From assembly GCA_027943245.1 (NCBI GenBank), contig JANDJZ010000117.1, positions 61,655 to 125,654 of the forward strand: 64,000 nt of DNA, written 5' to 3'. The translations under genes and the position numbers were made by a program. Positions within the stretch are counted from its first letter, which is position 1, and every line of letters begins with the position of its first letter. Under the pieces are notes generated by a model, which was given only the letters and a program-made list of their open reading frames with translations, was not told the DNA's origin and searched no databases. Shown here piece after piece: positions 1 through 64,000 of the stretch. Origin of the DNA: Acanthamoeba sp. SK_2022b (lineage: Eukaryota; Discosea; Longamoebia; Acanthamoebidae).

Positions 1-28
1 CGGTTCTGAGAGTTGTGGTGCAGGCCAG

Positions 29-1407
29 ATACCGGTACTGGGCGAATGTCTGGCGCTGTTGGGCGACATTGGTACGGTCTGCTCGTGTGACGAGATATCG
101 TTTGCTTATGTACAATGTATGCGGTTTCAACAGGCTATCCCGCCAGGGACACGTACAGGGACTTCCTGTTGCAGCAGGCCGAGAGGTAATAGTGATACGT
201 GCCTGCACCTGGCAATGAAGACAGCTTTTACCAGTGCGACCTCATTGACCAATGGCCGCTTTCCTTCCAGGTTCGAGACGGTGTTCGTGGTGGCGGGCAA
301 CCACGAGTTCTATGCGTACGTAATTGTGTTGAGCTAGCTCCACAGCTTTAAAGGGTCGCTGACGGTGAGTGCAGCGCCGGCTCGATAAGTCCCGACTATG
401 AGGAGACCAAGGCTCGCATCCGCAGCATCTGCAGCGAAGCGCCCAAGAACAACCTCCATTTCCTCGACCGAACGAGTCTGTTGTACAAGGTGGGGCCTTG
501 TTCATGCCACAGTCGTGGCCGCCCGCTTGCCAGTGAGCTTCACTTACTGTTTGACATGCGCGCCACTAACCAAGGGCTACCGCATACTGGGCTGCACGCT
601 TTGGTCACATATCGCCATCGACACCCCCGACGCGGCCCTGGTCGAGGTACCGCCCTCCTCTTTGCCGCGATCCTTGCGGGGACTTACCGACAGCGCCCTG
701 TCCAGAAATCAGGCAGCGACTACAAAAAGATATTCGTGATCGACGCCGAGTCGGGTAAGAAGCGCAAGGCGACCGTGCGCGACTCTGTCGGCTGGCACGA
801 AGCAGGTGAGTTGGTTTGTCTTGAACGATAGCAAAGTTGTGCTCGTTCTCTCTCTTGCCCTCGCCAACAAATTTGGTTTTCCATCGACCAGATGTGGCGT
901 GGCTCAAGGAGGAGCTGGCCTTGGCGTTGGAGCGTAATGAAAAGGTTCATTCCTCCCCAAAAACAGTGAGCAGTAGGGGTGAGCGTTGGGGTGGATGACT
1001 CACGTGCGTTCTCTGATCGCAGGTGGTCGTGTTGACACACCACGCGCCGACGTTCAACAAAACATCGAGTCCCAAGTTCGAGCGGTCGGCCATGTCCTGC
1101 ATCTTCGCTTCCGATCTCACCTCCATGTTCGGCCAGCCCATCGTCGCCTGGCTGTTTGGACACACCGTACGCCGACCCGCCTTTGCTCTCATTTGTTGTC
1201 CCGTCCTGCTTGCTCTTGGCTCTCATCACCGTCTGGGCGGCAATTCAGCATTGGAGTTCGTCGCAGAGGGCCGGTGAGGTGTTGGTGGCCAGCAATCAGC
1301 TGGGCTACTTCAACGAGGCTGGGTCCACCAACTACGATTCACGCTTCTGCGTCTGCTATCCTTCGCCCACCTCGCCCGATCTCCCCTTTCTGTCGGGCAG
1401 CGGCTAG
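29..1407 (+). CDS. Calcineurin-like metallophosphoesterase, 5' end outside window
   Basis: This is the 3' part of a multi-exon gene. Exons that keep one frame are about 29-71, 134-185, 271-315, 390-489, 575-646, 706-805, 892-944, 1023-1166 and 1267-1407 (TAG). Exon 1 ends in an LLGDIG block and the third exon carries VVAGNHEFY, the GD and GNHE motifs that bind the di-metal centre of calcineurin-like phosphoesterases. Later exons supply THHAP and a GHT block, the last two metal-binding His motifs, followed by a SNQLGY-like strand. The family hydrolyses phosphomono- or diesters; the substrate here cannot be told. The C-terminal tail is Ser/Pro-rich. The start codon lies upstream of base 1. The donor at 945 (GTTCAT) is weak, but the frame joins well. 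The fold is secure and the exact function is unknown. Confidence 0.85.
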
Positions 1408-1535
1408 GCCCACAGGAAAGAACCGTTGCAACCAAACGCAATTTGTGTATTTTGTTAAAATAAAATAACAATTAGTAGGCTTGTCTGTTATTTGATTCAA
1501 TTCGTACAAGAAGCGGCCTGTTCAGTCTTTAGAAG

Positions 1536-3062
1536 ATGGAGCAGAGGAGGTTCTCCTTCCCGTCGTCGTGCCCAATACCTTCGTCGGATCCGCTCTACAA
1601 GTTGGCGGAAGGGAGGGAGCTATCTCAACAACTTGAGGGACTGTGTGGGATGAAGAACCTGGGGCAGGCCAAAACAAAGCTTCAGGGCATCCACAGAGAG
1701 GCCGACGAATTCCTGTCCTACGTCGTGCGATCGTTCAAGCTCGACTGGCAGGCCGCCTTTGTCCAGTCGATGGTCGATCTCGTTCTGGAAATGCAAAACG
1801 TTTCGGCCCACATCACCCGATTGATGCAGAACTTTGAACACTACATCCTCTTCTCCGTACCCACCCCTTATCCTTCCCTCAACTCCAACTCTTTCCTCTT
1901 GCAAGTGGTGATTAATCGTCAGTCTCTGAGCGTAGGAGCGACATCGACTGAACGTGGCGACCAACTCACTCGGCTTCTTGGGCGTCCTTCCTCCTGGTAC
2001 CTGCCGTTCCTGCACCATCACTGTCACCATCATTGCCATCGTCGTTTACGTCGTTTCTACATGTGTGTGCGTCGCACAACTGGCATCGTGTCGTGTGTGC
2101 CATCTCCCAGAGATACTGCAGCACATCCTCCAGTTTCTGGGGCCGAAGGAGCTCCTGCGCCGCGTCCCTCCGCTCAACCGACATCTGAACGAACTCACCC
2201 ACGACAACGCCTTGTGGAAGTCCATGTGCAGGTTCGACCTACCTCGCCTTCTTCTCTCCAACTGTGCTTGATCGTGACTCTTACACTACGTCGCCGATGG
2301 CCGTCAGGAAGCACATACCCTCGCATCCCGTTGAGATGGAGTTCTGGTTCCTCAAGCGCGTGGAGAAGGAAGCGCTGCTCAATCAAGGCGGCAAGCTGGG
2401 CAAGCACCATAGCCGCCTCAACTCGGCGCGCTCGCGTGAACGCGCGTTCTTGCCGTCGCAGGCCTGTGCCGACTCGGAGTGCAGCCCGGACGACGACACG
2501 CGGGACGACAACTGCGCAAGCAGCAACGACGACGCCGTCATCGCCTCAAACATCAGAAGCAGCAACTGCAGCAACACCAGCGGCATGATCGAGAACGACA
2601 GCGACAACCACAGCAACCTCAGTAGCAACAGCAACAACAGCAACAATGACCTTGAGGACCGGGAGGAGCGCGCCTCCGCCAACGCGATTGAGATGCAATC
2701 GACGACAGGCGGCAGCGCAAGCGAGGCGGTCTCCAGCAAGAGGAGGGACAGGGAGCGAAACCATCCATTCTACAAGGAGGAGAGCGACAAGTCGTTCCTG
2801 TGGGGCCGCGGCGGGTCACTGGGCGCGTCGTCGTCCTCGGCCCTGGTGTCGTCTGACTCGGACGTGGCCGCGGCCCAGCCGCCCAAGATCAAGAGCGGGT
2901 GGCGCGGCGTGTTCCGCAAGTACCACCAGTTGGAGCGCAACTGGAAGGAGGGCAACTGCGCCGTGAAGACCCTGGTGTCACGACGTCGCGTCTACTGCAT
3001 CCTCTTCTCCGAGGAGAAGCAGCTGCTATGGAGCGGCAACGCCAAAGGTTATACCCTTACCG

Positions 3063-3123
<61 letters not shown>

Positions 3124-5060
3124 CTGTGTTTTATGATGAATTTGACTACGACAACGCTGCGTTGTGTGTTTGGGTTTGATTGTCGTTTTGACTTTTCGTG
3201 ACCCCGCAGGGACGATCAAGCGGCTGGACCTGATCAACTACTACCCACTGCGAGAGATCAAGGCGCACGACTCGGCCATCAATTGCCTGCAGACGCTCGA
3301 GAACTGCAACACGTCGTGGGACGAGGAGAACATTGCCTACCGAAGTCGATCCCGGCGAGGGTAATTATTGTTTGCTATTGGTTCAGTGCAATTTAGTGCT
3401 TTTTTAATTATTTATTTGACACGATTCATTTTAAAACCTACAAATAATAACAATGATGAATCGGACTTACCTTACAGGGATCAAGACCACGTCAAGCAAC
3501 TTAAGTCGAGTCGAGAAGAAACGCGCGAGGAGGCGGCCGGGCTCGTGCCGCCCAGCAACGACTGCAACGATCTTCTCTTCTCGTGTTCCTCCGACAACAC
3601 CATCAAGGTCTGGCGGCAGAGCATCGTCTCCGACGAGCCGCTATCCGTTATGAGCGAAGGTGGCCCTCTTCTATCCTCGTTTATTCACGACATTTATTAT
3701 TTTATTTATTTTATTTTTTTGATTATATTAATCTTAGATGTTCAGCGCAAGGAGGCCACCAAGGCCCCGTGCAAATGATCAAGCTTTGCGACGACGGCCA
3801 CAAGCTCCTATCCTGTTCTCTGGACCAAACCCTCAAGCTCTTCGATGTGGACACATCGACGTGTATTGCCACCCTCAAGGTAGAGCCGCCTGGCTTCATA
3901 GCCGTCGATTCCCGCGGCACATGACTTACAACGCTTTGACGCCCTGTCGTGATCATCGTAGGATACGACCGCCGTGCGGTGTGTACAGTTGGACAAGGAG
4001 ACCGGGTGTATCATATCAGGCGGCAGTGATGTACGTGCTTGTCCCCATTCATTGTTGGCCGAGTCAGTGGTTGCGACGAGAGCACATCACATCGCCACAG
4101 GCTAATGCTTGTGTACGCAATCTCAAACGCGTGCAGGGGATGATCAAACTGTGGGACCCACGACTCAAGGGAACGGGCGACTACGCAGCAGACTCGAGCG
4201 GGCCAGTGGCCTGTGTGTACAGAATCCCAACAGGTAACCTTTCCGGACCAGCGAGCTTTATAATAATAATGATAATTATTATTAATAAATAATTTATGAT
4301 TGGAATGTCATTCTCGGCGGTCAGGACTGGGCAAGGTGATGTGCCTACAAGCCAACAAAGCCAAGCTCTTCGTGGGCGGCGACAGTGACCGCAAACACAA
4401 CTTCCCCATTTTCGTCTACAACCTTCAGAAATTGACTGGCACGACTCCTCTCCTCTCGCTCGTGCGTGCGTGCGTGCGGCATGTCACCAGCGCTTATCGG
4501 CCGAGGCTCATCAACGCGTTGCCGCATGGACGTACAGGTGTGGTGCGGCACTACGACAAGACGCTGATCCCATGCAGCTCCTCGGACTCCTACGCCGTCC
4601 TCAAGGAGGCCGAGTTCATGGGCCACAGCGACCGCATATGGACGCTCCAGGCATCCCTGGGGCGACTCGTGACCGGTGCGCCCACTGCTCCGTTCCCTTT
4701 CCATCAGGTTTGCCTTCGCTGACCTCAACGCACGCATGTCCGCACGCGCGCACGCAGGCTCGAGAGATGGCAATGTGCGAGTGTGGAATTACAGCCACTG
4801 CCCTAACGCGACCGAGAGCGTGGACAAGAAGGAGTCGGGCAGCTACATCTTGGGCAAACCCCACCAAAGGTAACACACATAACAGATGCACACATAACCA
4901 ACCGGAGAGCTCACCAAGTGACTCAATGCCATTGTGTATTGGGGGGGGGGTGGCCTCCATCGCCAGGCACTCGAACTCAATCTATTGGCTGCAGTTCTCG
5001 TCGACGCGCATCGTGACCGCATCGGCCGACCACACCATCAAGATCTGGAACTTTGCCTGA
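1536..5060 (+). CDS. F-box/WD40-repeat protein
   Basis: The gene starts at the ATG at 1536, which opens an N-terminal helical region of about 107 codons (to about 1856). An F-box follows (LPEILQHILQFLG near 2100-2230, ending in ALWKSMC). A long Ser/Asn/Asp-rich linker exon (2321-3048) ends in the YHQLERNWKEGNC segment typical of the F-box/WD40 junction. From 3211 a chain of short exons encodes about seven WD repeats, with signature ends such as SSDNTIKVW, SLDQTLKLF, GMIKLWD, RDGNVRVWN and SADHTIKIW. The TGA is at 5058-5060. By family knowledge it would be a substrate receptor of an SCF ubiquitin ligase: the F-box binds Skp1 and the propeller binds a (phospho)degron. The exon or exons between 1857 and 2110 are uncertain. 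The intron at 3050 holds a (GTT)n tract. The substrate is unknown. Confidence 0.85.
3064..3122 (+). repeat. (GTT)n microsatellite in an F-box/WD40 intron
   Basis: About 20 uninterrupted GTT units lie inside the intron that follows the GNAK codons of the F-box/WD40 gene. The tract falls between a GTTATA donor and a CCCGCAG acceptor, so it is not coding. Confidence 0.9.
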
Positions 5061-5412
5061 GCGCGCCTCCCCCGTTCAGCCACCGCCTCGCCTAGGCAAC
5101 AAAATGGCCAATGGTCATGACCGCACATAGATATTCTATTAAAAAAGCAATGTACAATGGTTGCGTCTTGTAAAATATCTGTCACTGACAAACCTCACGC
5201 CGCCCAAGGCAATGCGCAGATCACAACAACGGTCACAAGCACACCGCCATGCTCTCACAGCACTGCCAGTCTGTGCTTCCAGACAGTTTCAGATGACAAC
5301 AGGGAACTTAAAGTTGCCCAATACCGAAGCCCGGGCTTTTCGGTGAGCAGGGCAACTGCGCCAACTGGGAAAAGCTGAGGAAGGACTTCTTGTGCGCACT
5401 GTTGGAAGCGAG
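5061..5412. other. Intergenic stretch between the WD40 and armadillo genes
   Basis: This holds the 3' end of the F-box/WD40 gene and the leader of the next unit. An AT-rich ATTAAAAAAGC-type segment near 5138 could serve for polyadenylation. A short open frame (about 5310-5450, reading GLFGEQGNCANW) looks protein-like, but the second armadillo copy lacks it, so I do not call it a gene. Confidence 0.4.
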
Positions 5413-5800
5413 ATGGAAGGAAGTGGGCGAGTGCCGCGTGTGAGCACCACCAAGGAGAGGCTGGTGGCGTCCAACCGCGACGACAGCCGTGCGGAGCGGG
5501 AGTTGGTCGACGAGACTGTTCTCGCACTCGCCACCTGGAACAAGAAGGTGGGTGAGGGCGGCGGGCAGGGCGGGGGCGAGGACGAGGGCGATGAAGATGA
5601 TGAGTACCTCATCGGCCCACTCAGCAAGCACGCCCCCCCAAAGACACAATGTTTTTCTCGCTTGCTTTTCTACAGTTCTTGTTTTATTCATTAACATCAG
5701 CAACTACGCGCAGGCTCGGGTTTCAACTCTTCTACCCTTGGCTCGACCCTGTCAAAGGCACCGTCCTGCTGCTGCTTGCACCGCCATACGAGCTGACATT
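5413..5800 (+). other. Conserved upstream ORF/exon pair ahead of armadillo gene 1
   Basis: An ATG at 5413 opens a frame starting MEGSGR, followed by the charged block TTKERLVASNRDD and ending in a KHAPP segment near 5640. After a short AT-rich gap a second block (5715-5800) reads LFYPWLDPVKGTVLLL before a stop. Both blocks recur with mostly synonymous changes in front of the second armadillo gene (13211-13540), which argues for selection on protein. I could not join them cleanly to the armadillo frame that starts at 5836, because a stop lies just upstream of that ATG. They may be a separate small two-exon gene or a 5' exon with an unusual junction. Confidence 0.4.
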
Positions 5801-5835
5801 TACCTGACGCCATCACGCGTTCCATCGCGGCCATA

Positions 5836-6181
5836 ATGGCAGAGGCCAACAAGTTCTACTTTGCCAAGCAGGAGGGGGCCTTGGAAACGCTCATCTCGTT
5901 GGTGGAAAACACCAAACATAGCCACATCTTGCGCTACTACGCCATCGGCTGCCTCTGGAACTTTGCCTCCAACGGTACCGTGCTTCTTGAGCCGCCGATG
6001 ACGGCCAGTTCTTTCACCTTCTGCCGATTTGACGGGCCCACAACAGACGAGCTGTCGCGCATCGTGCTCGAGATGGGAGCTCTTGAGGCCATGTTCGCAC
6101 AGGTGCGGTCGAACGACATCGACCTGGTCTCATCGGCCATTGGGTGCCTCTGGGGCTACCTCGAATTCGGTAAGTGTCATC

Positions 6182-6246
<65 letters not shown>

Positions 6247-7403
6247 ATGGATCGAGAGATTTAATACGATTGCGTGTCAGAGGACGTGCAGGAACAGGCG
6301 GTTATGGTGGGCGTGAGCGACACGCTGATCGATTTGGCCGGCCACCTGGACCGGGTATCCGAGTCGGAGCACACTTGCCTTTTCGGCTGCCTCCTCTGCC
6401 TCGCCTTCAATCGTGCGCGCCCTCCCCCGCTCTCCCTACTGGTTTCTTGTGTAGCCATCAATTTAACTCCCCCGAGACCAACTCGGCTCGCCACACAGCC
6501 AAATGCCGGCGGCGTTTGGTCGAGCGCAATGCCCCTCAGAAGGTCATATCGGTGGTGTCGTCCACACAAGACAACATGCTCCGCTACGTGGGCGTCATTT
6601 GCCTGGCCCTTCTCACGCTCGATCGTACCACCACCTCCATTTCCACCGCTCCAGCCATCCAGACAGCACGCTTGCTCGCGGTTCGCAGAAACCTCACACA
6701 CAACACACAACGCACAACACACAACACACATACACGACAGCGGAAAGCGATGAGCAACTGTTGGAACTGGGCGTGCTGATGCACGTCAACGATTTCCTCG
6801 ACGCTCTGCGACCACAAGTATGTCTCGGAGCGTAGATAATTTTTTTAATTTTTGGTTTTATCTATTTAATTTATCATCAATTTTTGATACTTATCTTTCT
6901 TCTGACAGGACATTGCCAAGCTGGATGAGGAGCAGGGAATGGTGTGGAAGTTCATTCAGCCGTTCTTTTCGCTCATGTCGTCGCGCCACGCACCGATACG
7001 TTGGCTGAGCGGCTTCATCCTCGCCACGCTCGCACAAACGCGTACGGCTGTCCTTCCTTGCCAGAGCTCAAGCGCCAACTCAACTGTGCAAACTCAAACA
7101 ATGCCTACAGCTGTGCACAGGCCGCTGTTTAAGGACGAAGAGTTGGTGGGCGATCTGTTAGCCATTCGGATGACGACGCACGACGAGCGGCTGCAGGGCT
7201 ATCTCGATATAGCGCTCTCCTTCCTGCGACCGCTGGGCATTGTGGAGGCGCCCTCGCTCCTCTCGCTCAGTGCCTACAGTGTGCGTAGCAGGATCCTGCT
7301 CACGAATGGCGCCGACCAACTGCAGCAGCCGATCGAGCCAGTCGACACGAGCCTTCTGCCACAGCACCTCCACGAACGCTTTGCCTTCTCCTCGCCCCTA
7401 TGA
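5836..7403 (+). CDS. Armadillo-type helical repeat protein, copy 1
   Basis: The start is the ATG at 5836 (MAEANKFYFAKQEGALE). The exons follow in one frame: LRYYAIGCLWNFASN, then DELSRIVLEMGALEAMFAQV, EDVQEQAVMVGVSDTLIDL, RRLVERNAPQKVISVV, LMHVNDFLDALRPQ, GMVWKFIQPFFSLMSS and a last exon from about 7120 to the TGA at 7403. The alternating amphipathic helices with Asn and Gly at turns (AIGCLWNFA, AIGCLWGYLEFG) are the pattern of armadillo/ARM-like repeats. Such proteins are usually binding scaffolds; no catalytic motif is visible. The intron at 6173 is a (GT)n tract. A close paralogue lies at 13568-15149 and a broken one at 7513. The partner and pathway are unknown. Confidence 0.75.
6184..6244 (+). 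repeat. (GT)n microsatellite in an armadillo gene intron
   Basis: About 30 GT units directly follow the GTAAGTGTCATCACT donor region. The homologous intron in the second copy (13931) has only a few scattered TG steps, so the tract expanded after duplication. Confidence 0.9.
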
Positions 7404-7451
7404 GCCCTCATAGCAGAACCTCCTCTATTATCATTTGACCATCCATAAAAC

Positions 7452-7860
7452 TTGGTGAAGAGTGAAATTTGTTGCCCTGACATTTACACTATCTTGACAC
7501 GTTCCACCATCCATGGACATCATGGCAGAGGCCAACAAGTTATACTTTGCCAAGCAGGAGGGGGCCTTGGAAAAGCTCATTGCACTGGTAGACAACACAC
7601 AAAGCCCCCTTGTGCGTTACTACGCCATCAACTGCCTCATGAACTTTGCCCCAATGGTGCGGTGGTTCTATCTGTGGCCTGCTGCTGAGCCACAGATGAT
7701 GGCCATTATTCTTGACCCAGTGCTGTCCACTGGTGCACATATGCTCAAGTGGGAACTCTTGAGGCCATGTTGCACAGCTGTGGTCAAACAATCCCAACCT
7801 GGTCTCATCGGGCATTGGCTGGGGCTACCTTGAATTTGGTAAGTGTCATCATTGTGGGTG
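7452..7860 (+). pseudogene. Truncated, CpG-decayed third copy of the armadillo gene
   Basis: From about 7464 the DNA matches the start of the armadillo gene at 13568: same ATG context, same EANKLYFAKQEGALEKLIAL block, then the second exon to its GTAAGTGTCATCATTGTG donor (about 7840-7855). It then stops; later exons are missing and a TGG/GTG-rich tract follows. Against the 13568 copy most changes are CpG to TpG or CpA: TTCGCC to TTTGCC, GCGCTG to GCACTG, CTCGTG to CTTGTG, CTCGAG to CTCAAG, CTCGAATTCGG to CTTGAATTTGG. One G/C loss in the second exon shifts the frame. It has no function that I can support as protein. Confidence 0.8.
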
Positions 7861-7919
7861 TGACCATGCATGTGTTTCAACAAATGCTGCATGTGTTGTG
7901 TGCACATGGGTGGTGTTGC

Positions 7920-9005
7920 TTAATTTTGCAGAGGACTGACTTGTGATGATTTTGTGGGGTGTTGATGCTGTGGAGGTGTTGTGGTGATGTGGTGGTGATG
8001 TGGTGATGGTGCTGGTGTGGTGGTATTGTGGTGGTGTAGTGATGTTATGGTGTGGTGATGTTGTGGTGCTGTGGTAATGTTGGTGGTTAAGTTGTGTTGT
8101 TTTGATTTCATGTTGTGGTGATGTGGGGAGTGTGTGATGTGGTGGTGAAGTGGTGATAGCGATGGTGTGGTTTTGTGGTGATGGTGTGGTGTTGTGGTGG
8201 TGTTTTTGTGGTAATGTTCTTGAGATGTGGTGTTGTTGTGGTGTTGTGGTGGTGTTGGTGGTGTTGTGGTGTTGGTGGTGTTGGAATGTTGTGGTGGCAG
8301 TGGTGTTGTTGGGTATTTTGATCTTGTGGTGTGGTGGTTGTGGTGATGCTGTGACACTGCCCTACAGTTTCCAATGCCACTGTAGACAAGTCAGGTGCTG
8401 TCTACAGAAAAAGAGTCACTGTCTCATTTTTCCTGAACACCCAGTTTGGTGATGTGGTGGTGGTGTTGTGGTGGTGTGGTGACATTGGTGGTGTGATGTT
8501 GTGGTGGTGGTGGTGGTGGTGGTGGTGGTAGTTTGTGAGTTGGTGGTGGTGGTGGTGGTGGTGGTGGTGGTGGTGGTGGTGGTGGTGGTGGTGGTGGTGG
8601 TGGTGGTGGTGGTGGTGGTGGTGAGGTGGTGGTGGTGGTGGTGGTGGTGGTGGTGGTGGTGGTGGTGGTGGTGGTGGTGGTGGTGGTGGTGGTGGTGGTG
8701 GTGGTGGTGGTGGTGGTGGTGGTGGTGGTGGGGGGGGTGGTGGTGGTGGTGGTGGTGGTGGTGGTGGTGGTGGTGGTGGTGGTGGTGGTGTGAGGTGGTG
8801 GTGGTGGTGAGGTGGTGGGGTGGTGGTGAAATGATGTGGTGAGTGAGGTGGTGTGGTGGTGAAGAATTGGTGGTGGGTGAGTGGTGGTGGTGAGGTGGTG
8901 GTGGTTGTGGTGGTGTGGTGGTGTTGTGGTGTGGTGGTGTGGTGGTGGTGTGGTTGTTGTGGTGGTGGTGTGGTTGTGGTGGTTGTGGTGGTGGTGGTGG
9001 TGATG
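7920..9005. repeat. Degenerate GTG/TGG-rich low-complexity tract
   Basis: About 1.1 kb made almost only of TGG, GTG and TGGTGT steps, with near-pure (TGG)n runs at about 8500-8530, 8540-8623 and 8630-8790. One normal island sits at about 8350-8450 (CACTGCCCTACAG...). Only one CpG occurs across this tract (8160). Long open frames on both strands (poly-Val/Trp/Gly on plus, poly-Pro/His/Thr on minus) are by-products of the repeat. The G-rich plus strand could adopt unusual structure. Confidence 0.9.
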
Positions 9006-9560
9006 TGAGCAAGGTCTATATGCTGCCCTTCCAGAAGAAGCTGGCCACCATCGGGGACAGCCAACAGATCTACAGTGGCCTGAGCTGCTTCCTCCCCACC
9101 TACTTGGCGCATGCCTGTCAGGTAGTCGTCACGTGGCAAGTTGTCACCCATTCATCATCCTCACCCTTGTCATTTATCATCACCATTATCACCTTCGTCT
9201 TTGTCTTCTTCAGGACTCAGACCCACTGAAGATCGTGGCCAACAAGTTTATGTGGGTGCTGTCCTTCAAGTGGATCACCATCGGCGTGCCAAGATGGAGA
9301 GTCATCTACCTCGTCTACAACTCCTACGCCCTCGCCAGCGTCACCCCACCGAGTTCGTCCCCCTCCATCGTCATCACCATGAACGAAGAAGAAGAAGATG
9401 CAGAAGAAGCAGAAGAAGATTACAATCACCTGTTACATGGTATCAATTAATTTTTTCATTAACCACAGCTTTCCGCGGCCCCGCAACACAATTCGTGCCT
9501 CCGAACTGAAGCTTCTGGTCTCCTTGGCAAACTTTTGAGGCCCTTTGGCTTCAAGCTCGG
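9006..9560 (+). other. Unassigned coding-like fragments after the TGG tract
   Basis: Two pieces look like exons. One is about 9010-9120 (YMLPFQKKLATIGDS), followed by a GTAGTCG donor. The other is about 9215-9350 (DPLKIVANKFMWVLSFKW and WRVIYLVYNSYALASV), preceded by a CTTCTTCAG acceptor. After them come a GAA-rich run (9383-9420) and a stop. I recognise no family and see no credible start. They may be the 3' remnant of a gene whose 5' part was replaced by the repeat tract. Confidence 0.3.
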
Positions 9561-9581
9561 AACTTTATACCAGTACCAGAG

Positions 9582-11305
9582 ATGATGTTGATGGTGGTCG
9601 TGGTCCTTTTGCTTGCCCAAGCGCAAGTGGACGCGACTTGCTCTAGCCCCGGAATCTTGAGCGGGGCCTCCTCAACTTGGCAATACGAGAATGCGACCTA
9701 CGTGGCCCAGGCCTTTCAAGTGCAGAACAACCAGACCACGCTCTCCTCCATCGCCATCGGGCTCATAAACAGCAACAGCATCCGTGCGCTTTTTTCCACC
9801 ACTCCTTCTCTCTGTCTCATCGGTAACATCATCTTGATGCTTGTTCACGCAGTTGATATCGCGCTTGGCGCGGCTGAGGTCCGCTCCAACAACCAGAGCA
9901 GCAGCACACCTGCCAACGGGCCTGCGCTCATCTCGTTCAACGTGTCCGACGTCCTTTTGCCCTACAGAGCCGCCAACCAGACGCAGAACTACTGGGTTTC
10001 CGACGCCAACAACGCCACTCTCTCCGCCGACCTGTACTGGATGGTGTTCTACATGCCCGACATGAGCATCCTCCTGGGCCTTTCCGATACCACGAAGGCT
10101 TCTCCGATCCAATACGTCAACGATGCTCTCTTCACAGATGGCAGCGGTTGGGACTCCTTGGACTCCTCGATCTTCTTGACTATTCTGGGCTGCGTAAGCT
10201 CGCCGTCGCCGTCGCCGTCGGTGTCGCCCCCACTGTCACCCTCGCCCTCGCCCTCGAGTTCTCCTATGTCCTCGACGTCGCCGGTGGCTTCACCATCTTA
10301 CGCGCCGCCACAGCAAGGCGAAATCATCGCCACCACCAACGTGACCGCGACCTTTGACGAGCTAGCGCCTTCCGTCAACGTGTCGGCCGAGGGCGTGGCC
10401 AACGCTAAAGCCAGCTTCATCGATCTGAAGCTGGGCAACACAATCGTGTCCGCCGGGGACGTTGGTATGTTCTTTCTTTCAACTGGTCCTTTCAAGTTGC
10501 CAGCCGACCTCTTTCTGGATAGATCTTTGATTCGTCAACCTTTCTTGTAGGGTACGACGTGACTAAGTCTGAGACCCAGTCGGGCGACGGCAAACCGATC
10601 TCAACAACCTATGCGTACGCCGCCCAGATCAGCGTTATCAACACGACCGTGCAACAGGCGTTCACGTTTGCCCACGCCAGCACGTCAGGCAACTTCTTCG
10701 GACTGCCTTACGACCTGCCCAAGGGCGTGGTCAAGTGGTCCGTCAACTTGACCACCTCCTCCGGGTCCGCTTCAGCTCTCAACTCTGGCCTAGAGCTGCG
10801 ATATGGAGTGGTATCAGGCGCTACCAGAGCTCTGCCCGTGGTCCGATTGCTCAACACGCCCAAGGCCAACATGACCACCTACTTGGTGCGCCTCGACTCG
10901 TCATCATCAGCAGCCATCGTGACCGTGGAAGTCTTTGACGTGGCTCTCGTCGACGGTGCCTTTGCCGCCATCACGCACGACGTCATGTTGATCGACGTCA
11001 GCTCCTCGGGAACGGGGTCAGTGGTGCTGGTGTTGCGGTTCCCGCCGTTCAGCGAGACCGTGGCGTACGACCCAAGCATCGGCCTGGGCGCGCTACTTGG
11101 CTCCTCAAGCAGTGATGGAGGTGACGGGACATCGTCAGCAGTTGTGGTGGGCGTGGCGGTGGCGGTGCCGGTGGCCGTGGTGGCTGTGGTGACGGGGCTC
11201 ATGGCGGGCGTGGTCGTGGCCTGGTGGCGCAACAGATCGAGAAATGACAGAGGCAGTGTGAACTTCAGCCTCGAGGAGAACGATGAAGCTGAAGAGGCTC
11301 TCTAG
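9582..11305 (+). CDS. Type I membrane glycoprotein with Ser/Pro stalk
   Basis: The ATG at 9582 starts a clear signal peptide (MMLMVVVVLLLAQAQVDA). The ectodomain is rich in Asn-X-Ser/Thr sites (NATY, NQTT, NQSS, NVSD) and is split by a Ser/Pro stalk of repeated SPSP units near residues 205-250. An intron of about 87 bp (GTATGT...TTGTAG, 10464-10550) separates two ectodomain halves; the second repeats some beta-rich features of the first. Near the C-terminus AVVVGVAVAVPVAVVAVVTG and the following residues form one membrane helix, then a basic stop-transfer (RNRSRN) and a short acidic tail ending at 11305. It is most likely a surface or endomembrane glycoprotein. I cannot place the ectodomain in a named family. 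A possible 30-nt intron at 9822 is unresolved. Confidence 0.7.
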
Positions 11306-13165
11306 ATCTTCCTGGCTCCTACAATCCTTTTAACCATTCAATCTTTTCTTTTCACAAACGTTTTTTCTTTAAATATAAAACATCATTAGGATTATGCGTA
11401 ATCAGGAATAACCCTGAGTTCGTTGAGGTGATTGGGGCACTCCTCCAAAGCTAGCTAGGCAAGCCACCAAGCTTGCAGCAGTAGAACTGCTCAATCATCA
11501 TGAGGTTCCCACTCCTCATCGAGCAGTCGCGTGGGAAAGAGCCAGGGATGCCATCATTGGGCGACCTGGGTCGGATACAGTGGACATCTCACCAGTTGGG
11601 CCTCGATGGGCGACGTCCGCCAAGCAAGAGAGCCTGGGCATTCTGCACCACGTCTGCCAGGCCCATATGCTCCACATTGGCGCTCAGCTGTCGCATGAGT
11701 AGAGCAGGGGTCAGCAAGCTGCGAACAACTCACGAGCTCATGCTTCAGAGAGGAACAAGAATAGTCGCACCAGGGCTGTCAGAAGAATGGCTAATCGCGT
11801 TGCGGTTAGGGCAAAAGGGCTTGGCGCTGGCTGGACTGGCACCCAGCAAAGGCAAGCCATGGGAACGTCAAGTACTACATGCAATGGCTACTTACAGAAA
11901 GCAGAGTGCTAAGTGTCTGCAGTGACTGAGATGGGGCATTGATTATCAACACAGAGCAGACTTGACTCCCCAGCCTTCCCTTCTTCACCTACAATTTCTG
12001 ATCAGGCAGCCAAGGAAGCCAAGCAGATCAAGCAGGCCAACCATGGCTTGTTAGAGCAGGAGGAGCTGCTTTGTCATCAGCAGGTATACTGCTCTCTTTA
12101 TTGCTTCTTTTCATATTCATCTTGCTAATCACAATTGCAAGAGCAGTTGTGGTGATGCCTTCATCCTCTGAATGCCTTAAGCTGACAGACCAGAGCAGAT
12201 CTCATCCCATTCAAGCTGTAGAGACTGCTGACATGGAGATGGTCTGCCCCAAGTGCTGGATCCAGCTCAGCAATGCCCTGGCCTACCCTGGTGCAATCAT
12301 CCTGCCCAGCTTTGAGAAAGGTCTACTCTTGAAGCTGCAGTGGATACTCTCAGGCCCAAACCTAGAATGCATATACAGGTTCAAGATCAGTGGCATTTTA
12401 AGTTACTCTACTGCATCTAGCGTCTTCTCCACTGGGGTCTTCTGATATTAATTTTAACATAGAGTCCATGATGGCTGGGGTAAATTTATTCCAATAATAT
12501 TGTTGTTGCTAAATAACCTGAAGATACACAGGATGTTGACCATGTATGTGTATATGATCATATGGCAATGTCAAGATGTGAGAAAAACTGGTGTTATAGG
12601 ACATGGGTTCCCAAGATTTAGCTCCTCAAAATAGGTTTTAACTCAATATCTCCCATTTTGGTACAAAACATGTTGATTCATTTTTTCGGCAAATCCACAG
12701 ATATCTATCTATTTTTCTCATATCAAAAGATGTCTACTTAGATATCCAGCATTATTTATGTAAACAATGCAGATTGTGGCCATTTCTCCAATGGTAAAAC
12801 TTGTGATCTTAGGACTGCAAGTGATTTGATTTGGCAGAAGAGGATCTGAACAGCACACCAGATGACCAGATGGCAGGCAATGTTGTGGTGAAGAAGGTGC
12901 ATGAGCATCACCATCAGCATGGCTCATGCATACATGCAAGGAGTTGTTGAGAAGGGTTGATGATGATGATGGCACATTTGTGCTGTCTTTTTTGGTCTTT
13001 ACTACCATCTTTCTTGCCCCTGAAGCCATCCTTCTCCCCTTGTAAAATCACCTTTTCCCCTCCTTCCACCAGTTTTCTCCAAACTCCAACAACTCTCTCT
13101 TTCTGTCCCTCTATTTTGCATTTTTCAAGGGTTTCTTTGGCCTGTCATTAATTTACTTGTTTAGG
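11306..13165. other. Gene-poor stretch; CpG desert from 11868
   Basis: No convincing gene is visible. The part at 11500-11865 has an open frame of 141 codons with normal CpG density but no recognisable motif. From 11868 to 13165 I find only two CpG dinucleotides (12421 and 12687), although parts such as 12180-12400 are about half G+C. TG and CA are abundant. Frame relics such as 12071-12445 (one hydrophobic stretch, CPKCWIQL) may be a decayed coding sequence. It looks like an old inactivated element or gene that lost its CpGs. Confidence 0.6.
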
Positions 13166-13210
13166 CGTGAGCTTTAGGCCCAAGTTGAGGGGACTTGGGG
13201 TAGCGGCGAG

Positions 13211-13540
13211 ATGGAAGGGAGTGTAAGAGAAACAAGTGTGAGACTGCCACCTACAAGCATCACCAAGGAGAGGCTGGTAGCATCCAACCGCGACGACAGC
13301 CGTGCGGAGCGGGAGTTAGTTGATAAGGTTGTTTGCGTACTCACCAACTGGGACCAGAGGATGGGCAGCAATCGTATCCTTGATATCAGCCCACTGCGCA
13401 AGCACGCCCCCCCCCACAAAACAGTTAATATATTAGTTACTGCTGCTTATTAATTGTTATTCATACATGCAGTCTTGCATTTGAACTCTTCGTCCCTTGG
13501 CTTGAGCCTGAAAAAGGCACTGTCCTGCTGTTGCACTGAC
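13211..13540 (+). other. Conserved upstream ORF/exon pair ahead of armadillo gene 2
   Basis: This is the counterpart of 5413-5800: an ATG at 13211 (MEGSVRE), the shared TTKERL-like block VASNRDDSRAERELVDK, a PLRKHAPP end, then after a gap FELFVPWLEPEKGTVLLL before a stop. The second block differs from the first copy mainly at third positions. The link to the downstream armadillo ATG is unresolved. Confidence 0.4.
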
Positions 13541-13567
13541 ATTTACAAAAGCTTGACGCGTTCCATC

Positions 13568-15149
13568 ATGGACGTCATCGCAGAGGCCAACAAGTTATAC
13601 TTCGCCAAGCAGGAGGGGGCCTTGGAAAAGCTCATTGCGCTGGTAGACAACACACAAAGCCCCCTCGTGCGCTACTACGCCATCAACTGCCTCACGAACT
13701 TTGCCTCCAACAGTACCGTGGTTCTTTCTGTATTCTGAGCCGCAGATGATGGCCATTATTCTTGACCCAGTGCTGTCCACTGGCGCAATGTGACTGGCCC
13801 ACAACAGACGAGCTGTCGCGCATCGTGCTCGAGTTGGGAGCTCTTGAGGCCATGTTCGCACAGGTGCGGTCGAACGATCCTGACCTGGTCTCATCGGCCA
13901 TTGGGTGCCTCTGGGGCTACCTCGAATTCGGTAAGTGTCATCATTGTGAGTGTGCCTATGCGTGTGTATAAACAAATGCTGCATGTGTTGCGTGCATGTG
14001 CATGCGTGATTGGGTGGCGATTTAATTTTGAAGGGCGTTGTCAGAGGACGTGCAGGAACAGGCGGTTAAGGTGGGCGTGAGCGACACGCTGATCGATTTG
14101 GCCGGCCACCTGGATCAAATCAACGAATCGGACCATACGTGCCTTTTCGCCTGCCTTCTCTGTATTGCCTTCAACCGTGCGCGCCCTATCTCTCTCTCTC
14201 TCTCTTGCTCCAGCGCTGATTTTGCTGCGGATCGGTGGCTATCGATTTGACTTGCCCCACAGCCAAATGCAGGCGACATCTGGTCGAGCGCAATGCCCCC
14301 CAGAAGATCATACCGGTGATGTCGTCCACGCAAGACAGCATGCTCCGCTACGTGGGAGTCATTTGCCTGGCCCTTCTCACGCTCGATCGTACGTTAATAC
14401 GGCGCACGGCCACCTCTGTCTTCACTGTTCCAGCCAGCCAGCCAGCACGCTTGCTAGCGATTTGCGCAATCAGAAGGCTCATATACAGGATCACACACGC
14501 GTCAGCGGAGAGCGAAGAGCAACTGTTGGGGCTGGACGTGCTGACGCACGTCAACGATTTCCTTGATACCCTGCAACCACATGTACGCCTGTATGGTTGG
14601 TGCAATCGGTGTGCGTGTAGAATTTACTTGCCATTTTTTACTCATATGTTGCAGGACATTGCCAAGCTGGATGCTGAGGCGGGAGTAGTATGGAAGTTCA
14701 TTCAGCCGTTCTTTTCACTCATGTCGTCGCGCCACGCATCGATACGTTGGCTGAGCGGCTTCATCCTCGCCACGCTCGCACAAACGCGTACGACTGTCCT
14801 TCCTTACCCGTGACACCGCCCAAGTGGTGGCGCGCAAACAAACGACGCATACACAGCCGTACACCAGCCGCTGTTCAAGGACGAAGAGTTGGTGGGCGAT
14901 CTGTTAGCCATTCGGATGACGACGCACGACAAGTGGCTGCAGGGCTATCTTGATACAGCGCTCTCCTTCCTGCGACCGCTGGGCATCGTGGAGGCGCCCT
15001 CGCTCCTCTCGCTCAGTGCCTACAGTGTGCGTAGCAGGATCCTGCCCGCTATCGACGACGATCAATCGCAGCCGAGCAAGTTAGCTGGCAAGAACAGCCC
15101 TCTGCCACAGCATCTCCACGAACGCTTTGCCTTCTCCTCGCCCTTGTGA
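13568..15149 (+). CDS. Armadillo-type helical repeat protein, copy 2
   Basis: The start is the ATG at 13568 (MDVIAEANKLYFAKQEGALE). Exon order matches copy 1 throughout: RYYAINCLTNFASN, DELSRIVLELGALEAMFAQV, EDVQEQAVKVGVSDTLIDL, HLVERNAPQKIIPVM, LTHVNDFLDTLQPH, GVVWKFIQPFFSLMSS and a final exon from about 14873 to the TGA at 15147-15149 (ending HERFAFSSPL). Frames, intron positions and length are kept, so it looks functional. It differs from copy 1 mainly in a short insertion near the C-terminus (PAIDDDQSQPS). It has the same inferred scaffold role and no catalytic motif. The direct orientation shared with copy 1 and the 7.5 kb remnant implies tandem duplication. Confidence 0.75.
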
Positions 15150-15238
15150 CATGACCCCAAGGGTCAGTCCGTTGTCGACACGTATTGAATATAAGCATGG
15201 ACCTTGGTTGGTATTGTTGCATCTAAGTTTGTTGTGAG

Positions 15239-16855
15239 ATGGAGGCATCTGCTGCGGCAGATGTGGTTCCAACCGAGATAGCCACGACGTCGGCTTCCGT
15301 TGCAGAAAGCGCGACGCCGCCGCGATTTATGAGAGAAGATGAGGCGGCTCAGTTTACTCCGGTAGCCCTCGCCAGCTACCCTCGCTCAGGTGCGGCAACC
15401 CCTCATCTTTGGCGACGAAAAGATTCATCTAAATTGATCCCTATCTGCAGGAAATTCATTGCTCCGGGTATTACTAGAGAAGGTGACGGGGTATATAACC
15501 GGCAGGTAATCCTTTTGCCCGAATCTTATTTTATTGCTGGAATAGCATTATAAACATTTATTTATGTTAGCGACACTCGACCGGACCGGAAGCTGAGCCG
15601 AGAGCTGTTGGACTATGGCCTTCTGGGGGAGGGCGTAGTCGACACCTCCAAGGTTCGCCAACCTGCCACTGCACACGCACAACACGCGCGCACTGCCACG
15701 AACGGTTGATCGTCAAATTGGTGACACATGCTGTCGTGCAGGTGTGGATCGTCAAGACGCACTTCCCCGAGCGATTTGGGTACAAGCGATACAAAGTGAA
15801 GAAGATCATACTCCTCATTCGCAACCCGTTCGACACGCTCGACTCCTACTTCAACATGGTGCCCTATCAGCACTGCAACCGTCTTTCTTCATAAACCACA
15901 CGCTTGCCGCCACCTTAACGCTCACGCGATGCTTTGGTGGCCCAGGTGCTGACGTCATCGCACACAAAGAGCCTCGACGAGAGCGAGTACGACCGGCTGC
16001 GGCGCGAGTGGGACCAGCTCGTGCGTCGCGAGATCCAGGTGTGGACCAAGTTCTACGAGTACTACCTCTTCGTGGCGCGCAGCAACGGCGTCCCGCTCAA
16101 GGTCGTCCGCTACGAGGACCTCATGAACCGCCGCTGGCACACCATGCGGGGCCTCGTCTGCTTCCTCCACGATCTCAAGACGCTCAAGGGCACCGTCTAC
16201 GAGGAGCGCATCGAGGCCCTCGCTGCCCACGAGCTCACCCAAAGGTCTGTTGGGTCGCGTCGCGTCGCGTCGCGCAGGATCGTGAGCTAATGAGGTTGGT
16301 TTGGGTTTGGGGGGGGCAGCCACCAAGCATACAAGCCGCGGAAGGGCAAGGTGGACCACTCGCTGGCGCATTTCTCGGAGGAGCAGAAGACGTTCATACT
16401 CGAGCTGACCCGCGACGTTCTCTGCTACTTTGGCTACTCCAAGTATCTGGACCTCCTTCGCGCGCCCTCTTCGACGTTGCCCACAGCGGCCAACGAAGCG
16501 GAAGACGAAACGGAAAGACAAAAACGCGAAAGCGAAGAAAAGAATGAAGGCCGAGAACGAGAAAAGGAAAAGAGGCGGACAGAGAAGGAGGAGATCATGG
16601 CCTACATTCTCAAGAACTACCAGGACAGCCGAATATACCTCACGCCGGGCCTGCTTCACGTCAACTTTGTACTGTCTCCTTCTAGCCCGTTCCCTCCAAC
16701 CATTGAGCGCAACATGTTGACCCATACGTACTCCTCAGGGTCTGCCGCTGCGCGAGGTGAGCCCAACCGATCCATTCGGGCGGGGCATGAGCTGGAAGAA
16801 AGAAGTGCTCGCCCTGAAGCCAGTCGCCCTCGAACAGCCCAGACAAGATCAATAA
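15239..16855 (+). CDS. Sulfotransferase-domain protein
   Basis: The ATG at 15239 begins a short variable leader. The block ALASYPRSGNSLLRV, formed across the first intron, is the 5'-phosphosulfate-binding loop that holds PAPS. KTHFPERFGY follows, and IILLIRNPFDTLDSYFNM supplies the 3'-phosphate-binding Arg and Ser region. Later exons give VLTSSHTKSLDESEY, VVRYEDLMNRRW and a C-terminal part with a long charged insertion (ETERQKRESEEKNEGRER), then YILKNYQDSRIYLTPG and a last exon ending PRQDQ at the TAA 16853-16855. Sulfotransferases of this type move sulfate from PAPS to sugars or proteins. The YEDLM motif and the spacing resemble the WSCD-like group. No signal peptide is evident. The acceptor substrate is unknown. 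Confidence 0.8.
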
Positions 16856-16977
16856 ATCTCGTTGTTTTTTCCCAACCATTCAAAACAAATATGCAGCAAA
16901 TAATTGTAATTGGTTTGTTTGTGTGTTGTGTGTACACGGCTTGATTTTTACAGGATGCGACGACAGGCAAAGCCCTC

Positions 16978-18028
16978 TCAGTTCAGAAGAAAGTGTACGC
17001 TCGACCGAGGTGGCGGAGACGGTGGCGAACGAAGCATTGGGGTAGTCATAGGCGAGGATGCTTCAGGCAAAGGGGATCCCTCGTCCGAGAGCGGCGACTG
17101 GCGTGCCTTGGTCTGTTTGACCAAGCGAGCGTAACGGATACCGCAAGCGTTGCACAACCTGGATAAAGGTCGACGTCGACGGATTTGTTAAAGGGGTGCT
17201 CGCTAATAGGAGAATAAAGTGATGCATAGCTTGCATGCCAAATCAAACCATTCCTATCAATCTTAAAATAAGATAACAACACATGATATGTCCCGTGGTA
17301 GCACAGTGACCAAAGGGGTAGAGGGACGCGTACGAGGAAGGGCCGGAAGGGCCGGTGCGCCATTGGCTCGTGAAGCAGGTCTGGCAGTGCTGGCACATTC
17401 TGTTGTTGAACATCCGTTTGGTGCGGCGCCTCTGCGGCATAGAAGAGGCTGGAGCAGTTTCTGTTGGAGATTGTGACTCAACACCCACGGTCGTTCTCTC
17501 TCTCTGCTTGAGATGGGCGTGCTGCCGGTGATGGCTAGTGACCGAACTGTGTGGCGGTTGAGGAGAGGGGCGGGAGAACAGAAGCGGCCCGTGTAGCTTG
17601 AGCACGTTTTGGTGGAGTAGGGACATGTGAGCATCGAGCAGGCTTTGCTCCTCCCTGCAAAGGCCGCCTTCCTTCTGCATCTTTTGGCTGAGTCGGTTTA
17701 CTCCATCGGCGAACAAGGACACCTGCAGCGCATGCAGTCCTTGCAATGAGTGCTCATAGAGTTCGGCCAAACGAGCTTTCTGTGCGTGTGTACCTGTTGG
17801 AACAGCTGAGCCTGGTGGTCGGTGGGCGTGGTCGTGCTGGTGGCGAGACGCATGGGGTTGCGATGACGAACTTTCTTGCTGTGTGACGTAGAGAGCCTGA
17901 GGTTGTGTGTGGGGGACTGCTCGGTGCAGGTCACGTTGTGGTCTGTTTGTTTCTTTGTCAGGTGGCAAGAAGGCGAACGGAAAAGAGCGAGTTTTTGTAG
18001 GGCGAGCCCGACCGCATCTCAAAGCCAC
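16978..18028 (-). CDS. GATA-type zinc-finger transcription factor, copy 1
   Basis: Read on the minus strand from the ATG at 18028. A Gln/His-rich N-terminal region leads to a conserved helical block (LQVSLFADGVNRLSQKM, LLDAHMSLLHQNVLKLHGP). A basic stretch RRRTKRMF precedes the GATA finger: CQHC...W RTGP before the intron, and RLCNACGIRYARL after it (about 17155-17100). The C-X2-C-X17-18-C-X2-C spacing and the WRTGP and LCNACG motifs define a class IV-like GATA finger. It ends at the stop 16978-16980 with the sequence SSVHFLLN. It should bind WGATAR-type DNA in the nucleus. A diverged paralogue in opposite orientation is at 33478-34307 and shares exon structure and the C-terminal HFLLN. Confidence 0.8.
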
Positions 18029-18411
18029 GCGCCCAGAGACCGTTCACGCCCATTGGCCAGCCCCAAGTCTAGATACATGGATCGGAATTAGGGGCGGTCT
18101 ATACACGCGCCCCTAATAGGCAAGTGGAGCACCTCGCCTCCCCCCTCACTTCACCGCGGTGTCACCGCGCCTGCAGGAACGCGGCTTCTCGCCGAGACGT
18201 GGCTGACACGAGCTCGCGCGTGATGCGGTGGTGTGAGCGTGTGGTTAAGATGGGCGACGACTGTCGTTGAAGTGCTACTGCTGTGTGCATCGCAGCGACC
18301 ATCTTTGGAGACCAGTCTCATTGGCCCGAGTCTTTTGTACATGCGATGAGAAAGAGAATGCAGAGAGATGAGCATGAAAGTGGGGGGAGGAGAGGGTGAT
18401 GTGTGTGTGGG

Positions 18412-19671
18412 TCATCGTTCGGTGAGGGAGAGGTCAAAGTGGCGCTCCTCATCGCCGCTCCCCTCCTCCCCTGCGCCATCGTCGTTGTCGTCGTCGACCG
18501 GTTCAGTATCGTCATCGTCGGCGCCGGGGGAGTCGTCGTCGAGCCGCGAGAACCGGCGGCTGCGGCTGCTCTCGGCCTCCACCATCTCCACCTCGTCCTG
18601 GAACGGCCGCCCCGTGAACTGGTGGACGTGTGACACGTCAGCAAACACAAACTCCACAAAGGCTTATGATTGGCCACAGGCTGTCGCCCTGCTGTGGTAT
18701 ACCTTGAGTCGATGCCAGAGGCTGCCGCACTTGATGTTGGCGGTGATCGTCTTCTTGTACTTGAACACGCCGTAGACCACGAGCGAGACGACGACCGAGA
18801 CGCCGATGAAGATGACCAGCGACAGGAGGATAAGCTGCATGGGGTCCTCCTCGCTGTGCTGCTTGTCCGGAATGGGCGTCGACCCGCCACCGCCGTTGCC
18901 GCCCCCGTCGGGCAGCGGCTGCGACCCGTCGTCCTTGATCCACACAGTCAAGTTTACTGCCCCCCCCCCCCAACGTGAGCGCTCGTGTGCGTGTGCGTGT
19001 GCGTGGGCGTGTGCGTGTGCGTGTGCGTGTGCGTGTGCGTGTGCGTGTGCGTGTGCGTGTGCGTGTGCGTGTGCGTGTGCGTGTGCGTGTGCGTGTGCGT
19101 GTGCGTGTGCGTGTGGAGGAGAGGAGTACGGTGGGTGACTTGGTTGGGCAGGACTTGGATGTCCTGCACGGCCGAGCGCTTGCCGTTGGCGTAGGCCCAG
19201 ATCTGGTAGCGGCCCGGCATGAGCAGGCGGTAGTAGTCGCCGTGGTCGTCGTCCGACCAGACCGTGATGTTGGGCAGGCCCACCACCCGCACCGTCGCCC
19301 GGATCGGCCGGCCCACCACATCGAACACGTATCCGCGCACGCCCAGCTTGTGCACCTGTGTACCCCCAGGCGCGCCGTGCAGATGTCAGCCTTGGTTTGC
19401 GTTTGCGTTTGCGTTTGCGTTTGCGTTTGCGTTTGCGTTTGCGTTTGCGTTTGCGTTTGCGTTTGCGTTTGCGTTTGCGTTTGCGTTTGCGTTTGCGTTT
19501 GCGTTTGCGTTACCTGTTCGAAGTAGGTGAGGAGGGCCTCGCGGTTCTCGCTCCAGTAGCGCTCGAGGTCGCTATCGAGCGGACACTTCTCGTCGCCCAG
19601 TTCCAACGTCAGATCGCAATCACCGTGCCACGCGTAGTTCCAGTCCTGCATCCCTCCATACAGCAGATACC

Positions 19672-19726
<55 letters not shown>

Positions 19727-20964
19727 CAAAAGCACACACGGCGCCAATGAGCGAATTGAAGAGCGAAAGAGAGCGCAAGACGAGAGGGAACGCACGTGCG
19801 CGCCGTTGGTGATGCCGTTGGGGAACTCGATGGAGCTGTGCATGGTGGTGTGCGAGTTGGCGTAGGTCAGCGCCAGGTATCGGAACAGGGCGTCGTCGGG
19901 CGCTGCCGAGTATCTCGGTATGTCGTATTCCGACCTGCCGCAACACACACACCATTAGGGGGGATGAACACGCACACGGCCACACATGCACACAGTTCAC
20001 AGAGGGAGGGGAGAGGCGTGCCTGCCGTCGGCGTCCCAGGGGTAGTTGGCGACGAGGGAGCCGCCGTGCATGTTGGCCGACAGCACAAAGTCGTGGTGCT
20101 TCGACCATCGCATGATGGCCGCGGTCTCGGGCTGCCGGCCGGCGTGGCTCCCCTTCTTGTCCCGAAATCGATCGGGAAAATCGCTGCATGCGTGCGCGCG
20201 CGTTGGAGGTGGTGAGTGCCAGTCGAGCCCCCAAAAGCGAGTGGGTTGTGGGCGTGCTTTACCGGTTGAGGTCGACACCGCGAGCATTGCCGCGTATGCC
20301 GAGCTCGAAGCCGTCGGGGTTCATGCTGGGCATGATGAATATGCGCGTGCTGTTCACCAGTTCAATCACGCTGATCGGAGGCCCACACGCGACACGACAC
20401 GACACGACCGGACAAGGCACAGGGCGACACGACACGGGAAGCCCGTCAGCACACGGTGACACCGAGGCCATGGCAAGGACGCGCCGCGAGAAGGAACGCA
20501 CCGCGTGTTGTTGTTGTGGTACTCCTCCGTGAGGTGGACGATGAGCCTGATCAAGATCTCACGACCGACAGTCTCGTCGCCGTGCATGTTGCCGATGTAC
20601 TGGAATAAATCACAACAAATATAAAATAAAATTCATTAATTAGGATTTTAATAAAAAAATGTTTTCGAAATAAAAATAATTAGTATTATAAAAGCCAACC
20701 TTGACGTCGGGTTCGCCAGGTTCGTTGTCGCCCACGTTGTCAGAGATCTCCATCACCTGGTGCGTCACGAAGACACGAATACGGAACTGGTGAGTCCACA
20801 CACCGCACACATCACACGCTTCCCCCGACGAGACACGCGCGCGCATACCCAGAGATGCCTGTCGTTCAGCGACTTTCCGATGCTGTGCAGCTTGGCGATG
20901 TCCGGATACCGGTCCTCGATCGACTTGAGCAGATCCGTCATTTCCTTACATCGGCCACATGTCA

Positions 20965-21022
<58 letters not shown>

Positions 21023-22234
21023 ATACCCGGTAGTCGTGGTAGAGCCCCATGGAAGAGTTGTCGCTCTTCTGCCGTTCCCGGCGCGACGCGCAGAGCGAGT
21101 GGTCGTTGGCGAGCTTGACCAGCAGCTGCTGCTCGGCCGTGAGCCGCTCCTCGTCCGGCTGCCGGTAGTCGCCGTCCTCCGGCGACGCGTACACGTCGTC
21201 CACCCGCAGGCGCGCCTCTCCCTCGACGGCCACCGCCGGCTCCTCACTATCCTCGCCGCTTTCCAACGCCATCGCCGGCGCCGCCGCCGTCGTGGCGCTC
21301 GCCATCATCGCCTGGGCCGCGCGCTGGCGCTCTTTCTCCTCGCGTTCCTGGCGTTCCTTCTGCAGCTTCTCCTTCTGTCGCTTCATGGCCAGGATCGAGT
21401 TGAGGACCGACTTGGAGGTGCGGATCTGCTGGATCTCGAACGGGAGAACGAAGGCGGGGCCCGAGATGACGTTGAGGATCTGGGCGTCCCACACGTAGGC
21501 CTCGAAGATCATCACGGCCGGCCGCTTGGCGCTGTTGGGGCCCGAGGGGAAGGTCGACAAGTCGGTCCGCCGCTGGCCGTTGTCGCTGAACAGCGGCGCG
21601 CGCGGCACGTAGTAGTTGCGCGAGAAGGACATCTTCTTGGACGTCACCAGCGGCCCCAGCGCTTTGTACAGCTCCTGTGTGTCGTCCTGCACAATCACCA
21701 CACAAACACACACAGAGAGAGGGAGAGTGGGAAAGAGTTAGCGGCCTCGAGCAAGTTGTGGCGATTATCGTATTGGTGGCCCGATAGCGCGCACGTGCGT
21801 GTTCCGTGGAGTGAAATCGCGAAAGAAGAATTTGATTTGTCCTAACATCTCTTTGCGGAGAACCTTCTCGATGCAAAGAGGAAGAAGGTGCAGCCATTTT
21901 CCGCTGAATGAAAAGATTTTTTTGTAATTGAATTAAAAAAACGTGTGGCCTTGTGTAGTGGTACCTCGGAGTAGGTCATGAAGTTGATGATGGCTTCAAA
22001 AGGTGGGTCGATGACTCGTCGTTCATCGCTCGAAAGAAGGAAGGAGATGAGTATGAAGATGAGGTAGAGGAGAATGGTGAAAAATGCTGAGGCCTGCACA
22101 AAACGCGTAGTCTCTTTAGATCGCAACGTCTTCAGCAGCCGTCTCAGCCGAAAGGCTATTGCATTCCCCAGGTGGTGAGGGAAGCCGCCGTGGGCTGCCG
22201 GTCTCACCATCGTTGCTCCTTCTACCTCATGCAC
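18412..22234 (-). CDS. Membrane-anchored M14 (carboxypeptidase D/N-type) metallopeptidase
   Basis: The minus-strand gene starts near 22234 or 22210. The N-terminal exon carries a membrane helix ([19 protein letters not shown]). A large exon (about 21690-21030) encodes a non-peptidase region with a Gln/Glu/Arg coiled segment. The M14B domain follows: [14 protein letters not shown] (zinc His and Glu), [26 protein letters not shown] (substrate Arg), [16 protein letters not shown] (zinc His) and [10 protein letters not shown] (catalytic Glu). A beta-sandwich ([18 protein letters not shown]) is typical of the regulatory carboxypeptidase subfamily. A second membrane helix and an acidic tail end at 18412. 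It should remove C-terminal basic residues outside the cytosol or in the secretory lumen. The junction across the (GTGTGC)n intron is ambiguous. The two-ended anchoring is odd; a split into two genes near 21.7-21.96 kb is possible. Confidence 0.75.
18983..19114 (+). repeat. (GTGTGC)n hexanucleotide tract in a carboxypeptidase intron
   Basis: About 20 GTGTGC/GCGTGT units, almost pure, lie between the exon ending VLPNQ and the exon that precedes the second membrane helix. All reading frames stay open, which creates false long ORFs. Confidence 0.9.
19394..19512 (+). repeat. (GTTTGC)n hexanucleotide tract in a carboxypeptidase intron
   Basis: About 20 GCGTTT units fill the intron between the TYFEQ and HKLGVRGY exons on the minus strand. 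The unit differs from the neighbouring GTGTGC tract by one base. Confidence 0.9.
19675..19724 (+). repeat. (CA)n microsatellite in a carboxypeptidase intron
   Basis: About 25 CA units lie just downstream (minus sense) of the ITNGA exon. Confidence 0.85.
20967..21021 (+). repeat. (GT)n microsatellite in a carboxypeptidase intron
   Basis: About 27 GT units separate the LYHDYR exon from the [15 protein letters not shown] exon of the minus-strand peptidase gene. Confidence 0.85.
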
Positions 22235-22530
22235 GCACGCCCGCTGAGTCGAAAAATTCTTTCTCTTGCTCTGCGCCTAGATGAAAGAACGGGCAGGGGA
22301 AAGAAGGGCCGAGCCAAGGCTATCACGAGAGGGTACTCCTTGAAGTGTGTCGCGAGTCTCGTCACTTTTCTAATAAAATAGCTTCGGCCTTTTGCCTGCA
22401 TTGCTGGGCGCATATAATCGACCAATGGGCATTTACCTCAACGTTGAATCAACCGAAGCACCGGAGCCGGCTCAAAACCTCTCACGCGTTTTCGGGGCTC
22501 ACCACCTCGTTTTCGTGCATTTTAATTATC

Positions 22531-22819
22531 TTAGCTGGTTGAATTTTTAGCTTGTTGTCGCGCCTCGCGCTCTCGGCGTCTTCGCGCCCTTTCCTCGCGC
22601 TCCCGCTCAGCGCGCTCGATTTCCTCTTCCTCCTCTTCCTCGCGCCTCCGCTGGACCAGCTGCTGCTTGCGCCGCTCGGCCTCCTCCTCCTTGCGCACCT
22701 GCTCCTGCAGGACCGACACGTTCTTGGCCGCGCGCAGAGGATCCTTCTTGTGCGCCATGAAGTAGCCCTGCATGGACCTCCCTTGTTGAGCTTACAGCGT
22801 GCCTGCGTGTGTGCGTGTG

Positions 22820-22852
<33 letters not shown>

Positions 22853-25065
22853 GTGCGTGTGCGTGTGCGTGTGCGTGTGCGTGTGCGTCCAGTACCTGGA
22901 GCATGGCCATGCTGACCTTTGCCTCGCCCACGCTCTGCGCAAACTCCTGTGCGAGCCCTTGCTCGCCCGGGTAGAACCTGCGCGTTGCCAGACAGGTGAG
23001 AGGGAGGAGGGCGCGGTGGTGCACCGAGGCGGGGAGAATGGCCGCATTGCACGCATACCTCAAGAACATGCGCTCGACCTGCAGCATGGAGGCCAGCCCA
23101 AAGTGGACCACCTTGTCGACGCGCCCGGGACGAATGAGGGCTATTGGCGCGAGTGTGTGCACGGACAGTGAGTTGTAATGGAGGGAGTTAGGAAGAGGGC
23201 GTGGCTGCGCGTCTACGCGTACCGGGGTCCAGGTGCTCCATGTGGTTGGTGGTCATCACGAAGAGCCGGCCCTCCTGCGACGCGATGCCATCGATGGCGT
23301 TCAGCAGCCCTATCATGTTTTGGCCCAAGTGGCTGAGTTTAGTTGTCGACACGACACACGGTCCACGACACAAGATCCACGACACACGATCCACGACACA
23401 CGACACGCGGCGCGCACCAGAAAAGGTGACTGTCCGGGGTCGGCCAAAGAGGTCCTCGTAGGCGCTCTTCTCGTGGGACTTCCTGGTCCTGTCCTGGTTG
23501 AGGAACGCCACGTCCACGTCCTCCAGCAGGATGATCGCGTTGTGGGGCGCCTCCACCAGCCACTGCCGCAATGTCGACACAGTCAGCCATACACCAACGG
23601 GGGAAAGAGAGGGGAGAGACCACACCATGTTCAACGACGAGTCGTTGAGGTTCTTCTCGCTGAGGTTGAGCACACACACGGAGAACCCCAGCTTGGCCGC
23701 CATCGCCGCCACGAAGGACGTCTTGCCGCAGCCAGGCTTGCCATGGAAGAGGTAGGCCCGGCGGTAGGGAATGCCGAGGGACGTGTACCAGTCGGCGCTC
23801 GTGAGGAACTCCCTGGCGTCTAGACAGCATTTTTTATTATCATTTATTTATTTCAGACCTTAAAATGTATGTCTGTAAATGTAGGGAGTTGCTTTGCGTA
23901 CCTTGGAGCAGCTCTTCGGCGATGTCCGAGTCTAGGATGACCGACTCGACTGAGCGCTCGGGCTTGGTGATGGCTCGCTTCCAGCCTCCGAAGCTCGCCT
24001 GGCCCCCCACAAGTGCCTCGCGTGAGTTGGTACATTAAAATGGAATAAAATGGAATAAAATAAATACGCACGTCGACGTTGTAGATGACGGTGCAGCCTT
24101 GATCGTTGCTCCGCGAGGCCTCCATGGCACTCTTGACCAGCGAATCTATCGCGTCGAGAGAACGGCCCAGCGTTGACAGCACCAATACGCCACCTGCATT
24201 GAGTGTGTCATATGCGTGAGTGTGGCGGCCACAAACGCCTAGACCACAATGGAGCTGAGCGTTCGAACCTGGCTCCACTTGCGTTTGCCCGTTAGGATTG
24301 GTTACGTGCTCGGGCTGATTTCGCTTGGTCTTTGTGATCCAGATAAAGCTGCCGCGCCACCACAAAAGGTGGAGGCCCTGTCCAGGCAGGTACCTACGCA
24401 CACGCACGCACGCACACACACACACAGCGCACAGGTAAGTTCATAAAGCAACCCTGCAGGGACTTGGAAGGAAGCGTGCGGCGAACTTGATTTGGGGCGG
24501 CGACTTGGAGACGACTTCGAGCTTTTGTTGGCGACGGAATCGCTGCATGGGGCCCAGGCTCTGATGCACAACCAAACTGGCGGCAGGCACGCGGGTCAGC
24601 ACGCAACGTGCTTGACACAAGGCCCACGCCGGCAGAGAGAGGGGAGCGTGCCTGTAGTTGTGGGAGGCAAAGGAGCTCTTGGGTTGCTCTGCGAGCCATT
24701 GCAGGACCCAATCGTAGGCTTCCTCGCGCTGGCTGATCTCAACTGCCACGTGGGCGATTGGGGAAGAGAGGGGTCCCGGAAAGGGTGAGTAGGGGCGTTA
24801 GAGCAGGGCAAGGGGAGATGGGGTACTACCTGAGACTACAACTTTCTGGGTGAGGTAGTCCGCCACAAGCGCGGCACCGGTGCGCATGTGGGTGAAGAGC
24901 CATCCGAGCACCAGCACGACCAGCCCCCCGGCCACCACCTGGTTGTGCAGAAGGCCCTCGCCTCCCGCTTTTTTATTTATTTATTTCAATTTTAGGATAT
25001 TTGACTATTGCCAACAGCGAGCATGTAGGCACTATACCCAGCAAGCTTGTGAACCAGTCCAGCAT
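22531..25065 (-). CDS. BCS1-like mitochondrial AAA ATPase with C-terminal coiled coil
   Basis: The minus-strand ATG at 25065 (MLDWFTSLLG) leads into LLHNQVVAGGLVVLVLGWLF, a single membrane helix. The BCS1 N-domain follows (LLWWRGSFIWITKTK; STLGRSLDAIDSLV). The AAA module has Walker A FHGKPGCGKTSF, Walker B AIILLEDVDVAFLN, sensor MTTNHMEHLDP and the arginine-finger region LIRPGRVDK. BCS1 translocates the folded Rieske protein across the inner membrane for complex III assembly; N-terminal helix plus BCS1_N plus AAA is the defining order. Beyond the usual end, this protein carries about 60 residues of Arg/Glu coiled coil (RREEEEEEEIERAERERE) that yeast-type BCS1 lacks. The stop is at 22531. Introns include a (GTGTGC)n tract near 22806-22888. 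A BCS1 relative with another client is possible. Confidence 0.8.
22806..22888 (+). repeat. (GTGTGC)n tract in the BCS1-like intron
   Basis: Imperfect GTGTGC units lie between the VSMAMLQ and GYFMAHKKDP exons. It is the same unit as the tract in the neighbouring carboxypeptidase gene. Confidence 0.85.
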
Positions 25066-26359
25066 TGTGCCCGCGGTGTGGTTGAGTGGATGTGCCGCTG
25101 ACGGCAGAACGACTTTTCACGAAGTATTTTCTTTATTTTTCAGTTGAGTAGAGAAAATAAACGCTGTATCTGGTAGGCGAACCTTCGGCATGGCTCCGTT
25201 CGCAAGGTGTGTTACTTTTCCTTGTGCTTGATATGTATCAGATCCCACACGCATTGCACAACCCTGTTGGCTTAGGGAAGGAATGTTAGCAATGGTAGAA
25301 TGTAACTGTGATTGGCCACAGGGCAGAATCTTAAGATGTGGTGTTTAAAGAATACTCTCAGAAACTGAAGACAGACCCTAAACCCAAGACATAAGACATG
25401 AAGGACAAGGCATATTTGTTGAAGGTCCAGTCAGACCAGTGTGCCACTGCAGGTTGGTGGAGCAGGGGCAGAGCTTGCTAGCTTCTGCAGGCTGAATGAA
25501 GCAGGAAAATATCACATGTGGTTGGGCTTTAATTATATTATAGTATTGAAGGAATCTGAGTGCCCAGAAGATCTGATGCCTCAACTCTGGGAAGCAGAAC
25601 AGCTTCGCCTTAACCAAAGTGGACCACCTGCTCTGGCCTGTTGTAATCTGGGTATCAGTGCCTTTTGTTATGGCTGAACTCCTTGAACAACAGGGACACC
25701 ATGCTCCCACCAAGGCAATGCCACTGTACCAGTAGAGGAAACCTGGTGGATTACATCATGACTTCCTGGTCTACAGAGTTAAGATAGTGGTGTCCCTTAT
25801 GACTTTCATCCTGTTTAAGTGTTCAGTGGGAGTATGGGTAACGTTATTCTTGTTGTTTGGTTGTTAGCGTGTGCGCCAAAATGGTGTGGGAACATAAAAA
25901 ATGGGTTGTTTTTTTGTTTTAGTTTGGTGGGAATATCGCTCCTCAACGGGTCCGAGTGCGGGCAGGTTGCGAATGCAGTCGGATCTTGAGAAGAGCGTGA
26001 CGCTATACTGTCCCGAATCATCCGCGCTTCCTGGGGACGAACCCTCGGCAAGGAGAAATTGAACAGATCATAACTTTCGATAGCTTCTGCCTCTTGTCTC
26101 CGGCCATTTATTTCGCCCACTGCTCCTAACTATTGTGGTTTGGGCACTCCAAAGCCACTCCGTTCTGGGCAATCCTTCCTTTGTGGCGTGGGTCAAGCTG
26201 CAGGCACTCAACTGGCTTGCTCGGTCGTTTAGGGAAGTGTATGCTCGAGTTTCACCTCACACTGGTTGCCAGAAACGTGGTTTCAGTTTTTTTGCAAAGC
26301 AAAACATATTTCAAGAACCAGTTTGAAAGAGAGAAGAGGTTGTTTGTGTTGCAGCGATC
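25066..26359. other. Divergent intergenic region with CpG desert 25252-25841
   Basis: This separates the BCS1-like gene (minus) from PIG-U (plus). Between 25252 and 25841 I find one CpG (25606) in 590 bp. A frame of 78 codons at 25441-25677 survives there but matches nothing I recognise. The stretch 25842-26359 has normal CpG content and may hold the PIG-U promoter. Confidence 0.55.
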
Positions 26360-28469
26360 ATGGGGCGAAGGGGCCTCAACGTGGTCGTGTGGGGCTCAGC
26401 CTTTGCACTTGGCGCGCGCTGCCTCCTATTCGCTTGGGAAGGTTTGCCTGAGCTTCTCTCCACGCGCATCGAGCTTGTCACCCCTGTCACATCCTACAAC
26501 CGACGTTCGTGCGCCACCACACAAACAAGATTTAATTATTATTATTATTTTAAATTGATTTTTTTCGTTTGATATAAATCAAACAAGTATTCTCATTATG
26601 TGCGCAAGCAGTGCAAGAGGGCCTGTACTTGGTTGAGTCAGGACTGTCGCCCTACGCCGGGGATGCCTACCACCAAGCACCGCTGCTGTTGTGGTTCTTC
26701 TCGTTCTTCTTCTCCTCGTCGATGCCCCTGCCTGCTGGCGAGACCCTCACCGCCGCCGCGGCCTACCTGCCCACCCTCTCACACTACGCCACGCCGGCCC
26801 TGTTCATCTTCACCGACTTCTTTATCGCCTTCCTGCTCATGTTCCTCTCCCAGAACTACCTCGCACACCCCACCTTCACCGCCACCGCGCCCTCAAACCC
26901 AGCCACGGCACCTTCCGCCGCCTCGCCCAGCGATTCCTCCTCGTCCACGTCCACCTCTCCGTCCACGCCGCCGTCCACGTCGCCGCCGCTGACCGGCGAG
27001 ATCGTGTTCTGCGTGTACCTGACGAATCCGTGGACGATCCTCACCTGCGTGGCCCAGTCCACCATCGTGTTCAACAATCTGGCCGTCGTCCTCTGCCTCT
27101 ACGCAGCCGTCAAGGGTAAGCCGCCGAGCAGCACGGACACAGCGCGCGTTTTGCCTGACGACTGGGTGCCGATGGGTGGGTGGCAGGAAACGTGTGGTTG
27201 GCGACGCTGTGCCTGGCGCTGGGCACCTACCTCTCGCTGTACCCGGCCCTGCTGATCTTTCCTCTCGTGGCCATCGTCTACACCTACAACAAGCAGTGCA
27301 ATCGACCCAAGGCACACGACGCAACAACAACAACAACAACAACCACCGTTACCACACAAACCATTTATTTATTTATTTATTTATTTATTATTATTATTAT
27401 TATTATTTTCTTCAAATTATTTATTTGGCTGACTTTGTAGATGGTGGTGATGGACAGAGTGCGTGGGCGGTGGGCTTCACGGTGGTGACTTGTTACGCCG
27501 CGTGGCTGTCGGCCCTGTTCTACCTCTCGTTCCTGCAGCTGGGGTCGTGGGACTGGCTCAAAGAGGTGAGTGCGTGCCCCGTGCGTGACACACGTCGTTA
27601 TAATGATGGTGATGATGGCGGTGACAACAATTTGCTGTTCCTAGGTGTACGGGTTCATCTTCTTCGCGCCTGACCTTACGCCCAACATCGGCCTGTTCTG
27701 GTATTACTTCACGGAGGCCTTCATGCATTTCCGCCCCTTCTTCATCTTCGTCTTCCAGTACCACCCGGTCATCTACGTCCTTCCGCTTACCATTCGATTC
27801 AGGTATCCCTCATTCTCTCTCGCAAACGCACACACGCACACACACGCGCACACACACGCACACGCACCACACAGTTGCTGATGGAATGCGAATGGTAGAC
27901 GGCACGGTGTTTTCCTTTTCTGGATCTTCATGGGGCTCATCGGCATGCTCAAGTCCTATCCCTGCATCGGCGACATGGCGCCCTACATCAGCCTTTTGCC
28001 GCTCTTCCACGTTCTCAACCTTGCCCGTACGTTTCTGTGCCTATCTGCCCTCCCTCTGCCTTCCCTTGCATGCATTCCGCTCATTCCACTGCATTTCATA
28101 CTTAATACGCGGTGCACGAGTGCAGAGAACAAGCGCAGCGTGTTCATCTGCCTGGGGTTCGTGTACCTCAATGTGGTGGGACCCATCATGTGGCACCTGT
28201 GGATCAACCAGGGGACCGGCAACGCCAACTTCTTCTACGCCATGACTCTCATCTTCTTCCTTTTCCAGGTGAACGCCTGCTCCACTCCGAACTCTGTGTG
28301 CATTTGAGGGTGGCTGCTGACATCTCCTTTGTTTCAGGGCTGGCTGGTGCGTGACTGCCTGACCTCGGCCTCGGTCTTGGACGACCTCATGACGCAGGAG
28401 GAGAAGCTAAAGGCCAAGAACGCCCTCCCCCATCCGGACGCCACTGCGAAGGCGGTCAAGGTGGATTGA
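26360..28469 (+). CDS. PIGU: GPI transamidase subunit PIG-U
   Basis: The ATG at 26360 (MGRRGLNVVVWGSAFALG) starts a polytopic protein. Blocks in order: VQEGLYLVESGLSPYAGDAYHQAPLLL (split here between exons), LFIFTDFFIAFLLM, GEIVFCVYLTNPWTILTC, STIVFNNLAVVL, GTYLSLYPALLIFPL, SWDWLKE|VYGFIFFAPDL, PNIGLFWYYFTEAF and FQYHPVIYVLPL. The PYAGDAYHQAPLLL and LTPNIGLFWYYFTEAF motifs are hallmarks of PIG-U/Cdc91, a multi-spanning subunit of the ER GPI transamidase that attaches GPI anchors to proteins. A Ser/Thr/Pro-rich insert (about 26870-26990) in a loop is unusual. Introns are short and one is pure TTTA/TTA repeat (27361-27415). The TGA is at 28467-28469. Confidence 0.92.
27361..27415 (+). repeat. 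(TTTA)n/(TTA)n tract in a PIG-U intron
   Basis: A short (ACA/CAA) run (27323-27343) is followed by TTTA and TTA repeats in the intron after the YTYNKQCNR exon. Confidence 0.8.
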
Positions 28470-28582
28470 GTTGCTCACGCGTAGGGGCTGCTACAAAGCA
28501 ACAGCAAATAAAATAACTAATTATCTGCATTTTCTTTTTATTATTTAGTTTTAAATCTGTTATTTTACTCTGTGAAGAGAAG

Positions 28583-31069
28583 ATGGACAGCGGGGCGCGA
28601 GGGGTATCGAGGAACAGCGTGCGGACGCCCTCACCACAGCAGCAAGGCACTGCGAAGAGGGGGGTCGTGGGTGGAACAAGCCCTGTTCGTGGTGGCGCAG
28701 TGAAAGGGACGACCGCAGGGACGCCCACCGCTTCGAGCTCGGCTACAGCAAAGAAAGGGAGCGTCCTGTCCACCGCTGGGCGCCGTTCGCCCGCCTCTTC
28801 GCTGTCACCCACCACCGCTGCCTCGAATGGCGCCAAAAATCTTCAGAAATCGATGCAATCACAACCACTTGCGAAATCGAGGACTCCTTCCCCACAGAAT
28901 CAAAGATCCGCACAGCCCAAGCTGACCCCCTCTCGGTACCCCACCATGCCACTCGATTTTCGAGGCAGTTTTGACGCATCTTCTTTCGCTACGCGGATTT
29001 AAATGACACACTTCACTATCGCAAAGGGCGGGCGTCAGGTCAACGGCGCCGGCAGCTGCGACGGCGGTCCCGTCGCTTGTCTCCCCTTCCACTTCCTCCT
29101 CTTCAAAGAAGTGTACGCCAGACCGTTTCTCCTCTCTATGTGGTGCATGCCCGCGGTGGCACTGTGCCTGCAAATAGCATCGCTTTGAGTTGCTGCATCT
29201 GAGTGAGGTGAAGAGGAGGTCGCGGATCATCATGTGTCCGCTCGCCTGGCAGAACTCATGAACTGACATGACCCGGTCCGTCAACCCTAATCACAGACCT
29301 CTTTGGATGGAACAACGCCCTACAGGGACAGATGCGGCCTCAGTCGCGCAGGTAATTCGCCGCCTCCTCGCCCTTCCCTTTCCTGCTTCTGTTCCCTGCG
29401 GGCGACATTGCATGACCGCTGGACTCCAAAGTGAACTGTCCCGAGCTGGGTTGACCATTCCCACCGCTTTTCTCATCTCCAGAGGACACTCGTGCGTGAG
29501 ATATGACAACTTCATGATCGTCTATGGCGGCTACAGAGGTCGGCCCCTGTCAGACATGTGGGTGCTTGACACAGGTAATTTCAGCTTTTAAACTCCTTTT
29601 CCCATTGCTTTCATTTTATAAATAATAAAATAAACTCATAAAATCACCAACAACGATTTCAGTCTCTGTGCGATGGTCACGCTTTCAGGTGCCCACAAGC
29701 GTAGACACCAAGCATCCCGGCCTGCGCACCGGGCACGTGGCCGTAATCATAGGAGATAAAATGTGGCTTTTTGGGTACGCAGCTCCACAGCTCTCTCTCT
29801 CTCTCTCATCGAACCTGGGTTTAACGTGATCTGCATGCAGTGGCGAGACGGAGAACCACAAGTGCGTGAACGACCTCTGGGTCTTTGATCTGTGTACGCT
29901 CTCCTGCGCACGCGTGCCACTTGAAACCATGGGTTTCGAAAACCATGCTCCAGCTCACACAGACTCGTTCGCGCGCAGCTCTGAAGAAATGGGAGGAAAT
30001 CATCACAGCGGGGAGCGTCCCCTCTCCTCGCTACGGCCACACCGCAGTGGCCTTTGGCTCGTCGATCCTGCTCTTCGGCGGCGCCGATCGCTCGTACGCA
30101 CACCCTCGCCTCCTAAGTGAACTCTTGTTCTCAACCCGGTGGTTGCAGATCGGAGTGCTTCCGTGACCTGTGGTGCTTCGATACGACCAACTACAGCTGG
30201 ACGCGCATCAGTGTAAGTCCCCAGCCGTGCCGGCGAGTGAAAGAGTTTTTACGTTTTATCTATTTTTTAATATTTTTTTACAAAAATGTAAATTGACAGA
30301 CTGAGCCGAAGCCATCGCCGCGGCACGGACACACGATGACGACGGTGTCATCGTCCAAGATCCTTGTCTTTGGTGGCTACGGTCCGGGCGGGCGCCTCAA
30401 CGACGTCTGGCAACTCGATCCATGTACGACGCTTGCATGCCCGCGCGCACTGCCCAGACAGTAGTGACACGACCAATCTTGCCCTGTGCAGTCACGCTCC
30501 AGTGGTCGCAATTCGACGTCGTGGGGGAGGTGCCGGCGCGCCGAGCCTATCACTCCGCGGTGGCCATGCGCTTCAAGCTGCTCGTGTTCGGCGGTCAAGG
30601 GGCCACAGCCATGGGCGACCTCTGGCAGTTCTCTCCTGGTATTTTTTATCCTTTTTTTTCTTGATATTTTTCTTGATATTTGCTCTTGTGTAGCCGCTAA
30701 GATATGATGTGCGGTAGGAAGTGCAACCTGGACGAAGTTGAATTCCTCCCGTTCCTCTGACAAAGTGTCAATCATGGAGAATGTCGTGGGGCCTGCCGGT
30801 ACGTCATCGGACACGACAGCGCTTTGAGCGTACACCTTAATTGTTTAATGTTTGAAATAATTACAATTTCATTATCCATTGTTTTGCAGCTCGCTACGGC
30901 CACACCGGAGAGGTCTTTGGCAGCGACAAGATGTTCATTTTTGGAGGCGTCGGCGATGCCTCAGTCTACCGCGACGACTTATGGTTCCTCTACGTCGGTA
31001 CTGCAACCCTTACATGCACGCGCGCACGCGTGCCTCTGTTCAACCTTGTGTTGTGTTGTGTAATGTTAT

Positions 31070-31142
<73 letters not shown>

Positions 31143-32759
31143 AGAATAGATTTATCGCTTCCAGAGCCGCTGGAGATGGAAACGCACGGCGCGTCGGCGG
31201 GGCTGGACATCTCGCTGCCGCTGCCCGCCGACTCCCTCTCCCTGCCGTCGTCCATTCCGTGCGTCGACGACTCCTTCCTCACCAGCACGACCGGCGGCGG
31301 CCAGCGGAAACACGACCGACACCGCGACGACGGCCAGGCCACCGCCGAGAGCGCTGAAGATTTCTACGCCGACGGCACAGCCAACGATGACGACCGTAAT
31401 GACGACGACGACTACGAAAAAGACAACGACGTGTCCAACATCGAACGGGTCACGGAGGTCATGGACGACTTGGGCGCGGAGGACGACCCCATGGCCGACC
31501 TGCAGGGCATGCGGGACGAGCTGGCCATGCAGCTCGACAAAGTGTCGACAGACACGCGCCGCTTCCTGCTCGACGAGACGCGGCGCACGCGCGAGCTGGC
31601 CACGCGCACACGGCGCCACCTGTGGGACACGTTCACGGCCGGACTCGACATCGTGGGCCTCCGGCCCGGCGACCAAGTCGACGACGAGGCGCTGACCGAT
31701 GGTGACGTCACGCGCCTGCTCAAGGAGGCTCGCATTCTTGTCGACGACGATAGCGAGCTCAACGAGAACGACGTCATCCTCACCTCCTACTACGCGGCCT
31801 CGTTCGAGAAGAAGCTCAAGCGGTTCGACCTGCGGCTGTGCGAGGCCGAGCGCCGCGTGGCCGAGCAGGAGCGCGAGATCGAACGCCAGCGGGGTATCAC
31901 CGACAGCCGCATAGAGGAGGTGGTGAACTACTTCGAGGCCAAGCTCGAGCACGAGGTCAAGGCCGCCGAGGCCCGCGCCCTCGACGCCCTCGCCGAGCAC
32001 CGGCGGCTGGTCGACGAGGCCATGGCCCGCCAGAGCGAGCAGTTCATGCGCGACCTCCAAGCCCTGCGCGCCAGCGTCGCCGCCGACAACGACGCCAAGT
32101 GGTCGTCCATGGCCGAGAGCAAGCGCCGGGAGGAGGAGGAGAACGACCGCGTCGCCAAGGCCAGGGCCTGCGAGGAGCAGGAGGAGGTGAGGGAGCGCGT
32201 GAAGAGGGTCGAGGAGGAGGTGGCGGCGCTGGCCGATGGGCTCCGGCAAATGCGGGCCCGGTGGGCCGAGGCCGAGGCCGAGTCGGAGCGCGAGCTGGAG
32301 GCGGAGGAGGCGCAGCTGGCCGAGTTCGAGGCCAACCTCCAGCGCACCATGGAGGGCGCCAACGCGCTGGGCTCCCTCATGGCCGAGTACTTGGTACATC
32401 ACAACGACGACAACAACGACGACGACAACGGAAACGACGACAACGACAACGGCAACGATGGGAACGACAACAACTGCGAGGCCGACGACATTGATGAGGA
32501 CAACGCTCACACGAACGACGAAAGAGAAGCGGAGAAGGAAGAGGAAGATGAGCAGGACGAGAACAGAGAGGTGGAAAGGAGTGCCACAAGGGAAGACTAC
32601 GCCAGCAGCGTGGACACAAGCAAGGACGAGCCTCCTCCTTCGAAGGGGAGGCGAGAAGAAGCCGATGACGGCAACAGCGTTGACGAGGTGAACGAAAGCG
32701 AGGACCAGGAGGAGGCAGAGCGGTCCCGCCTCTCGGCGGAAGAGGAGGCGGAATCGTGA
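28583..32759 (+). CDS. Kelch-repeat protein with long coiled-coil C-terminus
   Basis: The ATG at 28583 opens a Ser/Thr/Pro-rich basic leader. Short exons from about 29300 encode Kelch blades, each with the GHS/GHT, FGG and W signatures: RGHSCVRYDNFMIVYGGY, RTGHVAVIIGDKMWLFG, RYGHTAVAFGSSILLFGG, RHGHTMTTVSSSKILVFGG, RAYHSAVAMRFKLLVFGG and RYGHTGEVFGSDKMFIFGG. They form a beta-propeller. After a (GT)n intron, one exon of about 1.6 kb (31149-32759) holds an acidic linker, a long coiled coil (about 31780-32390, heptads such as ERRVAEQEREIERQRG) and a Asp/Asn/Glu-rich tail. The architecture suggests a cytoskeletal or trafficking scaffold; no enzyme motif is seen. The donor after the leader exon near 28990 is unclear, so the leader might belong to a separate transcript. 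Confidence 0.75.
31070..31141 (+). repeat. (GT)n microsatellite in a Kelch gene intron
   Basis: About 35 GT units lie just before the acceptor of the long last exon of the Kelch/coiled-coil gene. Confidence 0.9.
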
Positions 32760-33246
32760 GAGTGACCTGTGTGGCCACCCGGGTTACAGATCGGGCACCA
32801 CGTGTGGTGTCGCGCCAATAGATGGTTGACATGTTGCACCTTGCCATAACAGGCATAACATGCACAAGCATCATGTGACCTGAGTTCGCGAAGGGCGCTG
32901 GGAATTTCGTTGTTGATCTACCTGGCGTAGATGTGGGTTGACGCCACATGTTTACCCAAAAAGGCTGCGTTGTTGGAACGGTAGATGTTGCGGGCGCGGA
33001 ATTGCTGGTAGGCAAACTGGGAGTACTCACGACCGTTGCACCACCGGGCGTTGTCGCCAAGTTCTCCACCACATCGCTACCCAAGCGAGGTGACAAAGGT
33101 CAAGCTTGGACGAGGTTGAGGGGCAGGTGTTCCACTTACCTGTTAAGGTCTCCTTTTGGTTCGCTTCTTTCCCACACGATGAATTGCTCCTCTTGCGATT
33201 GGTTGAGCAGAGATGGTGATGGCGCTTTCCCATTGGCACTTGCATG
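32755..33246 (-). CDS. Candidate Cys/His-rich small protein
   Basis: Minus-strand reading suggests an ATG at 33246 (MQVPMGKRHHHLCSTNRK), an exon ending at a strong GTAAGT donor (about 33141), then a second exon with ARWCNGREYSQFAYQQF and FLGKHVASTHIYAR. The frame then meets TAG (32918-32920) and reopens as LRSHDACACYACYGKVQ, HHTWCPICNPGGHTGH. A GT...AG stretch of 24 nt (32899-32922) removes the stop and keeps frame if spliced. The Cys/His spacing with a CPIC...GGH end resembles a zinc-binding module. The 3' end runs against the Kelch gene on the other strand. There is no family match that I can name, and it could be a decayed gene. The exact 3' end is not set. Confidence 0.35.
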
Positions 33247-33477
33247 TCCCTGGCGTGTCTTCGATGAGCGTTTTTAAAGTTGCTCGGACCCCACCACAAC
33301 AGACCGCTGATTCTACGCCTCTCTCTTTTCTTCACACATCAAGCTCGGCGCAGGAACAAACAACGCGACAACCTCACCACCTGGTCATAGTGTCGCAACC
33401 CCTGCCAAGCTCAAGGCACAGAAAGCAAGAAGACTACATCTTTGATCGTTGCCGAACACAGCTCCCACGCACACACA

Positions 33478-34307
33478 ATGTCTCAAGCCACCAGCAGCTG
33501 CCCCTCATCGTCTGACCCACGCTCACAGCTGATGCAACAGGTGCGGGTCCATTGTAGCCTCTCGGAGTGCACGTCCCGTTCTTCCTCTCTAAAGAGGTCC
33601 ACGCCCATGCAGGTGTCGCTGTTCGCAAACGGCGTCAGCCGATTGAACCTCAAGCTCCATACCCATGGCAGCCTGACCCATAACGAACAGGCCTTCTTCG
33701 ACGCCCACATGAACCTGCTCCAGCTGAAGATGCTCCCCCTGCACATCCCTCATCTCGTCCAACCGAGGCCACAGCCACAGCCACAGTTCCACAAACAAAA
33801 GGCAGGAGCGCAACTGGCTTCCGCCGTAAGCACGATGGAGGCCTCTCAACCGCACGCTCGACCCGCTAGTTTGCCGCAGAGGCGGCGAACAAAGCGCATG
33901 TTCACAGACAAGGCGTGCCATCACTGCGACACCCGCTTTACCAGCCAGTGGCGTACCGGGCCTACAGGAGCATCAACGTACGTGACTGAGTTCCTTCACC
34001 TTTACTATCTTTTCAGGGCTTCCCCTCAACCGGCGACTAGTCATGTTTTCTCACTTTTTTTTGTTCCTCAGCAACTGCCTGCAAGTCTTCTTCCACAAAG
34101 GAACCCAATGCTGTTACTAACCGTCGCACTTACAGGTTGTGTAATGCCTGTGGTATCAGGTACGCACGGCACGTCAAGCATGAGCGAGCGCGGCAGACAG
34201 CCGGTGCTGAGAACTCTCCTATCACCATCCCCACCTCTCCGGGCGAGACTGCCTCTATGCCTCCTTCGCCCCCTCTGCGGACAAGTGTGCACTTTCTTTT
34301 GAACTGA
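33478..34307 (+). CDS. GATA-type zinc-finger transcription factor, copy 2
   Basis: Two exons, 33478-33977 and 34136-34307. The ATG at 33478 (MSQATSSC) leads to MQVSLFANGVSRLNLKL and FFDAHMNLLQLKMLPLHIP, the same helical block as copy 1. RRRTKRMF then leads into the finger, CHHCDTRFTSQWRTGP before the intron and LCNACGIRYARH after it. The C-X2-C...C-X2-C set is complete. The tail ends SVHFLLN at the TGA 34305-34307. The intron sits at the same codon as in the 16978-18028 gene. It is a nuclear DNA-binding protein by family; targets are unknown. The opposite orientation and about 15 kb separation indicate an inverted local duplication. Confidence 0.82.
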
Positions 34308-34547
34308 TGTACATGACTACCCTTAACTTGAAATTTGTTGATAAAAACGAGTTGCACCCCATCTACCATTTATCTTTTCTGCCTGCCTGTCCTGCCTGTC
34401 CCATACACCATGTGCAAAGATATGCTGCAGCACCAACCAACCTGTTTCTCTGCTATGCCAGCACCCAGCAGTCAGGTGTGGACTGGCAAACATAGAAATA
34501 AAAAGAGAAAAAGAAAAGCAGTTGTCCAAGAAAATAACACTCGAACG

Positions 34548-36476
34548 ATGGACACATGGGAGAAGGTGTGGTTCGTGGCGGGCCTCTGCACGGCCCTCTC
34601 CACATTGCTCTCCCTCTACCTAATCTATAAGCACCTGCGCAACTACACCCAGCCCAAGCTCCAACGACACATCGTGCGCATCCTGCTCATGGTTCCCATC
34701 TACGCCATCGACAGCTGGCTCTCCCTCCAGTACAAGCAGTGGTCGCTCTACTTCGATTTGGCACGTGATGCCTACGAGGCCTACGTCCTCTACCAGTTCT
34801 TCAACCTCCTCATCGCCTTCATCAACACCTACGAATACGATTTCCATCACAACAGGTACCCAATCAAATATATTTTCCATAAATCCATCGAATTTATTTT
34901 TGCCATGTCTCTTTTATATTAGAACGCAATAAATAATTTTTAAATAATTATTCTTTTTTATTGGAATAGGCTGCAGGACGATGAGTTCGATCCAGACAGC
35001 ATCGAGTCCATGCGACGGGTGCGCGACCGCGAGTGGGAGGTGAGCGAGGATCGGGTGGTGGCGCTCCTCGAGAGCAAGCCCGTCACGAGCCATCCGTGGC
35101 CCACCTGCTGCTTCCCGCCCTTCAAGCCCGGCGCCAACTTCCTTCTCCTCTCCAAGCGCTGCATCCTCCAGTTCGTCGTCCTCAAGGCACCCCTTCCTCC
35201 AACCCACTTGTCTGCGCGTGCGTGCGTGCGCGTGTGCTGACTTTTGTGTTGTTGTTCGCAGCCGACCTTGGCCGTGGTGGCTGCGGTGCTCGAGTCAAAG
35301 GGCCGGTACGGGGCTGCCTCTTGTTTCACGCGAATTGCAACACCAACAGCATCACCTGAACCTGCGCTGCTGTCGTGTTTATTTTGTTGTTTGTTGTTTG
35401 TTGTTTGTTGTTTGTTGGCGTCACCTCAGGTACGGCGACGGCGATTTCTCGCTGAGCAAGGGCTACCTGTGGATCACCATCGTCGACAACATCTCCATCA
35501 CAGGTCTGCATCAACAGCAATGATTTTATTTTTTTTTATTTTTTATTTTTTATTTGGCAATTAACACATTTTATTTCATTGTGCAGTATCGATGTACTTC
35601 CTGGTGCTGTTCTACCACGTCACAAAGGACGAGCTCAAGCCGTTCAACCCGATGTCCAAGTTCCTGTGCATCAAGCTGGTCATCATGTTCGCCTTTTGGC
35701 AGGGCATCGCCATGTCCCTCCTCGGCTGGTTCGGCGTGCTCAACGAGGAGAACGTGCAGCTCGGCAAGGACTGGCAAAGCGAAGAGGAAATCGGTACTTC
35801 TCTTTCCTAGCCGGGAAACGAGCGCGCGTGTGTGCGTGTGCTACACACACAAACACGTGGCTACTCGTCGTGCAGGAACGGCGTTGCAGAATCTGATCAT
35901 CTGCATTGAAATGCTGCTGGTGGCCATCGCCCACAGCTACGCCTACGGTTACGAAACCTACAAGGTAGAGGACCACCTTGCAGCTCGTGTGAGGCCATGA
36001 GACGCTGACATCCCTCCGCTTTACCCGCTCTTCATTCTTTTTTTAATTTATCATTTATTATTAAATATTAATTTAAATATTTGGCAGAGCTCAAGTTGGA
36101 CCGATTGGATTCCCTGCTATTGCTGTCTGTGCTGCTGTTGCTGCTTCTGCAAAGGTAACATTTTGATTTGCGCCATTGTCTCACGTGTGGCTGGGTGACT
36201 CACAACGCCTCTACACACATCATCAGTGTGCGGCAACTTCACGCACGTCGCATCGCAGAAGGATCTGCTCGACGATGGAATGGAGGTGCTGGGGCTCGAC
36301 AGTATCGCGCGCAAGCTGGAGCAGGATTGGGAGGGCGAGGAGGAGAAGTGGAGGCACAGGGGCAGCAAGCATGCTGCCACCAGACACCACACGGCACCGC
36401 ACCTCAGCCCCACCTCCTCCACCACCACCATGGTTGCTGGAGGCAGCACTTCTCCCAGCTCCAGCATCAACAACTG
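34548..36476 (+). CDS. TMEM184/organic-solute-transporter-alpha-like membrane protein
   Basis: The ATG at 34548 ([12 protein letters not shown]) starts a seven-helix-type protein: helix 1 [18 protein letters not shown], then the family block [95 protein letters not shown] and [19 protein letters not shown]. These are the conserved segments of TMEM184/LAZ1/Ost-alpha (DUF300), found in endolysosomal or plasma membranes. After the last helix, an exon (about 36089-36152) reads [16 protein letters not shown] in frame, then [17 protein letters not shown] and a His/Ser-rich tail to the TGA at 36476. The Cys run is unusual (see findings). Transport activity is not proven for the family. Confidence 0.85.
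35384..35417 (+). repeat. Short (TTGTTTG)n tract in a TMEM184-like intron
   Basis: About five 7-bp units lie in the intron before the [12 protein letters not shown] exon. Confidence 0.75.
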
Positions 36477-36648
36477 AGCTCCCGTTTTTTCCTCAGCAGT
36501 TGCCCAGTTTGAGCAGCTCTGTTCCCCCGCACACCACTTTGCATGGCAACATGTTGTACATAAAAGCCCACATGTTGTTCTCTCCCTACATTTCTCGCCC
36601 CCCCCCCTCTAGTTTACAGTCCTGTATACTGATGGAAGAGATGCTGGC

Positions 36649-37886
36649 TCAAGCATCCTCCTGTTGGCCTGCTTCCTCTGCGGCTCGCTCGTTGGCCTCT
36701 TGCAGATGGCGTTGCTCGGCCTGCTTCTCGGCCAGGCGGAAGGAGATGAGCTGCATGTACTCGGGGTTCTCGCGCAGGAAGCCAGTGAACTCGTCTGTCC
36801 GCATACGTGCCACACGTGAGCGCCCGAGAGAGAGAGAGAAAGTGACATGAGCGTGCAAACGATCAGAAGCGGCGGCGCAGGTACCGTAGTCGATGAATCC
36901 GTCCTGGTTGGAGTCGACGCGCGCGAAGATTTGCTCCACCTCGTCCTTGGAGATGGTGGAGATGACGTTGCTCAGAATGCTGCAGAATGGCAACAACGAT
37001 ATCGATGAGTACAATTCACTGTCCCCGTGGTGCTGTGTGTGTTAGGCGCATGTCGTATGCGTACGTGAAGAGCTCCTCCTGTTCGATGCGGCCGTCGTCG
37101 TTTTGGTCGAAGAGCTTGAACACGAACTTGATCGCTTCGTCGTCACGCACCTCTTCGGAGAGCAGCGCGATGCCGCTGATGTACTTCTTCCACGAGATCG
37201 AACCTGGCAACACGATATAACGTTCAGCCACGCACGCACACAAAAATTGAATAAGTGGTGTACCTGAGTCGTCGGTATCGAGCAAGCGGAAGAGACGCTT
37301 GACGTAGTCGGAATTGGGCAGGCCCAGTGCCTCCCTGAACTCGTGGAAAGTGATGTCACCGCTGTGGTCGTTGTCGAACTTGGAGAACTTCTTCAGGAGC
37401 TTGTTCAGGTCCTCCTGGCTCATCTTCGTGTGCTCTCTGCATGCGGGCATCACACATACGCACGCACGAGGGAAAAGTGAGACGAGGTGTGGCGTTGGAT
37501 TACGGGGGAAGCCACTGGCGAGGTTGGTGTGCGGTGCGTGCCTGAGGTGCTTGAGGTCGACCTCGCCAAAGCCCTCGGGCCTCTCCTGCAGCTTCATGGC
37601 CTCCATGGCAAAGCTGACGTCATCAAACCCATGCTCCGTGGTCGGAATGTTGAGCGCGCGCGAGATCTGCGCCCTATCATTCGCCCCATTCGTAGCTTGA
37701 GACAAGCTGATACACTTTTCTCTGTCTTCCTCTCTTTCTTTCTGTGCGTGTGTGGGTGCGTGCATGCGCGTGTGGCATACCTGACATTGTTGGCAAAGAG
37801 TTGCGGATTGGCCTTCTCGTATTTGGAGGGCTTGTGCACCGGCAGATAGGTAACCTGCAACACCGTCAATTAATAATCTCAAGCAT

Positions 37887-37973
<87 letters not shown>

Positions 37974-39490
37974 GGAGAGGAGGAAGTGGCGACCTGGAGG
38001 TAGTTAGTGAATTGGCAGAGGGAACGCCACATGACGAGCGGCAGGTTGATGCCGTTCACCCAGCACGGATCGAAGTGGATGAACGGATGGCGAATCGCCA
38101 CCGGCTGCACGGGCTTGCCTGGTCCGAGCGGTCATCGTCAGCCGACCGACGGTCACGCTGCACGTAAACCGATAGACAAGAGCCATAGAGGGGTACCGGG
38201 GTTGAATGCGCCAGCCTTGAAGGAGATGAGCGCCTTTTGATTGGTGCACGTGCCCTCGGGGAACACCAGCAGCCGCGGCCATCCCTCGCCTGTGGCGCCG
38301 ATCAGTGAAATGGAGGCGAGTTAAAGAAGCGGGGGAAGGCGTGAGCAAGAAGAGCGCGTACTCTCTGACTTGTTGGCGTGCTCGTTGATGGCCTCCACGG
38401 CCTTCTTCCTCGAGTCGGGATCCTTTCGGTCGACCAAGATGCCCTGCATCGCGCACAGGACGGTGCCTGGCCGTGGACCAAGTGGAGGACAGATGCATCG
38501 CCGCCGTCGGTCATGGTCATCGTCATTGACAACAAGTGCGAAGTTGTGTACCGACGAATGGCATGTGGATGTTTTCCTTGCGGCTGATGAAGCGGGGAAG
38601 TTCGTAATAGTAGAAGAACAGCACGTCAAACATGCTGGACCATGCAACACAAGGGTCAATCCACTCGCTACGCTACACGCTACACGCTACGCGCTACACA
38701 CTACACACTACACACTACACACTACACACTACACACTACACACTACACACTACACACTACACACTACACACTACACACTCGTGCATTATATGGCTACCTG
38801 ACGTGGTTGGAGACGAGGATGGGGGCCTCGTCGAAGTCGGCCGGCTTGCCGCTGACGGGAATGTAGTAGAAGCCCCACACGAACAAGAGGATGCGCGCCA
38901 TGTACCTGCGCATCGTGCCGGAATGCCACGTCAGCAGGCAAACTCGAGACACGTGGCGTGTAGAGGAGAGACTACCTGACGGCGAGTAGGACGTTCTTGC
39001 GCCAGCGGGTGAAGGGTTTGTCGTGGATGTCGCGTACGGACAGACCCGCGAGGGCGATCTTGACCAGGAGTACTGCGAGCACCAGCAGCAGCAGGATAAG
39101 GACCAACCTGATGGGAGCCAACAGCACGCTGCCCACCACGAGCTAGTACACAAAGGAATAAATGATCAAAAATCATTAAAAGAGTAAGTGCAATATAAAA
39201 ATTGTATATCATAGAATAAATTTTATTATTGTATTTATAATATTGGCGCGACGTACTTTAATCCACTCGTAGCCTGTGATAACGATACTTTCGTTGATGA
39301 AGGGATTCACCACGGGAGCGGGCACGCGGCTTGCATTGACGCGGAATTGGCCAGAGAACGAGAGATTTCGTGGCATGTTTGACTTTGGCTCTGTCGCACC
39401 GTCAGCTCCCTGTCCCTCCTTCATGAGGTCGGCGAGGCGTCTGTGCCGTAATCCTCCCCCAGCTCCAACTCCATCTGTTGCCATGGCCAT
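36649..39490 (-). CDS. Lysophospholipid acyltransferase with EF-hands (LPCAT1/2-like)
   Basis: Minus strand, ATG near 39490. After a soluble leader come a membrane segment (IRLVLILLLLVLAVLLVKIA) and the acyltransferase domain. APILVSNHVSMFDVLFF, joined across an intron, holds the HX4D catalytic motif. VFPEGTCTN is motif III, and KPVQPVAIRHPF and WVNGINLPLVMWRSLCQF continue the PlsC domain. The C-terminal half has EF-hands: FDNDHSGDITFHEF, LDTDDSG (loop split by an intron), FDQNDDGRIEQEE and VDSNQDGFIDY, then a charged helix ending at 36649. Family members re-acylate lyso-PC or lyso-PAF at the ER or lipid droplets; the EF-hands suggest calcium control. The leader lies head-to-head with the PH-SAM-PB1 gene. 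Introns carry (AC)n and a 7-bp repeat. Confidence 0.88.
37888..37972 (+). repeat. (AC)n microsatellite in an LPCAT-like intron
   Basis: About 42 AC units lie between the CQFTNYLQ and VTYLPVHKPSKYEK exons (minus-strand gene). Confidence 0.9.
38690..38779 (+). repeat. (TACACAC)n heptanucleotide tract in an LPCAT-like intron
   Basis: About 12 units of 7 bp, preceded by variant units ending in GCTACAC. It lies in the intron that splits the HX4D motif of the acyltransferase. Confidence 0.85.
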
Positions 39491-39668
39491 ACGCTACGTT
39501 TACGCTTCTCCTGCTCCGTGGTCGTAGCTCGTGTCGCTCCCTGCGCCGTTGCTGTCCGACGTGGCCTGCAGTCGACGATAATGTCGCGAGCTCAGGTAAT
39601 GTTCACGAAACAGCGGCAGGCAAAAACACACCATAACAGAACACGAAGTTGAACGCCGCAGGTGCTAG
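39491..39668. promoter_or_regulatory. Shared divergent promoter region
   Basis: Less than 180 bp separates the LPCAT-like ATG (minus) from the PH-SAM-PB1 ATG (plus). A leader exon with a GTAATG donor (39596) and an acceptor at about 39660 fits a 5' UTR intron of the plus-strand gene. I see no clear TATA box. Confidence 0.45.
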
Positions 39669-41504
39669 ATGAATGGCCGGCGTATTTCGAGGAGCCAGAA
39701 GCTGCCGGCCATGCCCGAGTTCTCAGATTCGGAGGACGAAGGACCTCTATCAGAAGGCCACCTCAGCGGCGAATACAAAGTCTTTGGTTGCCAAGAGGGG
39801 TTCTTGACAACTCAGGTAATAACGGAGGCCTTCAGCCTTGCCACCACAACTTCTCTCAATAACGTCGTCTCGCCCCAATATGCGTGCACGCCGTGCATCC
39901 GATTAGGGAGAGGATGCTGCAAACAAATGGATCCGGGGCTGGATCAAGCTGGAGGATAACACCATGCTCTACTTTCCATCTCAAACGGTACGCGGTGCCA
40001 CCCTCACTCACCTCTCCGCATCGCGCTACAATCTCATCGTCTGCAATCTCATCGTGCTCGCCTGCCGCTACCCGTCGCCTCATTGCCCGTGCAGGCCCGA
40101 GAACCCACCATGATGGTGACCCTCTCTCGCGACTCGGAGGTCCGCAGCGGGCGCAAGGTGAAGGACCAGGTGACCATGGTACCCTACGACCTGTCGCGGG
40201 TGTTCGTCGTCAAAGATAGCACCAACGAGGTGAGCCTCTTCCCCGCCACTACCACTCGCGCCTCGCGCCTCGTGCCACAAGCCCTGCTGGGTGATGGCTT
40301 TTGTTTTCCGATTTTTCCTCAATTTTTTCCAATTTCTTTGCTCTGTTGTGGTGATCTCGCGTAGACGATCGTCTTTGTAGCGGATGCGGAGGCCGAGAAG
40401 AGGATCTGGCTGACCGAAGTCGGAAGGACCATCACTAGCCTCATCGATCCCTACCTCAAGAAGAAACGTACAAACATTTAAAATGATTATTATTATTATT
40501 ATGATTACTTTCCCGGCGACGTGGCACACTCACCGCGGGCACCCTTGGCCCGCGCACAGACCCTCGGTCCTGGTCGGTGTACGAGGTGTCGCTGTGGCTG
40601 GAAATGGTACACGCGTGTGTGCCATTCGCCCATCTTGGCTGTGTGGCTGGGATCTCAACTCCGTCTACGTGCGTGGCCGGTCCAATGCACATCAGATCGG
40701 GTTCGGGTCCTACAAGAGCAAGTTCGAGGACAGCCGCATAACCGGCAAGCTGCTCCTTACCCTCACCAAGCTCGACCTGAAGACCCTCCACATCTCCAAA
40801 CTCGGACACCGACTACGGTAGCGCCGCTGTTTCTTCTTAGTTTCTTCTTAGTTTATTTTATTTTATTTTATTTTATTTTATTTAAATTTGGCGGGTGCTC
40901 AGGTTTCTTTCGTTCCCAACAGATTTCTCAAGTACCTTGACTACTTGCGGGCCAATCTGGACGCGTTCGACGATGCGTCCCTCTACGACGACACTCTCTC
41001 GTCCGTCGACTCAGCCATCTCCAGTAAACGGCGCCCCGTTCCTTCATGCATTCGTGAATGGCGCGCCACTCCCTCCTTCCTAACTGGTTTTGTTGTAGTT
41101 GGGCAGATGGAACCGGAGCTGTTGGTCAAATGCCTCTACAATAAGGAAACACGATGCGTGCGAATACGGGAGGGTAGCTCATACAAGGTGAAGCCCTCAT
41201 CCACCATCTCCACATGGTTTTTTTGCCTTCCTTTCTCATCTCTTGATGTTTGGCAGGACCTGCAACGACAATTGGAGAAAGAATTCAAGTTCAATCCTGT
41301 CATCAAGTACAAGGACCCAGAAGGCGACAAGGTATCGATGAAGAAACAGGGCGACTTTGAGGTATGCATCACCGCTTCTGTTGTCATGTTCATAGTACTT
41401 GAAATGTCTGACCACATGAACATCAACACAAACAGTATGCGTTATCGTTAATCAACGGCAATGCGCTGCGATTGTACATCTCTAAGAACAAGAAGACCAA
41501 ATGA
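39669..41504 (+). CDS. PH-SAM-PB1 domain adaptor protein
   Basis: The start is the ATG at 39669 (MNGRRISRSQK) or 39714; an upstream leader exon is likely non-coding. An acidic N-terminus (FSDSEDEGPLSEGHL) is followed by a PH domain from KWIRGWIKLEDNTMLYF through TIVFVADAEAEKRIWLTEV. Next comes a SAM domain: WSVYEVSLWLEM joined to FGSYKSKFEDSRITGKLL and LDLKTLHISKLGHRLRFLKY. The C-terminus is a PB1 domain: VKCLYNKETRCVRIREGSSY, DLQRQLEKEFKFNPVIKY, EGDKVSMKKQGDFEYAL, ending KNKKTK at the TGA 41502-41504. PH binds phosphoinositides or proteins, while SAM and PB1 mediate homo- or heterotypic assembly, so this looks like a membrane-linked signalling scaffold. I know no standard family with exactly this order. 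Some intron borders, mainly at 40540-40740, are approximate. Confidence 0.75.
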
Positions 41505-41730
41505 GTGTACACAGTGACCGCGAAGGTGGTGGAAGAAGAGCTTTCTGCCCAGCTGGCCGGGAGAACACGGTGGACCGGTTGTATGACTGGGCGAGAGCTG
41601 AGCTGTACACTGGTAGTAGGCGTATTGTCCTCATATTCTCATAATATATAATGTAATACTAACCTATGAATGGAAAGGACACGCATGAAGAAAATATCAT
41701 TTTATGTTCATCTACTACTCAGAAGTCTCT

Positions 41731-42162
41731 CTACTTGGCGTGTAGTTGCGTTTCGGTGCCCTGGCTGGCGTCCCACAGAAGGAACTCGTGCTGCTCGTCG
41801 AAGCGCGACTCCACATCGGCCTTCTGCCTGTCCTCCTCGCTCGACGGCACACGGTCCTTCTTCCACACCACCAGCCTCCCTTTCTCCCCCTTCATCTCCA
41901 CGATCGGGCCCAAGCCGTGTTCTTCTGCGCATTCTCGCCTGTGTGCGCGCAGCGTGAGTGTTGGCCAAAACAGGACAGGAGCACGGACAAGAGCTTTGGT
42001 CGGGAGGGGGGAGGCACGAGCGTACACGACATCACATTGGGCTGAGCTAAGGGGCGGGAAGGCGAAGGAGTCGATGGAATGGGTCTGCTCGAATTGATGT
42101 AGCTCCTTGTCCACCATTCCCTTGAACTGGCCCAGCTGCTTCACTCCATCTACTGCGGACAT
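41731..42162 (-). CDS. Small R3H-like domain protein (SPAG7-like)
   Basis: Minus-strand ATG at 42162 (MSAVDGVKQLGQFKGMV). Exon 1 reads to LSSAQCDVV; the donor GTACGC near 42029 and an acceptor just before 41940 join it in frame to RECAEEHGLGPIVEMKGE, giving an R3H-like helix-strand pattern (R..V...A.E.GL). VVWKKDRVP and a charged tail follow, ending near 41731. R3H domains bind single-stranded nucleic acid. The layout (short helix, R3H, basic strand) resembles SPAG7. The gene lies head-to-head with the RPC11 gene. The assignment is tentative. Confidence 0.55.
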   Translation of the reverse strand: MSAVDGVKQLGQFKGMVDKELHQFEQTHSIDSFAFPPLSSAQCDVVYARASPLPTKALVRAPVLFWPTLTLRAHRRECAEEHGLGPIVEMKGEKGRLVVWKKDRVPSSEEDRQKADVESRFDEQHEFLLWDASQGTETQLHAK

Positions 42163-42417
42163 CTTGTTCTACTTTTGTTGTGCTTGTGCTTCTTTGTTGG
42201 TTGATAGTAAGTCGTGTATGCCCACCAAAGGCCCACGATGCGAGCGGCGCGCACAGCCTGCTCGGTTCGGCAGAATCCATCCCATTTTTCCTTTGTATTG
42301 CGCGTGGTTCGCTGGTTTCGTTTCGTTTTGTTTTTCGAAAACGTTTGGAAAATCAGTAGAAGAACGAAAAGAAAAAGATTTTCCAGAAGCAGAGGAGAGC
42401 GGAAGGAGAAGGGGATC

Positions 42418-42878
42418 ATGGTGCTGTTCTGCCCGTACTGTGCGAATGTGCTGCTAGTGGAGGCCGGTCCGGAGAACAGGCTCAGATTCTTTTGTCAGAC
42501 TTGCCCCTACGTTTTCGGAATCGATCAGAAAATCAGCAAAAAGGCGGCACTCGAACGCAAACAGGTCGATGACATCCTCGGCGACGAAGTGTTCGAAAAC
42601 GCACAGCAGACTGAAGGTGCTCTGTCCTCTTCTCCGCAGATGCACCTGTATTATTTCGTTTTATTTCGTTTGTAAGGCATTTCGCCTATGTGGCTCGCTA
42701 CACGCTGTTGGCACTGACGTCGTGGTGGCCGTTCCTTCCCGTGGTACGATTAGCCAAGTGTCCCGAGTGTGGACACGACCGGGCAAACTTCTTCCAGCTG
42801 CAGACGCGATCGGCCGACGAACCGTCTTCTACGTTCTACCGCTGCATGAAGTGCGCCAACAAGTGGAAGGTCGACTGA
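42418..42878 (+). CDS. POLR3K: RNA polymerase III subunit RPC11 (POLR3K)
   Basis: Two exons, 42418-42616 and 42754-42878, give 107 residues, the usual size for RPC11. The N-terminal zinc ribbon begins MVLFCPYCANVLLVE, with the second pair in FFCQTCPY. The intron joins TEAKCPECGHDRANFFQLQ, and the C-terminal TFIIS-like ribbon ends FYRCMKCANKWKVD. The acidic hairpin expected for transcript cleavage appears as TRSADEPSSTFYRC (family form RSADEP). RPC11 drives RNA cleavage, termination and reinitiation by Pol III in the nucleus. All eight zinc Cys and the acidic pair are present, so it looks fully functional. It shares a 255-bp divergent promoter with the R3H-like gene. Confidence 0.95.
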
Positions 42879-43073
42879 ATCCTGCCTCTACTCGCTTCTA
42901 TTTGCTGCTGTTCGTCCCCCCCCCAACCCGTCTCTTCTCGTCTTCCTGCCCTCCCTCGCCTCTCCTCTTGTCGCGACCGACAACGAGATAGTACGCACCG
43001 TAATCGTCTACAACAAGAACGCTTCACGTGGTCTCGTCGAGGCTGTTCATTGTTCTTGTAATCAGCTCGAGTC

Positions 43074-45413
43074 TCAGCCTTGCATGCTCTTCCTCTTGTT
43101 CGGCGTCTTCTTCCCCTTGCCGGGCGTAGACGACATGGACGGCAGCAACGAAGCGAAGATGTCGTCCAGGTCGCCTTCGCCGCCCTTGGCCTTTGCGGCC
43201 TTGGGCCTCTTGGCCGGCGAGGCCTTCTCCTTGGCCGGCGTCGTGACGCTGGACGAGACCGCGACGGCGGTCGTCGGCTTGGGCTTGGTAGCGCTGGGCG
43301 TCTCCGTGCTCTTCTTGGTCTTCTTTCCGGGCAGGAGGGCCGCCATGATGTCGTCCAAGCTCTCGCTGGCCTTCGTAGCCGCGGCCTTGGGCGTCGTCGG
43401 CGTCGTCGGCGTCGTCGCCGCCGCCGCCATGCCCTTTGCCTTCTTGGGCGTCGGCGTTGCGGGGGCAGCGGGCTTGTCCGCCGGCGCCGCTTTCTGTCTC
43501 GTCTCCTTGGCCGGGGCCTTGGGCGTTGCCGACGTCGTCTCGACGGTCGGGACGAGCGACGCTGTGGACAACGGTGTGGGCGCTGTCGATGACGATGTCG
43601 ATGATGATGACGACGACGATGAAGTAGTGGGGGTGGAGGCCGTGGCCGGTTCGCTCTTCCTTCGTTTCTTGACTTCGCGGTATTTGAACGCCGAGCCCTC
43701 CTCGGCCTGCGGCGGCACCGGCGCTTTGGCCTTGGCCTTGGCCTTTGTCTTGGGCGGCGCCGATGGCGGCGTGGGCGCGGCCGCCGCAACGCCGCTGGGC
43801 TCGGACGACTTCCTCTTCCGCGACGGCGCGGGCGTCGAAGTCGGGGCGGCCGCGGCAGACATCGGCGCCAGCGGAGTGGCGGAGGAGGTCGTGGTCGTCG
43901 ATGTGGACGTTGAAGAGGGAGCGGGCACCTGTACAGTAGCTGTTGTGTAGGTCGCAGCTACTTGCTTCATCATCTCCGCACGCGCCAACGATTGGACCGT
44001 CTCACTACACAACACAACACAACACAACACAACACAACACAACACAACACAACACAACACAACACAACACAACACAACACAACACAACACAACACAGAGG
44101 CAGGAGAGCGCGCGCATGAGTGTGGTGTAGGTGAGCGGTGGATGGGGCGAGGTGTACCTCTCCTTGAGGTGCTTCTGCAGCAACACGGGAAGCGGGCCCA
44201 GGAGCGCAGCAAACTGGTCCACCACGCACTGGCGGCTCGCCTGGTCCGCTGCGGGTGGCGCGGTCTGCCACACCACCGCCGAGATGAGGTGAGAGCGGAG
44301 GGAGAAAGAGCGCGGGTGGGCGCCAACTGAACCTTCTTGGGGTAGAAAGACAGAGCCCGATGCAGGGGGTCGTAGAGGGCCTCGAGCTGAGCGATGACGA
44401 ACTTGCACAACGCATAACACCGACTAGGTCACGAGCATGCGTGAAGGTGTCGATCAGCTTGCGTGATTATAAAATGAAAGAATGAATTAATTGATAAATT
44501 AATTGTAAAATTAAATACGCAATAATTAAAGTAATTTGTAATAAAACGTATGCAAAATAAATAGAGGCCAACCTCGATAGGCCGAGCGCGGTGATGGCAA
44601 AGGGCATGAAGAAGGTCTGCTCAATCAGGGCCATCATGTCGAGCGAACACTTCTCGATCACGGCCAGCGTCTGGTTCCGCCACACGCAAGCGAGTCAAGG
44701 ATGAGGCAAAGCGGCAAGGAGACAGCGACAGAAGAGAGAGACATCAGCGTAGGAGGTTCACCTCGTTCGTGTAGACGGCGACGGCGAGCAGCCAGTAGAG
44801 GACGCACTCGAGCTCGACGTGGGAGGGAGGCGAGTGCAGAGGCTTCGCTACCTTCTTCCCCACGCCACCCTTGGGCGTATCCGTTCTGTCGCACGCGCGC
44901 GCGTGTCGTGTCTGTGGTGAGGCCAACCACGCGGGCGAGAGGAGGCGAGGCGGCGTACGGGGCTTTGACGGGAGGCGAGAATGGGAAACGCTGATGCAGC
45001 AACGGCAGCTGCAGCTCCATCAGCTTGCTAATAACCTTCTTCATGTGTACGAGATGGCGCCAGTAGTGCGCATGTGCGTGCTACAAAAAGATTGAGATCG
45101 AGATCGTTGAAATGTGAGATTATTGCAGTAGAGATGGTACCTGATTCTTGTTCTTGTAGAACATCCGCTTGAGGAGCCACAAGTCGGAGGACATGAGGCT
45201 ATCAACTCGCTCCAATTCTTGAAAGATAGATGAACCGGGCCGGAGCAGATCGTACACTGGTGTCATCGTCTCCTCTACATCCCGCATCTCGCGGGTTTGC
45301 GCCGTCGCCGTTGAGGTGCCGTTGCCGCCGGCCTTGGCTTTCTTCCACGCGGGCCATATCTCCGTCTCCGTGGTGTGTGCCATCCTGCACAGCCGCTCCA
45401 TCACTCCCGACAT
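43074..45413 (-). CDS. NEPRO-like nuclear protein with basic Ala/Pro/Lys tail
   Basis: Minus-strand ATG at 45413 (MSGVMERLCRMAHTTE). N-terminal exons encode helices around LMSSDLWLLKRMFYKNKNQ, VISKLMELQLPLLHQ, ECVLYWLLAVAVYTNE, CSLDMMALIEQTFFMPFAI and CVVDQFAALLGPLPVLLQK. The LKR.FYKNKNQ block resembles the N-terminal domain of NEPRO, a factor linked to RNase MRP/P assembly; I rate that as a suggestion only. The C-terminal exon (43950-43074) is low-complexity Ser/Thr/Ala/Pro with Lys clusters (RKRKSSEP, KKRRKSEP, KTKAKAKAKA) and two LDDI.A.LLP repeats (SLDDIMAALLPGKK and LDDIFASLLPSMSS). The tail suggests a nuclear or nucleolar location. The stop is at 43074. Several small exons around 44100-44470 are uncertain. 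Confidence 0.5.
44009..44095 (+). repeat. (ACAAC)n pentanucleotide tract in a NEPRO-like intron
   Basis: About 17 pure ACAAC units lie between the exon starting SLARAEMMKQ and the LLQKHLKE exon. The minus strand reads TGTGT/GTTGT, giving false Cys/Val/Leu ORFs. Confidence 0.9.
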
Positions 45414-45713
45414 CTTGTTCTGTTGTGGTCTATGTCCCTTCGGAAAATATTGGTAATTATTCGATTTAAATAATATCTGCATTGGTTTATTTTTATGTGC
45501 AGAGTGGCCCAAGGCCTTGGGTGTGGTGGGCCCCAAGTGCTCCTGGTTACACAATAGGGGCTATGTACAAAACTGTTTACAGGGAAGATGGATGGTGTGA
45601 TGGTAGCATTCTCTATGCTACTCACCCCACAGCGTGGCGATGGCGATTGTGATGGTGGTGGTGCAGGCAGGTGAAGAGGTCGAGAAGATGGAGAAAAGTG
45701 AAGAGGTGGAGCA

Positions 45714-47151
45714 TTAGGCGGCCAGCGGCGGCGGAGGGATGTCGCTGAGAAGATCCTTCTTAGCTTCCGCGCCAGCGCAGCACTCGAACTCGGGCTGCCA
45801 GTCCGCGATGGTCGTCTCGTTGGTGGTGGGGCAGTAGTGCTTGCCCTTGCCCTCGGGCTTGTTGTTCTTCCACAGGCCCTTCCACGTTGCGCCGTTCTTC
45901 CAGTAGAACACGCCGGGACCATCTGCACGTTCATGAACAGCACACGATCATCATCAGCAAATGGCCAGGGGGAAGATGTGACCAGAAAGAGCGTCAGACA
46001 AGAGGAATGCGAGGTATGTACCCTTCTTGCCGAGCTTCCAGCCGCCCTCGTACTTGTTGCCGTCGCTGAACCAGCACGAGCCTCGGCCGTGCACGGCGTT
46101 GTCCTTCCAGTCGCCCTTGTACACGGTGCCCTCCATGAAGTAGCACACGCCCTTGCCCGTCACGCCGCCGTCGGTCCACTGACCGGCGTAGAGGTCGCCG
46201 TTGGCGTAGGACACGCGGCCGAAGCCGTGGCCCATGCCGCTCTTCCACTGGCCCTCGATGATGTTGCCCACCGAGCTCACGAGGAAGCCGTAGCCGTTGA
46301 GCTCTCCGTTTTTCCTGTTGTTGAGAAAGACGATCAGCCTTCCGTAGAACAAAATCGCACGAAGTGGTAGAGGAAGCCGATGGTGCCGGCGATGGCGATG
46401 ATGAAGGTGATGACGTACCATTCGCCCTCGTATCTGCCGTCCTTGGTGATGAGCGTGCCGACGTCTCCGTCCTTGATCTGGCCTCGGCCCTTGAAGATGA
46501 CCACCTTGCTGCGGTAGACCCAACGCCAGTTCTTACCAAAGTAGCCGGCCAGCGCGTTCTTGATGGGCGTGAAGTCCCGCTCGCACAGCCGCTTCCACAA
46601 CCACTCGTCGCAGACTACAAGTAGTGGAAGAAGAACTCATCAGCGATAAGGCACGGGCATGTGCGTGTAGAGACGAGTTGAGCAGAGAGGGGGAGGTACC
46701 GTAGCGAGCGAGGGCGGAGCAGCTGAGCTGCACGAGGGCGAGGTCCTTGGCGGAGAGGAAGCTAAGAACGTGGAAGATGATCTCTGGTGGCAGACGCATG
46801 AAGGGCGCCAGGGCGTTGAACTTTCGCAGCTCCTCCCACTTCTACAATTTGTACGTCGTGTGGCGTTAGGACCGCTGCTGCACGAGTTGATAAAATCTCC
46901 AGTTTGCAAAAGGGAAGATGGCGCACCTGAAGATCCTCCTCGAGGGGGTAGAAGTACTGGAAGTAGGACATGAGACGTTGGAATACCTTTACGAGGGCAC
47001 CCATGCTCACGTTGCTGTCGGTGATGTTATCGCCCTCGAGGGCGACGCACGAGGACAGCTGTACGGTCTGGCCCTTGCAACCGAGTCTAAAGAGCTCCTG
47101 CGTCGCTCGGTGCGCCGCAAGCGCGTCTCTGGCATCGTGTACAAGCGCCAT
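45714..47151 (-). CDS. F-box/MORN-repeat protein
   Basis: Minus-strand ATG at 47151 (MALVHDARDALAAHRATQE). An N-terminal helical exon is followed by KWEELRKFNALAPFMRLPP, and the F-box EIIFHVLSFLSAKDLALVQ ends with CDEWLWKRLCERDF. MORN units follow: DGRYEGEWYV, KNGELNGYGFL, NIIEGQWKSGMGHGFGRV, GDLYAGQWTDGGVTGKGV, TVYKGDWKDNAVHGRGSC, KYEGGWKLGKK and ATWKGLWKNNKPEGKGK. The YxGxW and GxG pattern is clear. A hydrophobic stretch (ITFIIAIAGTIGFLYHF) inside the MORN series is probably partly intronic. The tail ends PPPPLAA at 45714. The F-box implies SCF ligase recruitment; MORN repeats often bind membranes or scaffolds. Confidence 0.82.
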
Positions 47152-47738
47152 TTTGAGTTGTGTGGATTCGAACTCTCTACCCGACGTAGCGAGATTGCGA
47201 GGGAGATTGAAAGATTGAAGAAGTGAAGTGAGGCGAGTAGGAGAGGAAGGCTAAACAAATATAACCGCGTGGAAGAGGATAGAGGCAAGGAGTTGTGTGT
47301 TTGGTGCGGCGCTGTGAGGCTGAATGAAGAAGAAGACAAGGCAAGGAGTGGGGTTGCTTGTTGTTTGGCATACCGGGAGGTAGGCAATGTATTAGGCGGA
47401 AAGGAGCAGAAATTTCCCTGTTGTGATCTGCGGTAACTGCACTCCCTTGCTGGCCGCCTGAATGCCTCCTAAATTCCTGCAGCTCCCCATCGTGCTCTCT
47501 GCCCTCACGTCCATACATGGACCGCCTGGTCTGACATGTCAGTATGAGATGAGCGGCATGGTTCATCTTGCAAAATCGCCGTGTCGTTCTTTTTTTCTTC
47601 TTTTAATTACAGGAATTCTTTTAATTAAAAGAAAAAAAGTAATTATTTTTTTCTCAACCTTTTTTTCGCGTTCGGGAAATTTCACAGGTTGCAGTGAGAC
47701 CCAAGGTGTTGTGGTAATTGTGTGTCGTTCGCAACGCC
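47152..47738. promoter_or_regulatory. Divergent promoter region, F-box/MORN and F-box/ankyrin genes
   Basis: 587 bp between two F-box gene starts that point away from each other. It includes an AT-rich block (47585-47665) with poly-T runs close to the plus-strand start. I see no credible gene inside; open frames there are short and unsupported. Confidence 0.45.
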
Positions 47739-49611
47739 ATGCAGATGGAACCACCGCAGGGCGCACTGACAGTTGTGTTAGGGGGCTGGACTGTCGTGCT
47801 GGAGCAGCAGCTGCTGCCCGACGGCCACCCCGGGCTGCAGGTGGCGGTGCGAGTGGACAGCGGGCGCCCCTCCCCTGCTCAGGTTATCCCCTCGCCCTGA
47901 ATTTTAGCAGTGACCCAGCAGGCACAACAACAACACAACACAACACAACACAACCAACAACACAACACAACCACCTACACACGTTGACCAATGCGTGCAG
48001 GTGGTGTTCACCAGAGTAGATGATGCGCCGCAGAGCACCGTTGAACGAGGGAAGGCGCCCACTGAGAGAAATGGGGAGCAGGCCACGGAGACGTCTTCGC
48101 CAGCGCCGCTGCGAGGCCTTGAGCGGGAAACGACACAACAGCCAGCGACCGAGCGGGGCTGCCATGAATCCGCTGCGCCAGGTGTGCATATCGACGACCT
48201 CCCTCAAGAAGTGCAGCAACACATTCTCTCATTCCTCGATCCTGCTGACCTCCTACTTCGGTATGCTCAGCTTGCTCGCTTCCTCTCATTCTCCGTTCAC
48301 GTTTGTCTGAGATGTTGTGAATGCAGGGCAGGCATGGCGTCACAGCATTGGCGGCGGCTTACGGAGGACGCCGCCCTGTGGCGTTCCCTGCACTCGAAGC
48401 TCTTTGGCGGTCCCCCAGTGTCCGTGTCGAAGCTCAAGCTGGTGAGGGCTCTCCCTCCTGTTTCCCTCTAAGCCTCTCCTGAGATCGCTAGCTGAAGTTG
48501 CCCTTTTCACGCGCTCAGAGCGGGAGGGCGCCCGTGTCATGGTTCCATTCGTTTCGATATCTGTTCAAGGAGCAGCGCAGCGCCAAGCGGGAGTACCTGC
48601 AGGCAGTAGGCTCCAAGCGCCAAGCATTCGAAGCCGCCATCGCCCACGAAGAGCATCAGTGGGACCTGCGCAAGAAAGCTCTCGAGTCCTCGCTCATCGT
48701 TACCCTGGAGAGCCTCCACACGGTACGCACACAACGCGCCGACTCGAGAGGAAAGTCCAGTAAGACTAAGCTTGCCGATTGGATCATTGCGACAACGACC
48801 AGCAATACGCCCAGGCGTCGCTGCGTCATGCATGCAAGTACGGCAGCGTGGTGGTGGTGCGCAGGGTCCTGGCAGAGTCGGGGGTCCATGTCGACATGTC
48901 GCTCAACTACCGCAGCCAGACGGCCATCATGATCGCCGCGAGATACGGTGTGCGCCTGCACGGCTTGCTCGGCCAACTGCTCTTCGTTGACATGTGATTG
49001 GCGATGGACATGCAACTGCTTGGCCGGGATTTGGGGGATACAGGCCAAGTCGAGGTGGTCCGCTACTTGCTGGACCGTGGCGCGCAGGTCAATGGGCAAG
49101 CGCTGATCTTGGCCGTGGACAAGGGCCACGAAGAAGTGGTCCGCCTGCTGCTCGCCTACGGCGTCGATCCCAACGACGGGCCCATCCTCTCCAGGGCAGT
49201 GCAGCGAAACAACCTCGCCCTCGGTAGGGCAGCCTGCATAGTGATATTCTTTGCATAGCTCATAAGTCTGACGGCGCATTGTGTAGCTCGTCTTCTGCTT
49301 GAACACGGGGCGGCGCAGAAGATCAACACGGGCGCGTTCCTGTTCCTCGAGGCCAAGGATCTACCGCTGCACGTGGCCGTGACGAAGGGTTATCTTGACA
49401 TGGTGAAGCTGCTGCTCGCCAACGGAGCCGACCCTCGCGCAACGGCCAGGTACTCGCGCCACTTTGCTCGGAGACAGGTTGCGTTCAAGCGCCTGTTGCC
49501 TAATCGACACCACGCGTCAGGGATGGACGGACCGCGGTGGACTTGGCCAAAAACAATCGCGTGATCTTGACTGCGCTACTCGAGCATGAAGAAGTCGCAG
49601 CGAAGTCGTGA
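47739..49611 (+). CDS. F-box/ankyrin-repeat protein
   Basis: The start is the ATG at 47739 (MQMEPPQGALTVVLGG; a second Met two codons later). After an intron with a short ACAAC run, the F-box reads HIDDLPQEVQQHILSFLDPA and continues ASQHWRRLTEDAALWRSLHS. A linker (FRYLFKEQRSAKREYLQ, coiled-coil-like) leads to ankyrin repeats: SLRHACKYGSVVVVRRVL, QTAIMIAARY, VEVVRYLLDRGAQVNGQAL, VDKGHEEVVRLLLAYGVDP, LHVAVTKGYLDMVKLLLAN and GRTAVDLAKNN. The TGA is at 49609-49611. The domain order suggests an SCF substrate adaptor. It ends 54 bp from the convergent LRAT-domain gene. Exon edges near 48710-48780 are approximate. Confidence 0.82.
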
Positions 49612-49665
49612 CTTCTCTTTTATAGGAGATTTTTTTCCACATTGCACTCCTCCTTGAGTCTACTC

Positions 49666-50351
49666 CTATGCATTGTTGAACTCGAGGTGGCTTGCGCGCA
49701 AGGCGTGGAAGAGGCGATACCGTTCATGCACCTCTCCCGCAGCCGTGGCAAGGAATGACAGCAAGCTGTTGCCAAACACTGCCGCCCACCCGTCACCCTC
49801 AAAGACAGTCAACTTCACCACCGGCCCGCTGCCCCATCCCTGTTGTCTTGCAAGAGTCACACGCATGTCCTCGCCAACTCAAGTGCTGAGACTTGGGGGG
49901 AGGTTACCTGAAATGCCTCGGCCAGTAACAGGGCCTCTGTGGAGCTGGCTTGGCCGCAGCTCATCTCCGTCGCGTAGTGCTGGCAGTTGCTGCGCAGGAG
50001 GTGGTACAACCTTGGCACCTGTAACGAATCGGAGACCCGCTGCAGGACCGCCCCTGCTTCGGGCGTCTGCGGGCCCCGCAGGTAGACTATGGTGTCGCGC
50101 AAGGGGAAGGCGGCTTTGACTTCGGCTTGCCCCGCTAATACCCTCGGATAAGTTTCGAAGCCTGTGGTCAGGGCTTCGCGGAGGGGGATATCTTCTCCCT
50201 CGGCGCCAGGTCCAAAGTCCACCACCTCGTCCAGGCCGCCCTGCGCATCGACCTTGGTAACCACCCCGGCATGATGGTACAGGTGGTGCTCTCCAAGTGG
50301 GGACCGCTTCACCCATAACACGTCGCCAACACGGAAGGGGGGAGCAGCCAT
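49666..50351 (-). CDS. LRAT/NlpC-P60-fold protein (H-rev107-like)
   Basis: Two minus-strand exons, 50351-49908 and 49839-49666. MAAPPFRVGDVLWVKRSPL starts the fold. YHHAGVV holds the catalytic-type His and SNCQHYATEM the catalytic Cys (family motif NCEHF). In H-rev107/PLAAT and LRAT proteins these residues form a thiol hydrolase/acyltransferase site acting on phospholipid acyl chains. Exon 2 reads GWGSGPVVKLTVFEGDGW and ends in a helical tail without an evident membrane anchor (ASHLEFNNA). The NCQH variant keeps Cys and His. The partner substrate is unknown. Confidence 0.8.
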
Positions 50352-51184
50352 GGCCGTAAGGTGACGTAGCTTTTTGTTTGTTTGTTTGTTTGTATTTCGA
50401 GTTTTACAAAATGAATCGACCTTTCCGTCGAACCTGCTGGTCATCAATATGTTCTTTTTCCCACATTTCCGCCGAACGGGAGGCCCACAATAACAAGTTA
50501 GGGGGTGAGAAACAGGGCCATATGCTCGTAGAGTTTGGCGGAGGGCTGGTTGGTACGTGCGCATACCCACAGCGCTCCACCCGGGCCTCTGGACAGAGCC
50601 GCCCATGGGCTGCCTTCATAGCCACCTAAAGCTCTTCCGCATCAGCCTTTCGCACTCTCTGCGGAGAGCACCCAACACCGGGTGACGATACCAAAAATCA
50701 ATAACACATGTCAGTGGTGCTGCGCGCCATCATAGGCGAGTGTAGAGAATTGGACATCACAGGGAGGGAGCCTCCAAGTGATGGTCGGGCTCAGCTATGC
50801 GCTCGCAATCGGCAGCGGCTGTTCGAGAATGTGGATGCCGCGGATTTCAACTCAGCCTGGCTTTTCGTCCTCGCCGACTGAGCCGCAGGCGTGCACAGCA
50901 GCGACGTGCACCAGTGGACCAACGCCAATTAATCCTTTAATACGTATACAATGACAAAAACACTTATCTATTTACCAGCTTGCGTCAGGTACCGGGGGGG
51001 GGCAGCCGGGGATTGGTTAGAGTAATGGCTTTTGGCCACTCGTAGAGAGTTATTTCCCGGTTGTGTGTCCGTTGACGGAGTTCGTAGCACTGCTGAGGCT
51101 GGAGTTAGGCGACAGCGAAGCTTTCTTCTTTCTCGTCGGTGGCGCCGAAGATTAAAACCAAAATCGCATTTTGCCACAGCAACG
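50352..51184. other. Intergenic region with one candidate small ORF
   Basis: This lies between the LRAT-domain gene (minus) and the four-TM gene (plus). A (GTTT)n-like run sits at 50371-50392. Apart from the 58-codon frame listed next, I see nothing gene-like. Confidence 0.4.
50708..50881 (+). CDS. Candidate small protein, 57 residues
   Basis: An ATG at 50708 opens a single 58-codon frame ending TGA at 50879-50881. It starts MSVVLRAIIGECRELD, is balanced in charged residues and ends FNSAWLFVLAD. It has no low-complexity sequence and a coding-like composition. No splice signals are needed. I recognise no family; it could equally be one exon of a larger unseen gene or a chance ORF. Confidence 0.3.
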   Translation: MSVVLRAIIGECRELDITGREPPSDGRAQLCARNRQRLFENVDAADFNSAWLFVLAD

Positions 51185-52190
51185 ATGTCCTCTCAGCTGC
51201 CAGGCTTTATCACACGTCAAAGCATCGTTGTGGTGGTGCTCTTCCTCGCGCTCCTCTTCTTCATCCTCGCCCTCGCACTTCCGTGGTATGAGATTAAAGA
51301 AACGAACGTTCCTTACCCTACGTGGGACGGCAACACAACTGCCACCGTCGTCTCCACCTTCTACTGGACCGGCGTCACCCTGACCATTAACTCCACCAAC
51401 GTCCCCGCCCCCTCCCCCTCCCCTGCCGCCTCCCCTTCTCCCACAGCAAACAACACCGACTCCTCGCCCTCGCCCTCGCCTTCGCCTTTCGTAAATTCGA
51501 CGACCAACGCAACCGTTGCTGCCGCTGCCGCCGTCGTCGCCGTGGACACGCCAACGACCAGTACACGCAAAATGTCGTGGAACGAGTTCCCGACGGAAGC
51601 GGTGGAGGCCAAGCTGCTGACGTCGCTGGCGCTGCTCATCGCCGCGGTGGGCCTCGACCTGGTCCTACTCGGCCCGGTGCTGTTCGCGCGCAACGTGCTC
51701 AACAGGCGCTTCGGCCACAAGGCCACCAAGTGGACCCTCCTGGGCGTGTCGCTGGCCATGATCATCTGCGCCTTCCTCGCGTGGTTCCTCTTCTTCGGCC
51801 TGTGTGAGAGCTTCGCGCTGGACGAGTCGTTCTGCCCCAACGAAGCCTACCTCGGCCATTCGGTCTTCGACGAGGAGAAGTACTGGTGCACCACCTTCAT
51901 CGGCGACCGCAACGACATCGGGCGCTTCCACACCGACTTCAAATGGGGACCACTCAGGTATGCCACATGGCCTCTCCTCTTGAGTAGAGAATGCTGAAGC
52001 GGGATCGTCGTTACTTGCTTTGGGGGGGGGGGTGATGTGGTGACGTAGTGGCTGGTGGATGGCGCTGGTGGGAGCCATCGTGTCCGTAGTGGCCTCTTTC
52101 TGCCTGTTCCTGTTGAAGCCGCCTGCGGCTGAGGAGCTCGGCCACAAGCGACCCCTCTTGCACGACAACGACTACGTCTCCTACCACTAG
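51185..52190 (+). CDS. Four-transmembrane protein with Ser/Pro/Thr loop
   Basis: The ATG at 51185 (MSSQLPGFITRQS) precedes helix 1, IVVVVLFLALLFFILALALP. A large first loop holds WYEIKET, N-glycosylation sites (NTT, NST, NNT) and a SPSPSP stretch. Helix 2 is LLTSLALLIAAVGLDLVLL, helix 3 KWTLLGVSLAMIICAFLAWF, and a second loop with two Cys (FCPNEA, YWCTTF) precedes the intron at 51958. The last exon (52050-52190) adds helix 4, WWMALVGAIVSVVASFCLF, and a short tail PLLHDNDYVSYH. The topology resembles claudin/PMP22-like or tetraspan proteins, but I see no diagnostic motif. It is likely a plasma or vacuolar membrane protein. Confidence 0.75.
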
Positions 52191-52387
52191 AGAGACAGCG
52201 TTCGGCCCAACACTCATCCCTATCTCTACATGTATTTAACTCCCTTTTTGTGTCTAGAGAACAAGAGAGATCTGGTCGATCTGATACGCGTGTGGCGCTA
52301 AAAAGGAGAAGAAGAGGAATTAAAATAAGAGAAAAAACGAGGAAAAGGAAAGCGCCCCTTTGCGTGAGTAGCAGCCAAGGCGAAGCC

Positions 52388-54845
52388 ATGGCGGCGCAGG
52401 CCCCCCGTAAGCCTTCGTCTCTGCTCTCAACAGTGTGGAGGTGGAGGGCGTTGTGGGCCGTGGCTCTAGTCCTTACGAGCGTCGTGCTACTCACCCACCT
52501 ACACCTGCAGCAACTGCCCGTGCTGGGGGTCACCACCTCAACCCCGGCAGATGCTGTATTCCAGCAACAGTCGGTGCGCCAGCCAGATTGCCCGCCAGCT
52601 CCACAAGCATCTCCAATAGTCCGATACTTGAACACAACCCGGACGGGTGTCTACAAGCCTTTCCTTGGAGCTGTAGATTTGCTCGAGGACGACCCCTATG
52701 ACGTGCCACCCCTCATGCTCGCCTGGCGGCGAGGTCTGCTCGACTTTCATGATATAGTGTTCGCTTCTCTTCCACCGCTCGCTTTACACGCTTGAAGCAG
52801 CTACTGATCTTTTCCTCCACAGAGTCACTGCGAGGTATAAGAAAAAAGACTACCAGTACACGTCGCTCGACAAGCTGCTTCAAGCTCACAACGGCAAAAA
52901 TAGCTATGGACCGCTGTTCAACTATGAACTATGCAAGGTACCTGCGCGTCCTGCCTTGAGGATCCCCGCGTGCGGCTTATCATCGTTCACAGTACGTGGA
53001 AGACAAGTGCGTGTTGCACGACTTTGAGCGTTGCAGTCTTCGGCCTTCGTGCGCATGGTGCCCCACCACCTCGCTCTGTGTGAGAGCAGGTACCTCTTCG
53101 CCCATCCATCTGATGCAGGAATCGGCTCTCCAGAAGGTAAAGTTGTTGATCCCATCGTCCAATAACTCCAGGGCTCAAGACGGCGATGGGCAAGGACTAC
53201 TGCGATGGGAAATTGGTAAGCAGCACGCTAGAGGCCCATAACGCCCAGCACCCAGACAATCCGCTACGCGTGACCCACGTTTGGTCCAATGGGCGATTAT
53301 CCTGTACACTCGTCCCCTTTTCTGTAAGCTCTCTCTTAAAGCTTGAGACTCTCTCTTAAAGCTTTCCATTTACCACATGAGCAGCGGTTGGTGGTGACTC
53401 TCCGAAGTGCGAGCACTACATTCATGGGATGCCGCACCAAGTCAGGCCTTGTACAAGCGCCTCCCCTACCGTAAACCATCCGTGTATTAATATGTGGTGG
53501 TTGTGTGCGCAGCGAAAGATGCTGCGGCCATGTACTTTCATTGGTATCGCGACTTCCTGTTGGGTGTGTGGGCGGACCTGCCGGAGAAGGAGCACGAGGA
53601 CCACGTCTTCATCGTCGACGCCGACGCCATGACCGGCAGGTTCGCGTTCCCATCTTGTGAGCCCTCAGTGACCATGGTTGACCACGTGCACTCGCAGAGA
53701 TGGCCTCTACTCACAGTTTGGGCTGTTTTCACGGCACGAATGCTATCGCTATCGTTCCGAGCTTCAGGAAAACACATGCTTCACCGCCCTCAAGCATCCC
53801 AAGGTGACCGGTACACGATCTCACATGCACCAGCGTTGCACGTCACCTCCATGCCTAACCGCTCTCGCTACAGCTGAGCGTTGGAAGAATTTTCCCGACT
53901 GGGCTCTGCAACGCTTGGAACTGCAGCACGAACATATCGCGGAGCCCCATGTGGGCATCATCTCCCGCAGCTTCAAGCGATTCCTGCTCAATGAACAGGT
54001 ATGATTTCGCAGTAAAGACATCATGCGAGTCCTTGGTGAGTGGCCCATCTCTTATGCTGCGTCGATAGGAGTTGCTACACGCCACGCTCAAGTTGAACGT
54101 GTCCGCCGAGCTCCTCCTGTTCGACACCATCCCCTTCTACAGCCAGGTCAAGGCCCTCCGCAGGTACAGTACACGACCGCGTCTACCCTCTGCTACTTGG
54201 TTCGGAGTCATGACCGTCCATCTTGCTCGTCTTGTTTCAGGGCCTCCGTGTTGGTTGGAATGCACGGTTCAGGCATGACGAACGCGCTGTTCCTGCACCG
54301 TGGATCCGTGCTACTCCAGCTCATGCCCTTCAAGACAGGTGTGCCCTAATGATGCAATGATGATGCCGCCAGCTTCCTGCTGACCTGGATTGGTGGTGCC
54401 CCGTGGAAAGGTGGCGGTGCTGCGTTCTTCATGGGCTTTGCCTCTGCGGCTGGAGCCATCTATCACGTAGGATAAGCCCACCTGTCCCGTTTCCTTTCAC
54501 TGCCTTCAAGCTTCAACCCATAGAGGCTGACCTTATTAGCACTCTAATCAGGAATGGACCAACCCCTGCCAAACATGCACCGTGTTGCACTGGGACATCT
54601 TGAACGAACGAGAGAAGGCCGACTGGCAGAATATCCTGAGTACTTCCCGATGTGATGCGTGCTGTATCGACGTTTCATGATCTGACCAGCGGCGCATCCC
54701 ACCAGAGGAAGGAGGCTGGACCGCAGCGGGAAACCTCTACTTCTACTTTTGGATCAACCAGGAGACCTACGTGCCACCAGGAGAGTTTCAACGCATCGTC
54801 ACCGAGGCCCTCGACGCCTACCGCGAGCAGGCCACCAGGGCTTGA
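52388..54845 (+). CDS. GT61-like (EOGT-type) glycosyltransferase, type II membrane protein
   Basis: The ATG at 52388 starts a cytosolic leader and a signal-anchor helix (ALWAVALVLTSVVLLTHLHL). Lumenal exons follow, including a small Cys cluster like a PSI module (CVLHDFERCSLRPSCAWC). VVVVCAAKDAAAMYFHWYRD, FIVDADAM, FGLFSRHECYRYRSEL, FKRFLLNEQ, VSAELLLFDTIPFYSQVKAL and especially SVLVGMHGSGMTNALFLHRG with VLLQLMPFK match the DUF563/GT61 catalytic core of EOGT and plant xylosyltransferases. The tail reads YFYFWINQETYVPPGEF and ends at 54845. It should transfer a sugar nucleotide-derived sugar in the ER or Golgi; donor and acceptor are unknown. Exon edges between 53090 and 53650 are uncertain. 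Confidence 0.78.
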
Positions 54846-54924
54846 AGAAAATGCCTTTTTTTTGCTTTTTTCTTTCTTTTTTTAGAGAAAGAAAAAAAAG
54901 ACCAGCGGAGCACGTCAGGAAACG

Positions 54925-55596
54925 ATGCAGGCCGGCCTCCGGAGCACTACCCGGGGCTGTCTGCACAGCCTCCTCATCAGGGCGTGCGGATGCCTTTCTT
55001 ACTTGTTTCTTTTCTTCATATTTAACTAATAAAATTAAATAAATTAAATAAAAATAATAGTCCTGGCGCAGGTGTCTGGCGAAGGGCGGCCTCTACCCTG
55101 TGCGAGTACGGCCAGCGCGTGCTGACGTCACCTCTGCCGGAGGAGAAGGCGCGCCTCACGCAGGAGGCCAACGAGCGGTGGCGCACGCACGCCGTCACCG
55201 AGCTGGGCGACATCGAGCCGCCAGCCCAGCCGGCACGGCCGCCCACCCCCGAACTCCGCGACAAGCGCAACATGCCCGGCGCCAAAGAGTGTACTCTCCC
55301 ATTCACCTATCATCAAACCTTGTATTCAAATTGACCGATCGCGCACGTGGGCAGTGAACGTTCCGCTGCCCATCTACCTCCTGCACTCGCTGGCACACAT
55401 CGAGGTGCGCACGCACAGGCACCGACCGCGGCCTGACCCGATTCTCTCTCTCTCTCTCTCTCGCCTGCGTAGTTGAACGCGGTCGATCTGGGGTGGGATC
55501 TCATCCTGCGCTTTCGGCACGAGAACATGCCCGCCGAGTTCTATTCGGACTGGGTGCGCTCGTCCATTTGGCCGTCCCCGCCATCGCGGTCGACTC

Positions 55597-55663
<67 letters not shown>

Positions 55664-55991
55664 CACCACACACACACACATCGCCACAGGTATCGGTGTT
55701 GAGCGACGAGGCTCGCCACTTTAGTCTGCTGTCCTCGCGCCTCGTCGCGCTGGGCTACCACTATGGCGTGATCCCCGCACACGACTCGCTCCTGCGCGTA
55801 CGCATCGCCTCACTCTAAGCTACGTCCTTTCCTCTTCTTTGACTTCATCACGCCCCACTCCTCTCTCTCTCTCTCTCTCCTGTGCACAGGACGGCGAGAC
55901 GACCGGACACAACCTGAAGGCCAGGCTCGCGGTACTCCTGCTATTGCTGCTCGCCCGCCTCCCGTCGATAGCCTGGTTGGCCTAACGTTTG

Positions 55992-56039
<48 letters not shown>

Positions 56040-56727
56040 CACGCACATGAGAGTGTAGATCATAGCGTTGGGTACATGCTGACGTCATGAGATAACGACG
56101 ATTGTGGCCAACACGCGAGTAAACGGCGCTAACTGGGGGGGGGGGTTCGAACACGTGGCAGTACACGAGACGCACGGTTTGGATTCGTGGGAGCGGCTCG
56201 TGCAGCGATTCAATTCCAACGCCGATAAGGAGAGCGGCCGGATCGTGGACGCCATCTGCCGCGAGGAGATCGACCACGTCAAGAAGGGCCTCAAGTGGTT
56301 CATGCCTCCCCCCTCCCCCCTTCTTTCTTTCTTTCAACCAAAAGCAACAACGTTGATTGGTTGCCTTTGTTGTTGTTGTCGACGTGGTCACCACGCAGGT
56401 TTCGGTATCTGTGCGAGAGGGACGACGAGGACCCCGAGACCGCGTTCCAGGCCATCGTGCACCAAACGCAGATCCCCGTATGTGGGCCCTTCAACAAGGA
56501 GGCCCGCGACCTGACTGGCATGCCCGAGCAGTGGTGCGTCGCCACATTTTGGTCTTCACCTCCCCCGAACGGTTAAGTGCGCCACGCAGATGACGTCACC
56601 CGCGTCGATGTCGTGCAGGTACGTGCCGCTGCAGCGGATGAGGAAGCATCCACCGCGCGTGAAGAAACATCAGGCCAGGAAGGCCACTACCATCAATTCC
56701 AATACCACGACGTTGGAGGGAACATAA
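54925..56727 (+). CDS. DUF455 ferritin-like protein
   Basis: The ATG at 54925 begins an Arg/Ser-rich leader (MQAGLRSTTRGCLHSLLIR) that could target mitochondria. An intron (donor in ATC AGG GC|GTGCGG, acceptor about 55060) joins it to LCEYGQRVLTSPLPEEKAR. The DUF455 core follows: VPLPIYLLHSLAHIE, LNAVDLGWDLILRFRHENM, VSVLSDEARHFSLLSSRL, ALGYHYGVIPAHDSLL, VHETHGLDSWERLVQRFN and DAICREEIDHVKKGLKWF. The Glu/His set (AHIE, DEARHF, HETHGLD, EEIDHV) is that expected for a ferritin-like di-metal centre. Function is not settled for this family. The tail VKKHQARKATT ends at TAA 56725-56727. Introns hold (CAA)n and (GT)n tracts. Confidence 0.8.
55597..55661 (+). repeat. (CAA)n tract in a DUF455 intron
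   Basis: About 21 CAA units separate the FYSDWV exon from VSVLSDEARHF. They read as poly-Gln on the plus strand but lie between splice signals. Confidence 0.85.
55993..56038 (+). repeat. (GT)n tract in a DUF455 intron
   Basis: About 22 GT units precede the VHETHGLD exon. Confidence 0.85.
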
Positions 56728-56786
56728 AGTAAAGATATGATGTTTTCGAATATTTACTTGTATTTACTGTTCATACTTTGTTTTAG

Positions 56787-57082
56787 ATGTTAGCGGCCTT
56801 GCGGGCGTCGGCCTTGACCTGGTCGGCCTTGCCCTCTGCTTGCCACTGCTCGTTGCCGAGCACGTTGCCGGCGGCCTCCTTGAGGTTGCCCTTGATGTTG
56901 TCCTTGGCGGCGATGGCCTCCTGCTCGGCGCGGGCGGCCTCGAGCTCGGCGTTGCCCTTCTCCTTGCGGGCGAGGCCCTCGGCCTCCATCTGCTCGTTGC
57001 CGACGGCCCAGCCGATGTTCTCCTTGGCGGCGCCGAGGGCGATGTCAGTGTAGGCGGAAGTCTTGGAAGGCTCAGCGGACAT
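56787..57082 (-). CDS. CsbD-like stress protein
   Basis: A single minus-strand exon of 98 codons starts at 57082 (MSAEPSKTSAYTDIALGAAK). Two related units are visible: KENIGWAVGNEQMEAEGLAR and KDNIKGNLKEAAGNVLGNEQ followed by WQAEGKADQVK. This G-N-E-Q-x-x-A-E-G pattern is the CsbD motif of small, highly charged, helical stress-response proteins also known from fungi and bacteria. The molecular role is not established. The codons are strongly GC-ending, as in highly expressed genes. The stop lies 60 bp from the end of the convergent DUF455 gene. Confidence 0.88.
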
Positions 57083-57446
57083 GTTGTTGGAGTTGTGGTA
57101 GGTGTTGAAGGTGTTGATGTTGGTTGTTGAATGATTACATGTGGTGCGGTGGATCCTTATTTATGGCAAGGCTAGGGAAAGGTCAAGGGAAGGGAGACGA
57201 CCAAACCAATGGAACCCTCCCTCTCGGAGTTGTGGGGCTACAAATCTGGCTTTAAAATGCTGTACAACCACGAATCAAAAAATGTGATCGGTGATCCCCT
57301 CTTTTATCTATCCCCCAGGCCACAGGATTCGAGTGGCAATCGGCTGAAGATCAAAGATCAGAACACGTTCCTGGAATGGCCAGTCAAATCCAGTACTGAG
57401 GATATCTGAAGAAGAAAGAAGAAAGAAGAAGAAGAAAGAAGAACTG
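57083..57446. other. Upstream region of the CsbD-like gene
   Basis: It holds the CsbD-like 5' leader, a plus-strand 66-codon frame at 57209-57409 with no family match, and a GAAGAAA-rich purine tract (57408-57443). I do not call a gene here. Confidence 0.4.
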
Positions 57447-58325
57447 TTAGACTTCGCCAGAGCTACCTACGCGAAGCGCTACGCCGTACCTCTGGTTTGG
57501 TGGGCGGGGGATATTATTGACAACGAGGGCGACGGCCAGCATGACCAGCGCGCCAGCCACAGTGGTGAGAACGTAGTAGTAGCCCGCCTCTACCATCTGA
57601 CCCGATCCCAGGACCGCGATGATCGCGCTCGCCCCTGGGCATTCAACCGCCTACCATTAATCCTAAAGGCAAGCAACAAGCGGTGAGGGGCTAGAACACA
57701 GAAGGGCCACACCTCCGGGCGGGTGCAGTGTGCAGGTGAGCTGCATGGCCGCAATGGAAATCGACACCGCCAGGGCGGCCGCCAGCGGCACCGAGACGTC
57801 AGCGAGCAGCTTGTGGCACGTGACTCCAATGATCGAGGAGATGGCGTGCCCGCCAACGAGGTTGAGCGGCTGCGAGAGGGGCGAGGTGGGCGCCGCGTAC
57901 AACAGTACCGCGGTGGCGCCGTAGCTTCCTGTGGCGTACGATCGTCATGCCCGAGAAAACGAGTGCAAGGAGAAGGAGAAGAGAACAGGCGTGCCGATGA
58001 GGAGGACGACGTCGCCCGGCGAGTAGAGGTAGTCGTCGAGGATGCCCACGAGGAGGATGCCCAGGAAGGAGCCCACGAGCGACGTACACACGACCCATAA
58101 CGGCACGCGCCGGCTGGCGAGGCTCGGCCGTCGGTGCGTCTTGCGGCCGGCCCACCGCCGGACATACTTGCGCGGCAGCGCCACTCCCCAGCAGCTGGCC
58201 CGCTCTTCGCACTCCGCCTGCTCCCATAGATTAAGTTATAAAATGAATAAAAGTAAGAGCGTGCTGGATAGGTTATGGCGTGGCACCTTAGGCTGGAGTG
58301 GCTGCAGAGGGGTTTGCTCGTTCAT
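57447..58325 (-). CDS. HPP-family integral membrane protein
   Basis: Minus-strand ATG at 58325 (MNEQTPLQPLQPK), then a short intron and an exon starting QAECEERASCWGVALPRKY. Membrane helices: LWVVCTSLVGSFLGILLVGI, GDVVLLIGTPVLFSFSLHSF, then the family core SYGATAVLLYAAPTSPLSQP, NLVGGHAISSIIGV, AAALAVSISIAAMQLTCTLH and HPPGGV, which carries the name-giving HPP motif. The C-terminal exon adds VLGSGQMVEAGYYYVLTTVAG and a final helix VMLAVALVVNNIP, with the stop at 57447. HPP proteins in plants and algae include plastid nitrite transporters; a transport role is plausible but not shown here. The splice after HPPGG near 57670 is approximate. Confidence 0.82.
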
Positions 58326-58487
58326 CTTTTGTTTGGTCTTTAATATAATTAATTAATTTTTTGATGCTTCTTTTCATATTCCTTAACCTTTTCTTCCTTG
58401 CACAACAAATCCAAAAATCTGATATTTGCAGAATGATTTACATGCCAGCCGTCACCTTGATTCCGTCCTGCTACCTGCTTTCCCCTC

Positions 58488-59084
58488 TGCTAATGCATCA
58501 TGGATGACAAGCAGAGTGAAGCACAAGCACTCTTTGCCTGGCCAGCAGACTTTCCTTGCCAGTACACCTGGAATTCTGCTGTGCAGCAGCATGGTGAAGA
58601 GCTCATCAGATACCCAGCACACACCTTGCCTTCAAGGATTGGAGATACACTTTTTCATGCTATCACCCATGCAATAAACGCAGCCCCATGCAGAGAAGGA
58701 GGAGCATGCTCACCCACCCTTCCTCAGCCACCATCCATCTCCCCCAGCCCACCATCCTAGAGGTCTCCCCTGATCCTCCAGAGGAGCTCCAAAGAAGCAA
58801 GCTGAACAGGATTAGAGCCCCAGACTGTAATAGCGACATGATTTGGCAAGAGCAAAGCATTTTTGCAGCCAACATGCTCCACCCAAACACAGCAGACACA
58901 CGGTGGTCTGGCTGCTCTCCCAGACCCCCTCACTCCTATGATCTATAAACAAAGCTTTGGCAGCAGTGAGACTGGATGCAAACAAACGTGGATGGCAGCT
59001 TTTGAATGTGGATTGCTGCCAAAGCATTTCTCCAAGGAACGCTTCTTGATGTTCCCACGTGATATGGAGCAGCTGTGGCAGGAG
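58488..59084 (+). pseudogene. 5' part of a disrupted P-loop (Crinkler/RHS-like) gene
   Basis: The left flank of the retroelement reads in one frame for its last 80 codons, ending ERFLMFPRDMEQLWQE at the insertion point. Further upstream are relics in other frames (58500-58745, starting MDDKQSEAQALFAWP; 58748-58948) separated by stops. CpG is sparse here, with many CA and TG steps. This frame continues exactly into the right flank at 63775. The FLMFPR...LW segment just before a P-loop resembles the N-terminal side of RHS/Crinkler-type NTPases. I infer one host gene, now split and mutated. Confidence 0.55.
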
Positions 59085-59429
59085 TGTGACGTGGGTTACC
59101 TGCGTCCCAGTCCATTCTCCTAAAGAGGGCCTAGGCCTTCTTTAGGAGATACTGGCACCTGCATCACGTTTCCAGAATAATGGCGACCAATTTGGTGCCG
59201 CCAACCGACTCCAAGGCTCCTGACGTGGCACAACATCAAGTCGACACGCCAAGTATAAAGGGCATCCATTTGTGAGGAATGGATGGCAGACTCTCTCTCT
59301 CTTCTCTACTGTCTCTATTCACACAAACAACCTCAATACACATGCATTCTCTCCCACTCTCTAGCAGTGCTACTGCGTGCCTCCTTTAAAGCTCCTCTCT
59401 CATCAGGCATGAATGTGATGTGTGTGACA
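59085..59429 (+). repeat. Left LTR, CpG-depleted
   Basis: 345 bp. It carries a TATAAAG box at 59254-59260 and a 34-bp palindrome at 59116-59149. Compared with the right LTR, about 29 sites have CpG changed to TpG or CpA. Confidence 0.92.
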
Positions 59430-59449
59430 TTTGGCAACAATGGCTAGCC

Positions 59450-60447
59450 GATGCCAAAGAAGGGCAAGAGGGCAGCCAAGGCCGTGGAGGAAGGAGGAGG
59501 AAGTGGTTTGGAGGGGGAGGGCTCGTTTGTTGACAAGGCCAGTGATGATCAGTGTTCAGAGGCCATGAGGAGCAGTTTTGCCTCATCTTCATCCATGAGA
59601 GTGGTGTTGGGGGGTGGATTGGGCCCAGTCGACACCAATGGGGAGGAGAATGAAGAGGTGAAGGAGAAGCTGCCTGTGCCCACGCCGGGCAATGTAGCAA
59701 CCAGAAGTGTCGACCTGCACATCCTCCTCAAGAAGCTGCTGGTCTACAAGGGAGGGCATAGCAAGGACTTCTTCATGTGGTACAATGAGCTGGAGGCTCT
59801 CACCAGCTTCCATCATCAGTGATGAAGCCCTTGCCAGGTACCTCCCATGGGCGCTCAAGGGGGCTGTGAGGCAATGGCTCATGCTGCAGCCAGCAACAGT
59901 GCAGCGTAGTGGCAGCCAGGCGCTGTGAGCACTGGCCAAGACCTACAGCCACCTCACGATGAACCAGCTCAATGAGTGGATCCACAGTGCACACCAGCAC
60001 AAGGACAGGAGCGTGCACAACTACTGGTATCGGTTGCAGAGTGAGGCCAACCGGTTGCCAGGGACCTTCAGCAATGGCCAGCTGGAGGGATGGTGGAGGG
60101 CAGGTCTTTGGCCCAACCTCAGCACCTTCATCCTCCAGTACGCCAACAAGCTGTTCCTGAAGCAGCTGCAGTGGCTGCAGACATACAAGCGAGAGATGGT
60201 GCACCACAAGGCACACATCATCTCCACAGTGCTGGAGCCCAAGAGCATGCCAGTGACAGTCATTACCACCAACAGCAAGCCCCCCAAAGGTGCCAACAGC
60301 CAGCCAGCCAGAAGAAGGCGAGGGCCAGGCTGCTGGGAATGTGGCCAGATGGGTCACATAAGAGCCTGGTGCCTGCAGCAGAAGGTGAAGGCAACAACAC
60401 CAGCCACCAACAGCCCCAACGGGGCAAAGGTGGGTCCATCAAACTAG
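59450..60447 (+). pseudogene. Retroelement gag region with CCHC zinc knuckle
   Basis: Opens at about 59451 (MPKKGKRAAKAVEEGG) and reads through DLHILLKKLLVYKGGHSKDF, then needs a frame change near 59815 to continue with DEALARYLPWALKGAVRQWL. After a TGA at about 59926 it goes on as MNQLNEWIHSAHQHKDRSV and RLQSEANRLPGTFSN to the nucleic-acid-binding knuckle CWECGQMGHIRAWC at 60337-60378. Frame 60447 closes with TAG. This is the capsid/nucleocapsid part of the element; it is broken. Confidence 0.75.
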
Positions 60448-60559
60448 TTGAGGCCATGGGTGTGGGCAGCCTGGTGGTTGCTAGCAATGGAGGGCCCACC
60501 AGGAGGAGTTGGGGAGGGGCAGAGAAGTGCCCCAGCAGGGTGGATTTGATGGTGGCTGG

Positions 60560-62470
60560 CTTAGGTATGAGCAGCCACCTGGGGTGCATCATGAGCATCA
60601 GAGCTCATGATGGCACGCCTCTCTACATGCCAGTGCAGATTGATGGCAAGGAGGTGTATGCCTGTGTGGACATGGGTGCTGGCATCTCAATCATCGCACA
60701 GGACGTGCTCAATAGGCTGGCCAGGACTCAGCAGGTGTGACCCTACAAGGGGCCATCCCTGCATGGAGTTGGCATGCACAAGCTGGACCCAGTTGGGGTC
60801 GTTGAGACCTTGGTCCAGATTGGTGCGTCCACCCAGAGCCTGGAGCTTGCCATGGTGTGCAGTGTGCAGATTGGGGTGCTCCTGGGTAATGATGCCCTGA
60901 AACGCTTCAGTAGTGTGGGCATTGACTGGCTGGATGATAGCCTGGCTTGAGCCTATGGCCTCCATCCCAGTCCTGGCCATCTTGGCCAACAACAATGAGG
61001 AGCGCGAGCACGTGGGCGATGACAACGATGGTGGACCTGATCTGTTGAGCAGAGGAGGGCTCTTGAGTGAGGAGCTGGAGGCACTCATATGGAAGGCTGA
61101 TGCAACCTCACCAACAATGAGCGTGAGGAACTAGGGCAGTTTCTGAGGAGGCATGAGGGCATGTTCAAGGCGTCCCTCGCCCCCCCAGGCGCTGCCTTGA
61201 TGATCCCACATGATATTGACACACAAGGCCACACGCTGAAGTTCACTACCGCCTCTCAGTGAAAGAGAGCAAAGTGATGTGTACTGAGACGCGCAAGCTT
61301 TGGCAGAGTGGCATTGTGTGGCCATTGCAGAGCCTGTGGTTGTTCCTGGTCGTCCTTATCCCAAAGAAGGATGGGACGCTATGGTTCTGTGTTGACTACT
61401 GCGATCTGAATGCTGTCATGAAGAAAGATGTGTACCCTCTCCCTCTGATTGACAATCTGCTGGACTTGGTCCAGGGCGCCCAGTTCAGGTCCAGCATGGA
61501 CTTGATGACTGGGTACTGGCAGATCCCAGTCAAAGAGGAGGACCAGGAGAAGATGGCCTTCATGATGCCCAATGGACTCTTTGAGTTCAACGTCTTGCTG
61601 ATGGGCCTGTTGAACGTGCTGGGGACATTCCAGCACACATGGAGTGGCTGCTCCAGGGACTAGTGTGGATGAGCTGCCTCATCTACATCGATGACATCAT
61701 CATCTTCTCTTGAACGTTCACTGACCATCTCCATGACCTGGTGCATGTGTTTGACTGCCTGCAGCAGGGCAACATGTGCCTCAAGCCAGTGAAGTGCTCC
61801 TTCTTCCAAAAGGAGCTTGCCTTCTTGGGGCACATCCTGAGCAACAATGGCCTGCATCTGGATCCAGCCAAGATTGTGGCAGTGAGAGACGTCTGAGTGC
61901 CACAGTGCAGCTTCCTTGGGTTGGCGAATTACTACTGGTACTTTGTGCCAGACTTTGCAGGTATCACCAGCCCACTCTACTGGCTTACAGCTAAGGATGT
62001 GCCATTCAAGTGGACAAACGAGTGCCAGTGAGCATTCAAGGCGCTGCGAGATGCGCTCATGTCAGCACTGGTGCTGTCCCAGCCAGTAGCCAACTGGCCC
62101 TATGTACTCCACATGGATGCATCAGGGCACGCTGTTGGGGCTGTGCTGATGCAAGTGGATGAGGTGGGGCGTGAGTGGGTCATGAGCTACGCCAGCCGCA
62201 CCCTGTTGAAGGCTGAACAGAACTACTCGACAACACACCAGGAGTGTCTGGTGGTGGTGACGTTTGTGAAGGAGTTCCAGCACTACCTTCATGGATGACA
62301 CTTCCCCATCGTCATGGACCACAACCCACTCCAGTGGATGGCAATGCAGCACGACCCCACCAGTCAGCTGGCATGGTGGTCGCTTGTGTTGCAAGAGTTC
62401 AATTTCGATATCCAGTACCAGCTGGGCCACGACCAATGCCAATGTGCTGACAAGACTGCCGTTCAAGGAT
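60560..62470 (+). pseudogene. Retroelement protease-reverse transcriptase-RNase H region
   Basis: The protease site reads CVDMGAGISII where DTGA/DSGA is required; the ATG codon at 60672-60674 is ACG with one C-to-T change at CpG. The RT region has IPKKDGTLWFCVDYCDLNAV, SMDLMTGYWQIPVKEED, the catalytic YIDD at 61684-61695 and HILSNNGLHLDPAKI. RNase H reads LHMDASGHAVGAVL, THQECLVVV and IVMDHNPLQWM. TGA stops at about 60738, 60948, 61711, 61896, 62029 and 62296 fall where relatives have Arg or open sequence. RT catalytic residues survive, but the reading frame does not. Confidence 0.85.
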
Positions 62471-62879
62471 GAGGAGGAGCAGCTGATTGTGGGCGTCATG
62501 ACCAGGGGTCAGTGTGGTGTTGGCCGCATGCACTACAGCCACACCAAGGGACTGGTGGGTTGGAGAACAGTGGAGACGCCCACTGATGTGCCAGCTGTCT
62601 CCATGACAATGCCCAGGGGCCAAGATGACAAGAAGGTGGGAATGGGCCAAGTTGTGGAGGCTGAGGTGGAGGCCGTCATGGCTGGGCCAGACCAGTCCAC
62701 CAGCATGGACAATGATGAGGAATATGGTGAAGAGGACCAATCTGATTGGGCAATGGAGGCGCTTGGGGAGGAGGAGCTGGGCAACGCCAATGTGGGCGAA
62801 GGGGGACTGGGCCTGGAGCTGGTTGAGGGGGGGAACCTAAGGTAGAGCAGTGGAAGGATAAGGATTTAAGTGTGATCAT

Positions 62880-63425
62880 GCGCTACCTTGAAACCCATCT
62901 GTTGGCATGGGGCACCCAAAGCACTCCTCTCCAACAGAGGCACCATCTTCTTGAGCAAGGTGCTGCAGGAGGTGAATGTGTACCTCCATGTGCAGAGGCC
63001 AGCTGCCGCAAGGCTGAACCTTCAAGCTGGTGAAGCTGTGGATGGGCCTGTACCGCGTCACAGAGCTCCTCAGCAAGCTCATGGCACAAGTACAACACAT
63101 CAACAATCCCCACAACATCCAGAAGGTCAATGTGCGATGGCTCAAGCTGTACAATGATGGCGACTCCCTGGCCGACTCACTTGAGTGACTGTGGCAGCAG
63201 CAGGACGACATTGAAGAGCTCTAGATTGAGGCCATCCTCAACAACAGACTTCAGAACGGACAGCGCCAGTACCTGCTTCGTTTCAAGGGCTTCACCAAGC
63301 TATGATACGTGGGTCGACCGTGAAGACATCAACGCTCGCTGATGAACTTCTGCCCCGCTACGAGCAGAGTCGCAAATCTAGGACGGTGGCAAGGGCAGCT
63401 GGGGCTAGAGACTCGCAGGGAGGGA
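62880..63425 (+). pseudogene. Retroelement integrase remnant and chromodomain
   Basis: Only a short core piece of integrase is seen (HGAPKALLSNRGTIFLSKVL, about 62904-62963), then the C-terminal LYRVTELLSKLMAQVQHIN segment (63048-63105) and VNVRWLKLYNDGD. The catalytic DDE core and the HHCC zinc domain are absent; 62470-62880 has an acidic frame without integrase features. The chromodomain follows: IEAILNNRLQNGQRQYLLRF (63220-63280), then, after a frame change, YDTWVDREDINA. Chromodomains steer integration toward methylated histone H3K9 chromatin in known chromoviruses. CpG density rises within this segment. Confidence 0.75.
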
Positions 63426-63770
63426 TGTGACGCGGGTTACCTGCGTCCCGGTCCATTCTCCTAAAGAGGGCCTAGGCCTTCTTTAGGAGATACTGGCGCC
63501 CGCGTCACGTTTCCAGAATAACGGCGACCAATTCAGTGCCGCCGACTGACTCCGAGGCTCCTGACGCGGCACGACGTCAAGTCGACACGCCTAGTATAAA
63601 GGGCATCCGTTCGCGAGGAACGGACGGCAGACTCTCTCTCTCTTCTCTACCGTCTCTATTCGCACAAACAACCTCAATACACACGCATTCTCTCCCACTC
63701 TCTAGCGGTGCTACTGCGCGCCTCCTTTAAAGCTCCTCTCTCATCGGGCACGAACGCGACGCGCGTGACA
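63426..63770 (+). repeat. Right LTR, CpG-retaining
   Basis: 345 bp with the same TATAAAG box (63595-63601) and palindrome (63457-63490) as the left LTR. It keeps nearly all CpGs that the left LTR lost; only two sites look decayed here and not on the left. Confidence 0.92.
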
Positions 63771-64000
63771 GGAGCTCGAACAGCAACTCTTCCAAGTCAT
63801 AATTGGACCAAGCGATTCAGGAAAATCGTGGGCATACTACCTTGCCCTTGGACGGCAGGAAAAACTTCATCAGGTTGTCGCCAACTTGAACTACAACGGT
63901 ATATCAGATCTCAAACGTGCCACAGGACGTTCCGGATTCACAGAGGCTGTTATTAATCTGTGTAGGGCGAAGCAAGCTCCACTTGTAGTAATCAACGATC
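63771..64000 (+). CDS. Continuation of the split P-loop (Crinkler/RHS-like) gene, runs off window
   Basis: From the duplicated GGAG the host frame resumes at 63775 and stays open to base 64000. It contains FQVIIGPSDSGKSWAYYLAL; GPSDSGKS fits the Walker A pattern GxxxxGKS. YNGISDLKRATG and LCRAKQAPLVVIND follow, the last being a likely Walker B strand. The order (FPR...LW, short spacer, GPxxxGKSW) is typical of RHS/Crinkler-type STAND-like NTPases. CpG content is normal, unlike the left flank. Function as a protein requires the element's removal; as it stands the gene is interrupted. Family placement is inference. Confidence 0.6.

Follow-up and report, generated by a model that had tools for sequence, protein, structure and literature searches.

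The closest described system is the amoebozoan Acanthamoeba castellanii, in which CpG methylation is enriched on LINE and LTR elements, younger copies especially (Sarre et al. 2025, PMC12344493). The locus described here, part of a 64,000-nucleotide window from Acanthamoeba sp. SK_2022b, resembles it in its amoebozoan host, the CpG context, the kind of element concerned (given the LINE/LTR preference there) and the presence of DNMT1. It differs in that methylation was measured in A. castellanii, whereas our window likely preserves only a mutational trace, in what is likely a related species, with an edge inside one element; DNMT3 is reported there, but no DNMT3 gene was identified here in a search by PF00145 only. 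The main text of that study does not use the terms "CpG content" or "CpG depletion", and "deamination" occurs once, in the title of a reference. In Acanthamoeba, endogenised giant-virus DNA is hypermethylated and silenced (Blais et al. 2025, PMC12210455, with the term "deaminat" absent from its main text), a case that likewise concerns foreign DNA in this genus but involves virus insertions rather than a retrotransposon. At the sloping shores of hypomethylated CpG islands, as treated in Grandi et al. 2015 (PMC4509998), methylation near retrotransposed sequence varies with distance from the unmethylated stretch; that system is mammalian and graded, whereas we found mainly a step in the mutational trace. 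None of the literature matches listed addressed CpG asymmetry within an LTR pair by title or abstract start, and nothing on Acanthamoeba and RIP was found by title.

Fungal RIP produces transitions mainly in repeats, with a preference for CpA and a link to cytosine methylation; the process acts on duplicated DNA, in the sexual phase and in bursts. MIP is methylation without mutation. In contrast to the CpA preference of RIP, every transition in the LTR pair studied here is a lost CpG, and one repeat copy, C756, has remained rich in CpG. The element and its surroundings comprise the following features (window positions).

57663–58235, − strand: HPP-family gene (57663–57944 matches TM_HPP, E 4e-27)
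58284–63252: CpG-depleted domain, 97 CpGs in 4969 bp, CpG o/e 0.27 (two-state segmentation, profile and shuffles)
58284–59084: depleted left flank, whose sole genome match is itself
59081–59084, + strand: left copy of the target-site duplication GGAG (from the sequence)
59085–59429, + strand: left LTR, TG...CA, 345 bp, 10/39 ancestral CpGs kept
59430–63425, + strand: interior of a Ty3/gypsy-type element, frames broken (comparison with the C756 relative, Pfam)
61358–61839, + strand: reverse transcriptase remnants, RVT_1, in broken frames (Pfam)
62032–62295, + strand: RNase H remnant, RT_RNaseH_2, E 5e-28 (Pfam)
62898–62999, + strand: 102-bp block aligning with part of the C756 integrase-core match
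63242–63279: right domain edge, within the element and some 165 bp short of the right LTR (changepoint on C756-polarised CpGs)
63417–63425, + strand: purine tract adjoining the right LTR, by position a polypurine-tract candidate
63426–63770, + strand: right LTR, TG...CA, 345 bp, 37/39 CpGs kept
63771–63774, + strand: right copy of the target-site duplication GGAG (from the sequence)
63772–63999, + strand: right flank with normal CpG content, open for 76 codons up to the end of the contig; its sole genome match is itself

The ends of the element are real, as the TG...CA LTRs are bordered by the GGAG duplication and matched by the C756 relative, which has the same LTR ends and its own 4-bp duplication, CGTG. 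Paired LTRs with these ends, a short target-site duplication and RVT_1 followed by RT_RNaseH_2 in broken frames fit a Ty3/gypsy-type element. Downstream of RNase H, C756 carries Integrase_H2C2 and an rve match (below the curated cut-off); most of the integrase region is absent from the window copy, in which the 102-bp block remains, and the alignment shows that the interior lacks some segments found in C756. An Rfam search over the window gave no matches. The open piece adjoining the TM_HPP match (57945–58235) has no Pfam match and the right flank no significant one, and a genome search found no paralogues of either flank besides the flanks themselves. Beyond the right LTR the contig continues for only 230 bp, which leaves little right-hand context.

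Since the two LTRs of a retrotransposon are identical at insertion, the pair is an internal control of the same age and sequence. Base-by-base alignment of the 343-bp core (59087–59429, the 345-bp LTR minus its first TG) yielded 32 differences, 31 at lost CpGs and one an A/T transversion (59251/63592), in agreement with the sequence-only reading, which had counted about 32 differences, all but one from CpG to TG or CA, with about 29 losses on the left, two on the right and one A/T change. Losses confined to the left LTR number 28 (17 TG, 11 CA), and one is confined to the right; the single site TTTGG/TTCAG accounts for two of the 32 differences. There, the same CpG seems to have gone from both LTRs, through a change on one strand in one copy and on the other strand in the other, as had been noticed from the sequence; the site is a CpG in both C756 LTRs. 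Of the 28 left-only sites, polarised with C756 as outgroup, 23 have a CpG in one or both C756 LTRs and five have none there. The LTRs, which lie 4.3 kb apart, differ sharply in CpG retention (Fisher p = 1.8e-10), with 29/39 CpGs lost on the left and 2/39 on the right. No transition lies outside lost CpGs, and there is no CpA/TpA-type change in the pair. The left losses fall on both strands (18 TG : 11 CA, p 0.26; 15 runs vs. 14.7 expected), and 31/32 differences are CpG to TpG/CpA changes, the footprint expected of 5-methylcytosine decay. The earlier proposal of strand-symmetric CpG decay after insertion is therefore supported for the LTRs. Strictly, the post-insertion timing concerns the LTR comparison, and some interior decay could be older. 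Outside CpGs, the right and left LTR differ at one of about 267 sites, and the ratio of CpG decay to the non-CpG rate is 363 (95% 65–14353). Mammalian CpG decay is usually quoted as roughly tenfold; the ratio found here exceeds this figure, which we counted against our best explanation.

CpG depletion extends well beyond the left LTR. At about 58.3–63.2 kb, CpG o/e is 0.06–0.6 in 200-bp steps, compared to about 1 for the greater part of the window, and the domain takes in roughly 800 bp of the left flank as well as the left LTR and nearly all of the interior; one of 20 shuffled windows yielded any such segment longer than 300 bp. The suggestion that decay was focused on one end of the element hence finds no support, and a specifically targeted left LTR was rejected, as the depletion is shared by the left LTR, the interior and the left flank (58284–63252). 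What sets the right LTR apart is that the domain halts short of it. Within the domain, TpG/CpA are raised in 500-bp steps, while GpC shows no depletion. A changepoint analysis of 363 of the 380 C756 CpG columns (17 with gaps or other outcomes were left out) placed the best split at 63261/63264 with a 2-log support interval of less than 40 bp (63242–63279), CpGs being kept at 70/319 positions before the edge vs. 38/44 after it, and with a log-likelihood gain of 35.6 vs. at most 8.9 in 500 permutations. Left LTR and interior decayed alike (7/31 and 61/286 polarised CpGs kept). Strand balance across the element is 139:114 (p 0.13); it is uneven by 250-bp bins (p 0.009), and a runs test was not significant. 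The trace at the edge is mainly step-like, with a short shoulder possible. On the other side, the domain edge lies about 50 bp beyond the HPP gene.

The C756 element is CpG-rich throughout (o/e 0.65–1.23 in 500-bp steps). LTR pairs were compared for the window element, the C756 element and a 131-bp repeat pair in C756. C756's own LTRs, both CpG-rich, differ by three CpG losses, two other transitions and two gap columns; the 131-bp repeats, which are probably the LTRs of a nested RVT_2 element that they surround, differ once, by a CpG loss. Non-CpG divergence from C756 is alike in the left (17/271) and right (15/259) LTRs of the window element, and 22 differences from C756 are common to both. 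A right LTR derived from a C756-like family member was rejected on these two grounds. The like non-CpG divergence and the GGAG on both sides suggest a single insertion in which the right end was spared. In the interior, non-CpG divergence from C756 ranges from 0.015 to 0.097 across 250-bp bins and is low near the edge (1/189 at 63180–63425 vs. 111/2963 in the remaining interior).

Comparisons with other retroelement copies took in 30 of 76 RVT_1 matches. In 27 overlapping pairs the CpG/non-CpG ratio was 9–126, the highest in the pair L018/L026 (126, 68–262); because pairs were sorted on few non-CpG changes, the ratios of the closest ones are inflated, and pairs share copies. CpG loss in these copies is partial, with graded divergence at CpGs between copies (0.12–0.53). 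None of 26 other retroelement pieces has a comparable internal break (best gain 6.5 vs. 35.6), and thus a sharp internal edge is not routine here; four of the 26 had an uncorrected permutation p < 0.05. The other copies also show a copy-wide strand bias in CpG decay (chi2 61.3, 19 df, p 2.4e-6), for which codon phase does not account in five pairs picked after seeing the strings. With this bias removed, strand concordance of neighbouring losses is high at 1–6 bp (11/13 pairs), not raised at 6–300 bp and slightly high at 300–1000 bp. Within another CpG desert of the window, the gene-duplicate piece 7470–7904 has lost 17 CpGs vs. none in its paralogue.

A search for DNMT genes, proposed with the earlier reading, found at C832 a DNMT1-like exon, for which DNMT1 is the best match in PDB (E 1.5e-16) and which has a BAH domain close by on its strand, and a second DNMT1-related gene, also with BAH, at C265. 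C1053, a putative host locus, has an SRA domain match (E 4e-32) with stops inside. The dcm-type methyltransferase loci C152, C44 and C231, on short contigs, were set aside as probably bacterial (C152 from reading its sequence). We consider it quite probable that the step in CpG retention reflects CpG methylation over the left part of the locus, halting at the edge. Host DNMT1-type enzymes would keep CpGs methylated over the left flank, left LTR and interior, where 5-methylcytosine would turn into T over time on either strand, while the right LTR and the DNA beyond would stay unmethylated, a probable reason being their position in open chromatin on the side of a gene. The HPP gene near the left edge is a parallel to this idea. 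As the left flank is depleted and the right is not, insertion may have taken place at the margin of an already methylated domain.

Alternatively, the whole element may have been methylated and decayed; its last ~500 bp would then come from a sister copy with intact CpGs, either through gene conversion or recombination at a later time or through a misassembly. The abruptness of the edge, the existence of CpG-rich C756, the low non-CpG divergence from it near the edge, the contig end 230 bp beyond the right LTR and the lack of such an edge in any other copy tested would all fit. However, since the LTRs are nearly identical outside CpGs and share 22 differences from C756, the donor would need to be a sister of the same age, whereas identity for the best other copies among the matches listed is 84–86% with the left LTR and 91% with the right. 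Furthermore, GGAG on both sides has a chance of about 1 in 256, and removing the element with one GGAG leaves a single reading frame open across the join. We therefore regard replacement or misjoin as unlikely.

The sequence-only reading had offered targeted methylation or a RIP/MIP-like process; methylation stands as the best cause, but RIP is unsupported because no CpA change separates the LTRs, and the loss is partial and graded. A version in which RIP-like or deaminase-driven bursts, rather than slow spontaneous decay, mutate methylated CpGs could draw on the high ratios in the LTR pair and in L018/L026 and on the copy-wide strand bias, yet the near balance of strands in the left LTR and the whole element and the absence of CpA/TpA-type changes make it very unlikely, and graded rather than all-or-none loss among copies speaks against a single burst. 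That composition or selection, without any methylation, made the region poor in CpG, with the LTR differences due to chance, finds a foothold in the left flank, which is in part AT-rich at 58201–58500. It is contradicted by the spectrum of changes and their one-sidedness (29 of 31 CpG losses on one side) in LTRs that started out identical, and by undepleted GpC beside raised TpG/CpA, and is extremely improbable.

Under methylation halting at the edge, the element's DNA likely preserves, as a fossil, the point at which cytosine methylation ended, and the limit of a methylation domain over evolutionary time and the mutagenicity of methylation in an amoeba become sequence measurements. Ordinary LTR dating would mislead here, given a raw divergence of 9% vs. 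about 0.4% outside CpGs. A more far-reaching proposal, which we consider improbable, is that this lineage has a methyl-CpG-directed mutator, strand-coordinated and destroying the methylated CpGs of repeated or foreign DNA at tens to hundreds of times the rate of other sites, with active chromatin blocking it at near base-pair sharpness. If so, methylation would amount to permanent genetic erasure, and each CpG desert would be a fossil methylome readable from sequence alone.

The retrotransposon in the window appears to be a single insertion of a Ty3/gypsy-type element with GGAG duplicated (4 bp) at both ends. It is bounded by two LTRs:

59085-59429, left LTR, 345 bp, TG...CA ends
63426-63770, right LTR, 345 bp, TG...CA ends

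Its nearest relative, on another contig of the assembly (C756:11754-22111), has identical LTR ends and is flanked by a 4-bp duplication of different sequence, CGTG; its identity to the window element is ~84-92%, block by block. The reverse transcriptase and RNase H remnants of the window element sit in broken frames, the segment with integrase matches in C756 is mostly missing apart from a 102-bp block, and a C756 stretch with a nested RVT_2 (copia-type) element is absent. That nested element has a long frame (positions 3289-7101 of L051, the locus taken from C756) and is flanked by a 131-bp repeat pair differing at one base. When the element and one GGAG are deleted in silico, the frame is open over the join and for 75 more codons to the contig end, which suggests, without proof, that the target site was an exon. 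The right-hand flank piece contains what we take to be a P-loop-like motif and has no significant Pfam match; genome searches with the left and right flanks each returned the flank itself alone. Both LTRs contain a near-perfect palindrome of ~34 bp at LTR positions 32-65 (59116-59149 and 63457-63490), detected as a self-match on the other strand, and similar pieces occur on contigs C362, C256, and C359.

The LTRs differ at 32 positions in a gap-free alignment, and the counts of the sequence-only reading were correct. Twenty-eight CpGs are lost in the left LTR only (17 as TG and 11 as CA), one is lost in the right only, and one is gone from both LTRs on opposite strands, occupying two of the 32 positions; the sole non-CpG difference is a transversion, and other transitions and CpA/TpA-type changes are both zero among all 32 differences. 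CpG retention is 10/39 in the left LTR versus 37/39 in the right (Fisher 1.8e-10). The left LTR losses are near strand balance (18:11) and unclustered by strand (15 runs vs. 14.7 expected), in agreement with the prediction for spontaneous decay. Per cytosine, CpG decay in this LTR pair outpaces the per-site non-CpG rate by a factor of 363 (95% interval 65-14353, with a single non-CpG event underlying the ratio). In mammals, mutation at methylated CpGs is ~10-fold faster than elsewhere. For 27 overlapping pairs of retroelements that are at least 94% identical, the CpG/non-CpG ratio ranges from 9 to 126; it peaks in L018/L026 (126, 68-262) and is 22-63 in the remaining five of the six closest pairs. 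Source-lineage changes lower it in older pairs; ordering the pairs by low non-CpG counts has the opposite effect.

The earlier proposal that decay is focused on one end of the element did not hold, since the depleted domain covers the left flank, the left LTR, and nearly all of the interior; rather than the left end having been singled out for decay, the right end appears to have escaped it. CpG o/e is ~1 over most of the window and 0.06-0.6 from about 58.3 to 63.2 kb, where TpG/CpA are elevated and GpC is not depleted (500-bp steps). In a two-state segmentation the domain spans 58284-63252, and any such segment above 300 bp arose in 1 of 20 block-shuffled windows. With C756 as outgroup, itself CpG-rich (o/e 0.65-1.23 over the element in 500-bp steps), the left LTR keeps 7/31 CpGs and the interior to 63180 an equal share (61/286); the stretch 63180-63425 keeps 11/22 and the right LTR 29/34. 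After exclusion of 17/380 columns with gaps or other outcomes, retention has a single changepoint at 63261/63264 (2-log support 63242-63279; gain 35.6, with a maximum of 8.9 over 500 permutations); 70/319 CpGs survive to its left and 38/44 to its right. A two-step fit is better by 3.3 log units, so a short shoulder at the edge is possible. At the left edge, the domain starts ~50 bp past the minus-strand open piece 57945-58235, which is directly next to an HPP-family exon.

A right LTR replaced by a C756-like copy was rejected, as non-CpG divergence from C756 is alike in the left (17/271) and right (15/259) LTRs and 22 differences from C756 are common to both, with 25 in the left only, three in the right only, and two positions where each LTR differs in its own way. 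Gene conversion would require a donor of equal age, a sister of the element, and none is among the matches listed. Counting against a non-converted right end, non-CpG divergence from C756 is just 1/189 in the edge region 63180-63425, compared to 0.015-0.097 across 250-bp bins elsewhere. Because the contig stops 230 bp past the right LTR, an assembly error there is a residual risk. The two flanks adjoined before insertion and only the left is depleted, so the element may have landed at the rim of an already existing domain, although the left flank lacks a relative for polarisation. Part of the interior decay could be older than the insertion, though the interior retains CpGs at the level of the left LTR, and the LTR comparison is the only strictly post-insertion evidence.

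No comparable internal break was found in 26 other retroelement pieces (best gain 6.5; uncorrected permutation p <0.05 in four), each having 30 or more family CpG sites, although power is lower in these RT-centred pieces of ~2-4 kb, for which siblings took the place of an outgroup. The window holds another one-sided case, in which piece 7470-7904 lost 17 CpGs and its paralogue 13529-13996 none, with four kept in both and three other outcomes. The window contains further CpG deserts:

7395-9279, holds the gene-duplicate piece 7470-7904 and adjoins a long GTG-repeat tract
11827-13288, dispersed repeats at least in part, with at least 59 genome-wide matches
25203-25824, matches itself alone in a genome search

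The last indicates that deserts are not all repeats. On contig C256, a CpG-rich island (29500-31000, positions 5500-7000 of locus L053; GC 0.69-0.87) is directly flanked by two deserts.

Strand bias of CpG losses varies among other retroelement copies (chi2 61.3, 19 df, p 2.4e-6; 22 copies in 11 disjoint pairs, of which 19 with at least five events were tested and three dropped), and its direction differs from copy to copy among the RVT_1 loci L018-L044. The most biased are L026 (5 TG:28 CA), L040 (44:17), and L044 (9:26), in all of which codon phase fails as the cause. Such copy-wide bias is absent from the window element (139:114, p 0.13), where 250-bp bins are uneven (p 0.009) and the runs test is unremarkable.

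On long contigs, the PF00145 matches are a DNMT1-like gene (C832), a second gene related to DNMT1 that bears a BAH domain (C265), and a DNMT2-like gene (C421); an SRA domain on C1053 has stops within the match, perhaps introns. Near methyltransferase exons, loci L047-L049 contain numerous (CA)n/(GT)n microsatellites, which show up in six-frame translations as HTHT/CVCV runs. Short contigs C152, C44, and C231 carry bacterial-type (dcm/HhaI-like) methyltransferases and are probably contaminant bacterial DNA. The best named match of a searched window protein is from A. castellanii Neff (61% identity, 68% of query), which makes a source related to Acanthamoeba likely. In that species, methylation is in CpG context and falls preferentially on LINE and LTR elements and on genes that are silent; 966 hypermethylated windows cover 3.4% of the genome (PMC12344493). 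Giant-virus insertions there are hypermethylated (PMC12210455). Decay of 5mC would remove CpGs on both strands without other transitions, the pattern seen here. Of the mechanism proposed by the sequence-only reading, a RIP-like process is unsupported, given the lack of CpA/TpA-type changes between the LTRs, and targeted cytosine methylation is likely.
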